64,000 nucleotides of DNA from Mesostigma viride (lineage: Eukaryota; Streptophyta; Mesostigmatophyceae; Mesostigmatales; Mesostigmataceae), in NCBI GenBank assembly GCA_009746045.1, contig RPFO01000130.1, positions 2,460,125-2,524,124 on the forward strand. The letters run 5' to 3'. Shown here in pieces: positions 1 to 64,000 of the stretch (positions within the stretch are counted from its first letter, which is position 1; each line of letters begins with the position of its first letter). Made by a program: the position numbers and the translations under genes. The notes under the pieces are model-generated. The model had not been told where the DNA came from. It made no database searches and saw only the letters and a program-made list of their open reading frames with translations.

Positions 1-470
1 GCGCATAAGATATGCCAAAATTTTCTGCACCACTCTTGTGGCGCGTAAGCTATGCCAAAATTTTCTGCACCACCCTTGTGGCGCGAAAGCTATGCCAAAA
101 ATTTTCTTCGCGACCCTTGTGGAGCGGGAGCTATGCCAAAACTTTCTTCACTGCCCTTGTGGCGCGGAAGCTATGCCTAAATTTTCTGCACCACCCTTGT
201 GGCGCGAAAGCTATGCCAAAAATTTTCTGCACCACCCTTGTGGCGCGGGAGCTATGCCAAAATTTTCTGCACCACCCTTGTGGCGCGTAAGCTATGCCAA
301 AACTTTCTTCACTGCCCTTGTAGCGCGGAAGCTCTGCCTAAATTTTCTGCACCACCCTTGTGGCGCGAAAGGTATGCCAAAATTTTCTGCACCACCCTTG
401 TGGCGCGGAAGCTCTGCCAAAATTTTCTGCACCACCCTTGTGGCGCGAAAGCTATGCCAAAATTTTCCCG
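1..470. repeat. 40-bp minisatellite, about 11.7 copies, cut by the window edge
   Basis: A unit of 40 bp (one copy 41 bp) containing ATGCCAAAATTTTCTGCACC and CCCTTGTGGCGCG repeats head to tail from base 1 to about 470, then ends abruptly in a GC-rich stretch. All three plus frames stay open through it because 40 is not a multiple of 3, so the Lys/Leu/Cys-rich translations are artefacts of the repeat. It lies immediately 5' of the Helitron Rep exon and may be its 5' flank or part of an upstream intron. The array continues beyond the window. Confidence 0.95.
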
Positions 471-595
471 CGGCGCGGCGCGGTCATGCCAACATTTGGG
501 TGGCACGAGGCACGCGAGTGGCTGATGTTTGCTCGAGGAAAATCGGGGTGCGGGGGTGGGGATCGCGTTTGCGTGGGTGCGTGCTCGCGTGCAGC

Positions 596-2002
596 GGACA
601 AAGGAACGCGCAGCCGGGCCACTTTCGTGTCGATGTAGTGGAACGTGGGCCGGAGGGCCAGCGTATCACGAAAGAGCTGCCGCTGGGGAGCAAGGACTAC
701 ATGGCGCTGGCTTTCCCGGCCATCCATTCGGAGGGCAAGGGGGGGTGGTCGTACAGCTACGATGGGAAGAGCAAGCGCAAGCAGGAGGTCAAGCTGCAGG
801 ACGAGATCAAGTGCCGGCTGTTCTCCGAGTGGCGGCTCAAGAACAAGGGCGCTTTCGGGCAGCTATACCCGCTGCACGGGAACTCCGCCAAGGAGGACCA
901 GACCATCACCTTCCTGCGGGGGAAGCAGCGTGAGAAGCACCAGAGGCGGTTGGCGACGTGGGCCGAGCTGAACGACAACCTCAAGGTATTGGACGACCTG
1001 AAGACGATGGGGGTGTACAGCGAGAAGGACTGGAGGAAGTTCACCAAGGCGAACGCCAAGGACCTGCCGGATGAGCTGCGCTCGGGGCTCACCATGCAGC
1101 TGCCGTCCGGCTCAGGGATGGCCAACCGCTTCGTGCTGCACAACATCCAGAACAACATCGCCGCCATCGCCGAGGACGGGGCCCCCTCGGTGTTCGCCAC
1201 GTTCACGTGCAATCCGATGTGGCCAGAAATCCAGGACAACCTGCCGCCGGGAACCGACGTGTACCAACACCCCGAGTTTGCCAACCGCTCGTTTCACATC
1301 CGGCTGGCCGCGTTCATCAAGGGCATCGAGGACGGCGTGATGGGGGCCAAGCCGCTGTACTTGATCTATGTGATCGAGTACCAGACGCGCGGGCTGCCCC
1401 ACGCGCACGTCATCTTCCGGCTCCCCGAGCCCTTCCACCCGACCACCGCCAACGGGCGCATCGACGAGCTCGCGTGGGCGGAGCTGCCGCCAGAGGACGT
1501 CGCGGCGGGGCGTCTGCGCGAGCTCGTGCTCCAGCACATGGTCCACAACCACACCGCTGGCGCCAAGTGCATGAAGAACCGGCGGCACGAGGTGGCGATG
1601 CCCCCGCGGAAAGCGCTGCGCGCGGCGGACATCGCGGCCGCGCGCGACTCGTTCGACCTCGACTCGGCCTCCTCGTCCTCAGACGACGAGCCGTTCACCC
1701 CGTGGCAGCCGCGCACGTACAAGTGCGCCAAGCGCTTCCCCGAGCCCTACGCCAAGCGCACGTTCGAAGACGTGCGGGGCTTCATCCACCCGCGGAGACG
1801 GCACACGTGCAGGCTGAACCAGTGGATCGTCCCGTACAACGCATGGGCCACGTTGCGGTTCGAGGCCCACATCAACTTTGTGGTGACCTCGCACACGCAC
1901 GTCGTCTTCTACCTGAACAAATATATAAACAAGGGGCAGGAGTACGCGGAGATCAAGCTGGGCGAGTGCGACGAGGCCGACGAGTACCTGCGGGGGCGCC
2001 GG
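596..2002 (+). CDS. Helitron Rep exon 1: Helitron_like_N and HUH nuclease domain
   Basis: This exon encodes the rolling-circle initiator that nicks and joins DNA during Helitron transposition. A segment like the Helitron N-domain starts near 660 (FPAIHSEGKGGW, then a basic stretch). The block FTCNPMWPEI is at 1203-1232. The HUH metal-binding motif GLPHAHV has its two His codons at 1400-1408. A Cys/His region includes KCAKRFPEPY near 1728. The two-tyrosine motif YLNKYINKG has Tyr codons at 1910 and 1922. Between the Cys/His parts lies a Ser/Asp-rich insertion (about 1615-1695). The exon ends at 2002 before a GTGAGT donor; reading on would stop after three codons. The start is uncertain: the frame is open back into the 40-bp repeats, and a CAG acceptor at 592-594 is a plausible exon start, so an upstream exon may lie outside the window. 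Confidence 0.85.
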
Positions 2003-2202
2003 GTGAGTGGCTGAAGGCGTGCACGTGGGTGCAAGGGCGTCTGCTTGTGTGCAAAGGGGAGGGAGTAGAGCGTGTGCAGCTTCCTTTTTTCCTTGCGGCG
2101 TGTTTTTCTCGTGATTGCGCTCCCGTTTAGTCCGTTGCTGACCTTTGCGCGCCCACGTCTTCTATGGGCATGTCTCTATGTGTGCGTGCGCGATGGCGGC
2201 AG

Positions 2203-2499
2203 GTGAGCGGCACGCAGGCGGACTGGGTCGGCCGCGGCTTCCACGAGCGGGCGATGCGCCCCGGCTGCGAGATGCTGCCGGTGCACCTGGACGGGCAGCA
2301 CAAGATCACCTACAAGGAGGGATGCAAGCGGTCGCTGGAGAACGCGGTGGAGCAGAAGCAGGACACGCCGCTGACGATGTACTTTGATCGGCCCGGGGAC
2401 GAGGACGTGCCCGGGATGAACGCGCTCAAGTACTCCGACTTCCACAAGAAGTTCGTCATGCGCAAGTTCATGGGAGACAAGCGAACCTCCACCGTATCG
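2203..2499 (+). CDS. Helitron Rep exon 2
   Basis: Ninety-nine codons between a CAG acceptor (2200-2202) and a GTGAGT donor (2500), phase 0 on both sides. The translation contains LPVHLDGQHKITYKEG, the conserved 'LPVHLxGQ' block that follows the Rep two-Tyr motif in Helitron proteins, then TMYFDRPGDED and a basic end, FHKKFVMRKFMGDKR. It therefore forms the link between Rep and helicase. Splicing to exon 1 gives a continuous product across the junction (GRR then VSGTQADWVGR). Confidence 0.8.
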
Positions 2500-2529
2500 G
2501 TGAGTGCGCTGCCACTGCCTATCGTCAGG

Positions 2530-4500
2530 GGTGGGCCACGATGATGGACTAGTGTGGGGCATGCCTCCTCCCAAGTTTCAGCCCAATCCAAGCTCGTTTG
2601 TATGTTTTAGGACCCTGGCCCACCTCTAACGGTGGGCACATGCTCGCGCGCGCTAGGGACCATGGCAACCCCTGGCAATGTCCACCCCCCCAAACGATGG
2701 ACCTGCGAGCCCCCACTTTGCACACATGATGGACTAGTATGGGGGAAGCCTCCTCCCAAGTTTCAGCCCAATCCAAGCTCGTTTGCATATTTTAGGACCC
2801 TGGCCCACCCCTAACGGTGGGCACGTGCTAGCGCGCGCTAGGGACCATCGCACCCCCTGGCAATGTCCACCCGCCGAAACGATGGACCTGCGAGCCCCCA
2901 CTTTGCACACATGATGGACTAGTATGGGGGAAGCCTCCTCCCAAGTTTCAGCCCAATCCAAGCTCGTTTGCATATTTTAGGACCCTGGCCCACCCCTAAC
3001 GGTGGGCACGTGCTAGCGCGCGCTAGGGACCATCGCACCCCCTGGCCATGTCCACCCGCCGAAACGATGGACCTGCGAGCCCCCACTTTGCCCACATGAT
3101 GGACTAGTGTGGGGCATGCCTCCTCTCAAGTTTCAGCCCAATCCAAGCTCGTTTGCATATTTTAGGACCATGGCCCACCTCTAAGGGTGGGCACGTGCTA
3201 GCGTGCTCTAGGGACCATCGCACCCCCTGGCAATGCCACCCCCCCAAACGATGGACCTGCAGCCCCCACTTTGAGCACATGATGGACTAGTGTGGGGCAT
3301 GCCTCCTCCCAAGTTTCAGCCCAATCCAAGCTCGTTTGTATGTTTTAGGACCCTGGCCCACCTCTAACGGTGGGCACGTGCTAGCGCCCTCTAGGGACCA
3401 TCGCACCGCCTGGCCATGTCCACCCCCCCGAAACGATGGACCTGCGAGCCCCCACTTTGCACACATGATGGACTAGTGTGGGGCATGCCTCCTCTCAAGT
3501 TTCAGCCCAATCCAAGCTCGTTTGCATATCTTAGGACCCTGGCCCGTCTCTAACGGTGGGCACGTGCTAGCGCGCGCTAGGGACCATGGCAACCCCTGGC
3601 AATGTCCACCCCCCCCAAACGATGGACCTGCGAGCCCCCACTTTGCACACATGATGGACTAGTATGGGGGAAGCCTCCTCCCAAGTTTCAGCCCAATCCA
3701 AGCTCGTTTGCATATTGTAGGACCCTGGCCCACCCCTAACGGTGGGCACGTGCTAGCGCGCGTAAGGGACCATGGCACCCCCTGGCAATGTCCACCCCCC
3801 CAAACGATAGACCTGCGAGCCCCCACTTTGCCCACATGATGGACTAGGGGGGGGGAAGCCTCCTCCCAAGTTTCAGGCCAATCCAAGCTCGTTTGCATGT
3901 TTTAGGACCCTGGCCCACCCCTAACGGTGGGCACGTGCTGTCGGCGCGCTAGGGACCATGGCACCACCTGGCCATGTCCACCCCCCCAAACGATGGACCT
4001 GCGAGCCCCCACTTTGCACACATGATGGACTAGTGTGGGGCATGCCTCCTCCCAAGTTTCAGCCCAATCCAAGCTCGTTTGCATATTTTAGGACCCTGGC
4101 CCACCCCTAACGGTGGGCACGTGCTAGCGCGCGCTAGGGACCATCGCACCGCCTGGCCATGTCCACCCCCCCAAACGATGGACCTGCGAGCCCCCACTTT
4201 GCACACATGATGGACTAGTGTGGGGCATGCCTCCTCCCAAGTTTCAGCCCAATCCAACCTCGTTTGCATATTTTAGGACCCTGGCCCACCCCTAACGGTG
4301 GGCACGTGCTAGCGCGCGCTAGGGACCATGGCACCCCTGGCCATGTCCACTCCCCCAAACGATAGACCTGCGAGCCCCCACTTTGCACACATGATGGACT
4401 AGTGTGGGGCATGCCTCCTCCCAAGTTTCAGGCCAATCCGAGCTCGTTTGCATGTTTTAGGACCATGGCCCACCCCTAACGGTAGGCAGCCTTCCCCCAC
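2530..4500. repeat. 185-bp minisatellite filling Helitron intron 2
   Basis: About 10.6 head-to-tail units of roughly 185 bp. Each contains CATGATGGACTAGT, a CAAGTTTCAGCCCAATCC block, TTTTAGGACCCTGG, CCTAACGGTGGGCACGTG and, in several units, the 14-bp palindrome CTAGCGCGCGCTAG. Units differ by scattered substitutions and small indels, so it is not a very recent expansion. The array lies wholly between the donor at 2500 and the acceptor at 4632. Reverse-strand open frames of 79 codons recur once per unit but follow the repeat period and have no other support. Confidence 0.95.
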
Positions 4501-4632
4501 ACTAGCGTTATTGCATGGCGCGCAAGGGACCATGGCCCCCTCTGGCATGCGTTATTGCATGGGTTGTCTTGGTGCGCGTTTTTTCTCACCTTTCGCTATT
4601 GGGATGCTTCATGCGTCGGTGGGGTCCTGCAG

Positions 4633-4680
4633 CTGAAATGGCAAGCTCCCGAGCGCGCGTTGAGGGACGTCAACAACGAG
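4633..4680 (+). CDS. Helitron exon 3, 16 codons
   Basis: A micro-exon (LKWQAPERALRDVNNE) between a CCTGCAG acceptor and a GTGCGT donor, phase 0. It is inferred because it keeps the frame between exon 2 and exon 4, and its position matches the short 'W...' segment before the 'GR(L/M)..V.P' block of Helitron proteins. There is no independent evidence beyond splice sites, frame and composition. Confidence 0.55.
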
Positions 4681-4795
4681 GTGCGTCATTGTCGAATTGT
4701 CGCCATTGTTTTCCATTCGTTTGATGTAGCGTGCTTGGGGAGGGGGCGTGTGCTAACCGACCGCGGCGGCTGCGATCTTGTGCTGGCGCTCGCAG

Positions 4796-6571
4796 GTGAT
4801 CGTGTGCGAGGGCCACACGGCGCGATGGTGGCTCATGCCGCGCGTGACGCGCGTCTTCACGCGCATGTACGACCCCGACCTGCGCAACCCCGAGCTCTTC
4901 TACCTGCGCGTGCTGCTGGAGAAGCGCGCCGCGCACTCGTTCGAGGAGCTGCGCACCGTGGGCGGCGTGTTGCTCAGTAACGAGATGGCGTGCCGGCGGC
5001 TGGGCCTGCTCGAGGACGACGACGCGGCGGTGGAGAGCATGCGCATCGCCGCGCGCCGGCTGGAGACGCCGTACGCGATGCGGCGGCTGTTCGTCATCCT
5101 CGTGCTGCAGAAGCTGAGCACGATGAGCGCGCTGTGGCGGTTCAAGGAGGAGATGATGAAGGACCACCTGTTCTACGCGTACGAGGACGTGCACGGCGGG
5201 GTGGGCCGCAGAGCCAAGCAGCCCATCACGCTCGAGGACCGCGAGGCCGCGCTCGCGCGCACGCTCGCCTACCTGGACAAGCGGCTGTCGGCCTACGGCT
5301 ACGACGTCTGGGAGCTGGAGCCCGTGCTCAAGTGCCGCCGCGACAGGGGCGAGGACGTGTGCCGGCGCAAGCGCAAGCACGACGACGACGACGACGCGAA
5401 CATCCTCGCGCCCGACCTGAGCAAGTTCTCTCTCGTGCAGCGCGAGGCGTACGAGACCTTGCTGCTGGCGATCAAGGGGCTCAGCCCGGACCGCCGGCTG
5501 TTCGTGGACGGGCCCGCGGGCACGGGCAAGACCATGGTCATCAACGCGGCGATGCAGCAGTCCGCGCGCGACGGCTTCAAGGTGGTGCCGATGGCGTTCA
5601 CGGGCGTCGCGTCGCTGCAGATGTGGGGCGGCCACACGTCGCATCACGCGTGCGGGTTCCCGCTCGAGCTCGACCTCGAGTACGGCTGCCGCGTGACGCG
5701 CAACTCCGCCAGGGGGCGCACGCTGTTGGAGGCGCACGCGCTCGTCGTCGACGAGATCGGCATGATGAACGTGGAGCTGATCCATCTCTTGCACGAGCTG
5801 CTGGTCGAGCTCACCTTTGTCAAGGAGCCGTTCGGCGGCAAGGTCGTCATCTTCGCCGGCGACTTCCGGCAGGTGGCGCCCGTCGTCAAGGGCGCCAGCG
5901 AGCTGGCGACGGCTGACGCCAGCGCGGTGCGGTCGCCGCAGTGGGTGGGCGTGCACCGGCTGCCGCTCGAGTTCAACTACCGCGCGCGCGAGGACCCGGA
6001 GTACGCGCAGTTTGTCGCCGACGTCGGCATGGACAACGTCGCGTACGAGGCGGTGATCGACGACCGCACGCACCAGGAGGTGGCGATGATCCCGCTGCGC
6101 ATGGTGCAGCCGGTCAAGGACGAGGACGAGCTGATCGCGCACACGTTCCCCAACGTCAACGACGCGAACGCGTGCATGCGGTCCTCGATCGTCGCGGTGA
6201 CCAACAAGGCGTGCGACGACATCAACGCGGCTGTCCTGGCCAAGCTGGAGAACCAGGAGCGCAGCACGTTCAGCCACGACCGCGTCGCCAAGTCGGGGGA
6301 GAGGGTCTCCATGAGGACCCTCAACTGCGCGCGTCAAGACGGCGTCCCCGACCACGAGTTCAAGTGGAAGGTGGGCGCCGTGGCCATGATCACGCGCAAC
6401 CTGTCCCACAAGGACAGGTTGCAGAATGGGACGCGCGTCGAGCTCGTAGACGAGCAAGACGGCGCGTTCCTCGTGAAGACGCCGGACGGGGAGCTGCACG
6501 CGATCCCGCGGATCGCGTTCAGCATCGACGCCGACAAGTTCAAGATCCTCAGGATGGCCTACCCTTTCAAG
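4796..6571 (+). CDS. Helitron PIF1-family helicase exon (main helicase core)
   Basis: This exon encodes the superfamily 1B helicase half of the transposase, which unwinds the strand being displaced. It follows a CAG acceptor (4793-4795) and ends at a GTACGT donor (6572), phase 0. The first 150 residues carry the block FYLRVLLEKRAAHSFEELRT typical of the Rep-helicase bridge. Walker A is DGPAGTGKT (5507-5533), Walker B is VVDEIGMMN (about 5743-5769), and the PIF1 motif VVIFAGDFRQVAPV is at 5845-5886. An Asp-rich patch precedes the core near 5380-5400. The remaining helicase motifs are in the next exon. A nearly identical copy lies at 20,687-22,394. The long antisense open frame over this exon is a by-product of GC-rich codon use. 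Confidence 0.92.
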
Positions 6572-6744
6572 GTACGTGGGCGCGCGCAGGGAGGGGCGGG
6601 GTGAGCGCCATGCGGTGTCGTTGCTTGCGATGTCGGCTCGCGCCTTGCGATCGTATGACTTGCGGTGGCCTTGGCTGAATGCTCCCTCGCTTTCCTCGAT
6701 GTCTTGCTTGCTTACGTCCGCGCGTTTGTATGGTCGTCGCGCAG

Positions 6745-7389
6745 CTGGCGTATGCGGTCACGATCAACAAGTGCCAGGGGCAGACGCTGGAACGCGTCGG
6801 CCTCTGGCTCAAGCACGACGTGTTCGCGCACGGCCAGCTTTACACGGCGCTCACGCGCGTGGGCGCGAGGGGGCACATCCGGGGCTTGTTCGGCTACGAG
6901 TTCGACGGCGTCGGCTACAGCAGGAACATCGTCAACTGGACGATCTTGCAGGGCGCGGGCATCAACATGCGCAACAAGGCGGAGGACCGCGTCAAGGCGC
7001 GCATCCGGAGGCGCCAGCGAGGCCGGCGCCGCGCACAGGCATCCGACGACTGGGAGCTGCCGGACCCGATGAGCGGCGAGCCCCAGGACAACGAGTACGA
7101 CAACCCCGACGACGAGGACACGTGGGAGCTCGGGGACGACGAGGCGTGCGCGGAGGCCGACCAGGCGTGCGCCGATGACGCGGCCAAGAGGCGGTGGAGG
7201 CAGGTCGTCGAGGAGCCACTGTGGGCGGACTTCATGCTGGAGAGCGACGGCGAACACGATCGCGACATCCTGCGGCAGGACGGCTTGATGTCCGACGGCG
7301 AGCCTGAGGAGCCCGAGCTGCTTTTGTACGAGGGTGGCGACAGCGACGAAAACGAGGGCGTGCCCGACCTAGGCGACTGTGAGGATATG
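6745..7389 (+). CDS. Helitron helicase C-terminal exon with acidic tail
   Basis: Starts after CGCGCAG (6744) and ends at a GTAAGC donor (7390), phase 0. [15 protein letters not shown] and [11 protein letters not shown] are the final PIF1/RecD-type helicase motifs, so exons 4 and 5 together make a complete helicase. After a basic Arg-rich stretch (about 7000-7035), the last 110 residues are strongly acidic (runs such as [14 protein letters not shown]). The tail is not part of the helicase fold; it may be a linker to the following exons or an interaction segment. Copied almost exactly at 22,568-23,212. Confidence 0.9.
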
Positions 7390-7429
7390 GTAAGCATATG
7401 CTGACTGTGAGGATATGGTAAGCATATGC
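7374..7429 (+). other. 28-bp tandem duplication of the exon 5 splice donor
   Basis: The sequence GACTGTGAGGATATGGTAAG followed by CATATGC appears twice in direct tandem (units 7374-7401 and 7402-7429), so two identical GTAAGC donors lie 28 bp apart. The first keeps the frame. Use of the second would include an in-frame TGA at 7402-7404. The same duplication is present in the second helicase copy (23,197-23,252), so it predates that copying event. Confidence 0.9.
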
Positions 7430-7557
7430 CGCCGCCGTCGTCACGAGATGAAAGCCTCCCTTGGCTGCACCGAGCGTGCGCGCCCGCTGCTGACGCATCT
7501 CGTGCGCGTGTGACCTCGTGCGTGGCCGTGTGCGTGCCGCGTTGTTTTGGCGCTCAG

Positions 7558-8077
7558 GGGCTGGACGAGTACGGCGACCCGCTTGACGACGACCGCTGCG
7601 ACGCGCCGTCGGCGCCCGACGACTTTTGCGAGGAGGTGAGTGCTGCTGGCCCATCTCGCGTGCTAGCGCCCTGTTCCGCGTCCACTCGTCCTCCTTTTTG
7701 TTGCTCACATTCGCCTCCGCGATCGCTTGCCGACCCTCACAGGACAACGACTCCGGGCTGGGCGCCGCCCTCGAGGACTTTCGCGACTGCGTGGGTCAAT
7801 TCGACGACTACCCCTACGTACGTTTCCCGGTGCCGCTGTCTTTCTTGACGCGCGTTTCCTACCTCCGCCTACCTTTGCTGCGCGCGCCACGCGTCCAGGG
7901 ACGCTGAGCCGATCGCCGTTCGATGCGGTTGCGTGTCGTGCGATTTTTCCCTTGCAGGACGATGACGACTCGGACCACTCGTACGCGGATATCCGATCGG
8001 GCCCTGAAATCGGGCACGTGCCCGTGGGAGCGAAATGCCCTCCGGATTTCACGATGGAGGAGCGCGACGCGATAGCG
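7558..8077 (+). CDS. Three small acidic linker exons (7558-7635, 7743-7817, 7958-8077)
   Basis: Exons of 26, 25 and 40 codons, each between an AG acceptor and a GT donor (GTGAGT, GTACGT, GTGGGT) and each phase 0. They are rich in Asp (for example GLDEYGDPLDDDRCD and DDDDSDHSYADIR), continuing the acidic tail of exon 5. No known domain is seen. If the last donor at 8078 is not used, translation stops after three more codons at 8087-8089, giving a Rep-Hel protein without the USP-like module. If it is used, the frame runs into the exon at 8997. The exons are absent from the second copy, whose homology stops at the acceptor of the first of them. Confidence 0.6.
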
Positions 8078-8149
8078 GTGGGTCTTTGAGCTTGCAGCGG
8101 TGACTCTTCCACTTCCCTTGCTAGCCGTTGCCAGCGCGCTCTCGGTGCA

Positions 8150-8880
8150 GGGCACGTGCTAGCGCGCGCGAGGCACCATGGCACCGCCTGGCCATGTCCA
8201 CCCCCCCAAACGATGGACCTGCGAGCCCCCACTTTGCACACATGATGGACTAGTGTGGGGCATGCCTCCTCCCAAGTTTCAGCCTGATCCAAGCTCGTTT
8301 GCATATTGTAGGACCCTGGCCCACCTCTAAGGGTGGGCACGTGCTAGCGCGCGCTAGGGACCATCGCACCCCCTGGCCATGTCCACCCCCCCAAACGATA
8401 GACCTGCGAGCCCCCACTTTGCACACATGATGGACTAGTATGGGGGAAGCCTCCTCCCAAGTTTCAGCCCAATCCGAGCTCATTTGCATGTTTTAGGACC
8501 ATGGCTCACCCCTAAGGGTGGGCACGTGCTAGCGCACGCAAGGCACCATGGCACCGCCTGGCCATGTCCACCGCCCCCAAACGATGGACCTGCGAGCCCC
8601 CACTTTGCACACATGATGGACTAGTGTGGGGCATGCCTCCTCCCAAGTTTCAGCCTGATCCAAGCTCGTTTGCATATTTAGGACCATGACCCACCCTAAG
8701 GATGGGCACGTGCTAGCGCGCAAGGGACCATGGCACCCCCTGGCAATGCGCCATCCCCAAAACGATTGACCTGCAAGGCCCCACTTTGCCCACATGATGG
8801 ACTATTGTGGGGCAAGCCTGCTCCCAAGTTTCAGCCCAATCCAAGCTGGCCCACCCCTAACGGTAGGCAGCCTTCCGCCA
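8150..8880. repeat. 185-bp minisatellite in Helitron intron 8, same family as intron 2
   Basis: About four units homologous to the intron 2 array (CATGATGGACTAGT recurs at about 185-bp spacing). They are followed by the same 3' segment that closes the intron 2 array (GGTAGGCAGCCTTC, then ACTAGCGTTATTGCATGGCG, matching 4480-4550 and 8858-8935). The two introns therefore share both the repeat and its downstream edge. Confidence 0.93.
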
Positions 8881-8996
8881 CACTAGCGTTATTGCATGGC
8901 GCGCAAGGTACCATGGCCCCCTCTGGCATGCGTTTGCTGACCTCGCCTGCCCACTCGCGATCGCGTTCACGGTGCTTGTCGATTGCGCGGTCGCAG

Positions 8997-11180
8997 GCCG
9001 CGATGGTGTTTTCGTCGGACGAGGAGGAGGACGTTGGAGACAACGATGCCTCAAAGGATTCGGAGCGCGGTCCCGCTGACGGGCGCGAGACGACCGTCGA
9101 CGCCGCGCCGGGCGGGCCTGTCCCGGCGGTGGCGGGTCAGGTGCCGGCTGGAACGCACGGGGACGCCGCACCGCACGCCGCTGCGGCCGCCGGCGTGCCG
9201 GGTGACCCCATCCTTGGGACAGCGGACCCTGCAGACCCAACGCTCGTGGGGACGGCGCGCGAGCATGGCCGGGACGTCGAGGGTCTCCTGACACACGTGC
9301 GCGGCGTCCTCGCGGCGTGCCGAGCGCTGCTGCCGCGACTGCAAGGGGTCCCACTCGGCGCGCCGCCTCGCCGCGACCCCGTGGAGGCGCTGTACGCGAA
9401 GCTGTGCGCGTCGCGGGCGCGCGGCGAGCTGGGCGGGCAGGACCGGCTGCGCTTTGACGGGGGCAGGGACGGCCTGGCCGGGTTCGGGGCGGCCTCGCTT
9501 GCGCCCGCCGAGTTCGCGATGACGTTGCTCCTGTGGTCGCGCGAGCACGTTGGCGGCTCGCCGCCGCTGCTGGTGAGCGACGAGTGCGAGCAGCTGCGCG
9601 GGCTGTTGGGCGGGGACGGCGACGTCGCGGACGTGGTGCGCCGGTTGCTGGCGCACGCGGATGCGCACAAGTTGGTCGAGCGCACACCGTGCTGCGTCGA
9701 CGCGCGCTGCGAGGCCGCGGCAGACGAGAGCGCACTCGACTTGGTCGACCTCGGTGCGGGCGAGGGGACGCTCGCGGAACGCATGGCGGCGCTGCTGAGG
9801 CGCGGGCGCCCGGATGGCGCCTGCGTGGATTGCGGCGAGCCGGGCGCCAGCCGTGGGCGCCACCTCGATGGCGGGTTCCCTGCGAGCGTGCTGTTCCACG
9901 TCGCGGGCGGGGCGGACTTGCGCGCGTGCGGGGGGGGCTGCCTGCCGTCGTCGCTTGACGTGCGCGTCGTGGACGGCCCTCGTGGGCAAGAGGTCGCCGC
10001 GGTCGCGCGCTTGCGTGGCTTTGTGCAGGTAAGGGCCGGCAGCGGACTTGTTTTCTGCCACGCCGTCGACGGCGAGGCCGGTCGATTCCGAGTCGTCGAC
10101 GCGCTCACGGGCGGCGTCACTGTGGAGACGCTGCGGCTGGATGACCTGGAGCAGCCCGTACTTGTGTGCATGTACGCCGTGACAGCGGCCGAGGACCCGG
10201 CGACAACGCGCGAGTCGTGGCCCTCGCAGGCAGCCACCTCTCCCGGGGCTGCCGGCGAGCACGCTGCCACTGCAGAAAGGAGGCGCGAGGAGGACGCCAC
10301 GGCCCCTGCTGCCGCTCAGGTGGCTCCTTGCCAGGAGCGGACGGGTTGCGGCGCTTGCGCCATGTTCGATCGGCTGATGGCGTCGCACGGCCACGTCCGG
10401 CTGTGCGCCGACCGCACGCGCACGTTTTCCTGGCGCGACAACTGCTGCCACATGAACGCGGCGCTCGAGTTCGTGTGCGAGCTGCTGCTGCTGCTGCAGA
10501 CGCCCGCCGTGTCGGGCTTGCGATTCCTGACGTGCTGCGCCGCGGGAGAACCCCACGACTGGGGCTGCGAGCTGGGGCTGGAGCTGCTGCGCTGCGTGCT
10601 GGGGGTCGCGCAAGGGCGGGGCCGAGAAATGGACGCGCGGCGCGACGCGGTGCTGCGCGTGCTCGACAGGCACTTGCCCGGGCGAGTGGCCGCCGACCCG
10701 GACGACGCGTATGACAACATGAGGATGCTGATGCAGCACGTGGCGGCCGGCGGCCCGCGCTGCGGCGAGCGCACCTGCGAGCTCGGCGTCAGGTCGGACG
10801 ACGGCCCGGTGGAGCTGCCGCTGTTGGTCATCGACTGCCGTGACGAGTGGGACGTCGCGACGCGCCTCGCGTCGGTGTGCCGAGAGTACGCGCCGGACGT
10901 TCCCGTGGCTTGCGGTCTGTGCCAGCAAAAGGACTGCGTCGCGCTGCGCCACTACGACGAGCTGCCGCGCGTGCTGCCCTTCGGCCGCCTGAACCAGCTG
11001 CCGCCCGGCGCCTATCGCGGGGCGGGCCTGCCAGAGACGATGCAGCTGACCCTGTCGGTCGGGCCGGCGCGGCGGCAGGTGCGCGTGACCGCGCGGCTGC
11101 GGGCCGTGGTCGAGCACACGGGCGGCCACTTTGTGCTGCTGCGCCGTCGACGAGCGGGCGCGCGGTCATTAAATTTATAA
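8997..11180 (+). CDS. USP-like (peptidase C19-like) tandem-domain exon, putative C-terminus of the Helitron protein
   Basis: Follows a TCGCAG acceptor (8996) and is in frame with the acidic exons. After an acidic, Ala/Pro-rich leader come two USP-like folds. The first (about 9370-10,180) has two Cys clusters in finger-like positions and ends in a palm-like strand pattern (LRGFVQV...VDALTGG), but has no recognisable Cys box. The second (about 10,360-11,150) has DNCCHMNAALEF, matching the USP Cys box with the likely nucleophile at 10,446-10,448, and LRAVVEHTGGHFVLL, matching the His box with His at 11,127-11,129. Family knowledge: such enzymes cleave ubiquitin from proteins. Activity here is inference. 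It ends soon after the His box, without the usual final strand, so it may be truncated. It could also be a separate gene starting at the Met codon 9003. Confidence 0.7.
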   Translation, partial: AAMVFSSDEEEDVGDNDASKDSERGPADGRETTVDAAPGGPVPAVAGQVPAGTHGDAAPHAAAAAGVPGDPILGTADPADPTLVGTAREHGRDVEGLLTHVRGVLAACRALLPRLQGVPLGAPPRRDPVEALYAKLCASRARGELGGQDRLRFDGGRDGLAGFGAASLAPAEFAMTLLLWSREHVGGSPPLLVSDECEQLRGLLGGDGDVADVVRRLLAHADAHKLVERTPCCVDARCEAAADESALDLVDLGAGEGTLAERMAALLRRGRPDGACVDCGEPGASRGRHLDGGFPASVLFHVAGGADLRACGGGCLPSSLDVRVVDGPRGQEVAAVARLRGFVQVRAGSGLVFCHAVDGEAGRFRVVDALTGGVTVETLRLDDLEQPVLVCMYAVTAAEDPATTRESWPSQAATSPGAAGEHAATAERRREEDATAPAAAQVAPCQERTGCGACAMFDRLMASHGHVRLCADRTRTFSWRDNCCHMNAALEFVCELLLLLQTPAVSGLRFLTCCAAGEPHDWGCELGLELLRCVLGVAQGRGREMDARRDAVLRVLDRHLPGRVAADPDDAYDNMRMLMQHVAAGGPRCGERTCELGVRSDDGPVELPLLVIDCRDEWDVATRLASVCREYAPDVPVACGLCQQKDCVALRHYDELPRVLPFGRLNQLPPGAYRGAGLPETMQLTLSVGPARRQVRVTARLRAVVEHTGGHFVLLRRRRAGARSLNL

Positions 11181-11245
11181 CACATGTGTATGATATATAT
11201 TAATGTAAAAATATATATATGATATTATTTTATGTTTTACATGTA
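11163..11245. other. Short AT-rich spacer between the two USP-like blocks
   Basis: About 80 bp of almost pure A/T with several ATATAT runs, embedded in DNA that is strongly GC-rich on both sides. It contains the stop codon of the first USP block and the first Met codons of the second. It may be a promoter-like spacer or the scar of the duplication. No convincing splice pair removes it. Confidence 0.7.
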
Positions 11246-12446
11246 TGCGACGCCGGCGCTCGACGAGATGGACTGCGACGACGGCGTCGCCGCGCACACG
11301 CTCGTCGGGGACAGCGAGTCGGCCGTCGTGCGGGAGTGTTGGCAGGACTTCGTGCACCTGCAGGACGCGTGCGAGGGCCTCGCGCTGCGGCAGCGCAGCG
11401 ACGTGGCGTTCAAGGGGCCGCTGTCCGCCCCGCTGGAGCTGCTGTACGCGGTGCTGTGCCGCTGCCAGGCGCAGAGCGCCGCGCGCGACCTGCGCTGCGT
11501 CACCTTCGACCGGGCGGGGCAGGTGGGCGGCGCAGGGGACGTGGGCGCGCGGTTTGCGCTGGCGCTGCTCATGGCCGTGTGGCAGCGCGCGCAGGGCACG
11601 CAGCAGCACGTGGACGCGGCGTCCGGCGAGCTGGAACGCGCGCTGGCGGCGTTCGAGCGGCGCGGCGACGACGGGTCGCTGCTGTTCTCGCTGGAGCTCA
11701 TGCTGTCACACGTCGACGCCCCGCGGTTGGTCGAGCGCGGTCCGTGGTGCGTCGCGTGCGGCCAGCCTGTCGGCACGGTCGTCGAGACCGAGCTGCCCTT
11801 GGTCGACTTGGCGCGCACGACGGGCGGCCTCACGCATCTCATCGCGGCGGCCGTCAAGGAGCGCGTGTCCACGCGCGAGTGCGCGGCGTGCGGGTTCGCC
11901 TGTTGCCAGAGCTTGCGCAGACTCCACGGGCGCTTGCCCGCGTGCCTCGTGTTCCGCGCTGCCGACGAAGCGGTCTTGAGCGCGGGCAGGGTCCCGCCGG
12001 ACCGCTTCTCAGACTGGCTTGCCCTCGGCGACGACCACGAAATCGAGGTGGACCTGCGGCTCTGCGGCTTCGTCCAGCGCACGTCCGGCGACCGCCTCTC
12101 TTTCTGGCAGCGCGCCTGCGACACGCCCGACGGCTGGTGGGTCAGCGACGGCACGGGACCGGCGCGGCGGCGGCGCGACCGGGACTTGGCGGGCGGGGCG
12201 GCCACGGAGATGGTGTACGCGTACGAGGTGGCGGCCGCGGCCGGCGCCGCCTACTATGACGAGGACCTCGGCGACGCGGCCGATGCCCCTTGGACGCGCC
12301 GGCGCCACGGGAAGCAGAGCGCGCGCCGCGTTCGCCCGTCGTCGTCGAGGGCGATGGCCAGGACGAGCGTGCCTCGCACGCAGCGCCCGTCCGACCCATC
12401 GATGTGTCGCGCGATGACGACGTCGCCATCGACACGGAGTCCCTGA
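11232..12446 (+). CDS. Second USP-like block, N-terminal (non-catalytic) half; frame breaks near its end
   Basis: Paralogous to the first half of the 8997-11,180 protein. LELLYAVLCRC matches VEALYAKLCAS, HVDAPRLVERGPWCVACG matches HADAHKLVERTPCC, and LCGFVQRTSGD matches LRGFVQVRAGS. Two CxxC pairs (CVACG, CAACG) sit where USP fingers bind zinc. No Cys nucleophile box is visible, and the His position is lost (RLSFWQRAC), so it should be catalytically dead. The biologically plausible frame ends around 12,260-12,300. The remaining residues to the stop at 12,446 are low-complexity Arg/Ser and look out of frame. The start is either the Met at 11,232 or the one at 11,268 (MDCDDG). Confidence 0.6.
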   Translation: MFYMYATPALDEMDCDDGVAAHTLVGDSESAVVRECWQDFVHLQDACEGLALRQRSDVAFKGPLSAPLELLYAVLCRCQAQSAARDLRCVTFDRAGQVGGAGDVGARFALALLMAVWQRAQGTQQHVDAASGELERALAAFERRGDDGSLLFSLELMLSHVDAPRLVERGPWCVACGQPVGTVVETELPLVDLARTTGGLTHLIAAAVKERVSTRECAACGFACCQSLRRLHGRLPACLVFRAADEAVLSAGRVPPDRFSDWLALGDDHEIEVDLRLCGFVQRTSGDRLSFWQRACDTPDGWWVSDGTGPARRRRDRDLAGGAATEMVYAYEVAAAAGAAYYDEDLGDAADAPWTRRRHGKQSARRVRPSSSRAMARTSVPRTQRPSDPSMCRAMTTSPSTRSP

Positions 12447-13504
12447 CGCGACCGCTGGCAGCGGCGCCGCACGACGACGACTGTGTGAGGACGGGCGAGG
12501 GGCAGGACACCACGCCATTCGCGTTCCGACCGCGCAGGGCCGCGCAGCAGCAGCCGCTGGTGGCGGACTGCCATCGGTTCGTCACCTTCTTGCAGCAGAA
12601 CGGCGGCGCGACTCTGCCTCCGAACCCGCGCGGCTCGTACAAGTGGGGCGAGAACAGCTGCCCCACCGACGCGGCGCTGGGGCTGCTGTACTTGGCGCTG
12701 GCGGTCACCAAGGAAGGTCTGCGCCTGCTGACGTGCCACCGCGCGGACGAGTCGCACGGCGACGCGTGCGCGCTCGGGCTGCTGCTGCTGTTCTGCATGC
12801 ACGCGTCCAGGACCGGCAACGTGTCCATCATGACGCGCGCGAGGGAGGCGGTGCGGCCGCGGCTGGACGCGTCGCTGGGGAGGGCCCGCGGTGCGATGGA
12901 CAGCGTGACATCTACCGCCGCGGGCCTGCTCCGGTACGTGGACGGCGTCGTTCCTCGCCAGGGCGACTTCGCCTGCCGGGCGCCGTTCCCGGTCGACGGT
13001 CGGCTCGTCGACGTCAACAAGTTCACGCTCAGCCCGTGGGAAGCCGACCGCATGGACATCGACGAGCGCATCGCGGCCGCGTGCACGCAGGAGCGCATGG
13101 GCGCGCGCCCGCCGTGCCACCACTGCGGGTCGCCCCGCTGCGTGCCTCGACGCTACTTTGACCGAGTGCCGCCCGTGCTCGTCTTTCTGAACGTCTCCAG
13201 CCACCTCCCGCTGATCAACTACGTCGGGAGCGGGCTGCCCAAGACGCTGGAGATGACCCTCTACATCGGCCGCGCGTGCGTGCAAGTGCGCGTCGCCTTG
13301 CGGCTGTGCGGGGCGGTCGAGTACCACCCAGCGCACTTTGTCGTCTTGCGGCCGGTGGACTTGGACGCGGGCACGTGGGAAGAAGTGGACGACGGCCCGG
13401 GGCTGTGCGCCCCTGTCATCCGCATCCACCCGCGCATGAACCTCGTCGCCCTGGCCACCAAGACGACGGCGTGCGCGTACTCCGTGACGGTGCTCGATCG
13501 GTGA
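12260..13504 (+). CDS. Second USP-like block, catalytic half, in a shifted frame
   Basis: Open from a stop at 12,257-12,259 to 13,504, with no ATG near its beginning, so it depends on a frameshift or a tiny intron from the preceding frame. After an acidic stretch (VSRDDDVAIDTES) comes WGENSCPTDAALGLL, the USP Cys-box equivalent with Cys at 12,659-12,661. LLTCHRADESHGDACALGLL aligns with the same segment of the first block. A CxxC pair (CHHCG) and VRVALRLCGAVEYHPAHFVVL follow; the latter is the His-box equivalent with His at 13,334-13,336. Unlike the first block it continues for about 50 residues past the His box to AYSVTVL, a plausible final strand. It is either a broken gene or two exons with an unrecognised junction. 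Confidence 0.6.
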   Translation, partial: RGPRRRGRCPLDAPAPREAERAPRSPVVVEGDGQDERASHAAPVRPIDVSRDDDVAIDTESLTRPLAAAPHDDDCVRTGEGQDTTPFAFRPRRAAQQQPLVADCHRFVTFLQQNGGATLPPNPRGSYKWGENSCPTDAALGLLYLALAVTKEGLRLLTCHRADESHGDACALGLLLLFCMHASRTGNVSIMTRAREAVRPRLDASLGRARGAMDSVTSTAAGLLRYVDGVVPRQGDFACRAPFPVDGRLVDVNKFTLSPWEADRMDIDERIAAACTQERMGARPPCHHCGSPRCVPRRYFDRVPPVLVFLNVSSHLPLINYVGSGLPKTLEMTLYIGRACVQVRVALRLCGAVEYHPAHFVVLRPVDLDAGTWEEVDDGPGLCAPVIRIHPRMNLVALATKTTACAYSVTVLDR

Positions 13505-13509
13505 ACACC

Positions 13510-13533
13510 GGGGGGAGGCGGGGGGGGGGGGGG
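13510..13533. repeat. Poly-G tract just after the second USP stop
   Basis: G-runs of 5 and 14 interrupted by AGGC immediately 3' of the stop at 13,502-13,504. This is a potential G-quadruplex former. Confidence 0.8.
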
Positions 13534-14055
13534 AGGAGCGTGGATGCAACTCGTCACGCGGGAGTTGCGTGCAGGGGGGGCCAAGTCACCTGCCGTGCCC
13601 GGCATCTAGCGCGGATCGCGACGGTTTGTATGGCTACACGGCTGACACGTTCGCACGTTCAAGAGCACGCAGCACGGTGAGTTCATCCTGTTGCGACCGT
13701 CCCAATCACCTTATAGTGCGTGAAGGTGCAGCCTGCCTTGCGCAGACTAGAACGCAACCGCATTGCACCGCGCTCCAGCTCCATTCCAGGTACGTGCCCG
13801 TGTCCCAGTATCATAGTCCTCGCACTGACGCTGTGTGCAGCAGCTTGCCCTTCTACTCGATGCTAACGCGCGGTGTGCTCAGCTTGCCCTTCTACTCGAT
13901 TGCCGGTGCTGACCTCCCGTGGGGCAGGGTGAAGGCACATTGCAATCGCCGTCGGGGACGAGCTCGCGTGGATGTAACTCGGGGGAACGCAACCACATTG
14001 CAGCGCGCTTGATTCCAGGTACGTCCCGGTGTCCCGGTATCACATTCCCTCACAC
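13534..14055. other. Intergenic, no gene; contains two diverged direct duplications
   Basis: No supported reading frame. CAGCTTGCCCTTCTACTCGA occurs twice (about 13,838 and 13,879), and a related copy is near 15,768. A segment with CCAGGTACGTGCCCGTGTCC (near 13,785) recurs at about 14,013. These link the stretch to the repeat-rich region that follows. Confidence 0.6.
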
Positions 14056-14059
14056 TCCA

Positions 14060-14515
14060 GACCCACGCACCTTGCCAGCCCCCACACCAACCCACGCACG
14101 CATGGCAGCCCCCCCCCACACCCGCACACGCATGCCAGCCACCCCCCATTCCCACGCACACATGCTAGCCCCCCCACACACCCGCGCAACCATGCGAGCC
14201 CCCCACACCTTGGCAGCCCCCACACCGATAGGCCCCCATTCCCACGCACGCATGGCAGCCCCCCACACACCCGGCGCATGCGTGCCAGCCCGCCACCATT
14301 CCCACACACGCATGCTAGCCCCCGCACACACACACGCACGCATGCCAGCCCCACCCCCAAGCCACCCATGTATGGCAGCTCCTGCCCACACCCACGCACA
14401 TTCCCAGCGCCAACACAAACCCACGCACGCATACCAGCCTCCTTCCCCCACCACGCATGCATGGCAGCTCCACCCCACACCCACGCACGCATGCCTGCCC
14501 CCCCCACACCCACCC
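14060..14515. repeat. CA-rich GCATGC minisatellite, plus orientation
   Basis: Irregular 27-32 bp units built from CCCACGCACGCATGCCAGCC with CCCCCCACA linkers. Open frames across it (His/Ala/Pro-rich) exist in several frames on both strands because the repeat lacks stop codons. The same family recurs at 14,797, 16,165, 24,340, 41,388, 45,305, 55,254 and 59,220. Confidence 0.92.
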
Positions 14516-14529
14516 GCTGCCTGCTAGCA

Positions 14530-14796
14530 AGTACGTTGTGCTTGCATGTGGCTGCCTGCCGCATCCCCCTACCCACGCCACTAGGCTCACGGCTCACGGT
14601 CCATGTCTCATGCCCCATTTCCCCTGCCAGCCTGCCAGCTTAGCAGTAGCAGCACCGCTTGCTGGTCTCCCCCTAATGACGTAACATGTTCACACGTGGC
14701 TGCCTGTCCTTCATGACCCATGCCCCACGTCGCAAGCCTCATCGCTTGTGGCTCATACTCCATGCTTGCCTATCCACACCCTCGCACCACGCCGGC
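14530..14796. repeat. Dispersed low-complexity repeat with CATGTGGCTGCC and CCCATGCCCC blocks
   Basis: Contains GCATGTGGCTGCCTGCCGCA and CTCATGCCCC segments that recur around 15,590-15,660 and 24,835-25,240, and in reverse orientation around 37,450-37,520 and 37,800-38,540. No coding signal. Confidence 0.6.
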
Positions 14797-15455
14797 CCCC
14801 ACGGCAACCCACGCACGCATGCAAGCCCCCCCACACCCACGCACCACGCACGCATGGCAGCCACCCCACGAACCCAGGCACGCATGCCAGCCCCCCCTAA
14901 ACCCATGCATGCGTGGCAGCTCCCCACCACACGCACGAATGCATGCCGCCCCCCCACACACGCATGGCAGCCCGCCCCGCCCCACATGCCTGCATGCCAA
15001 CTCCGCCCCACACACACGCATGCATGCCAGGACCCCCGCCAACCCACGCACGCATGGCATCCACGCATGCCAGCTCCCCCCGACACCCGTCACCAACGTA
15101 CCCCCCACAAACCCACGCATGCATGCCAGCCACCCCACAAACCCATGCACGCATGCCAGCCACCCCACACCCACGCACGGATGCTAGCCACCCCACGAGC
15201 CCACGCATGCATGCCAGCCACCCGCCACATGCACGCATGCGTGCCAGCCCCCCCCCACATGCGCATGCATGCCAGCCACCCCCCACAACCACCCCCCACA
15301 CCCGCGCACGCATGGCAGCCCACCCCCAAACCCAAGCACGCATGCCAGCCACCCCCACACCCACGCACGCATGCCAGCTCCGCCCCACACCCACGGATGC
15401 ATGCCAGGACCCCGCCAACCCACGCACGCATGGCATCCACGCATGCCGACTCCCC
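14797..15455. repeat. CA-rich GCATGC minisatellite, second array
   Basis: Same unit family as 14,060-14,515, about 22 units. It includes an internal longer-range duplication: the segment with CCAACCCACGCACGCATGGC followed by ATCCACGCATGCC occurs near 15,038 and again near 15,415. Confidence 0.9.
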
Positions 15456-16164
15456 CCGACACTGACGCACCTTATCGCTCCTCATCACTTGCCTAAGTCC
15501 CCGCTCGCTGCTTTGCACCCTCAACTGGTTTATCACGCTTTCCCGCAGTACCCCTGATTGACGGCTTGCCCCTATTCACGTGCATGTGGCTGCCCGCCTG
15601 ATTGCCGCATCCCCCAACCCCATGCCCCAAGGCTCATGGCTCATGCCAGCATGTCATGTGCCCCTTGCCGCTCGCCCGCCAGCCTACTCGTGCAGCATAC
15701 CCTTGCAACATCCCACCTACTACAGTGTCATCGACTTTCAATGCATGTTATATCGCAGTCTGCTCAGGTTGCCCTTTTACTCCATTGCCTGTGCTGACCC
15801 CTCCCCCACACAGAAATGGCGACAGCCGAGGTCGCTATGCCAGCCATGCCCACTATGGCCGCTGCATGTGATGGTTGTCACGGAGAAATCAATTAATACA
15901 AAATAAATTCCCATACAATTATGGCCATACAATTGTGGATGTGCAAACGATAGCAAATCTCAAATCTGGCTGTCGCAGCGCGGATCATTTTATTACAATT
16001 TATTATTCTGGTTCATGGAAGAAATTGTTCTGGCAAGTATTCTGGTCATAAAATAAATTTCATGTGTTTGCACAGATAGCATAATCATGTCTAACATTAT
16101 TGTAGTGTGCTCGTCAAAACCCCAAGACAAGTAAATGGCAGGATGCTTGATTTTGTTGTGTGGG
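15456..16164. other. Intergenic, GC-rich then AT-rich, no gene
   Basis: 15,540-15,700 is a copy of the CATGTGGCTGCC/CCATGCCCCAAGGCTCATGG dispersed repeat. 15,880-16,110 is AT-rich with no frame worth reporting. The segment CGCTGCATGTGATGG near 15,860 resembles 38,733-38,747, suggesting that both belong to one diverged interspersed family. Confidence 0.5.
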
Positions 16165-16490
16165 GGGCTCGCATACTTCCGTGGGTTTGTGGGCTGGCTG
16201 GCATGCATGCGTGCCTGTGGGGGTGGGCTAACATGCATGAGTGGGTGTGGGGGGGAGTGCCATGCATGCGTGGCTGGCACGTGTGCGTGGGTTCATGGGG
16301 TGGCTGCCATGCGTGCGTGGGTGTGAAGTGGGCTAGCATGCGTACATGGCTGTGGGGGGTGGCTGGCATGCATAAGCGGTTGTGGGGTGAGGCTGCCATG
16401 CGTGCATGGGTGTGGGGGGTGGCTGGCATGCGTGCGTGGCTGTGGGGGGTGGCTGGCATGGATAAGTGGTTGTGGGGTGGGGCAGGTGAC
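16165..16490. repeat. GCATGC minisatellite in inverted orientation
   Basis: Units read GGCTGGCATGCATGCGTGGG on the plus strand, the reverse complement of the arrays at 14,060-15,455. The two orientations flank 15,456-16,164. Confidence 0.9.
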
Positions 16491-16781
16491 TTGGCACCCC
16501 CTGCACACAACAAGTTGCAGCCATGCTTCTCGAGAAGATGCACATGTTCAATATAATTAATTAATGTTACGAACTAATTTCCTGGAAGAATGATCCATAC
16601 ACCAATGAAGCATGTTCTTCGTTCACCTTGGTAGGTTGTGCATACATTAATTTATAAACTTGTCAAGGGGCACCTCAAAGTTGTGATCAATTAGCTAGTA
16701 GTACTGATGCAATTTGTTTCCTTGGTACGAGTACCGGTGCCATACAGTGCAATCAGTCAACATTAGTCATTTTGTTGACAT
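16491..16781. other. Intergenic 3' of the minus-strand gene
   Basis: AT-rich, with no frame. TTGTTGACATTCAGTCAACA near 16,771 is a short imperfect inverted repeat just past the stop of the minus-strand gene. Confidence 0.4.
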
Positions 16782-17891
16782 TCAGTCAACATTGGTGTAG
16801 TTGAAAGCACCCATGAACGGCAGCCGTTGTGGCCAGCTGCCGTTGTCGACCATGCGCTCGATGAAGGCGGCGAAACGCAGCGCTGCCCACGCCGCCTCCC
16901 CGTCCCGCCGCAACCACTTGCGCATGTACCGCAACGTGTCGCGGGCCCACTGCGCCATATCGTCCGTGTCACTCCAACGCAAGTGCGTCCTAAGCCACCG
17001 TTCGAAATCACCATCGTCGTTGTTCCACAGGTACGTGGCAACCTCGTACGGCTGCGTCGCATGGAGCTCCCGCTCAGCTCCTAACATACATCCCGTCAAG
17101 TCCCAGGCCATGTTGTCGCGCTCTGCCTGTGTCAGCGCGGTGGGGTCGCGCAACCAAGAGTGCAGAGCGTGAACTCTTGCGAGGATGGCGGCATGGAAGT
17201 GAGGCAACGAGGACACCGTTCGACGGTACAACTCAAACAAGACCTGGAGATTCGCTCGCGTGTACGTCTTGCGCACGAGAAAGAGAACGGTGCACATGAA
17301 AATAATCCCGTTGCGCTCGCTCACACCTGCAAACAGGAAGGCAGCCGCGACAAGGACTAGGTGGCCGGACCCGCTACGTCCCCCGCACATGACCAACATG
17401 TACATGCTTTTCGTCAGCGGCCGGAACGCTTTTAGCACCTCTACATGAGCACGCGTGTCCTCCACCAACATGAGGCAGCGCAAGACGCGGTGGTCAATCA
17501 TGTTCCATGCATTATCCAAAGGGGGCGGCTCCAATGCCGAGCATGCCAAATGCACCCGGGAAAGCAAACTCGACGGTTCAACATCCGCCGCGGCAAGCCC
17601 GTTGCGCATCTGACCTAGCAAGGCAGCAAATCCCTGCCCATCCCCCCTTCTAGCCGCTGCATGCAACGAGTCTTGCAAAGGCGTGAGTATCTGCCTTGCA
17701 AGCTCGTTGCGCACACGACTAACGTCGTGTACGCGCCTAGCACACTCAGTGGCCTCAGGTGCCCGCGCCCCTAGGAGGCCGACCTTAAGATTCTGCAGGT
17801 CGGCCGCGTTAAGGGAACACGCCACCCTGCCGATGATATCCGGCTGCAACACAGCATCATTTGCTGGTTGAGCAGCCATAAAAAATGCGCC
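16782..17891 (-). CDS. Unrecognised 365-residue protein, main exon
   Basis: Reads from a Met codon at 17,877-17,879 to a stop at 16,782. Balanced composition, clear GC-rich third positions and lack of repeat structure make it a credible gene. The N-terminus (DIIGRVACSLNAADLQNL) faintly recalls an F-box-type helix pair, and SLHAAARRGDGQGFAALL faintly recalls an ankyrin helix; neither is sufficient for a name. Two hydrophobic segments (GHLVLVAAAFLFAGV and NGIIFMCTVLFLV) near the middle could be membrane helices. The C-terminal third is rich in Trp and charged residues (RWSDTDDMAQWARDTLRYMRKWLRR). The frame is open upstream to 17,891, where a TTAG acceptor can join it to 18,027-18,209. It is divergently oriented to the RPA-like gene and may be Helitron cargo. 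Confidence 0.6.
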   Translation of the reverse strand, partial: GAFFMAAQPANDAVLQPDIIGRVACSLNAADLQNLKVGLLGARAPEATECARRVHDVSRVRNELARQILTPLQDSLHAAARRGDGQGFAALLGQMRNGLAAADVEPSSLLSRVHLACSALEPPPLDNAWNMIDHRVLRCLMLVEDTRAHVEVLKAFRPLTKSMYMLVMCGGRSGSGHLVLVAAAFLFAGVSERNGIIFMCTVLFLVRKTYTRANLQVLFELYRRTVSSLPHFHAAILARVHALHSWLRDPTALTQAERDNMAWDLTGCMLGAERELHATQPYEVATYLWNNDDGDFERWLRTHLRWSDTDDMAQWARDTLRYMRKWLRRDGEAAWAALRFAAFIERMVDNGSWPQRLPFMGAFNYTNVD

Positions 17892-18026
17892 CTAAGATGC
17901 AAGATATCCGCCACAGCAGGTGCAACAGAGGTGCAAGCGTGAGGGCCACCTACCGAGATGATGGACTCACATGCAACTAGAGAGCTATATACAAAGAACC
18001 TTAGCAACACTAAAATACAAACTCAC

Positions 18027-18209
18027 CGTCATCGCAGCTGATGCACCCATTTGTGGTGGTTCGTCCACCACCAATCCTGGCTGCAATGCCACCGTCCGAT
18101 TCTCCGCATGTTCAGGCATGACCATCGGTGTCGCACATGCAGCCACCCCCACTTGTGTCGGTACAGTCGGTTGCAGCACCTGGACGTATCCTTGCCACCT
18201 GACCTCCAC
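18027..18209 (-). CDS. Possible upstream exon of the minus-strand gene
   Basis: On the minus strand this frame (ending MGASAAMT) meets a GTGAGT donor at 18,026-18,021, phase 0. Splicing to the CTTAG acceptor ending at 17,892 adds four codons (GAFF) before the Met at 17,879 and keeps the frame. The 5' end is uncertain: the first codon at 18,209 is GTG, so a true start or another exon should lie upstream. Composition is unremarkable. Confidence 0.35.
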
Positions 18210-18501
18210 TCCTCTCCATCCAATACCGCAACAGCTCCTTCAGCTGTGCGACCTGCAGCTCACCACCGTACAAACCATACAAGTCATATGTATGAATGAA
18301 AAAAAACGAAAGTCGCATCGAGTCAGCACTGGTGAGCTTATTGCGTTTATCAGCACGTGACGGCCGTCATTCCATCCGCCATTGGTACAGTATACCCTCA
18401 AAGAGAGTCATTGCTGTTGGATTTATGGTGCGCAGATCGTTGCTGTTGCTGAGTTGATCGGTGCGCAGTGAGAACTGACTCCAAGATCTTCTGACGCGCC
18501 A
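18210..18501. other. Intergenic, no gene seen
   Basis: Between the divergently oriented minus-strand gene and the RPA-like gene. No supported frame and no repeat; it may hold promoter sequences for either gene. Confidence 0.4.
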
Positions 18502-18865
18502 GGATACACACAACTATACCGTACGAGCCGGCTGAGTTAAGCCGTGGGCAGGATGGTGGCGTCAGTCAACTATACCGTACGAGCCCGAGTAGAGGTCACG
18601 TAGTAAGGAGCCAATGCATGTTCGGTTTGAAGCTTACCACGCGTTGTTATTGGTCGATAGTGAAGGTGTTGCTCAGCTCCGAGGGATACACACAGCTATA
18701 CCGTACGAGCCGGCTCAGTAAAGCCGTGGCCAGGATGGTGGGGTCACACAACTATACCGTACGAGCCCGAGTAGAAGTCACGGAGTAAGGAGCCAATGCA
18801 TGTTCGGTTTGAAACTGACCACGGGTTGTTATTGGTCGATAGAGACGGTGTTTCTCAGCCTCAAG
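18502..18865. repeat. Two-copy 182-bp tandem duplication upstream of the RPA-like gene
   Basis: Units start at 18,502 and 18,684 with GGATACACACA and share AGGAGCCAATGCATGTTCGG and GTTGTTATTGGTCGATAG. Within each unit CTATACCGTACGAGCC occurs twice about 57 bp apart, giving four copies of that 16-mer. The copies differ by about 10 substitutions. The position, 450-800 bp upstream of the RPA start, would suit a promoter or enhancer, but that is inference. Confidence 0.85.
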
Positions 18866-18965
18866 TGATACATGTTCAGGGTTTCTGAAGTTAACATACT
18901 GTAGGCACGTAAATGGTGTTCTTACGTTTCAGTGCTCAGCTATTCCGCACCAGTCCGTGTTTAGG

Positions 18966-19022
18966 CTGTAGCATAGATGATCGACCTGGACTTGGCAAAA
19001 CAGTCGATCATCTATGCTACAG
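18966..19022. other. Perfect 20-bp inverted repeat (hairpin) with 17-base loop
   Basis: The left arm CTGTAGCATAGATGATCGAC (18,966-18,985) is exactly complementary to the right arm 19,003-19,022. It lies 280 bp upstream of the RPA-like start. On the minus strand the stem is followed by CCTAA, slightly reminiscent of a Helitron 3' end (hairpin then CTRR), but the next base is A, not T. Confidence 0.9.
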
Positions 19023-19158
19023 TCCGTGTCTGCGAGAGTCTCTGTACAGCACGTGACTTAACAAACTCTGCTGCCGGACTGAACTCATCGCCCATTTATT
19101 CAGTGTGTCAGACAGTTTGCGCGCACTACTACGTTGTCTGCGAAGCTAAACGTTCGCG

Positions 19159-19265
<107 letters not shown>

Positions 19266-19303
19266 GGTCGTCGACGGCATTGCGCTTCAAGTCCAGTGTG
19301 GAT

Positions 19304-19689
19304 ATGAATTCCACGAGCGGTACTCCCATCCGGGGAGGTGAGCAAGCTCGGGCGAATCGGGGTGACATGCCTGCGCCCGGCGTGCTCGGAGCGGGACGCG
19401 CTGTCAACCTGCCGCCCGGCCAGCCGCGTGACCACCCCTCGTACGAACAGAAGTTCCTCGGTGTCATCCGTTTCGTGGGCAAGTACATTGACCCACAGCA
19501 GCCGACCGCGAAGGCCTATCATTATCTCATAATGAACAGAGACAACAAGGACGCCCTCGCCATTTTTTATGTCGACCATGTCAGCGCGGCGGCCCACGTG
19601 GATTTGGACGACAAGTCGTACCAGGTCGGCGACTTCGTTCTCGCCCGGACCAACACTGTCCGCCAGGGCCAGTTTTGCGTCTCTGACGC
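19304..19689 (+). CDS. RPA70-like ssDNA-binding protein, exon 1
   Basis: The chosen start is the Met at 19,304, after the GA tract. The exon gives [14 protein letters not shown], a Gly/Pro-rich leader, then an OB-fold-like segment ([12 protein letters not shown] ... [21 protein letters not shown] ... [12 protein letters not shown]). It ends with a GTGAGT donor at 19,690 in phase 2. Joining to the acceptor at 19,855 restores an Ala codon and continues HALVIQHPSELVKL, supporting the intron. RPA-like proteins bind the displaced single strand; Helitrons of plants and algae often carry such genes. The frame is open upstream through the GA repeat, so an earlier start cannot be excluded. Confidence 0.7.
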
Positions 19690-19855
19690 GTGAGTTGCGA
19701 AGTTGAGCTTTGTTTTACATAATGCTTCAGTATCACGTGGGAGGTAGGCAGCGGCATACGGGATACACGCACCGACTCTTCAGGTTCTCACATCTTTTGC
19801 GTTGCATGTTAAACACGTTCTCCCACATTCGGGTACGACCGCCCGGTGCCTGCAG

Positions 19856-20636
19856 TCACGCACTGGTTATCCAGCATCCAAGCGAACTGGTCAAACTGCG
19901 CCTTCCACCAGATGCCGCCTTATATCCAACGCAGGTCAACTGGAACTACACTGCATTCAACGCGCTGCCTGAACGCACGCGAGGATACGGGAACCAGGGT
20001 AGAACCTACGTGGACATCGTCGGCATCATCCACGTCCGTTACAAAAACAAGTTCAGGAAGGTTCCGCACCAACGCGTCGTCCTCACGGACCTGGAGGGGG
20101 GCTCCATCCCGATGCACATTTTTGACAACGCAGTGAATGTTCTCAACGACATCAGCCCTGGCGAGGTCCGCAGCCTCTCGGCCAAACGTGCACGCGCACA
20201 AAAGTGGAACGGCCACTGGGCATTCACAATCGGTGACAACACGCTTCTCGCCTTGGACAGCGACGACATTGCCGCGCAGGAGCTCCGTGAAAAGGCCAGG
20301 AAGAAGGCATTCGCCGGCGTCGTGTTCACTGACGAAGCGCCGGTCATGGACGCGTCAGAGGTCATCACAAGGGCCACTATGACAACGACCGAGAAGCCGG
20401 ACTCATTCAACTGCGTGGTACACGGTCTCATGCGTCCCCACCCAAGATACCCGAACGGCGAGTCAGGGATCTACTACAACGCTTGCGTCAACCCCAGGCA
20501 GCAAGACAACAAGGCCGCCAAGCAGACCAGGAACAGCAGCGCGGGGCAGTCAAGCCGGAAGAGCAACAACACAATGCAGTGCCGCCGCGCGCTGCTGCCC
20601 GATGGCACCTGTCCAGTGTGTGGCGCAAACGTGCCC
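19856..20636 (+). CDS. RPA70-like protein, exon 2 (OB folds and zinc ribbon)
   Basis: Follows a CTGCAG acceptor. It contains a second OB-like segment (TYVDIVGIIHVRYKNKF ... RVVLTDLEGGSIPMHIFDN), a basic stretch (SAKRARAQKW), and a region matching the RPA70 DBD-C zinc ribbon: YYNACVNPRQQ, later MQCRRALLPDGTCPVCGANV, with Cys positions 'C...C...CPVC' as in the family. The first Cys pair is spread by a Ser/Asn-rich insertion. At 20,637 there is a GTAAGG donor, so the exon may end there. Reading on without splicing, the frame passes through 17 codons directly into the PIF1 helicase at 20,687. Confidence 0.78.
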
Positions 20637-20686
20637 GTAAGGAGGATGTACTTGTTTAACATCGTGGTCTTGTTTAACATCCTTGG

Positions 20687-22394
20687 CATGTACGACCCCG
20701 ACCTGCGCAACGCCGAGCTCTTCTACCTGCGCGTGCTGCTGGAGAAGCGCGCCGCGCACTCGTTCGAGGAGCTGCGCACCGTGGGCGGCGTGTTGCTCAG
20801 TAACGAGATGGCGTGCCGGCGGCTGGGCCTGCTCGAGGACGACGACGCGGCGGTGGAGAGCATGCGCATCGCCGCGCGCCGGCTGGAGACGCCGTACGCG
20901 ATGCGGCGGCTGTTCGTCATCCTCGTGCTGCAGAAGCTGAGCACGATGAGCGCGCTGTGGCGGTTCAAGGAGGAGATGATGAAGGACCACCTGTTCTACG
21001 CGTACGAGGACGTGCACGGCGGGGTGGGCCGCAGAGCCAAGCAGCCCATCACGCTCGAGGACCGCGAGGCCGCGCTCGCGCGCACGCTCGCCTACCTGGA
21101 CAAGCGGCTGTCGGCCTACGGCTACGACGTCTGGGAGCTGGAACCCGTGCTCAAGTGCCGGCGCGACAGGGGCGAGGACGTGTGCCGGCGCAAGAGCAAG
21201 AACGACGACGACGACGACGCGAACATCCTCGCGCCCGACCTGAGCAAGTTCTCTCTCGTGCAGCGCGAGGCGTACGAGACCTTGCTGCTGGCGATCAAGG
21301 GGCTCAGCCCGGACCGCCGGCTGTTCGTGGACGGGCCCGCGGGCACGGGCAAGACCATGGTCATCAACGCGGCGATGCAGCAGTCCGCGCGCGACGGCTT
21401 CAAGGTGGTGCCGATGGCGTTCACGGGCGTCGCGTCGCTGCAGATGTGGGGCGGCCACACGTCGCATCACGCGTGCGGGTTCCCGCTCGAGCTCGACCTC
21501 GAGTACGGCTGCCGCGTGACGCGCAACTCCGCCAGGGGGCGCACGCTGTTGGAGGCGCACGCGCTCGTCGTCGACGAGATCGGCATGATGAACGTGGAGC
21601 TGATCCATCTCTTGCACGAGCTGCTGGTCGAGCTCACCTTTGTCAAGGAGCCGTTCGGCGGCAAGGTCGTCATCTTCGCCGGCGACTTCCGGCAGGTGGC
21701 GCCCGTCGTCAAGGGCGCCAGCGAGCTGGCGACGGCCGACGCCAGCGCGGTGCGGTCGCCACAGTGGGTGGGCGTGCACCGGCTGCCGCTCGAGTTCAAC
21801 TACCGCGCGCGCGAGGACCCGGAGTACGCGCAGTTTGTCGCCGACGTCGGCATGGACAACGTCGCGTACGAGGCGGTGATCGACGACCGCACGCACCAGG
21901 AGGTGGCGATGATCCCGCTGCGCATGGTGCAGCCGGTCAAGGACGAGGACGAGCTGATCGCGCACACGTTCCCCAACGTCAACGACGCGAACGCGTGCAT
22001 GCGGTCCTCGATCGTCGCGGTGACCAACAAGGCGTGCGACGACATCAACGCGGCTGTCCTGGCCAAGCTGGAGAACCAGGAGCGCAGCACGTTCAGCCAC
22101 GACCGCGTCGCCAAGTCGGGGGAGAGGGTCTCCATGAGGACCCTCAACTGCGCGCGTCAAGACGGCGTCCCCGACCACGAGTTCAAGTGGAAGGTGGGCG
22201 CGGTGGCCATGATCACGCGCAACCTGTCCCACAAGGACAGGTTGCAGAATGGGACGCGCGTCGAGCTCGTAGACGAGCAAGACGGCGCGTTCCTCGTGAA
22301 GACGCCGGACGGGGAGCTGCACGCGATCCCGCGGATCGCGTTCAGCATCGACGCCGACAAGTTCAAGATCCTCAGGATGGCCTACCCTTTCAAG
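20687..22394 (+). CDS. PIF1-like Helitron helicase, second copy, in frame with the RPA-like exon
   Basis: Same motifs as the first copy: Walker A DGPAGTGKT near 21,330, Walker B VVDEIGMMN near 21,566, and GDFRQVAPV near 21,680, all intact. The first 23 residues of the original exon are replaced by VRRMYLFNIVVLFNILG, read from the RPA intron/junction, so a continuous RPA-helicase frame of about 900 codons runs from the RPA exon 2 frame to 22,427. A GTACGT donor at 22,395 leads to the next exon as in copy 1. Either this is a real RPA-helicase fusion or the helicase is an insertion in an RPA intron. Confidence 0.8.
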
Positions 22395-22567
22395 GTACGT
22401 GGGCGCGCGCAGGGAGGGGCGGGGTGAGCGCCATGCGGTGTCGTTGCTTGCGGTGTCGGCTCACGCCTTGCGATCGTATGACTTGCGGTGGCCTTGGCTG
22501 AATGCTCCCTTGCTTTCCTCGATGTCTTGCTTGCTTACGTCCGCGCGTTTGTATGGTCGTCGCGCAG

Positions 22568-23212
22568 CTGGCGTATGCGGTCACGATCAACAAGTGCCAG
22601 GGGCAGACGCTGGAACGCGTCGGCCTCTGGCTCAAGCACGACGTGTTCGCGCACGGCCAGCTTTACACGGCGCTCACGCGCGTGGGCGCGAGGGGGCACA
22701 TCCGGGGCTTGTTCGGCTACGAGTTCGATGGCGTTGGCTACAGCAGGAACATCGTCAACTGGACGATCCTGCAGGGCGCGGGCATCAACATGCGCAACAA
22801 GGCAGAGGACCGCGTCAAGGCGCGCATCCGGAGGCGCCAGCGAGGCCGGCGCCGCGCACAGGCATCCGACGACTGGGAGCTGCCGGACCCGATGAGCGGC
22901 GAGCCCCAGGACAACGAGTACGACAACCCCGACGACGAGGACACGTGGGAGCTCGGGGACGACGAGGCGTGTGCGGAGGCCGACCAGGCGTGCGCCGATG
23001 ACGTGGCCAAGAGGCGGTGGAGGCAGGTCGTCGAGGAGCCACTGTGGGCGGACTTCATGCTGGAGAGCGACGGAGAACAGGATCGCGACATCCTGCGGCA
23101 GGACGGCTTGATGTCCGACGGCGAGCCTGAGGAGCCCGAGCTGCTGTTGTACGAGGGCGGCGACAGCGACGAAAACGAGGGCGTGCCCGACCTAGGTGAC
23201 TGTGAGGATATG
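22568..23212 (+). CDS. Helicase C-terminal exon, second copy
   Basis: Copy of 6745-7389 with the [15 protein letters not shown] motif, Arg-rich stretch and acidic tail intact; a few conservative changes (one Ala to Val, one His to Gln). The duplicated donor (23,197-23,252) is kept, but the downstream acceptor of copy 1 is replaced, so splicing must end differently here. Confidence 0.82.
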
Positions 23213-23375
23213 GTAAGCATATGCTGACTGTGAGGATATGGTAAGCATATGCCGCCGCCGTCGTCACGAGATGAAAGCCTCCCTTGGCTGCACCGAGCGT
23301 GCGTGCCCGCTGCTGACGCATCTCGTGCGCGTGTGACCTCGTGCGTGGACGTGTGCGTGCCGCGTTGTTTTGGCG

Positions 23376-23519
23376 GCAACCGACGAGAAAGACGCCACGT
23401 ACGAGCTGCTGCGCCGCAACTTCTTCGACTATACATCCTCCGAGGGCGACGGCACCGTCTCTGAGGCCGAAATCAACGCAGCGGTGCAGGAGCTGGCACC
23501 AGCCACCCCCGCCTACTAA
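23376..23519 (+). CDS. 47-codon 3' tail after the Helitron copy; possible displaced end of the RPA-like gene
   Basis: Immediately after the homology break, one frame reads ATDEKDATYELLRRNFFDY, continues with an acidic and Ala-rich end, and stops at 23,517-23,519. Composition and lack of repeats look coding. The segment resembles the spacing after the last OB fold of RPA70, but it is too short for a firm call. No CAG acceptor precedes it; the nearest AG is inside (GACGAG). If the Helitron fragment replaced part of an RPA intron and exon, this is the orphaned last exon. Confidence 0.4.
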   Translation, partial: ATDEKDATYELLRRNFFDYTSSEGDGTVSEAEINAAVQELAPATPAY

Positions 23520-23979
23520 ACGCCATCCCCGTCGCCACGGAGGCCCCACCGCCCTCGCCCCCACGCCTGCCAACTGAACACCGCCGACAGCGCTAGCCCA
23601 GCCGCCACCACGGCCCCTTCAGGGCAACAGGGGCGCTAGAACCACCTCCGGCGCCGACACGACAGGACGGCGGCGCCGATGTTGTATAGGATAATTAGTT
23701 GATAAGAATGCGTGCTTGTGCACCTTTGCAACTCCACATGAGCTTGCGTTGCAACACACATCACAATTGCTTGTGTTGAAACACACATGGAGAGAGGTGC
23801 ATGCACATGTTGATGTAATTCTAAGTTGCATCATCAGAGGGCTGAATGTGACGTCATATTGCATGGTAGTGTTGCATGGTAGTGACATTTAAAATCTAGC
23901 TATCGGCAACAGTCATAGTTTGTATTGGTCGTGTTACTAAGTCATGCACATGTGCTCACTTCAGTTAATCAACATTGTT
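23520..23979. other. Non-coding: GC-rich 3' flank switching abruptly to AT-rich DNA
   Basis: No frame supported. Composition changes sharply near 23,690. Short imperfect repeats around TTGCAACTCC/GTTGCAACACACAT occur at 23,725-23,790. Confidence 0.5.
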
Positions 23980-24065
23980 TATCAACATTTTATAATAAAC
24001 TCAACACTTTATAATAAACTCAACACTTTATAATAAACTCAACATTTTATAATAAATTCAACACG
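23980..24065. repeat. 19-bp AT-rich tandem repeat, about 4.5 copies
   Basis: The unit TTTATAATAAACTCAACAC repeats with one or two changes per copy. Confidence 0.92.
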
Positions 24066-24339
24066 TATATTCTGGCCTGCACTGGTTGTCCCCTTGATAA
24101 TTGATTCAATTGCCGAGTCACCAACCAAACATGTACATCACTTACCCAACCGCTTTGTGATCACTCAACTCCCCTAGGGTAGAGTTGATGTTGATAGCTG
24201 TTGTAGATGGATTAGTAATAATTAATTTGCTACTCACAGCTACCAAACCCGGAAGAGATATTGTAAAATAGATTAATGAAGACGGATAATCAAATTATAT
24301 CACTTCAGGTGTCAAATCATAAAAAATAAGATTGGGGGG
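24066..24339. other. AT-rich intergenic, nothing recognised
   Basis: No repeat or frame of note in either strand. Confidence 0.5.
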
Positions 24340-24800
24340 TGGCTGTCATGTCCCCCGCGTGGTGCGTGGGTGTGGGAGTGGCTGGCATGCATGCGTGGGT
24401 TTGTGGGGTGGTTGGCATGCATGCGTGGGTTTGTGGGGGGGCTGCCATGCATGCGAGGGTTTGGGGGGAGCTGCCATGCATGCATGTGGGGCGGGGCGGG
24501 CTGGCATGCGTGCCTGGTTGTGGGGCGTGGCTGGCATGCGTACGTGGGTGTGGGGGTGAGCTGCCATGCATCCGTGGGTTTAGGGGGGCGCTGCCATGCG
24601 TGCCTGGGTTCGTGGGGTGGCCGCCATGCGTACGTGGGTGTGGGGGGTGGCTGCCATGCGTGCATGGGTGTGGGGGGTGACTGGCGTGCACGTGCATGTG
24701 GGGCGTGGCTGGCATGCATGCGTGTGTATCCGGGGGCATGCATGCGTACATGGGTGAACAGCGTGGCGTACATTGGTGAAGCGGGTGGCTGGCATGCACA
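24340..24800. repeat. GCATGC minisatellite, inverted orientation
   Basis: Units of about 30 bp based on GGCTGGCATGCATGCGTGGG, the same family and orientation as 16,165-16,490. It flanks the RPA/helicase locus on the right, as the 16.2-kb array does on the left. Confidence 0.92.
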
Positions 24801-26090
24801 AGTGGGCCCACCGTGCCCCTGATTGCCCCTAATCATGTGGATGTGGCTGGCTGCCTGCTGCCCATCTCTTTGCCGCATCCACCAACCCCATGCCCCAAGG
24901 CTCGTGGGTTAAGCCTCATGGCTGATGCCTCATGTTATACATCAACAACTGTCCATATCACAACAAAACAAGACTTGAGATGCAGATTTTTACCCTGCCC
25001 GTCAAAGCCCAAGTACCATGCCCCTTGGTGGCTAGTGTGCACGTGGCTGCCACGCCCGCTGCACCATGCCCCATGGTTCGTGGCTTACACCCCACGTCTG
25101 CCTATTCGTCGTGCCCCCGTTTGCTGGCTTGCCCCTAATCACCTCACGCACATGTGGCTGCGTTCCTCCCTCCTTGTGCGCCAGCTAATCACGTCACGTG
25201 CATGTGGCTGCCCGCTTGTGCAAAGCATTCCCGAACACCACTTCTTTCCTTTTCAGGTTCGGCCCCCATCCATAAAAGTACGCTGTCTTTCTCTTCTTTA
25301 AATCCAATATCAAGAAGACAACCAGCGCAGGCCAGAAATCGCGAGAATCCGGACCATGGTAGCTCCAGCCTGCCGTTATCTTGCCCCGTGCCCTCTGGCC
25401 GACCTCCGGGGAAGCGACCAAAGCCAAGTTTGCATTAAAAAGACATCGCCTTGGCTCAGTTAGGGACGGACGATGTAGCCACCATTGTAACAACCATTCT
25501 ATGCGTAACGATGATGGTGGTCGCATTCTTAAAAACGGCTAGAGAGTGATGTTGGATGAGAGTGTAAGCATGCTGTAGTCCTCATTCCTCAAGAAAAGGG
25601 ATCGATCATTTATGCTTCACGTCTTACAATTCCTTCGACGATAAAAGCCAGCCTCGACCCTCGACGAGCCGGCGCTCCAACAATGTCCAGGTCTGTTCCT
25701 TAACTAACTGCAGCCAACACTCAATGGCGAAGAGACAAATTCCATTAGGGATTCGTAGCAACCTCTATACAGGCTCTACCAACTTAAAAAGTCGCCCTCT
25801 ACAAGAAAGTACGAATAGGCGACTTTTCCGGTGAAATGGGTGTTAGTTTATTTCCATATAACAGTTAAGGTGACCCAGGTATGCCAAAAATAGCCAAAAA
25901 TAGGCGACTTTTCCTACTTTATGTCTTGCACGAGGATTTTCGAGTGTCGACTTAGTTGATAAGTTCGAACCAGTCAAACCAAGATCAAGCAGAAATTTCG
26001 TAGTTTCGAGGACTAATAATTGATTTGGAATATTCCACGTGAACGTGAGTGATTTCCTAGTAGTACGACGCGTGCTGGACGTGCCCGTGA
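24801..26090. other. Intergenic; dispersed repeat copy, then unique-looking DNA
   Basis: 24,830-25,240 holds diverged copies of the CATGTGGCTGCC/CCATGCCCCAAGGCTC family. 25,240-26,090 shows no gene. ATAGGCGACTTTTCC occurs twice (near 25,815 and 25,900). The end (GGAATATTCCACGTGA) leads into the first satellite module. Confidence 0.5.
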
Positions 26091-26311
26091 GGGACGGAGC
26101 GTGGGATCGACGGTGCGGCGGGCCGGCGCGAGCGCGCGCGATGGGAAGCCCCCAAAGGAAGGCCGCCGAGCGTTCGCCCCCCGGCGTAGTAGGCCGGCCC
26201 GGTAGGCGGGCTCAACCCGGCGGGTCGAAGCTTTCGGCGAAGGCCTCAGGGCCCCTGGTGGCGTAGTGCGTCCGAATTCGTGGGGGGCCTTGGCCCCCCC
26301 ACCTTGTCCCC
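26091..26311. repeat. Type 2 unit, 3' module (U2) with terminal hairpin
   Basis: GC-rich module starting GTGAGGGACGGAGCGTGGG and ending in the hairpin GTGGGGGGCC/GGCCCCCCCAC, then CTTGTCCCC. Near-identical copies end at about 50,350, 52,523, 53,646 and 62,698. Confidence 0.85.
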
Positions 26312-27292
26312 TAATGTAACTACGATTTATGAAGCCCGAAAACTTTGGCCGCGGCCGTAGGCCGAAGGTGGGGCCGTCCCCCGCGCCCCCTAGCGCGGGA
26401 GCGGACGACGTCCAGGACCGTAGCGAGATGGCCAATCGGCGTAGTACAAAGAAAATCCCCAAACCTTGGAGATCGATTCTCGAGTTTCCTGAACGGGTGC
26501 TGAAAAGCTGAACATGTTCAGACTTTTGCGGGCAGGTGGGGCGTCTCGCCAATCCGCGCGGCCTCAGGAATTACGGCGCGTTGACTTTTTTAAGCGTCAA
26601 ACAAATTCTTGGCGAACTGATATCTGTACTAAAACTTCTTTAGGCACAGGACGTGGGATGTGAAATTTGATAAGCAAGCGAGAGGAAATGACAGTTACGT
26701 GCTGAACAGAAACGTTCGCGCCTGAACAGGGGAAATAGAATCAAACGAGACGGAATTTTCAGTTATGAACGAAAACGTTCATAGCGTTGCTGACCGGAAA
26801 CGCAAAATTATATTTAGTATATCGAATGGTATGCGGAAATTGATTGTGGTTCAGTCCGAGCGGAGAAATTTGTCAGAATTTCACTGGAGATACGACCGTA
26901 ACGAAATTTCCAAGTATCTGACGCTGAAATATCTCTAAAGTATATCGAATGGTGTGCTGAAATTCATAGTGGTCAAGTCCGAGCTGAAAATTTGTCAGAA
27001 TTTCATTTTCGATACGAACGTGACGAAATTTCCAAGTATCTCACGCTCGGAGAGCTTCCACGGTCTTCACGGGGAAGGGTCCGTTGCGCGTGGCGCACGG
27101 AGACGGTTCGTCCCGGTCGGAATCGTCCGCCCGCGCGTCCTCCGTGGAAGGGTCTTGGCGCGTCGCGCGGGCCGGTGCGGTTGGCGCCCAGAAGGTCGAC
27201 TATCGGCCTCTGGGCCGCTAGCGGCGAGTCACGTCCTCTCAAGTCGGGGAGGGGGGCGATAGCCCCCCCTCCCCCACTTTTTTCTTGTCCCC
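26312..27292. repeat. Type 1 satellite unit, diverged variant
   Basis: Starts TAATGTAACTACGATT. It contains the palindrome CTGAACATGTTCAG (26,508-26,521), three sub-repeats of AAATTTGTCAGAATTTCA with CGTAACGAAATTTCCAAG, and the U1 module with hairpin GGGGAGGGGGG/CCCCCCTCCCC, then CTTGTCCCC. Its middle (TTCTTGGCGAACTGATATC) differs from the units that follow. Confidence 0.85.
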
Positions 27293-30200
27293 TAATGTAA
27301 CTACGATTTAGGAAGCCCGAAAACTTTGGCCGAGGCCGTAGGCCGAAGGTGGGGCCGTCCCCCGCGCCCCCTAGCGCGGGAGCGGACGACGTCCAGGACC
27401 GTAGCGAGATGGCCAATCGCCGTAGTACAAAGAAAATCCCCAAACCTTGGAGATCGAGTCTCACATCTCCTGAACGGGTGCTGAAACGCTGAACATGTTC
27501 AGACTTTTGCGGGCAGGTGGGGCGTCTCGCCAATCCGCGCGGCCTCAGGAATTACGGCGCGTTGACTCTTTTAAACGTCAAACAAGCTACTGGCGAATGG
27601 ATCTCTCCTAAACTTTTCCCAGTTTCCCGTTGCACCACTTTGGACAAGGGGACCAACCGGTGCACGCCGTTTCGAATAACGCGCTCGAATAACGGCCACA
27701 ACGTGAATGGAATGCGATTTTCTGAACGGATTGATCAAATTTGCAGGACGGTTGGAAGGTTCACAGCCGAACTGCCGTTCAGTCAGGGTGGTGCGAAATA
27801 GTTGAGGATAAAATTTGTCAGAATTTCACTGGCGATACGAACGTAACGAAATTTCCAAGTATCCGACGCGAATGGTATGCGGAAATTGATTGTGGTTCAG
27901 TCCGAGCGGAGAAATTTGTCAGAATTTCACTGGAGATACGACCGTAACGAAATTTCCAAGTATCTGACGCTGAAATATCTCTAAAGTATATCGAATGGTA
28001 TACTGAAATTCATTGTGGTTAAGTGCGAGCTTAAAATTTGTCAGAATTTCATTTTCGATACGAACGTGACGAAATTTCCAAGTATCTCACGCTCGGAGAG
28101 CTTCCACGGTCTTCACGGGGAAGGGTCCGTTGCGCGTGGCGCACGGAGACGGTTCGTCCCGGTCGGAATCGTCCGCCCGCGCGTCCTCCGTGGAAGGGTC
28201 TTGGCGCGTCGCGCGGGCCGGTGCGGTTGGCGCCCAGAAGGTCGACTATCGGCCTCTGGGCCGCTAGCGGCGAGTCACGTCCTCTCAAGTCGGGGAGGGG
28301 GGGCTATCGCCCCCCCTCCCCCACTTTTTTCTTGTCCCCTAATGTAACTACGATTTATGAAGCCCGAAAACTTTGGCCGAGGCCGTAGGCCGAAGGTGGG
28401 GCCGTCCCCCGCGCCCCCTAGCGCGGGAGCGGACGCCGTCCAGGACCGTTGCGAGATGGCCAATCGCCGTAGTACAAAGAAAATCCCCAAACCTTGGAGA
28501 TCGACTGTCACAAAGTCTGAACGGGTGCTGAAACGCTGAACATGTTCAGACTTTTGCGGGCAGGTGGGGCGTCTCGCCAATCTGCGCGGCCTCAGGAATT
28601 ACGGCGCGTTGACTCTTTTAAACGTCAAACAAGCTACTGGCGAATGGATCTCTCCTAAACTTTTCGCAGTTTCCCGTTGCACCACTTTGGACAAGGGGAC
28701 CAATCGGTGCACGCCGTTTCGAATAACGCGCTCGAATTTAGGGCCACAACGTCAATGGAATGCGATTTTCTGAACGGATGGATCAAATTTGCAGGACGGT
28801 TGGAAGGTTCAGAGCCGAACTGGCGTTCAGTCAGGGTGGTGCGAAATAGTTGAGGATAAAATTTGTCAGAATTTCACTGGCGATACGAACGTAACGAAAT
28901 TTCCAAGTATCCGACGCGAATGGTATGCGGAAATTGATTGTGGTTCAGTCCGAGCGGAGAAATTTGTCAGAATTTCACTGGAGATACGACCGTAACGAAA
29001 TTTCCAAGTATCTGACGCTGAAATATCTCTAAAGTATATCGAATGGTATACTGAAATTCATAGTGGTTAAGTGCGAGCTTAAAATTTGTCAGAAATTTCA
29101 TTTTCGATACGAACGTGACGAAATTTCCAAGTATCTCACGCTCGGAGAGCTTCCACGGTCTTCACGGGGAAGGGTCCGTTGCGCGTGGCGCACGGAGACG
29201 GTTCGTCCCGGTCGGAATCGTCCGCCCGCGCGTCCTCCGTGGAAGGGTCTTGGCGCGTCGCGCGGGCCGGTGCGGTTGGCGCCCAGAAGGTCGACTATCG
29301 GCCTCTGGGCCGCTAGCGGCGAGTCACGTCCTCTCAAGTCGGGGAGGGGGGGCGATAGCCCCCCCTCCCCCACTTTTTTCTTGTCCCCTAATGTAACTAC
29401 GATTTATGAAGCCCGAAAACTTTGGCCGAGGCCGTAGGCCGAAGGTGGGGCCGTCCCCCGCGCCCCCTAGCGCGGGAGCGGACGCCGTCCAGGACCGTTG
29501 CGAGATGGCCAATCGCCGTAGTACAAAGAAAATCCCCAAACCTTGGAGATCGACTGTCACAAAGTCTGAACGGGTGCTGAAACGCTGAACATGTTCAGAC
29601 TTTTGCGGGCAGGTGGGGCGTCTCGCCAATCTGCGCGGCCTCAGGAATTACGGCGCGTTGACTCTTTTAAACGTCAAACAAGCTACTGGCGAATGGATCT
29701 CTCCTAAACTTTTCGCAGTTTCCCGTTGCACCACTTTGGACAAGGGGACCAATCGGTGCACGCCGTTTCGAATAACGCGCTCGAATTTAGGGCCACAACG
29801 TCAATGGAATGCGATTTTCTGAACGGATGGATCAAATTTGCAGGACGGTTGGAAGGTTCAGAGCCGAACTGGCGTTCAGTCAGGGTGGTGCGAAATAGTT
29901 GAGGATAAAATTTGTCAGAATTTCACTGGCGATACGAACGTAACGAAATTTCCAAGTATCCGACGCGAATGGTATGCGGAAATTGATTGTGGTTCAGTCC
30001 GAGCGGAGAAATTTGTCAGAATTTCACTGGAGATACGACCGTAACGAAATTTCCAAGTATCTGACGCTGAAATATCTCTAAAGTATATCGAATGGTATAC
30101 TGAAATTCATAGTGGTTAAGTGCGAGCTTAAAATTTGTCAGAAATTTCATTTTCGATACGAACGTGACGAAATTTCCAAGTATCTCACGCTCGGAGAGCT

Positions 30201-33200
30201 TCCACGGTCTTCACGGGGAAGGGTCCGTTGCGCGTGGCGCACGGAGACGGTTCGTCCCGGTCGGAATCGTCCGCCCGCGCGTCCTCCGTGGAAGGGTCTT
30301 GGCGCGTCGCGCGGGCCGGTGCGGTTGGCGCCCAGAAGGTCGACTATCGGCCTCTGGGCCGCTAGCGGCGAGTCACGTCCTCTCAAGTCGGGGAGGGGGG
30401 GCGATAGCCCCCCCTCCCCCACTTTTTTCTTGTCCCCTAATGTAACTACGATTTATGAAGCCCGAAAACTTTGGCCGAGGCCGTAGGCCGAAGGTGGGGC
30501 CGTCCCCCGCGCCCCCTAGCGCGGGAGCGGACGCCGTCCAGGACCGTTGCGAGATGGCCAATCGCCGTAGTACAAAGAAAATCCCCAAACCTTGGAGATC
30601 GACTGTCACAAAGTCTGAACGGGTGCTGAAACGCTGAACATGTTCAGACTTTTGCGGGCAGGTGGGGCGTCTCGCCAATCTGCGCGGCCTCAGGAATTAC
30701 GGCGCGTTGACTCTTTTAAACGTCAAACAAGCTACTGGCGAATGGATCTCTCCTAAACTTTTCGCAGTTTCCCGTTGCACCACTTTGGACAAGGGGACCA
30801 ATCGGTGCACGCCGTTTCGAATAACGCGCTCGAATTTAGGGCCACAACGTCAATGGAATGCGATTTTCTGAACGGATGGATCAAATTTGCAGGACGGTTG
30901 GAAGGTTCAGAGCCGAACTGGCGTTCAGTCAGGGTGGTGCGAAATAGTTGAGGATAAAATTTGTCAGAATTTCACTGGCGATACGAACGTAACGAAATTT
31001 CCAAGTATCCGACGCGAATGGTATGCGGAAATTGATTGTGGTTCAGTCCGAGCGGAGAAATTTGTCAGAATTTCACTGGAGATACGACCGTAACGAAATT
31101 TCCAAGTATCTGACGCTGAAATATCTCTAAAGTATATCGAATGGTATACTGAAATTCATAGTGGTTAAGTGCGAGCTTAAAATTTGTCAGAAATTTCATT
31201 TTCGATACGAACGTGACGAAATTTCCAAGTATCTCACGCTCGGAGAGCTTCCACGGTCTTCACGGGGAAGGGTCCGTTGCGCGTGGCGCACGGAGACGGT
31301 TCGTCCCGGTCGGAATCGTCCGCCCGCGCGTCCTCCGTGGAAGGGTCTTGGCGCGTCGCGCGGGCCGGTGCGGTTGGCGCCCAGAAGGTCGACTATCGGC
31401 CTCTGGGCCGCTAGCGGCGAGTCACGTCCTCTCAAGTCGGGGAGGGGGGGCGATAGCCCCCCCTCCCCCACTTTTTTCTTGTCCCCTAATGTAACTACGA
31501 TTTATGAAGCCCGAAAACTTTGGCCGAGGCCGTAGGCCGAAGGTGGGGCCGTCCCCCGCGCCCCCTAGCGCGGGAGCGGACGCCGTCCAGGACCGTTGCG
31601 AGATGGCCAATCGCCGTAGTACAAAGAAAATCCCCAAACCTTGGAGATCGACTGTCACAAAGTCTGAACGGGTGCTGAAACGCTGAACATGTTCAGACTT
31701 TTGCGGGCAGGTGGGGCGTCTCGCCAATCTGCGCGGCCTCAGGAATTACGGCGCGTTGACTCTTTTAAACGTCAAACAAGCTACTGGCGAATGGATCTCT
31801 CCTAAACTTTTCGCAGTTTCCCGTTGCACCACTTTGGACAAGGGGACCAATCGGTGCACGCCGTTTCGAATAACGCGCTCGAATTTAGGGCCACAACGTC
31901 AATGGAATGCGATTTTCTGAACGGATGGATCAAATTTGCAGGACGGTTGGAAGGTTCAGAGCCGAACTGGCGTTCAGTCAGGGTGGTGCGAAATAGTTGA
32001 GGATAAAATTTGTCAGAATTTCACTGGCGATACGAACGTAACGAAATTTCCAAGTATCCGACGCGAATGGTATGCGGAAATTGATTGTGGTTCAGTCCGA
32101 GCGGAGAAATTTGTCAGAATTTCACTGGAGATACGACCGTAACGAAATTTCCAAGTATCTGACGCTGAAATATCTCTAAAGTATATCGAATGGTATACTG
32201 AAATTCATAGTGGTTAAGTGCGAGCTTAAAATTTGTCAGAAATTTCATTTTCGATACGAACGTGACGAAATTTCCAAGTATCTCACGCTCGGAGAGCTTC
32301 CACGGTCTTCACGGGGAAGGGTCCGTTGCGCGTGGCGCACGGAGACGGTTCGTCCCGGTCGGAATCGTCCGCCCGCGCGTCCTCCGTGGAAGGGTCTTGG
32401 CGCGTCGCGCGGGCCGGTGCGGTTGGCGCCCAGAAGGTCGACTATCGGCCTCTGGGCCGCTAGCGGCGAGTCACGTCCTCTCAAGTCGGGGAGGGGGGGC
32501 GATAGCCCCCCCTCCCCCACTTTTTTCTTGTCCCCTAATGTAACTACGATTTATGAAGCCCGAAAACTTTGGCCGAGGCCGTAGGCCGAAGGTGGGGCCG
32601 TCCCCCGCGCCCCCTAGCGCGGGAGCGGACGCCGTCCAGGACCGTTGCGAGATGGCCAATCGCCGTAGTACAAAGAAAATCCCCAAACCTTGGAGATCGA
32701 CTGTCACAAAGTCTGAACGGGTGCTGAAACGCTGAACATGTTCAGACTTTTGCGGGCAGGTGGGGCGTCTCGCCAATCTGCGCGGCCTCAGGAATTACGG
32801 CGCGTTGACTCTTTTAAACGTCAAACAAGCTACTGGCGAATGGATCTCTCCTAAACTTTTCGCAGTTTCCCGTTGCACCACTTTGGACAAGGGGACCAAT
32901 CGGTGCACGCCGTTTCGAATAACGCGCTCGAATTTAGGGCCACAACGTCAATGGAATGCGATTTTCTGAACGGATGGATCAAATTTGCAGGACGGTTGGA
33001 AGGTTCAGAGCCGAACTGGCGTTCAGTCAGGGTGGTGCGAAATAGTTGAGGATAAAATTTGTCAGAATTTCACTGGCGATACGAACGTAACGAAATTTCC
33101 AAGTATCCGACGCGAATGGTATGCGGAAATTGATTGTGGTTCAGTCCGAGCGGAGAAATTTGTCAGAATTTCACTGGAGATACGACCGTAACGAAATTTC

Positions 33201-35683
33201 CAAGTATCTGACGCTGAAATATCTCTAAAGTATATCGAATGGTATACTGAAATTCATAGTGGTTAAGTGCGAGCTTAAAATTTGTCAGAAATTTCATTTT
33301 CGATACGAACGTGACGAAATTTCCAAGTATCTCACGCTCGGAGAGCTTCCACGGTCTTCACGGGGAAGGGTCCGTTGCGCGTGGCGCACGGAGACGGTTC
33401 GTCCCGGTCGGAATCGTCCGCCCGCGCGTCCTCCGTGGAAGGGTCTTGGCGCGTCGCGCGGGCCGGTGCGGTTGGCGCCCAGAAGGTCGACTATCGGCCT
33501 CTGGGCCGCTAGCGGCGAGTCACGTCCTCTCAAGTCGGGGAGGGGGGGCGATAGCCCCCCCTCCCCCACTTTTTTCTTGTCCCCTAATGTAACTACGATT
33601 TATGAAGCCCGAAAACTTTGGCCGAGGCCGTAGGCCGAAGGTGGGGCCGTCCCCCGCGCCCCCTAGCGCGGGAGCGGACGCCGTCCAGGACCGTTGCGAG
33701 ATGGCCAATCGCCGTAGTACAAAGAAAATCCCCAAACCTTGGAGATCGACTGTCACAAAGTCTGAACGGGTGCTGAAACGCTGAACATGTTCAGACTTTT
33801 GCGGGCAGGTGGGGCGTCTCGCCAATCTGCGCGGCCTCAGGAATTACGGCGCGTTGACTCTTTTAAACGTCAAACAAGCTACTGGCGAATGGATCTCTCC
33901 TAAACTTTTCGCAGTTTCCCGTTGCACCACTTTGGACAAGGGGACCAATCGGTGCACGCCGTTTCGAATAACGCGCTCGAATTTAGGGCCACAACGTCAA
34001 TGGAATGCGATTTTCTGAACGGATGGATCAAATTTGCAGGACGGTTGGAAGGTTCAGAGCCGAACTGGCGTTCAGTCAGGGTGGTGCGAAATAGTTGAGG
34101 ATAAAATTTGTCAGAATTTCACTGGCGATACGAACGTAACGAAATTTCCAAGTATCCGACGCGAATGGTATGCGGAAATTGATTGTGGTTCAGTCCGAGC
34201 GGAGAAATTTGTCAGAATTTCACTGGAGATACGACCGTAACGAAATTTCCAAGTATCTGACGCTGAAATATCTCTAAAGTATATCGAATGGTATACTGAA
34301 ATTCATAGTGGTTAAGTGCGAGCTTAAAATTTGTCAGAAATTTCATTTTCGATACGAACGTGACGAAATTTCCAAGTATCTCACGCTCGGAGAGCTTCCA
34401 CGGTCTTCACGGGGAAGGGTCCGTTGCGCGTGGCGCACGGAGACGGTTCGTCCCGGTCGGAATCGTCCGCCCGCGCGTCCTCCGTGGAAGGGTCTTGGCG
34501 CGTCGCGCGGGCCGGTGCGGTTGGCGCCCAGAAGGTCGACTATCGGCCTCTGGGCCGCTAGCGGCGAGTCACGTCCTCTCAAGTCGGGGAGGGGGGGCGA
34601 TAGCCCCCCCTCCCCCACTTTTTTCTTGTCCCCTAATGTAACTACGATTTATGAAGCCCGAAAACTTTGGCCGAGGCCGTAGGCCGAAGGTGGGGCCGTC
34701 CCCCGCGCCCCCTAGCGCGGGAGCGGACGCCGTCCAGGACCGTTGCGAGATGGCCAATCGCCGTAGTACAAAGAAAATCCCCAAACCTTGGAGATCGACT
34801 GTCACAAAGTCTGAACGGGTGCTGAAACGCTGAACATGTTCAGACTTTTGCGGGCAGGTGGGGCGTCTCGCCAATCTGCGCGGCCTCAGGAATTACGGCG
34901 CGTTGACTCTTTTAAACGTCAAACAAGCTACTGGCGAATGGATCTCTCCTAAACTTTTCGCAGTTTCCCGTTGCACCACTTTGGACAAGGGGACCAATCG
35001 GTGCACGCCGTTTCGAATAACGCGCTCGAATTTAGGGCCACAACGTCAATGGAATGCGATTTTCTGAACGGATGGATCAAATTTGCAGGACGGTTGGAAG
35101 GTTCAGAGCCGAACTGGCGTTCAGTCAGGGTGGTGCGAAATAGTTGAGGATAAAATTTGTCAGAATTTCACTGGCGATACGAACGTAACGAAATTTCCAA
35201 GTATCCGACGCGAATGGTATGCGGAAATTGATTGTGGTTCAGTCCGAGCGGAGAAATTTGTCAGAATTTCACTGGAGATACGACCGTAACGAAATTTCCA
35301 AGTATCTGACGCTGAAATATCTCTAAAGTATATCGAATGGTATACTGAAATTCATAGTGGTTAAGTGCGAGCTTAAAATTTGTCAGAAATTTCATTTTCG
35401 ATACGAACGTGACGAAATTTCCAAGTATCTCACGCTCGGAGAGCTTCCACGGTCTTCACGGGGAAGGGTCCGTTGCGCGTGGCGCACGGAGACGGTTCGT
35501 CCCGGTCGGAATCGTCCGCCCGCGCGTCCTCCGTGGAAGGGTCTTGGCGCGTCGCGCGGGCCGGTGCGGTTGGCGCCCAGAAGGTCGACTATCGGCCTCT
35601 GGGCCGCTAGCGGCGAGTCACGTCCTCTCAAGTCGGGGAGGGGGGGCGATAGCCCCCCCTCCCCCACTTTTTTCTTGTCAACT
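27293..35683. repeat. Type 1 satellite array, 8 units of 1047-1049 bp
   Basis: Unit starts (TAATGTAACTACG) are at 27,293, 28,340, 29,389, 30,438, 31,487, 32,536, 33,585 and 34,634. The last six units read as identical; the first two carry small differences. Each unit has the D1 part (GCCCGAAAACTTTGGCCG), the CTGAACATGTTCAG palindrome, GTTGAC...GTCAAAC, a run of three ~115-bp sub-repeats, and the U1 module with hairpin. Open frames of 60-124 codons recur at the 1,049-bp period in several frames and both strands; none is supported as a gene. The array ends where CTTGTC is followed by a different sequence. Confidence 0.97.
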
Positions 35684-36411
35684 ACTTAACTACGATCGTG
35701 TTGCGCAAGGGAGAACCCCGAACATCCTGACATCGCCGCGGGCGCCGTACCGTACGGCCTGATCGCAACCCCACGCGCGAAAGCCATTGCTGAAAATCCC
35801 GCGAAGGAGCGAGTTCCGGCCAACGGGCTCGGGCCTGAACGCAGCCTGAACGCCGTCACACCCGCCTAAGATCGAGTGTCACCAATCCTGAACAGAATCT
35901 GACGTCAGCTCAATTCAGCAGAATGCGCGAGAAATTGCGGGGGGCATATACGGCTGGGGGGAAGAGTTTGCGCTGGGGGGTCTCGACCGAAATATCCTAC
36001 TACATTTACTAAGGGTTCAGACTGAACGGGAAATTTTGAGTGTTCAGACTGAACGGGAAATCTAGTTCGAGCACATTTCTGAACGGGTTTTTGGTTGAAT
36101 ATTCGGTTCGGCCTACTTCCCACGCAATTTCCGTGCCAATTTTTGCGAGTTTAATCAACTGAACGTGTTCAGACGGGGAGCGGTGCAATAAACGGCTCGA
36201 AACTGTGAAAAGCAGGGGGCTCAGCCCGCCAAACGGCCGTACGAAACCGAAATTTTCGGGCTCCCGCTGGGACCCCCAGCCTCTGGCCCTGACAAAAATA
36301 CGGACTAGAAGTGTTCAGGACGAACGGGGACAGTTGGACCGGTCGAACCGTACCAAATTTTAGTTCGAATGCAGGGCGGGGCGAGCGTCGCGTCGAACGC
36401 ACCAGGCTGGG
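35684..36411. repeat. Third unit type (D3) with U3-like segment; diverged
   Basis: After the array the hinge reads CTTGTCAACTACTTAACTACGATCG and the following DNA is unlike types 1 and 2. GTTCAGACTGAACGGGAAAT occurs twice (36,015 and 36,042), and CTGAACGTGTTCAG is near 36,160. 36,180-36,310 resembles the U3 module at 39,557-39,829. Confidence 0.6.
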
Positions 36412-37512
36412 CAGTGGCAATGGGTAAAGTGAACGTGAATAATAAAAGCGGCATGGTCGGGGCAAAAAACTTAAATGAAACAAAGCGACGTGATGCGGAA
36501 GCAACCATAGTTGTTGCTGGCTGGCGATGGCGGGCGACGTAGCATGTGAAATCGGGATGGGGAATGCGAATTCCTGGCTTTTATACATCAAAAGTTTGTA
36601 TTGGAAGAGTACGTAGGAAACTTTCTGAGCTGGCGGGGCGTCAACCCCGTGCTACCTGCGTGGGAGAGGTTCGTGTCGCTATGGCATTTGCTGTACAATA
36701 GCCAGCGACCTGGAAATTGAACGTCGTCATCAGATTGTTTTGTTTCATTGTCGTCATTCTTCAGTTTTACGTATTTCACGCCTTGTAAAATCAGTTTTGC
36801 TGTTCATGGAAGACGTGGGATGGGGCAAACGAATGTCTGGTGTCACCATAGACAATTCGGATTGAGCGCTGGATTGCTTGGCACGGGACGAACGCTGGCG
36901 ATGGCGATTTGTGTCAAAGATGTGGTCAATGTATCTGCTTTTATCTAATGTGATTTACGTTTACCGTCATCTTATGCAATTTCCCTTTTTCCAGACGAAT
37001 TTTCTTGGTCGCAGCGTGCACATACCGGACCAAGAGTCTGTCTTCCACTGTCGTATCCGTGGGGTGCGTCCTCTTCATTCTCCTTGGGAATGTCATTGCC
37101 ACGTTATCCGTGTTGCTTTCTTCTGGAACAGACTGGGCAGGGAAAGCCCATGGTTGCTCATGGATGCTTGCTCATGCACCAATTTTGGGAGTCGTTGACT
37201 GCTGTGCTGCACGTGAATTTTTACTGGGCTGTACGTGCAGGCGGGCAACCATGTGCTGTGCCATATTTTTCTACATGGATTCATCATATTTGCTGTCAAA
37301 CGTAGGCCCCATTGGCTTGCACACTGAATTTCACTTTGCTGGCTGTGTATTTTTGATGTCTCATTGTGCAGGCGTGCCCGCTACCTGATCAACCAGGTGT
37401 GCTTTGCATTGTGCCAGCGGGGCCATGTTTTTTGCTTTGCTTGTGTAGGCAGGCAGGCTGGCAGGGGACATGGGGCACGAGGCTTGGGGCGTGGGGTATG
37501 TGGCATGGGTTA

Positions 37513-37699
<187 letters not shown>

Positions 37700-38063
37700 G
37701 GCAGCCACATGCACGAGATGTGATTATTGGCAAGCCAGCCAGCGGGGGCACCACAGGGAGGAGGGCATGGGGACAGGGGAGGGGGGGAGGGGGCGGGGGC
37801 AGGGTCCAGGCGGCAGGGGGCAGGGGGAGCCTTTCTGAAGCTATGAGTCACAGGTCGTGGGGACTGGGGCATGGGGCAGGCCCTTAGCCACCTGCACGTG
37901 ATGTGGTCAGAGGCAAGTCACAAGCAGGGGCACAGTGGGCAGGGGACCTGGGGCACGAGCCATGGGGAGTGGGGCGTTGGGCAGGCAGGTAGGGGTGGTA
38001 CATACGCACATGCCCTGCCATGCCCTGCCCTGGGTTGTCACATGTTGTTATGGGGTGCATATT

Positions 38064-39500
<1,437 letters not shown>

Positions 39501-39556
39501 TTGCATGTACGTAATTATTTCGTCCCCGCAGTGGACCTTTAGCGAGATGACTTGCC

Positions 39557-39829
39557 TGAACTTGTTCAGACGGGGAGCGTGCCAGGAAACGGCTCGAAGC
39601 TGGGAAAAGCAGGGGGCTCCGCCTGCGGACGGGCCGTACGAAGCCGAAATTTTTGGGCTCCCGCTGGCCCCCCCGCCTCGGCGCCCTCGGCCACTGCCCC
39701 TTCGCGCTGCGCGCCCCGCGTGGCGCCGGCGTTCCCGAGGACGCACCCCGCGGGTGTACGCGCCAATCGCCCGCTCAGGCGCCAAAAAGTCCGGGCCCCG
39801 AAGGGGCCCCCAACTTGTCCCCTACTAGT
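39557..39829. repeat. Type 3 unit, 3' module (U3) with its own terminal hairpin
   Basis: Starts with CTGAACTTGTTCAG (arms of the recurrent palindrome). It ends in hairpin GGGCCCC-GAA-GGGGCCC, then CAACTTGTCCCC, the same ending as U1 and U2 despite unrelated sequence before it. Confidence 0.75.
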
Positions 39830-40365
39830 AACTACGATTTATGACGCCCGAAAACTTTGGCCGAGGCCGTAGGCCGAAGGTGGGGCCGTCCCCCGCGCCC
39901 CCTAGCGCGGGAGCGGACGACGTCCAGGACCGTAGCGAGATGGCCAATCGCCGTAGTACAAAGAAATTCCCGAACCTTGGAGATCGAGTCTCACATCTCC
40001 TGAACGGGTGCTGAAACGCTGAACACGTTCAGGGTTTCGCGGGCAGGTGGGGCGTCTCGCCAATCCGCGCGGCCTCAGGACGGTACGGCGCGTTGACTAT
40101 TTTAACCGTCAAACAAAAAGTCGCGAACTGATATCTGTACTAAAACTTTTCGGGGCACAGGACGTGGGATGTGAAATTTGATAAGCAAGCGAGACGAAAT
40201 GACAGTTATGTGCTGAACGGAAACGTTCGCGCCTGAACAGGGGAAATAGAATCAAACGAGACGGAATTTTCCGTTAGGAACGAAAACGTTCATAGCGTTG
40301 CTGACCGGAAACGCAAAATTATATTTAGTATATCGAATGGTATGCGGAAATTGATTGTGGTTCAG
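39830..40365. repeat. Type 1 unit, 5' part, interrupted by element E (copy A)
   Basis: D1 sequence with variant palindrome CTGAACACGTTCAG and GTTGACTATTTTAACCGTC. It joins element E at GGTTCAG/CAATTTTCC, a different point from copies C and D. Confidence 0.85.
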
Positions 40366-43293
40366 CAATTTTCCTTGTGCTGGCTGGCGATGGCAGGCAA
40401 GGTAGGCTAGAAAATTGGGATGGGGAATGCGCAGCCATGGTTTTATACGTCAAAATTTTATGTTTGAAGAGCAAGTGCGAAATTTTATGAGCTGGAGGTG
40501 CGTCAACGGAGTGATACCTGCGTGGGAGAGGTCCGTGTCGCTATGGCGACCTGGAAATGGAATGTCGTTGTAGATTTAGGTATTGTAGTATCATGCTTAA
40601 CTGCTTTACGTATTGGGTGCCTAGTGAAATCAGTTTGCTGTTCGTGGAAGGCTTGGGGTGTGGCCAACGAGCTTCTGCTGTCGCCACATCATATTGGAAA
40701 GAACGCTGGATTTTTTGCCACGGGACGTAACCGGCGATGCCGATGGTGAGGCGTTTGTTTCGATGACCGGGGTAGTACCTGCTCTCTTTCTGATGCATTT
40801 TCATGGTTGCGTTCTTTCCATTTCGCCGAATCCACCTAGTCGCAGCAAAGACATAGCGTAGCAAGGGTTTTTAAAAACGCAGATTAGCCGTGCAGGACGC
40901 CATCTTCATGGTCCTTCGCATGTCCTGTGTGAACGTCCGTTGCCCAAGGATCTGTGATGCTTTTTTCTGGAATATACTGGGCGGTGAAAGCCCCTCTGGA
41001 TGCTTGCCTGGTCACGGGTTTGGGGCGTCATTTACTGCTGTACTCGCTGACATTCATGGTGCTTTCTGCGTAAGCTGACTTGCTTCGCACGTGGATTTTG
41101 ACTGGACTGAAGAGCGCGTCTGGTAGCATGTTTACGTGGTGTATAAGGTGATCAATCAACCATTTGTTTATAGAAGGTGTGACAATAGAAGGTGTGTTAT
41201 ATATTTCTTCATCAAGCATGTCAAAAGTAATCTCCACTCGCTTACAACCTGAATTTTGCTTTGCTGGGTCTGCTGTGTTTGTGTCTCACTGTGCAGGCTA
41301 TCCCCTTGGTTGATCAACCAGGTGATTTTTGGTGGCAGCGGGGCCATATACTCTTCTTGGTGTTTTTCATCCATGGCATGTCAACCAACGCATGCATGCC
41401 AGCCCCTCCCACACCCACGCACACATGTTAGCTATACCCCACAAACCCACGCATGGATTCCAGCCACCCCCCACATGCCCGCATGCATGCCAGCCACCCC
41501 ACCAATCCACGCACGCATGCCAGCCACCCCCACACCCACGCACGCATGCCAGCCACCCCACAACCCACTTATGCATTCCAGCAACCCCCACAGCCACTTA
41601 CGCATGCCAGCCACCCCCCACCCCACGCACGCATGGCAGCCACCCCACGAACCCACGCACGCGTGCCAGCCCCCCCTTAAAACCACGCATGCATGGCAGC
41701 TCCCCACCACACCCACGCATGCATGCCACTCCCCCCGCCAACCACCCACGCATGCCAGCCCCCCGACACACGCATGGCAGCCCCCCCCACACCCACGCAC
41801 GCATGCCAGCCCTACCCCACATGCAGGCATGCATGCCAGCCACCCCCCACACCCACGCATGCATGCCAGCCCCTCCCACACCCACCCCCGCATGCCAGCT
41901 ACCCCACAAACCCACGCATGCATGCCAGCGACCCCCCACATGCACGCATGCATGCCAGCCACCCCACCAACCCACGCACGCATGCCAGCCCATCACAAAC
42001 CCGCTTATGCATGCCAGCCACCCCCCACACCCACGTACGCATGCCAGCCACCCCACACACCCACGCACGCATGGCAGCCACCCCACCAACCCACACACGC
42101 GTGCCAGCCCCCCCCTAACCCCACGCATGCATGGCAGCCCCCCACCACACCCACGCATGCATGCCACTCCCCCCCACACCCACGCACGCATGCGAGCCCC
42201 CCCACACACCCACGCACGCATGCGAGCCCCCCCACACACCCACGCACGCATGCCAGCCCCACCCCACATGCAGGCATGCATGCCAGCCACCCCCCACCCA
42301 CGCATGCATGCCAGCCCCTCCCACACCACGCCTGCATGCCAGCTACCCCACAAACCCACGCATGCATGCCAGCGACCCCCCACATGCACGCATGCATGCC
42401 AGCCACCCCACCAACCCACGCACGCATGCCAGCCCATCACAAACCCACTTATGCATGCCAGCCACCCCCCACACCCACGTACGCATGCCAGCCACCCCAC
42501 ACACCCACGCACGCATGGCAGCCACCCCACGAACCCACACACGCGTGCCAGCCCCCCCCTAACCCCACGCATGCATGGCAGCCCCCCACCACACCCACGC
42601 ATGCATGCCACTCCCCCCCACACCCACGCACGCATGCGAGCCCCCCCCACACCCACGCACGCATGCGAGGCCCCCCCACACCCACGCAAGCATGCCAGCC
42701 CCCCCCATGAAGTCATAGTGGGCACCACGGAGTCATGCTATGATTTAATTTTTTCAATTTAATAATGGGAATGACGGATGGTGCATGTGTGAACAAAGGA
42801 ATGAAAGGATTGCCACTCAATGAATATTAATTAATGATGAAAATGGGAGTTTGCATGGGAGTGTTTGGTCCTTATGGCTGGCTTGCAAAAAGCAGTACCC
42901 AAATTTCGAAGTATTTGACAGCGAAATATCTGTAAAGTATATCGCATGGTATAATTAATTAATGAATGGTACGCTGAAATTCATTGTGCGGGCTCTCTCT
43001 GCATGTGATAAACAATTTTAGCTTTGAGGGCATGCAACAAGACATGCTAGCATTGAAATGAAATTAAATTATAACATGACTTGTTGGGAGATCATGTACG
43101 ACATGTAGCATAATTACGTACATGGCCACAATTGTCCAATCAGGGCCCTCCTCTAGGTAGACTGTGCTAGGCAATTACAATTAGACAAATAAGGTCAAAA
43201 AAGGTTTAATTCTTCACCTACCTCCATCCATCCAGCAAGGGAATATGTTAGCCAGTGCTACATGATGATCTCCCAACGGAGTCATGTTATGAT
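40366..43293. mobile_element. Interspersed element E, copy A
   Basis: About 2.93 kb: a 1-kb left part, a GCATGC minisatellite (41,388-42,712) and an AT-rich 0.58-kb tail. It lacks the first ~80 bp seen in copies C and D. The right end is at ...GTTATGAT, followed by GCGAAATAG. Small frames in the left part (62-107 codons) are conserved only because the copies are nearly identical. Confidence 0.75.
41388..42712. repeat. GCATGC minisatellite inside E copy A
   Basis: About 44 units of roughly 30 bp (CCCACGCATGCATGCCAGCC with CA/C-rich linkers). Long His/Pro/Ala frames run through it in several frames on both strands, so none is credible as protein. Confidence 0.95.
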
Positions 43294-43746
43294 GCGAAAT
43301 AGTTCAGGATAAAATTTGTCAGAATTTCACTGGCGATACGAACGTAACGAAATTTCCAAGTATCCGACGCCGAAATATCATTGTTGTATCGAATGGTATG
43401 CTGAAATTCATTGTGGTTCAGTCCGAGCTGACAAATTTGTCAGAAATTTCATTTTCGATACGAACGTGACGAAATTTCCAAGTATCTCACGCTCGGAGAG
43501 CTTCCACGGTGTTCACGGGGAAGGGTCCGTTGCGCGTGGCGCACGGCGGCGGTTCGTCCCGGTCGGAATCGTCCGCTCGCGCGTCCTCCGTGGAAGGGTC
43601 TTGGCGCGTCGCGCGGGCCGGTGCGGTTGGCGCCCAGAAGGTCGACTATCGGCCTCTGGGCCGCTAGCGGCGAGTCACGTCCTCTCAAGTCGGGGAGGGG
43701 GGGCGATAGCCCCCCCTCCCCCACTTTTTTCTTGTCCCCTACTAGT
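43294..43746. repeat. Type 1 unit, 3' part (sub-repeats and U1) after E copy A
   Basis: Resumes at GCGAAATAGTTCAGG, two AAATTTGTCAGAA sub-repeats, the U1 module and hairpin, then CTTGTCCCCTACTAG. Confidence 0.88.
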
Positions 43747-44282
43747 AACTACGATTTATGACGCCCGAAAACTTTGGCCGAGGCCGTAGGCCGAAGGTGG
43801 GGCCGTCCCCCGCGCCCCCTAGCGCGGGAGCGGACGACGTCCAGGACCGTAGCGAGATGGCCAATCGCCGTAGTACAAAGAAATTCCCGAACCTTGGAGA
43901 TCGAGTCTCACATCTCCTGAACGGGTGCTGAAACGCTGAACACGTTCAGGGTTTCGCGGGCAGGTGGGGCGTCTCGCCAATCCGCGCGGCCTCAGGACGG
44001 TACGGCGCGTTGACTATTTTAACCGTCAAACAAAAAGTCGCGAACTGATATCTGTACTAAAACTTTTCGGGGCACAGGACGTGGGATGTCAAATTTGATA
44101 AGCAAGCGAGACGAAATGACAGTTATGTGCTGAACGGAAACGTTCGCGCCTGAACAGGGGAAATAGAATCAAACGAGACGGAATTTTCCGTTAGGAACGA
44201 AAACGTTCATAGCGTTGCTGACCGGAAACGCAAAATTATATTTAGTATATCGAATGGTATGCGGAAATTGATTGTGGTTCAG
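43747..44282. repeat. Type 1 unit, 5' part, before E copy B
   Basis: Near-identical to 39,830-40,365 (period 3,917 bp between copies A and B). Confidence 0.88.
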
Positions 44283-45304
44283 CAATTTTCCTTGTGCTGG
44301 CTGGCGATGGCAGGCAAGGTAGGCTAGAAAATTGGGATGGGGAATGCGCAGCCATGGTTTTATACGTCAAAATTTTATGTTTGAAGAGCAAGTGCGAAAT
44401 TTTATGAGCTGGAGGTGCGTCAACGGAGTGATACCTGCGTGGGAGAGGTCCGTGTCGCTATGGCGACCTGGAAATGGAATGTCGTTGTAGATTTAGGTAT
44501 TGTAGTATCATGCTTAACTGCTTTACGTATTGGGTGCCTAGTGAAATCAGTTTGCTGTTCGTGGAAGGCTTGGGGTGTGGCCAACGAGCTTCTGCTGTCG
44601 CCACATCATATTGGAAAGAACGCTGGATTTTTTGCCACGGGACGTAACCGGCGATGCCGATGGTGAGGCGTTTGTTTCGATGACCGGGGTAGTACCTGCT
44701 CTCTTTCTGATGCATTTTCATGGTTGCGTTCTTTCCATTTCGCCGAATCCACCTAGTCGCAGCAAAGACATAGCGTAGCAAGGGTTTTTAAAAACGCAGA
44801 TTAGCCGTGCAGGACGCCATCTTCATGGTCCTTCGCATGTCCTGTGTGAACGTCCGTTGCCCAAGGATCTGTGATGCTTTTTTCTGGAATATACTGGGCG
44901 GTGAAAGCCCCTCTGGATGCTTGCCTGGTCACGGGTTTGGGGCGTCATTTACTGCTGTACTCGCTGACATTCATGGTGCTTTCTGCGTAAGCTGACTTGC
45001 TTCGCACGTGGATTTTGACTGGACTGAAGAGCGCGTCTGGTAGCATGTTTACGTGGTGTATAAGGTGATCAATCAACCATTTGTTTATAGAAGGTGTGAC
45101 AATAGAAGGTGTGTTATATATTTCTTCATCAAGCATGTCAAAAGTAATCTCCACTCGCTTACAACCTGAATTTTGCTTTGCTGGGTCTGCTGTGTTTGTG
45201 TCTCACTGTGCAGGCTATCCCCTTGGTTGATCAACCAGGTGATTTTTGGTGGCAGCGGGGCCATATACTCTTCTTGGTGTTTTTCATCCATGGCATGTCA
45301 ACCA

Positions 45305-46627
45305 ACGCATGCATGCCAGCCCCTCCCACACCCACGCACACATGTTAGCTATACCCCACAAACCCACGCATGGATTCCAGCCACCCCCCACATGCCCGCA
45401 TGCATGCCAGCCACCCCACCAATCCACGCACGCATGCCAGCCACCCCCACACCCACGCACGCATGCCAGCCACCCCACAACCCACTTATGCATTCCAGCA
45501 ACCCCCACAGCCACTTACGCATGCCAGCCACCCCCCACCCCACGCACGCATGGCAGCCACCCCACGAACCCACGCACGCGTGCCAGCCCCCCCTTAAAAC
45601 CACGCATGCATGGCAGCTCCCCACCACACCCACGCATGCATGCCACTCCCCCCGCCAACCACCCACGCATGCCAGCCCCCCGACACACGCATGGCAGCCC
45701 CCCCCACACCCACGCACGCATGCCAGCCCTACCCCACATGCAGGCATGCATGCCAGCCACCCCCCACACCCACGCATGCATGCCAGCCCCTCCCACACCC
45801 ACCCCCGCATGCCAGCTACCCCACAAACCCACGCATGCATGCCAGCGACCCCCCACATGCACGCATGCATGCCAGCCACCCCACCAACCCACGCACGCAT
45901 GCCAGCCCATCACAAACCCGCTTATGCATGCCAGCCACCCCCCACACCCACGTACGCATGCCAGCCACCCCACACACCCACGCACGCATGGCAGCCACCC
46001 CACCAACCCACACACGCGTGCCAGCCCCCCCTAACCCCACGCATGCATGGCAGCCCCCCACCACACCCACGCATGCATGCCACTCCCCCCCACACCCACG
46101 CACGCATGCGAGCCCCCCCACACACCCACGCACGCATGCGAGCCCCCCCACACACCCACGCACGCATGCCAGCCCCACCCCACATGCAGGCATGCATGCC
46201 AGCCACCCCCACACCCACGCATGCATGCCAGCCCCTCCCACACCCACGCCTGCATGCCAGCTACCCCACAAACCCACGCATGCATGCCAGCGACCCCCCA
46301 CATGCACGCATGCATGCCAGCCACCCCACCAACCCACGCACGCATGCCAGCCCATCACAAACCCACTTATGCATGCCAGCCACCCCCCACACCCACGTAC
46401 GCATGCCAGCCACCCCACACACCCACGCACGCATGGCAGCCACCCCACGAACCCACACACGCGTGCCAGCCCCCCCCTAACCCCACTTATGCATGGCAGC
46501 CCCCCACCACACCCACGCATGCATGCCACTCCCCCCCACACCCACGCACGCATGCGAGCCCCCCCCACACCCACGCACGCATGCGAGGCCCCCCCACACC
46601 CACGCAAGCATGCCAGCCCCCCCCCAT
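45305..46627. repeat. GCATGC minisatellite inside E copy B
   Basis: Same order of variant units as copy A, so the A/B pair arose by duplication of the whole element rather than by independent expansion. Confidence 0.95.
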
Positions 46628-46932
46628 GAAGTCATAGTGGGCACCACGGAGTCATGCTATGATTTAATTTTTTCAATTTAATAATGGGAATGACGGATGG
46701 TGCATGTGTGAACAAAGGAATGAAAGGATTGCCACTCAATGAATATTAATTAATGATGAAAATGGGAGTTTGCATGGGAGTGTTTGGTCCTTATGGCTGG
46801 CTTGCAAAAAGCAGTACCCAAATTTCGAAGTATTTGACAGCGAAATATCTGTAAAGTATATCGCATGGTATAATTAATTAATGAATGGTACGCTGAAATT
46901 CATTGTGCGGGCTCTCTCTGCATGTGATAAAC

Positions 46933-47519
46933 CACTACATTTCGCCGCCTAGGACACCTTTTTTAGCGGGGAATGTGGTTCGGTCAAGTAGGGGAAAACG
47001 GTGGCAGCTCTCCGAGCGTCAGATACTTGAAATTCTCGTTACGTTCGTATCGAGAGTAGATTTCTGACAATTTTCCTCATTCGGACAGAATCGCAGTGAA
47101 TTTCAGCATCCGTCCAGTACCAAAGCATGGACCTAGCAGGAATTCCGTCAGACATCTCGGAAGTAGCAATTTTTAGTATCGACCGGACTTGCGATAGTGT
47201 TCAGTACGAATTTGGCCTCCGTCAGGTCAGCAAGCGGCGTGGGAATAAACTGAACTGAACTAAACGGTGGACTGTACTAAGAAATTCGTACTCAATTTTC
47301 GTCATCCAAATCGGAGGGAAATATTCGACCAAGGACTAGAGATTTCATCGAATTTTCAGAACTGGCCAATTGATGCCAAATGGCGCGATTCTAGATAACA
47401 AGTGTTGCTTTACTGGTATCCGACGGTGCCGAACTTCGAAATTGAATTTGTAACCCCCGCCGTATTGACGGAACCACATTCTCGCATAAATTGGGTTTCC
47501 GCGGTGGCGAAATGTAGTG
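46933..47519. mobile_element. 587-bp non-autonomous CACTA (EnSpm)-type element
   Basis: Present in copy B but absent at the same point of copies A, C and D (GTGATAAAC/AATTTTAGC). The ends are inverted repeats: CACTACATTTCGCC at 46,933 and GGCGAAATGTAGTG ending at 47,519, with CC/GG agreeing again after one mismatch. The flanking AC is duplicated (46,931-46,932 and 47,520-47,521). CACTA...TAGTG termini with a 2-3 bp target duplication are the CACTA superfamily signature. No transposase frame is present. The interior (46,999-47,110) resembles the type 1 sub-repeats in inverse orientation. Confidence 0.88.
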
Positions 47520-47803
47520 ACAATTTTAGCTTTGAGGGCATGCAACAAGACATGCTAGCATTGAAATGAAATTAAATTATAACATGACTTGTTGGGAGAT
47601 CATGTACGACATGTAGCATAATTACGTACATGGCCACAATTGTCCAATCAGGGCCCTCCTCTAGGTAGACTGTGCTAGGCAATTACAATTAGACAAATAA
47701 GGTCACTCAAAAAGGTTTAATTCTTCACCTACCTCCATCCATCCAGCAAGGGAATATGTTAGCCAGTGCTACATGATGATCTCCCAACGGAGTCATGTTA
47801 TGA

Positions 47804-48257
47804 TGCGAAATAGTTCAGGATAAAATTTGTCAGAATTTCACTGGCGATACGAACGTAACGAAATTTCCAAGTATCCGACGCCGAAATATCATTGTTGTAT
47901 CGAATGGTATGCTGAAATTCATTGTGGTTCAGTCCGAGCTGACAAATTTGTCAGAAATTTCATTTTCGATACGAACGTGACGAAATTTCCAAGTATCTCA
48001 CGCTCGGAGAGCTTCCACGGTGTTCACGGGGAAGGGTCCGTTGCGCGTGGCGCACGGCGGCGGTTCGTCCCGGTCGGAATCGTCCGCTCGCGCGTCCTCC
48101 GTGGAAGGGTCTTGGCGCGTCGCGCGGGCCGGTGCGGTTGGCGCCCAGAAGGTCGACTATCGGCCTCTGGGCCGCTAGCGGCGAGTCACGTCCTCTCAAG
48201 TCGGGGAGGGGGGGCGATAGCCCCCCCTCCCCCACTTTTTTCTTGTCCCCTACTAGT
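47804..48257. repeat. Type 1 unit, 3' part after E copy B
   Basis: Sub-repeats, U1 module and hairpin, ending in CTTGTCCCCTACTAG. Confidence 0.88.
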
Positions 48258-49237
48258 AACTACGATTTATGACGCCCGAAAACTTTGGCCGAGGCCGTAG
48301 GCCGAAGGTGGGGCCGTCCCCCGCGCCCCCTAGCGCGGGAGCGGACGACGTACAAGACCGTTGCGAGATGGCCAATCGCCGTAGTACAAAGAAAATCCCC
48401 AAACCTTGGAGATCGAGTCTCACATCTCCTGAACGGGTGCTGAAACGCTGAACATGTTCAGACTTTTGCGGGCAGGTGGGGCGTCTCGCCAATCCGCGCG
48501 GCCTCAGGACATTACGGCGCGTTGACTCTTTTCACCGTCAAACAAAAAGTCGCGAACCGATATCTGTACTAAAACTTTTGGGGGCACAGGACGTGGGATG
48601 TGAAATTTGATAAGCAAGCGAGACGAAATGACAGTTACGTGCTGAACAGAAACGTTCGCGCCTGAACAGGGGAAATAGAATCAAACGAGACGGAAAGTTC
48701 AGTTACGAACGAAAACGTTCATAGCGTTGCTGACCGGAAATGCAAAATTATATTTAGTATATCGAATGGTATGCGGAAATTGATTGTGGTTCAGTCCGAG
48801 CGGAGAAATCTTTCAGAATTTCACTGGAGATACGACCGTAACGAAATTTCCAAGTATCTGACGCTGAAATATCTCTAAAGTATATCGAATGGTATGCTGA
48901 AATTCATTGTGGTCAAGTCCGAGCTGAAAATTTGTCAGAATTTCATTTTCGATACGAACGTGACGAAATTTCCAAGTATCTCACGGTCGGAGAGCTTCCA
49001 CGGTCTTCACGGGGAAGGGTCCGTTGCGCGTGGCGCACGGAGACGGTTCGTCCCGGTCGGAATCGTCCGCCCGCGCGTCCTCCGTGGAAGGGTCTTGGCG
49101 CGTCGCGCGGGCCGGTGCGGTTGGCGCCCAGAAGGTCGACTATCGGCCTCTGGGCCGCTAGCGGCGAGTCACGTCCTCTCAAGTCGGGGAGGGGGGGCGA
49201 TAGCCCCCCCTCCCCCACTTTTTTCTTGTCCCCCTCT
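48258..49237. repeat. Type 1 satellite unit, uninterrupted variant
   Basis: D1, the GAACTGATATC-type middle (as at 26,312), sub-repeats and U1, ending CTTGTCCCCCTCTAG. Confidence 0.88.
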
Positions 49238-50356
49238 AGTGACTACGATTAACCCCAACGAAAAGATTGGGCAAACCGTGAGGCCCGAAAAGTGGCCCGT
49301 ACGAAAACCGCGAGCGCAGGGCGGCCGATAGTCAGGGCGATCCGGAGATCCGCGGTGGCGCCCAATCGGAGCAGTTGCCCGAAAAGTGGCAAACTAGGGA
49401 GATCGACTGTCACAAAGTCTGAACGGGGTCTGAAACGGCAGTTACGTCCAGATCCGGTTCAGCACTTTTGCGGGCAGGTGGGAGGCCAGCCAATGGCCGC
49501 GGCCAGATAAAAATACGGAACCCGGCACGATGTCGGCTTGTTGTGAGCCCCGTCAAACAATGTCGCGAATCAAACAACCCGCCCGCGGTTACAGGATGTG
49601 GGACGCGGAAGTACAAAAACTTCGAAGTATTGAACCCGCCGTCCCAAGTTGCGTAGAGTTCAGTGCGGCAAGTCGACGTAATGTCCAGAAAATGTTTTGA
49701 AACCGTAACACGTTGGGCGTTATGGCCGTTTTGTTGTCCGCATTTCGTTCAGAAACCGTTTTACTGAACGTTTCCGTTGCAATTTTTTAGTCAGACCGAA
49801 ATTTAAGTCTGAACGTGATCTGACTTAATTTTAGTTGAAAAGTACACGCAAAATTTGAGTTGCAGGAGCGGAGCGTAGTACGATGCTTGCTGGACGAACT
49901 TTGCGAGATTCTGAGCCGATTCTGGATTCAGCGCAGAGAGAATCTAAATTTTGCTGAAATCAAAAGTGCTACGAAATTTTGCCCTGAACGCATGCTAAAT
50001 TCGGCCTGAAATCGTTTTTGGTTGAGCGGTCACTAGTTTCGAGCAATAAAAACGAATTTAGGCCGAGTTCAGGCCGAATTTTCGTAGTTCCGAGGAATAA
50101 AAATTTATTTGGAAGATTTCCCCGTGAGGGACGGAGCGTGGGATCGACGGTGCGGCGGGCCGGCGCGAGCGCGCGCGATGGGAAGCCCCCCAAGGAAGGC
50201 CGCCGAGCGTTCGCCCCCCGGCGTAGGGGCCGGCCCGGTAGGCGGGCGCTCCGCCCGGCGGGTCGAAGCTTTCGGCGAAGGCCTCAGGGCCCCTGGTGGC
50301 GTAGTGCGTCCGAATTCGTGGGGGGCCTTGGCCCCCCCACCTTGTCCCCTACTAGT
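49238..50356. repeat. Type 2 satellite unit
   Basis: D2 part begins GACTACGATTAACCCCAACG and shares a backbone with D1 (GTTCAGCACTTTTGCGGGCAGG matches the segment after the D1 palindrome). It continues through a CTGAAC-rich middle to the U2 module and hairpin. A close copy is at 61,586-62,704. Confidence 0.85.
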
Positions 50357-51405
50357 AACTACGATTTATGACGCCCGAAAACTTTGGCCGCGGCCGTAGG
50401 CCGAAGGTGGGGCCGTCCCCCGCGCCCCCTAGCGCGGGAGCGGACGCCGTCCAGGACCGTTGCGAGATGGCCAATCGCCGTAGTACAAAGAAAATCCCCA
50501 AACCTTGGAGATCGAGTCTCACATCTCCTGAACGGGTGCTGAAACGCTGAACATGTTCAGACTTTTGCGGGCAGGTGGGGCGTCTCGCCAATCTGCGCGG
50601 CCTCAGGAATTACGGCGCGTTGACTCTTTTAAACGTCAAACAAGCTACTGGCGAATGGATCTCTCCTAAACTTTTCACCGTTTCCCGTTGCACCACTTTG
50701 GACAAGGGGACCAATCGGTGCACGCCGTTTCGAATAACGCGCTCGAATTTAGGGCCACAACGTCAATGGAATGCGATTTTCTGAACGGATGGATCAAATT
50801 TGCAGGACGGTTGGAAGGTTCAGAGCCGAACTGGCGTTCAGTCAGGGTGGTGCGAAATAGTTGAGGATAAAATTTGTCAGAATTTCACTGGCGATACGAA
50901 CGTAACGAAATTTCCAAGTATCCGACGCGAATGGTATGCGGAAATTGATTGTGGTTCAGTCCGAGCGGAGAAATTTGTCAGAATTTCACTGGAGATACGA
51001 CCGTAACGAAATTTCCAAGTATCTGACGCTGAAATATCTCTAAAGTATATCGAATGGTATACTGAAATTCATAGTTGTTAAGTGCGAGCTTAAAATTTGT
51101 CAGAATTTCATTTTCGATACGAACGTGACGAAATTTCCAAGTATCTCACGCTCGGAGAGCTTCCACGGTCTTCACGGGGAAGGGTCCGTTGCGCGTGGCG
51201 CACGGAGACGGTTCGTCCCGGTCGGAATCGTCCGCCCGCGCGTCCTCCGGGGAAGGGTCTTGGCGCGTCGCGCGGGCCGGTGCGGTTGGCGCCCAGAAGG
51301 TCGACTATCGGCCTCTGGGCCGCTAGCGGCGAGTCACGTCCTCTCAAGTCGGGGAGGGGGGGCGATAGCCCCCCCTCCCCCACTTTTTTCTTGTCCCCCT
51401 CTAGT
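50357..51405. repeat. Type 1 satellite unit, single 1,049-bp copy of the array form
   Basis: Matches the 27.3-35.7 kb array units in the GCTACTGGCGAATGG middle and in length, but stands alone between type 2 units. Confidence 0.88.
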
Positions 51406-53652
51406 AACTACGATTTAGCCCATCGCAAAAGTTTGGCAAACCGTGAGGCCCGAAAAGTGGCCCGTACGAAAACCGCGAGCGCAGGGCGGCCGATAGTCAG
51501 GGCGATCCGGGGATCCGCGGTGGCGCCCAATCGGAGTAGTTGCCCGAAAAGTGGCAAACTAGGCAGATCGAGTCTCACACGTTCTGAACGGGCTCTGAAA
51601 CGGCAGTTACGTCCAGATCCGGTTCAGCACTTTTGCGGGCAGGTGGGAGGCCAGCCAATGGCCGCGGCCAGATAAAAATACGGAACCCGGCACGATGTCG
51701 GCTTGTTGTGAGCCCCGTCAAACTGTTGCGCGAAGCATCTCTAACGAAACAAACCGTCACTTACGGCGATCAACTGCGGCTACTGGGCCCATCGCTAGGC
51801 CGAGAGCGCGCCGTTCTCAAAATTCGTAGCGTTCAGTGCGGCAAGTCGACGGAACGTCCAGAAAATGTTTAGAAGCCGTAACATTTTGGGCGTTACGGCC
51901 GTTTTGTTGTCCGCGTTTCGTTCAGAAACCGTTTTACTGAGCGTTTCCGTTGCTATTTTTTATTCAGACCGAAATTTAAGTCTGAACGTATTTTGACTGA
52001 ATTTTAGTTGAAAAGTGCACGACAAATTTGAGTTGGAGGAGCGGAGCGTAGTACGATGCTTGCTGGACGAACTTTGCGAGATTCTGAGCCGATTCTGGGG
52101 ACAGCGTTGATAGAATCTTTACTTTGCTGAAATCAAAAGTGCTACGAAATTTTGCCCTGAACGCATGCTAAATTCGGCCTGAAGTCGTTTTTGGTTGAGC
52201 GCTCACTAGTTTCGAGCAATAAAAACGAATTTAGGCCGAGTTCAGGCCGAATTTTGGTAGTTCCGAGGAATAAAAATTGATTTGGAAGATTTCCCCGTGA
52301 GGGACGGAGCGTGGGATCGACGGTGCGGCGGGCCGGCGCGAGCGCGCGCGATGGGAAGCCCCCAAAGGAAGGCCGCCGAGCGTTCGCCCCCCGGCGTAGG
52401 GGCCGGCCCGGTAGGCGGGCGCTCCGCCCGGCGGGTCGAAGCTTTCGGCGAAGGCCTCAGGGCCCCTGGTGGCGTAGTGCGTCCGAATTCGTGGGGGGCC
52501 TTGGCCCCCCCACCTTGTCCCCCTCTAGTAACTACGATTTAGCCCATCGCAAAAGTTTGGCAAACCGTGAGGCCCGAAAAGTGGCCCGTACGAAAACCGC
52601 GAGCGCAGGGCGGCCGATAGTCAGGGCGATCCGGGGATCCGCGGTGGCGCCCAATCGGAGTAGTTGCCCGAAAAGTGGCAAACTAGGCAGATCGAGTCTC
52701 ACACGTTCTGAACGGGCTCTGAAACGGCAGTTACGTCCAGATCCGGTTCAGCACTTTTGCGGGCAGGTGGGAGGCCAGCCAATGGCCGCGGCCAGATAAA
52801 AATACGGAACCCGGCACGATGTCGGCTTGTTGTGAGCCCCGTCAAACTGTTGCGCGAAGCATCTCTAACGAAACAAACCGTCACTTACGGCGATCAACTG
52901 CGGCTACTGGGCCCATCGCTAGGCCGAGAGCGCGCCGTTCTCAAAATTCGTAGCGTTCAGTGCGGCAAGTCGACGGAACGTCCAGAAAATGTTTAGAAGC
53001 CGTAACATTTTGGGCGTTACGGCCGTTTTGTTGTCCGCGTTTCGTTCAGAAACCGTTTTACTGAGCGTTTCCGTTGCTATTTTTTATTCAGACCGAAATT
53101 TAAGTCTGAACGTATTTTGACTGAATTTTAGTTGAAAAGTGCACGACAAATTTGAGTTGGAGGAGCGGAGCGTAGTACGATGCTTGCTGGACGAACTTTG
53201 CGAGATTCTGAGCCGATTCTGGGGACAGCGTTGATAGAATCTTTACTTTGCTGAAATCAAAAGTGCTACGAAATTTTGCCCTGAACGCATGCTAAATTCG
53301 GCCTGAAGTCGTTTTTGGTTGAGCGCTCACTAGTTTCGAGCAATAAAAACGAATTTAGGCCGAGTTCAGGCCGAATTTTGGTAGTTCCGAGGAATAAAAA
53401 TTGATTTGGAAGATTTCCCCGTGAGGGACGGAGCGTGGGATCGACGGTGCGGCGGGCCGGCGCGAGCGCGCGCGATGGGAAGCCCCCAAAGGAAGGCCGC
53501 CGAGCGTTCGCCCCCCGGCGTAGGGGCCGGCCCGGTAGGCGGGCGCTCCGCCCGGCGGGTCGAAGCTTTCGGCGAAGGCCTCAGGGCCCCTGGTGGCGTA
53601 GTGCGTCCGAATTCGTGGGGGGCCTTGGCCCCCCCACCTTGTCCCCTACTAG
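51406..53652. repeat. Two tandem type 2 units, 1,124-bp period
   Basis: Units start at AACTACGATTTAGCCCATCG (51,406 and 52,530) and read as identical to each other, each ending in U2 with its hairpin. Confidence 0.92.
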
Positions 53653-54157
53653 TAACTACGATTTATGAAGCCCGAAAACTTTGGCCGAGGCCGTAGGCCG
53701 AAGGTGGGGCCGTCCCCCGCGCCCCCTAGCGCGGGAGCGGACGACGTCCAGGACCGTAGCGAGTTGGCCAATCGGCGTAGTCCAAAGAAAATCCCCAAAC
53801 CTTGGAGATCGAGTCTCACATCTCCTGAACGGGTGCTGAAACGCTGAACATGTTCAGACTTTTGCGGGCAGGTGGGGCGTCTCGCCAATCCGCGCGGCCT
53901 CAGGAATTACGGCGCGTTGACTCTTTTAAACGTCAAACAAGCTACTGGCGAATGGATCTCTCCTAAACTTTTCGCCGTTTCCCGTTGCACCACTTTGGAC
54001 AAGGGGACCAACCGGTGCACGCCGTTTTGAATTACGCGCTCGAGGTTAGGGCCACAACGTCAATGGAATGCGATTTTCTGAACGGATGGATCAAATTTGC
54101 AGGACGGTTGGAAGGTTCAGAGCCGAACTGGCGTTCAGTCAGGGTGGGGCGAAATAG
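53653..54157. repeat. Type 1 unit, 5' part, before E copy C
   Basis: Runs through the GCTACTGGCGAATGG middle to GCGAAATAG (54,149-54,157), where E is inserted. Confidence 0.88.
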
Positions 54158-57100
54158 CAGTGGGAACTGGGAATTATTGGCAAAGCGTGCGGCATGCTCG
54201 GGGCGAAAAACAAAGTGACGTGCTGCGCGAGCAATTTTCCTTGTGCTGGCTGGCGATGGCAGGCAACGTAGGCTAGAAAATTGGGATGGGGAATGCGCAG
54301 CCATGGTTTTATACGTCAAAATTTTATGTTTGAAGAGCAAGTGCGAAATTTTATGAGCTGGAGGTGCGTCAACGGAGTGATACCTGCGTGGGAGAGGTCC
54401 GTGTCGCTATGGCGACCTGGAAATGGAATGTCGTTGTAGATTTAGGTATTGTAGTATCATGCTTAACTGCTTTACGTATTGGGTGCCTAGTGAAATCAGT
54501 TTGCTGTTCGTGGAAGGCTTGGGGTGTGGCCAACGAGCTTCTGCTGTCGCCACATCATATTGGAAAGAACGCTGGATTTTTTGCCACGGGACGTAACCGG
54601 CGATGCCGATGGTGAGGCGTTTGTTTCGATGACCGGGGTAGTACCTGCTCTCTTTCTGATGCATTTTCATGGTTGCGTTCTTTCCATTTCGCCGAATCCA
54701 CCTAGTCGCAGCAAAGACATAGCGTAGCAAGGGTCTGCGTTTTATTTTCTTAGCCGTGCAGGACGCCATCTTCATGGTCCTTCGCATGTCCTGTGTGAAC
54801 GTCCGTTGCCCAAGGATCTGTGATGCTTTTTTCTGGAATATACTGGGCGGTGAAAGCCCCTCTGGATGCTTGCCTGGTCACGGGTTTGGGGCGTCATTTA
54901 CTGCTGTACTGGCTGACATTCATGGTGCTTTCTGCGTAAGCTGACTTGCTTCGCACGTGGATTTTGACTGGACTGAAGAGCGCGTCTGGTAGCATGTTTA
55001 CGTGGTGTATAAGGTGATCAATCAACCATTTGTTTATAGAAGGTGTGACAATAGAAGGTGTGTTATATATTTCTTCATCAAGCATGTCAAAAGTAATCTC
55101 CACTCGCTTACAACCTGAATTTTGCTTTGCTGGGTCTGCTGTGTTTGTGTCTCACTGTGCAGGCTATCCCCTTGGTTGATCAACCAGGTGATTTTTGGTG
55201 GCAGCGGGGCCATATACTCTTCTTGGCGTTTTTCATCCATGGCATGTCAACCAACGCATGCATGCCAGCCCCTCCCACACCCACGCACACATGTTAGCTA
55301 TACCCCACAAACCCACGCATGGATTCCAGCCACCCCCCACATGCCCGCATGCATGCCAGCCACCCCACCAATCCACGCACGCATGCCAGCCACCCCCACA
55401 CCCACGCACGCATGCCAGCCACCCCACAACCCACTTATGCATTCCAGCAACCCCCACAGCCACTTACGCATGCCAGCCACCCCCCACCCCCACGCACGCA
55501 TGGCAGCCACCCCACGAACCCACGCACGCGTGCCAGCCCCCCCTTAAAACCACGCATGCATGGCAGCTCCCCACCACACCCACGCATGCATGCCACTCCC
55601 CCCGCCAACCACCCACGCATGCCAGCCCCCCGACACACGCGTGGCAGCCCCCCCCACACCCACGCACGCATGCCAGCCCTACCCCACATGCAGGCATGCA
55701 TGCCAGCCACCCCCCACACCCACGCATGCATGCCAGCCCCTCCCACACCCACGCCCGCATGCCAGCTACCCCACAAACCCACGCATGCATGCCAGCGACC
55801 CCCCACATGCACGCATGCATGCCAGCCACCCCACCAACCCACGCACGCATGCCAGCCCATCACAAACCCACTTATGCATGCCAGCCACCCCCCACACCCA
55901 CGTACGCATGCCAGCCACCCCACACACCCACGCACGCATGGCAGCCACCCCACCAACCCACACACGCGTGCCAGCCCCCCCCTAACCCCACGCATGCATG
56001 GCAGCCCCCCACCACACCCACGCATGCATGCCACTCCCCCCCCACACCCACGCACGCATGCGAGCCCCCCCCACACCCACGCACGCATGAGAGCCCCCCC
56101 CACACCCACGCACGCATGCCAGCCCCACCCCACATGCAGGCATGCATGCCAGCCACCCCCCACACCCACGCATGCATGCCAGCCCCTCCCACACCCACGC
56201 CCGCATGCCAGCTACCCCACAAACCCACGCATGCATGCCAGCGACCCCCCACATGCACGCATGCATGCCAGCCACCCCACCAACCCACGCACGCATGCCA
56301 GCCCATCACAAACCCACTTATGCATGCCAGCCACCCCCCACACCCACGCACGCATGCCAGCCACCCCACACACCCACGCACGCATGGCAGCCACCCCACG
56401 AACCCACACACGCGTGCCAGCCCCCCCTAACCCCACTTATGCATGGCAGCCCCCCACCACACCCACGCATGCATGCCACTCCCCCCCCACACCCACGCAC
56501 GCATGCGAGCCCCCCCCACACCCACGCACGCATGCGAGGCCCCCCCACACCCACGCAAGCATGCCAGCCCCCCCCCATGAAGTCATAGTGGGCACCACGG
56601 AGTCATGCTATGATTTAATTTTTTCAATTTCATAATGGGAATGACGGATGGTGCATGTGTGAACAAAGGAATGAAAGGATTGCCACTCAATGAATATTAA
56701 TTAATGATGAAAATGGGAGTTTGCATGGGAGTGTTTGGTCCTTATGGCTGGCTTGCAAAAAGCAGTACCCAAATTTCGAAGTATTTGACAGCGAAATATC
56801 TGTAAAGTATATCGCATGGTATAATTAATTAATGAATGGTACGCTGAAATTCATTGTGCGGGCTCTCTCTGCATGTGATAAACAATTTTAGCTTTGAGGG
56901 CATGCAACAAGACATGCTAGCATTAAAATGAAATTAAATTATAACATGACTAGTTGGGAGATCATGTACGACATGTAGCATAATTACGTACATGGCCACA
57001 ATTGTGCCAATCAGGGCCCTCCTCTAGGTAGACTGTGCTAGGCAATTAGAATTAGACAAATAAGGTCATTCAAAAAGGTTTAATTCTTCACCTACCTCCA

Positions 57101-57167
57101 TCCATCCAGCAAGGGAATATGTTAGCCAGTGCTACATGATGATCTCCCAACGGAGTCATGTTATGAT
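54158..57167. mobile_element. Interspersed element E, copy C (complete, 3,010 bp)
   Basis: Starts CAGTGGGAACTGGG and ends GTCATGTTATGAT. It is flanked by GCGAAATAG on both sides (54,149-54,157 and 57,168-57,176), while uninterrupted type 1 units have this 9-mer once, so it is a target duplication. No terminal inverted repeat and no conserved coding frame are seen; class unknown (a non-TIR MULE derivative or a retroposon are candidates). Confidence 0.8.
55254..56578. repeat. GCATGC minisatellite inside E copy C
   Basis: About 44 units; nearly the same as the copy D array and slightly different from copies A and B. Confidence 0.95.
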
Positions 57168-57619
57168 GCGAAATAGTTCAGGATAAAATTTGTCAGAATT
57201 TCACCGGCGATACGAACGTAACGAAATTTCCAAGTATCCGACGCCGAAATATCATTGTTGTATCGAATGGTATGCTGAAATTCATTGTGGTTCTGTCCGA
57301 GCTGACAAATTTGTCAGAAATTTCATTTTCGATACGAACGTGACGAAATTTCCAAGTATCTCACGCTCGGAGAGCTTCCACGGTGTTCACGGGGAAGGGT
57401 CCGTTGCGCGTGGCGCACGGCGGCGGTTCGTCCCGGTCGGAATCGTCCGCCCGCGCGTCCTCCGTGGAAGGGTCTTGGCGCGTCGCGCGGGCCGGTGCGG
57501 TTGGCGCCCAGAAGGTCGACTATCGGCCTCTGGGCCGCTAGCGGCGAGTCACGTCCTCTCAAGTCGGGGAGGGGGGGCGATAGCCCCCCCTCCCCCACTT
57601 TTTTCTTGTCCCCTAATGT
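57168..57619. repeat. Type 1 unit, 3' part after E copy C
   Basis: Sub-repeats, U1 module and hairpin, hinge CTTGTCCCCTAATG. Confidence 0.88.
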
Positions 57620-58123
57620 AACTACGATTTATGAAGCCCGAAAACTTTGGCCGAGGCCGTAGGCCGAAGGTGGGGCCGTCCCCCGCGCCCCCTAGCGCGG
57701 GAGCGGACGACGTCCAGGACCGTAGCGAGATGGCCAATCGGCGTAGTACAAAGAAAATCCCCAAACCTTGGAGATCGAGTCTCACATCTCCTGAACGGGT
57801 GCTGAAACGCTGAACATGTTCAGACTTTTGCGGGCAGGTGGGGCGTCTCGCCAATCCGCGCGGCCTCAGGAATTACGGCGCGTTGACTCTTTTAAACGTC
57901 AAACAAGCTACTGGCGAATGGATCTCTCCTAAACTTTTCCCAGTTTCCCGTTGCACCACTTTGGACAAGGGGACCAACCGGTGCACGCCGTTTTGAATAA
58001 CGCGCTCGAGGTTAGGGCCACAACGTCAATGGAATGCGATTTTCTGAACGGATGGATCAAATTTGCAGGACGGTTGGAAGGTTCAGAGCCGAACTGGCGT
58101 TCAGTCAGGGTGGGGCGAAATAG
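57620..58123. repeat. Type 1 unit, 5' part, before E copy D
   Basis: Copy of 53,653-54,157, period about 3,966 bp, ending in GCGAAATAG (58,115-58,123). Confidence 0.88.
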
Positions 58124-61100
58124 CAGTGGGAACTGGGAATTATTGGCAAAGCGTGCGGCATGCTCGGGGCGAAAAACAAAGTGACGTGCTGCGCGAGCAA
58201 TTTTCCTTGTGCTGGCTGGCGATGGCAGGCAACGTAGGCTAGAAAATTGGGATGGGGAATGCGCAGCCATGGTTTTATACGTCAAAATTTTATGTTTGAA
58301 GAGCAAGTGCGAAATTTTATGAGCTGGAGGTGCGTCAACGGAGTGATACCTGCGTGGGAGAGGTCCGTGTCGCTATGGCGACCTGGAAATGGAATGTCGT
58401 TGTAGATTTAGGTATTGTAGTATCATGCTTAACTGCTTTACGTATTGGGTGCCTAGTGAAATCAGTTTGCTGTTCGTGGAAGGCTTGGGGTGTGGCCAAC
58501 GAGCTTCTGCTGTCGCCACATCATATTGGAAAGAACGCTGGATTTTTTGCCACGGGACGTAACCGGCGATGCCGATGGTGAGGCGTTTGTTTCGATGACC
58601 GGGGTAGTACCTGCTCTCTTTCTGATGCATTTTCATGGTTGCGTTCTTTCCATTTCGCCGAATCCACCTAGTCGCAGCAAAGACATAGCGTAGCAAGGGT
58701 CTGCGTTTTATTTTCTTAGCCGTGCAGGACGCCATCTTCATGGTCCTTCGCATGTCCTGTGTGAACGTCCGTTGCCCAAGGATCTGTGATGCTTTTTTCT
58801 GGAATATACTGGGCGGTGAAAGCCCCTCTGGATGCTTGCCTGGTCACGGGTTTGGGGCGTCATTTACTGCTGTACTGGCTGACATTCATGGTGCTTTCTG
58901 CGTAAGCTGACTTGCTTCGCACGTGGATTTTGACTGGACTGAAGAGCGCGTCTGGTAGCATGTTTACGTGGTGTATAAGGTGATCAATCAACCATTTGTT
59001 TATAGAAGGTGTGACAATAGAAGGTGTGTTATATATTTCTTCATCAAGCATGTCAAAAGTAATCTCCACTCGCTTACAACCTGAATTTTGCTTTGCTGGG
59101 TCTGCTGTGTTTGTGTCTCACTGTGCAGGCTATCCCCTTGGTTGATCAACCAGGTGATTTTTGGTGGCAGCGGGGCCATATACTCTTCTTGGCGTTTTTC
59201 ATCCATGGCATGTCAACCAACGCATGCATGCCAGCCCCTCCCACACCCACGCACACATGTTAGCTATACCCCACAAACCCACGCATGGATTCCAGCCACC
59301 CCCCACATGCCCGCATGCATGCCAGCCACCCCACCAATCCACGCACGCATGCCAGCCACCCCCACACCCACGCACGCATGCCAGCCACCCCACAACCCAC
59401 TTATGCATTCCAGCAACCCCCACAGCCACTTACGCATGCCAGCCACCCCCCACCCCCACGCACGCATGGCAGCCACCCCACGAACCCACGCACGCGTGCC
59501 AGCCCCCCCTTAAAACCACGCATGCATGGCAGCTCCCCACCACACCCACGCATGCATGCCACTCCCCCCGCCAACCACCCACGCATGCCAGCCCCCCGAC
59601 ACACGCATGGCAGCCCCCCCCACACCCACGCACGCATGCCAGCCCTACCCCACATGCAGGCATGCATGCCAGCCACCCCCCACACCCACGCATGCATGCC
59701 AGCCCCTCCCACACCCACGCCCGCATGCCAGCTACCCCACAAACCCACGCATGCATGCCAGCGACCCCCCACATGCACGCATGCATGCCAGCCACCCCAC
59801 CAACCCACGCACGCATGCCAGCCCATCACAAACCCACTTATGCATGCCAGCCACCCCCCACACCCACGTACGCATGCCAGCCACCCCACACACCCACGCA
59901 CGCATGGCAGCCACCCCACCAACCCACACACGCGTGCCAGCCCCCCCCTAACCCCACGCATGCATGGCAGCCCCCCACCACACCCACGCATGCATGCCAC
60001 TCCCCCCCACACCCACGCACGCATGCGAGCCCCCCCCACACCCACGCACGCATGAGAGCCCCCCCCACACCCACGCACGCATGCCAGCCCCACCCCACAT
60101 GCAGGCATGCATGCCAGCCACCCCCCACACCCACGCATGCATGCCAGCCCCTCCCACACCCACGCCCGCATGCCAGCTACCCCACAAACCCACGCATGCA
60201 TGCCAGCGACCCCCCACATGCACGCATGCATGCCAGCCACCCCACCAACCCACGCACGCATGCCAGCCCATCACAAACCCACTTATGCATGCCAGCCACC
60301 CCCCACACCCACGCACGCATGCCAGCCACCCCACACACCCACGCACGCATGGCAGCCACCCCACGAACCCACACACGCGTGCCAGCCCCCCCCTAACCCC
60401 ACTTATGCATGGCAGCCCCCCACCACACCCACGCATGCATGCCACTCCCCCCCCACACCCACGCACGCATGCGAGCCCCCCCCACACCCACGCACGCATG
60501 CGAGGCCCCCCCACACCCACGCAAGCATGCCAGCCCCCCCCCATGAAGTCATAGTGGGCACCACGGAGTCATGCTATGATTTAATTTTTTCAATTTCATA
60601 ATGGGAATGACGGATGGTGCATGTGTGAACAAAGGAATGAAAGGATTGCCACTCAATGAATATTAATTAATGATGAAAATGGGAGTTTGCATGGGAGTGT
60701 TTGGTCCTTATGGCTGGCTTGCAAAAAGCAGTACCCAAATTTCGAAGTATTTGACAGCGAAATATCTGTAAAGTATATCGCATGGTATAATTAATTAATG
60801 AATGGTACGCTGAAATTCATTGTGCGGGCTCTCTCTGCATGTGATAAACAATTTTAGCTTTGAGGGCATGCAACAAGACATGCTAGCATTAAAATGAAAT
60901 TAAATTATAACATGACTAGTTGGGAGATCATGTACGACATGTAGCATAATTACGTACATGGCCACAATTGTGCCAATCAGGGCCCTCCTCTAGGTAGACT
61001 GTGCTAGGCAATTAGAATTAGACAAATAAGGTCATTCAAAAAGGTTTAATTCTTCACCTACCTCCATCCATCCAGCAAGGGAATATGTTAGCCAGTGCTA

Positions 61101-61133
61101 CATGATGATCTCCCAACGGAGTCATGTTATGAT
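58124..61133. mobile_element. Interspersed element E, copy D (complete, 3,010 bp)
   Basis: Same length and ends as copy C, with the same flanking GCGAAATAG pair (58,115-58,123; 61,134-61,142). Copies C and D therefore arose by tandem duplication of a satellite unit already carrying E. Confidence 0.82.
59220..60543. repeat. GCATGC minisatellite inside E copy D
   Basis: One base shorter overall than copy C, with scattered C-run length differences. Confidence 0.95.
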
Positions 61134-61585
61134 GCGAAATAGTTCAGGATAAAATTTGTCAGAATTTCACCGGCGATACGAACGTAACGAAATTTCCAAG
61201 TATCCGACGCCGAAATATCATTGTTGTATCGAATGGTATGCTGAAATTCATTGTGGTTCTGTCCGAGCTGACAAATTTGTCAGAAATTTCATTTTCGATA
61301 CGAACGTGACGAAATTTCCAAGTATCTCACGCTCGGAGAGCTTCCACGGTGTTCACGGGGAAGGGTCCGTTGCGCGTGGCGCACGGCGGCGGTTCGTCCC
61401 GGTCGGAATCGTCCGCCCGCGCGTCCTCCGTGGAAGGGTCTTGGCGCGTCGCGCGGGCCGGTGCGGTTGGCGCCCAGAAGGTCGACTATCGGCCTCTGGG
61501 CCGCTAGCGGCGAGTCACGTCCTCTCAAGTCGGGGAGGGGGGCGATAGCCCCCCCTCCCCCACTTTTTTCTTGTCCCCTTCTAGT
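61134..61585. repeat. Type 1 unit, 3' part after E copy D
   Basis: Sub-repeats and U1; the hairpin has one G fewer than most copies; hinge CTTGTCCCCTTCTAG. Confidence 0.88.
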
Positions 61586-62704
61586 AACTACGATTAACCC
61601 CAACGCAAAAGTTTGGCAAACCGTGAGGCCCGAAAAGTGGCCCGTACGAGAACCGCGAGCGCAGGGCGGCCGATAGTCAGGGCGATCCGGAGATCCGCGG
61701 TGGCGCCCAATCGGGGCAGTTGCCCGAAAAGTGGCAAACTAGGCAGATCGACTGTCAGGAGTTCTGAACGGGGTCTGAAACGGCAGTTACGTCCAGATCC
61801 GGTTCAGCACTTTTGCGGGCAGATGGGAGGCCAGCCAATGGCCGCGGCCAGATAAAAATACGGAACCCGGCACGATGTTGACTTCTTCGCGGGCGTCAAA
61901 CTCTGTGTCGCGAATCAAACAACCCGCCCGCGGTTACAGGATGTGGGACGCGGAAGTACAAAAACTTCGAAGTATTGAACCCGCCGTCCCAAGTTGCGTA
62001 GAGTTCAGTGCGGCAAGTCGACGTAATGTCCAGAAAATGTTTTGAAACCGTAACACGTTGGGCGTTATGGCCGTTTTCCTGTCCGCATTTCGTTCAGAAA
62101 CCGTTTTACTGAACGTTTCCGTTGCAATTTTTTAGTCAGACCGAAATTTAAGTCTGAACGTGATCTGACTTAATTTTAGTTGAAAAGTACACGCAAAATT
62201 TGAGTTGCAGGAGCGGAGCGTAGTACGATGCTTGCTGGACGAACTTTGCGAGATTCTGAGCCGATTCTGGATTCAGCGCAGAGAGAATCTAAATTTTGCT
62301 GAAATCAAAAGTGCTACGAAATTTTGCCCTGAACGCATGCTAAATTCGGCCTGAAATCGTTTTTGGTTGAGCGGTCACTAGTTTCGAGCAATAAAAACGA
62401 ATTTAGGCCGAGTTCAGGCCGAATTTTCGTAGTTCCGAGGAATAAAAATTTATTTGGAAGATTTCCCCGTGAGGGACGGAGCGTGGGATCGACGGTGCGG
62501 CGGGCCGGCGCGAGCGCGCGCGATGGGAAGCCCCCCAAGGAAGGCCGCCGAGCGTTCGCCCCCCGGCGTAGGGGCCGGCCCGGTAGGCGGGCGCTCCGCC
62601 CGGCGGGTCGAAGCTTTCGGCGAAGGCCTCAGGGCCCCTGGTGGCGTAGTGCGTCCGAATTCGTGGGGGGCCTTGGCCCCCCCACCTTGTCCCCTAATGT
62701 AACT
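61586..62704. repeat. Type 2 satellite unit
   Basis: Close copy of 49,238-50,356 ending in U2 and its hairpin. Confidence 0.88.
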
Positions 62705-64000
62705 ACGATTTAGGAAGCCCGAAAACTTTGGCCGAGGCCGTAGGCCGAAGGTGGGGCCGTCCCCCGCGCCCCCTAGCGCGGGAGCGGACGACGTCCAGGA
62801 CCGTAGCGAGATGGCCAATCGCCGTAGTACAAAGAAAATCCCCAAACCTTGGAGATCGAGTCTCACATCTCCTGAACGGGTGCTGAAACGCTGAACATGT
62901 TCAGACTTTTGCGGGCAGGTGGGGCGTCTCGCCAATCCGCGCGGCCTCAGGAATTACGGCGCGTTGACTCTTTTAAACGTCAAACAAGCTACTGGCGAAT
63001 GGATCTCTCCTAAACTTTTCCCAGTTTCCCGTTGCACCACTTTGGACAAGGGGACCAACCGGTGCACGCCGTTTCGAATAACGCGCTCGAATAACGGCCA
63101 CAACGTGAATGGAATGCGATTTTCTGAACGGATTGATCAAATTTGCAGGACGGTTGGAAGGTTCACAGCCGAACTGCCGTTCAGTCAGGGTGGTGCGAAA
63201 TAGTTGAGGATAAAATTTGTCAGAATTTCACTGGCGATACGAACGTAACGAAATTTCCAAGTATCCGACGCGAATGGTATGCGGAAATTGATTGTGGTTC
63301 AGTCCGAGCGGAGAAATTTGTCAGAATTTCACTGGCGATACGAACGTAACGAAATTTCCAAGTATCCGACGCCGAAATATCATTGTTGTATCGAATGGTA
63401 TGCTGAAATTCATTGTGGTCAAGTCCGAGCTGAAAATTTGTCAGAAATTTCATTTTCGATACGAACGTGACGAAATTTCCAAGTATCTCACGCTCGGAGA
63501 GCTTCCACGGTGTTGACGGGGAAGGGTCCGTTGCGCGTGGCGCACGGCGGCGGTTCGTCCCGGTCGGAATCGTCCGCCCGCGCGTCCTCCGTGGAAGGGT
63601 CTTGGCGCGTCGCGCGGGCCGGTGCGGTTGGCGCCCAGAAGGTCGACTATCGGCCTCTGGGCCGCTAGCGGCGAGTCACGTCCTCTCAAGTCGGGGAGGG
63701 GGGGCGATAGCCCCCCCTCCCCCACTTTTTTCTTGTCCCCTACTAGTAACTACGATTTATGACGCCCGAAAACTTTGGCCGCGGCCGTAGGCCGGAAGTG
63801 GGGCCGTCCCCCGCGCCCCCTAGCGCGGGAGCGGACGACGTCCAGGACCGTAGCGAGATGGCCAGTCGGCGTAGTACAAAGAAAATCCCCAAACCTTGGA
63901 GATCGAGTCTCAGGAATTCTGAACGGGTGCTGAAACGCTGAACATGTTCAGACTTTTGCGGGCAGGTGGGGCGTCTCGCCAATCCGCGCGGCCTCAGGAC
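62705..64000. repeat. Type 1 units: one complete, one cut by the window end
   Basis: A complete unit to about 63,745 (with U1 and hairpin), then the first 250 bp of the next, which carries its own variant (GTCTCAGGAATTCTGAACGG). The array continues beyond the window. Confidence 0.9.

Follow-up and report, generated by a model that had tools for sequence, protein, structure and literature searches.

Several deubiquitinase-like domains in a single Helitron are not without precedent: Helinoto, an icefish Helitron2 that Capriglione described in 2014, reportedly has three, the host being a fish. In animal Helitrons and Helentrons, viral tegument-like deubiquitinase domains (VTDs) are known (Erven et al. 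2022, PMC9741609). They are cysteine deubiquitinase domains that lie within the RepHel frame of these rolling-circle elements, some of which have two; the Helentrons for which they are reported also encode an AP endonuclease, and inactive VTD copies, many of them in insect genes, are described as well (PMC9741609). OTU proteases of Helentrons are likewise deubiquitinase-class cysteine proteases on a rolling-circle element but are described as lying in additional ORFs (PMC4067079).

The Helitron analysed here lies in a stretch of 64,000 nt from Mesostigma viride, referred to as the window. We consider it likely that the C-terminal half of its autonomous-type transposase is an array of USP-fold cysteine isopeptidases, in which catalytic domains (B) alternate with pseudo-USP domains (A). 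It resembles the VTD elements in carrying more than one such domain in the RepHel frame, and its Cys-less A domains recall the inactive VTD copies, but no AP endonuclease was noticed in it. Deubiquitinase-bearing Helitrons (OTU, VTD) are already known; the USP-like class, and its alternation with pseudo-enzymes, is new.

Exon chain and four-domain array

Positions 551-13504 of the window correspond to a Helitron RepHel gene (PF14214 and PIF1) which is connected by phase-0 GT-AG introns to a C-terminal domain array (Table 1). The Rep part is matched by PF14214 (Helitron_like_N / HUH Rep; C1513:2461167-2461538, window 1043-1414) with 87.4 bits versus a cut-off of 28.9, and the LPHAH and YLNKYINK motifs of the HUH Rep domain were recognised by eye in the same exon. 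The helicase is C-terminal to Rep and belongs to the same gene, as indicated by the open exon chain. PF05970 (PIF1) matches 4757-6601 with an E-value of 2.5e-36, and the Walker A motif GPAGTGKT was identified by eye in the main helicase exon. The best-donor chain joins all rows marked as exons in Table 1, and all its introns are in phase 0. Position 551 is an arbitrary in-frame point, and the true start of the gene is located further to the left.

Table 1. Features of the Helitron in the window (window positions).
Feature	Position	Strand	Basis
RepHel exon, HUH Rep domain	551..2002	+	PF14214 match, open frame
RepHel exon	2203..2499	+	in-frame GT-AG model
RepHel exon, preceded by satellite-filled intron	4633..4680	+	in-frame GT-AG model; satellite seen
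PIF1-type helicase exon	4796..6571	+	PF05970, open frame
Helicase C-terminal exon and acidic tail	6745..7389	+	PF05970 scan, exon chain
Acidic linker exon	7558..7635	+	exon chain
Acidic linker exon	7743..7817	+	exon chain
Last RepHel-side exon, 3' end GCG|GTGGGT, phase 0	7958..8077	+	exon chain; sibling comparison
Intron linking RepHel and protease parts, 919 nt, contains 185-nt satellite	8078..8996	+	sibling comparison
Exon with A1 and B1	8997..11177	+	exon chain; stop 11178-11180 ends frame in window copy
A1, USP-like, without Cys box and His (pseudo-protease)	9297..10196	+	homology to B domains
B1, catalytic-type USP-like; Cys 10446-10448, His 11127-11129; C-terminal end with Asp lost here	10344..11165	+	
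AT-rich stretch, 80 nt, frame-breaking	11167..11246	+	sibling alignment
A2, second pseudo-protease domain	11310..12245	+	31% to A1, E 2e-15
Exchanged segment: linker and B2 to just past stop	12239..13537	+	comparison with family-3 Helitron
B2, complete catalytic-type USP-like; Cys 12659-12661, His 13334-13336, Asp 13388-13390, stop 13502-13504	12521..13504	+	

The array consists of four homologous domains of about 320 aa in the order A1-B1-A2-B2. The initial annotation had described tandem USP-like folds with a Cys box, SWRDNCCHMNAALEF, and a His box, VVEHTGGHFVLL, in the exon starting at 8997. Both boxes, the Cys box from 10428, are real and belong to B1. The tandem arrangement stands as well, but two domains became four, since a Cys-less homologous domain precedes each Cys/His domain. 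B1 and B2 are 32% identical (E 7e-29), while A1 is related to the B domains by hhalign (Prob 98.7, E 1.9e-16) and is also matched by hmmsearch. The A domains are relatives of B which are devoid of the Cys box and mostly of the His; for A1 of family 3, where the Cys-box region is absent from the alignment row, this was judged by eye from another comparison.

The region 8997-13504 had also been treated as one unit, but in the window copy it is not a single frame: the frame from 8997 stops at 11180, inside the AT-rich stretch, and A2 and B2 are in different frames. This stretch has 80 nt in the window copy versus 119 nt in all five siblings aligned there. In the window copy, B1 lacks its third catalytic residue; the motif RWEVVD is present in each of the four siblings, among five examined, for which that part was printed. 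All four domains share a single frame in two siblings; such an open frame is seen in sibling C1b.

Fold and protease class

The B domains show a USP-like Cys-His-Asp layout with N-x-C-x-x-[DN], His, and W-x-x-x-D. In all nine B-type domains compared, the catalytic residues are invariant and occur in the order Cys, His, Asp/Asn, with the Asp near a Trp and 17-22 residues after the His. In the numbering of B2, the three residues are Cys47, His272, and Asp290. In eight of the nine, an aromatic residue directly follows the His, which we take to be the aromatic gatekeeper that VTD lacks. Features shared with USPs of family C19 (USP7, CYLD) and with USPL1 (C98) are the Cys box N-[ST]-C-x-x-[DN], a Cys-rich middle, a V-P-x-V-L-type strand, an H-[FYW] box, W-x-x-x-D, and a closing aromatic strand. 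Many USPs carry two CxxC pairs, but these are not both conserved in the Helitron domains.

Sequence-profile similarity to C19 and C98 is, however, undetectable. UCH/USP is not listed in Pfam scans of the domains with E-values up to 10, no Pfam family exceeds its cut-off for the array domains, these also have no sequence-profile match to OTU, and PDB sequence searches returned no USP chain. PHROGs and NCBIfam gave nothing better than E 0.07, and in the viral_contigs scan the pattern matched three stretches, none of which was confirmed. Divergence from the USPs may be beyond the reach of profiles. Sub-threshold Pfam matches (methyltransferase 32, herpes helicase-primase, DUF5983, C71, and others; E 0.057-0.3) are not common to the members, and PDB sequence matches to VP40, Syn-F4, PCNA, and beta-galactosidase represent helical or chance stretches; all of these were rejected.

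An AlphaFold model of B2 (pLDDT 46.5) led Foldseek to USP7, USPL1, and again USP7 as the top three PDB chains by E-value (best E 0.03), and USP chains recur in the VIA rows for this low-confidence model. For the B1 model (pLDDT 42.4; the final strands are missing from window B1), the best 50 Foldseek and 50 VIA rows include no catalytic chain of a USP. One VIA row for B1 is chain A, with 1033 residues, of a USP1-UAF1-FANCD2/FANCI entry, which is probably not USP1.

The initial annotation had suggested a C19-like fold, to be checked by profiles and structure prediction. The profiles for USP and OTU did not match and the B2 model is poor, although the USP chains which it retrieves first weakly point to such a fold. 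We prefer a USP (C19)-like assignment on account of residue order and spacing, which fit C19/C98 and neither OTU nor VTD, and of the weak AlphaFold/Foldseek result. It is rather doubtful that the B domains are papain-like without being deubiquitinases, either as proteases for SUMO or another ubiquitin-like protein, as USPL1 is, or as polyprotein-processing cysteine proteases. The second Foldseek match, USPL1, is a SUMO isopeptidase, no USP profile gave a match, and the Asn at C-5, usual otherwise, is missing in the seven Helitron B domains aligned; all this would agree with such proteases, whereas the W-x-x-x-D hairpin and an aromatic side chain next to the His are in keeping with isopeptidases of the DUB type.

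Junction with the transposase and known Helitron proteases

That a phase-0 GT-AG chain joins Rep-Hel to the 8997 exon, as initially annotated, was borne out. With donor and acceptor ranges set around the expected junctions, and two donors and one acceptor offered for the last intron, 30 stop-free GT-AG chains from Rep to this exon were found, and all 30 use 8077|8997. The equivalent intron of family 2 has only 134 nt, with the donor GCG|GTGAGT at the identical place and in the same phase (0), and in both family 1 and family 2 the reading frame continues through the junction without a stop. Fusion of a Cys-His protease-like tandem module to the Helitron transposase, as predicted from the genome, is strongly supported by the sibling families. 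Its in-frame structure is shown at the level of genomic comparison and, judged by the same comparison, the fusion is not a chance event. A stray ORF is ruled out by conservation and dN/dS.

We consider it unlikely that the array forms an independent cargo gene, carried by the Helitron downstream of RepHel, translated from an ATG at 9003 and outside the transposase polypeptide. In family 1 there is indeed an ATG six bases inside the exon, in the favourable context GCCGCGATGG, and the additional ORFs described for OTU proteases of Helentrons would be a parallel (PMC4067079). However, family-2 copies have no ATG before the conserved VFSSDE but a short phase-0 intron at the equivalent point, and the open frame in both families also argues for one polypeptide.

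It is very improbable that the USP-like domains are divergent VTD or OTU proteases, although these are the classes known in Helitrons (PMC9741609); both readings were rejected because of residue order. VTDs use Asp-x-His in a mirrored active site (PMC9741609), whereas here the Asp follows the His by 17-18 residues, as in typical DUBs. Position H-2 is occupied by P, G, or Y in all nine B-type domains, and the VTD-type Asp-x-His is absent. The Cys box of OTU proteases is D-G-x-C, with the catalytic Asp before the Cys; it is not conserved here, the nine domains having D, E, A, R, G, or K at C-3.

Helitron families, selection and module exchange

The initial annotation had proposed a search for the same fusion in other Helitrons of the genome. 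The array was found in 12 of 15 further loci (in one of them only up to A1); two loci end too early, and one, L030 at C1616, is a different, unrelated Helitron which has no array match and whose downstream part reads N. The short Rep loci L001-L008 have too little downstream sequence and were left out of the count. Four Helitron families of the genome carry the array, which is present even where Rep parts are only 43-49% identical. B2 has relatives genome-wide, and the genome yielded 98 matches. Between families 1 and 2, dN/dS is 0.38 for A1 and 0.43 for B1, and both domains are under purifying selection; for the helicase C-terminal exon, dN/dS versus family 2 is 0.52. A single capture of a host gene fragment, followed by passive drift, is hardly credible: Helitrons do capture genes, and standalone relatives exist in the genome, but families so distant in Rep share the array, its catalytic residues do not vary in nine domains, and A1 and B1 are selectively constrained.

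Having lost the Cys and mostly the His, the A domains would be pseudo-USPs, which may bind ubiquitin or position the substrate. The B domains would cleave ubiquitin or a ubiquitin-like protein off lysine side chains, with SUMO or NEDD8 rather than ubiquitin as a possible target. It seems that the most likely function of the array, tethered to the Rep-helicase, would be the removal of ubiquitin or SUMO, with the transposase itself or proteins at the site of replication as substrates. The transposase might thereby evade proteasomal or chromatin-based control. The initial annotation had likewise suggested, as possible roles, stabilisation of the transposase or a counter to ubiquitin-dependent control by the host.

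A family-3 Helitron, compared with the window in bins of 100 columns, is 41-81% identical before position 12239 and 92-100% identical from there to about 13536, while its A1, B1, and A2 are 34-49% identical to those of the window. At the level of these alignments, an exchange of the B2 module and its linker between families 1 and 3 is shown. Such module swapping, together with evolution faster than that of RepHel, would fit an antagonism with the host. We see an even chance that a Helitron lineage independently recruited a USP-type isopeptidase into its transposase, duplicated it into an array in which pseudo-enzymes and enzymes alternate, and swaps the terminal catalytic module between families, as expected for a counter-defence against the ubiquitin/SUMO system of the host.

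If so, rolling-circle transposition would have drawn on a third class of deubiquitinases besides OTU and VTD. Were another such class indeed to occupy the same position, control over ubiquitin or ubiquitin-like tags would be a recurring need of this type of transposition and not the accident of one capture. The alternation of pseudo-USP and USP domains and the sharply bounded exchange of B2 provide a concrete system in which to test what is attacked by the host and how the element responds.

Helitron termini are characterised by TC...CTRR, a 3' hairpin, and insertion between A and T. The Helitron copies are still similar beyond 15.2 kb and then run into minisatellites.

Joining of a protease-like array to the Helitron transposase

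The window encodes a Helitron transposase (RepHel), with matches to the Rep domain and to the PIF1 helicase, which is followed by an array of protease-like domains. The start of the RepHel gene lies to the left of the window, where an ORF with a zinc-like CPKC...CC motif (L009:5240-6607, identified by eye) may represent its N-terminal exon. Exon chains were searched using GT donors and AG acceptors in ranges placed around the expected junctions, with two donors and one acceptor on offer for 8077|8997. All 30 stop-free chains obtained use this junction, and the one whose donors are best contains eight introns, every one in phase 0. The phase-0 chain proposed in the initial annotation to carry the Rep-helicase frame into the exon at 8997 was recovered.

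Coordinates of RepHel and of the protease array in the window
Feature	Position	Description
RepHel	551-8077	Helitron transposase gene
Rep	1043-1414	match to PF14214
PIF1	within 4757-6601	helicase match, E 2.5e-36
A1	9297-10196	homologous domain of the array
B1	10344-11165	homologous domain of the array
A2	11310-12245	homologous domain of the array
B2	12521-13504	homologous domain of the array

In Helitron family 2, represented by three copies that are close relatives of one another, the last RepHel-side exon ends with GCG|GTGAGT and the next exon begins 134 nt further on with CCGCAG|CGCGAGGCGGTGTTT. The junction in the window's own family (family 1), GCG|GTGGGT ... GTCGCAG|GCCGCGATGGTGTTT, is the same in point and phase; its intron has 919 nt in the window and contains a 185-nt satellite which is absent from the family 2 intron. 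At the position of the family 1 ATG, family 2 lacks one, which, judging from the sequence, makes a separate translation start for the array unlikely. The satellite fills two introns of the window's Helitron (2541-4488 and 8150-8847), and translated traces of it were seen by eye upstream of the array on contig C777 (family 3).

The genome (440 Mb, 2243 contigs; eukaryotic, judging from the introns) was searched for the same fusion in other Helitrons, as the initial annotation had advised, and the array was found in 12 of 15 further loci; two cannot be judged because the contig ends and one is of another type. Among 11 sibling Rep loci fetched, nine have the array 3' of RepHel (two on C1 and one each on C682, C1413, C1424, C3, C1324, C1673 and C244, the latter seen only up to A1, where the contig ends); at C1448:124274 and on C481 the contig end is reached before the array position. 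The array is also present in more distant families on C777 (Rep 49% identical) and C180 (family 4, 43%), and in a further family 3 copy on C1448 (Rep at C1448:18601). Family 4 has two B domains, and no A domain was found in its array. In the Helitron of different type on C1616, the downstream part of which is masked, the array was not found.

With B2 as query, the whole genome yielded 98 matches at E <= 1e-3, pieces counted in, 122 of 180 candidates being scored. Four open frames, about 450-560 aa long, are standalone and hold a single related domain each (L034-L037, on C1480, C1579, C1 and C2133); they fall into two pairs of near-identical members located at distant loci, and no member is near the Rep places listed in the genome's Rep search. 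Other matches at 24-28% are standalone relatives alongside these, and one standalone type has the Cys box NQGNSCFLDAA.

Domain kinship and probable protease class

In blastp, A1 and A2 share 31% identity (E 2e-15) and B1 and B2 32% (E 7e-29), and the two types also match each other (A1/B2, E 7e-7; A1/B1, 1e-5; A2/B2, 6e-5; A2/B1, 0.014). Profile-profile comparison of five A and seven B sequences aligned 286 columns (probability 98.7, E 1.9e-16), and each of the five A domains is retrieved by a B profile at E <= 3.7e-5, against E 0.74 for the best among 250 shuffled sequences. A tree with 12 rows separates A from B with support 100/100; the four B1 domains are grouped with only 81/79, and B2 is not resolved. 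Both Cys box and His are absent from four of five A domains, and the fifth (family 3) has kept a His and, by eye, has no Cys. The tandem Cys/His domains described initially are indeed homologous, but a related domain lacking the Cys precedes each of them, which makes four domains, A1-B1-A2-B2, and not two.

The Cys and His boxes noted initially are real. Across a chosen set of nine B-type domains, seven from Helitrons and two standalone, 15 columns are invariant, including N-x-C, His, Trp and Asp. The distance from Cys to His is 222-230 residues (one domain has 249), that from His to Asp 17-18 (one has 22) and that from Trp to Asp 4 in all nine; an aromatic residue directly follows the His in eight. 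In USP7 (Cys223, His464, Asp481), His-to-Asp spacing is 17. The Cys boxes ENSCHLDA, NSCWVDAIL and QGNSCFLDAA are similar to the ones in CYLD and USPL1, as taken from PDB chains. The OTU Cys box is D-G-x-C, by which an OTU reading of the B domains is excluded. A VTD reading is likewise excluded by residues, as Asp-x-His is invariant in VTD domains while Asp/Asn comes after the His in typical deubiquitinases, according to PMC9741609.

Reading frame, constraint and exchange of B2

A1-B1-A2-B2 are in one open frame in C1b, one of two siblings on C1 (1609 aa, the first ~95 being still intron), and in the family 3 copy on C1448 (1654 aa in the stretch fetched, 1709 aa in the genome-wide search). The window copy is broken: 80 AT-rich nt (11167-11246), left by a repair event or produced by the assembly, replace 119 nt of GC-rich coding sequence found in all five siblings aligned there. 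The frame terminates within this stretch, at 11180, and A2 does not share a frame with B2, as is also the case in C1a, the other sibling on C1. In this copy, 8997..13504 is not a single frame.

Between the window and C1673 (family 2), dN/dS is 0.18 for Rep, 0.27 for the helicase (second helicase exon 0.52), 0.38 for A1 (Fisher p 1.7e-10) and 0.43 for B1 (p 8.9e-6). The pseudo-protease domain A1 is under constraint, too. Values of 0.60 for A2 and 0.77 for B2, from an earlier run, refer to less certain orthologues.

The family 3 copy on C1448 is 39%, 34% and 49% identical to family 1 in A1, B1 and A2 but 93.6% in B2, while family 2, which is nearer in Rep, has a B2 just 38-39% identical. In bins of 100 columns, nucleotide identity of C1448 to the window is 41-81% through 12238, 92-100% from 12239 to about 13536, and then 43%. 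The swapped segment comprises the linker together with B2 and ends just past the stop; the swap appears to be the outcome of recombination or conversion involving different Helitron families. The genome-wide search gave B2 at 93-94% in six loci, one of which, C1448, was compared in detail.

Proposed role and other features

Deubiquitinase-class domains (VTD, OTU) are already known from Helitrons; among the results listed by searches of open-access literature were reports of these, and none of a USP-type domain in a Helitron. An icefish Helitron2 study reportedly describes an element with three deubiquitinase-like domains. As the best reading, we infer that the array, attached to the Rep-helicase, would act as an isopeptidase and free the transposase, or proteins of the replication fork, from ubiquitin or a ubiquitin-like tag, and that A domains might bind but not cleave. 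For Helitron VTDs, the authors of PMC9741609 suggest that they may protect proteins required in transposition against degradation by the proteasome.

A second helicase segment in the window (20686-23375) is 99.1% identical to 4863-7552, introns included. At 19707-22427 the second helicase is joined in frame to an ORF of RPA-like appearance, judged by eye, that has no Pfam match; this 906-aa frame is without protease array. C-rich minisatellites (~30-nt unit) form four similar blocks at about 41.4-42.7, 45.3-46.6, 55.2-56.6 and 59.2-60.5 kb, with further arrays at 14057-15440 and, in inverted orientation, at 16157-16486 and 24362-24756.
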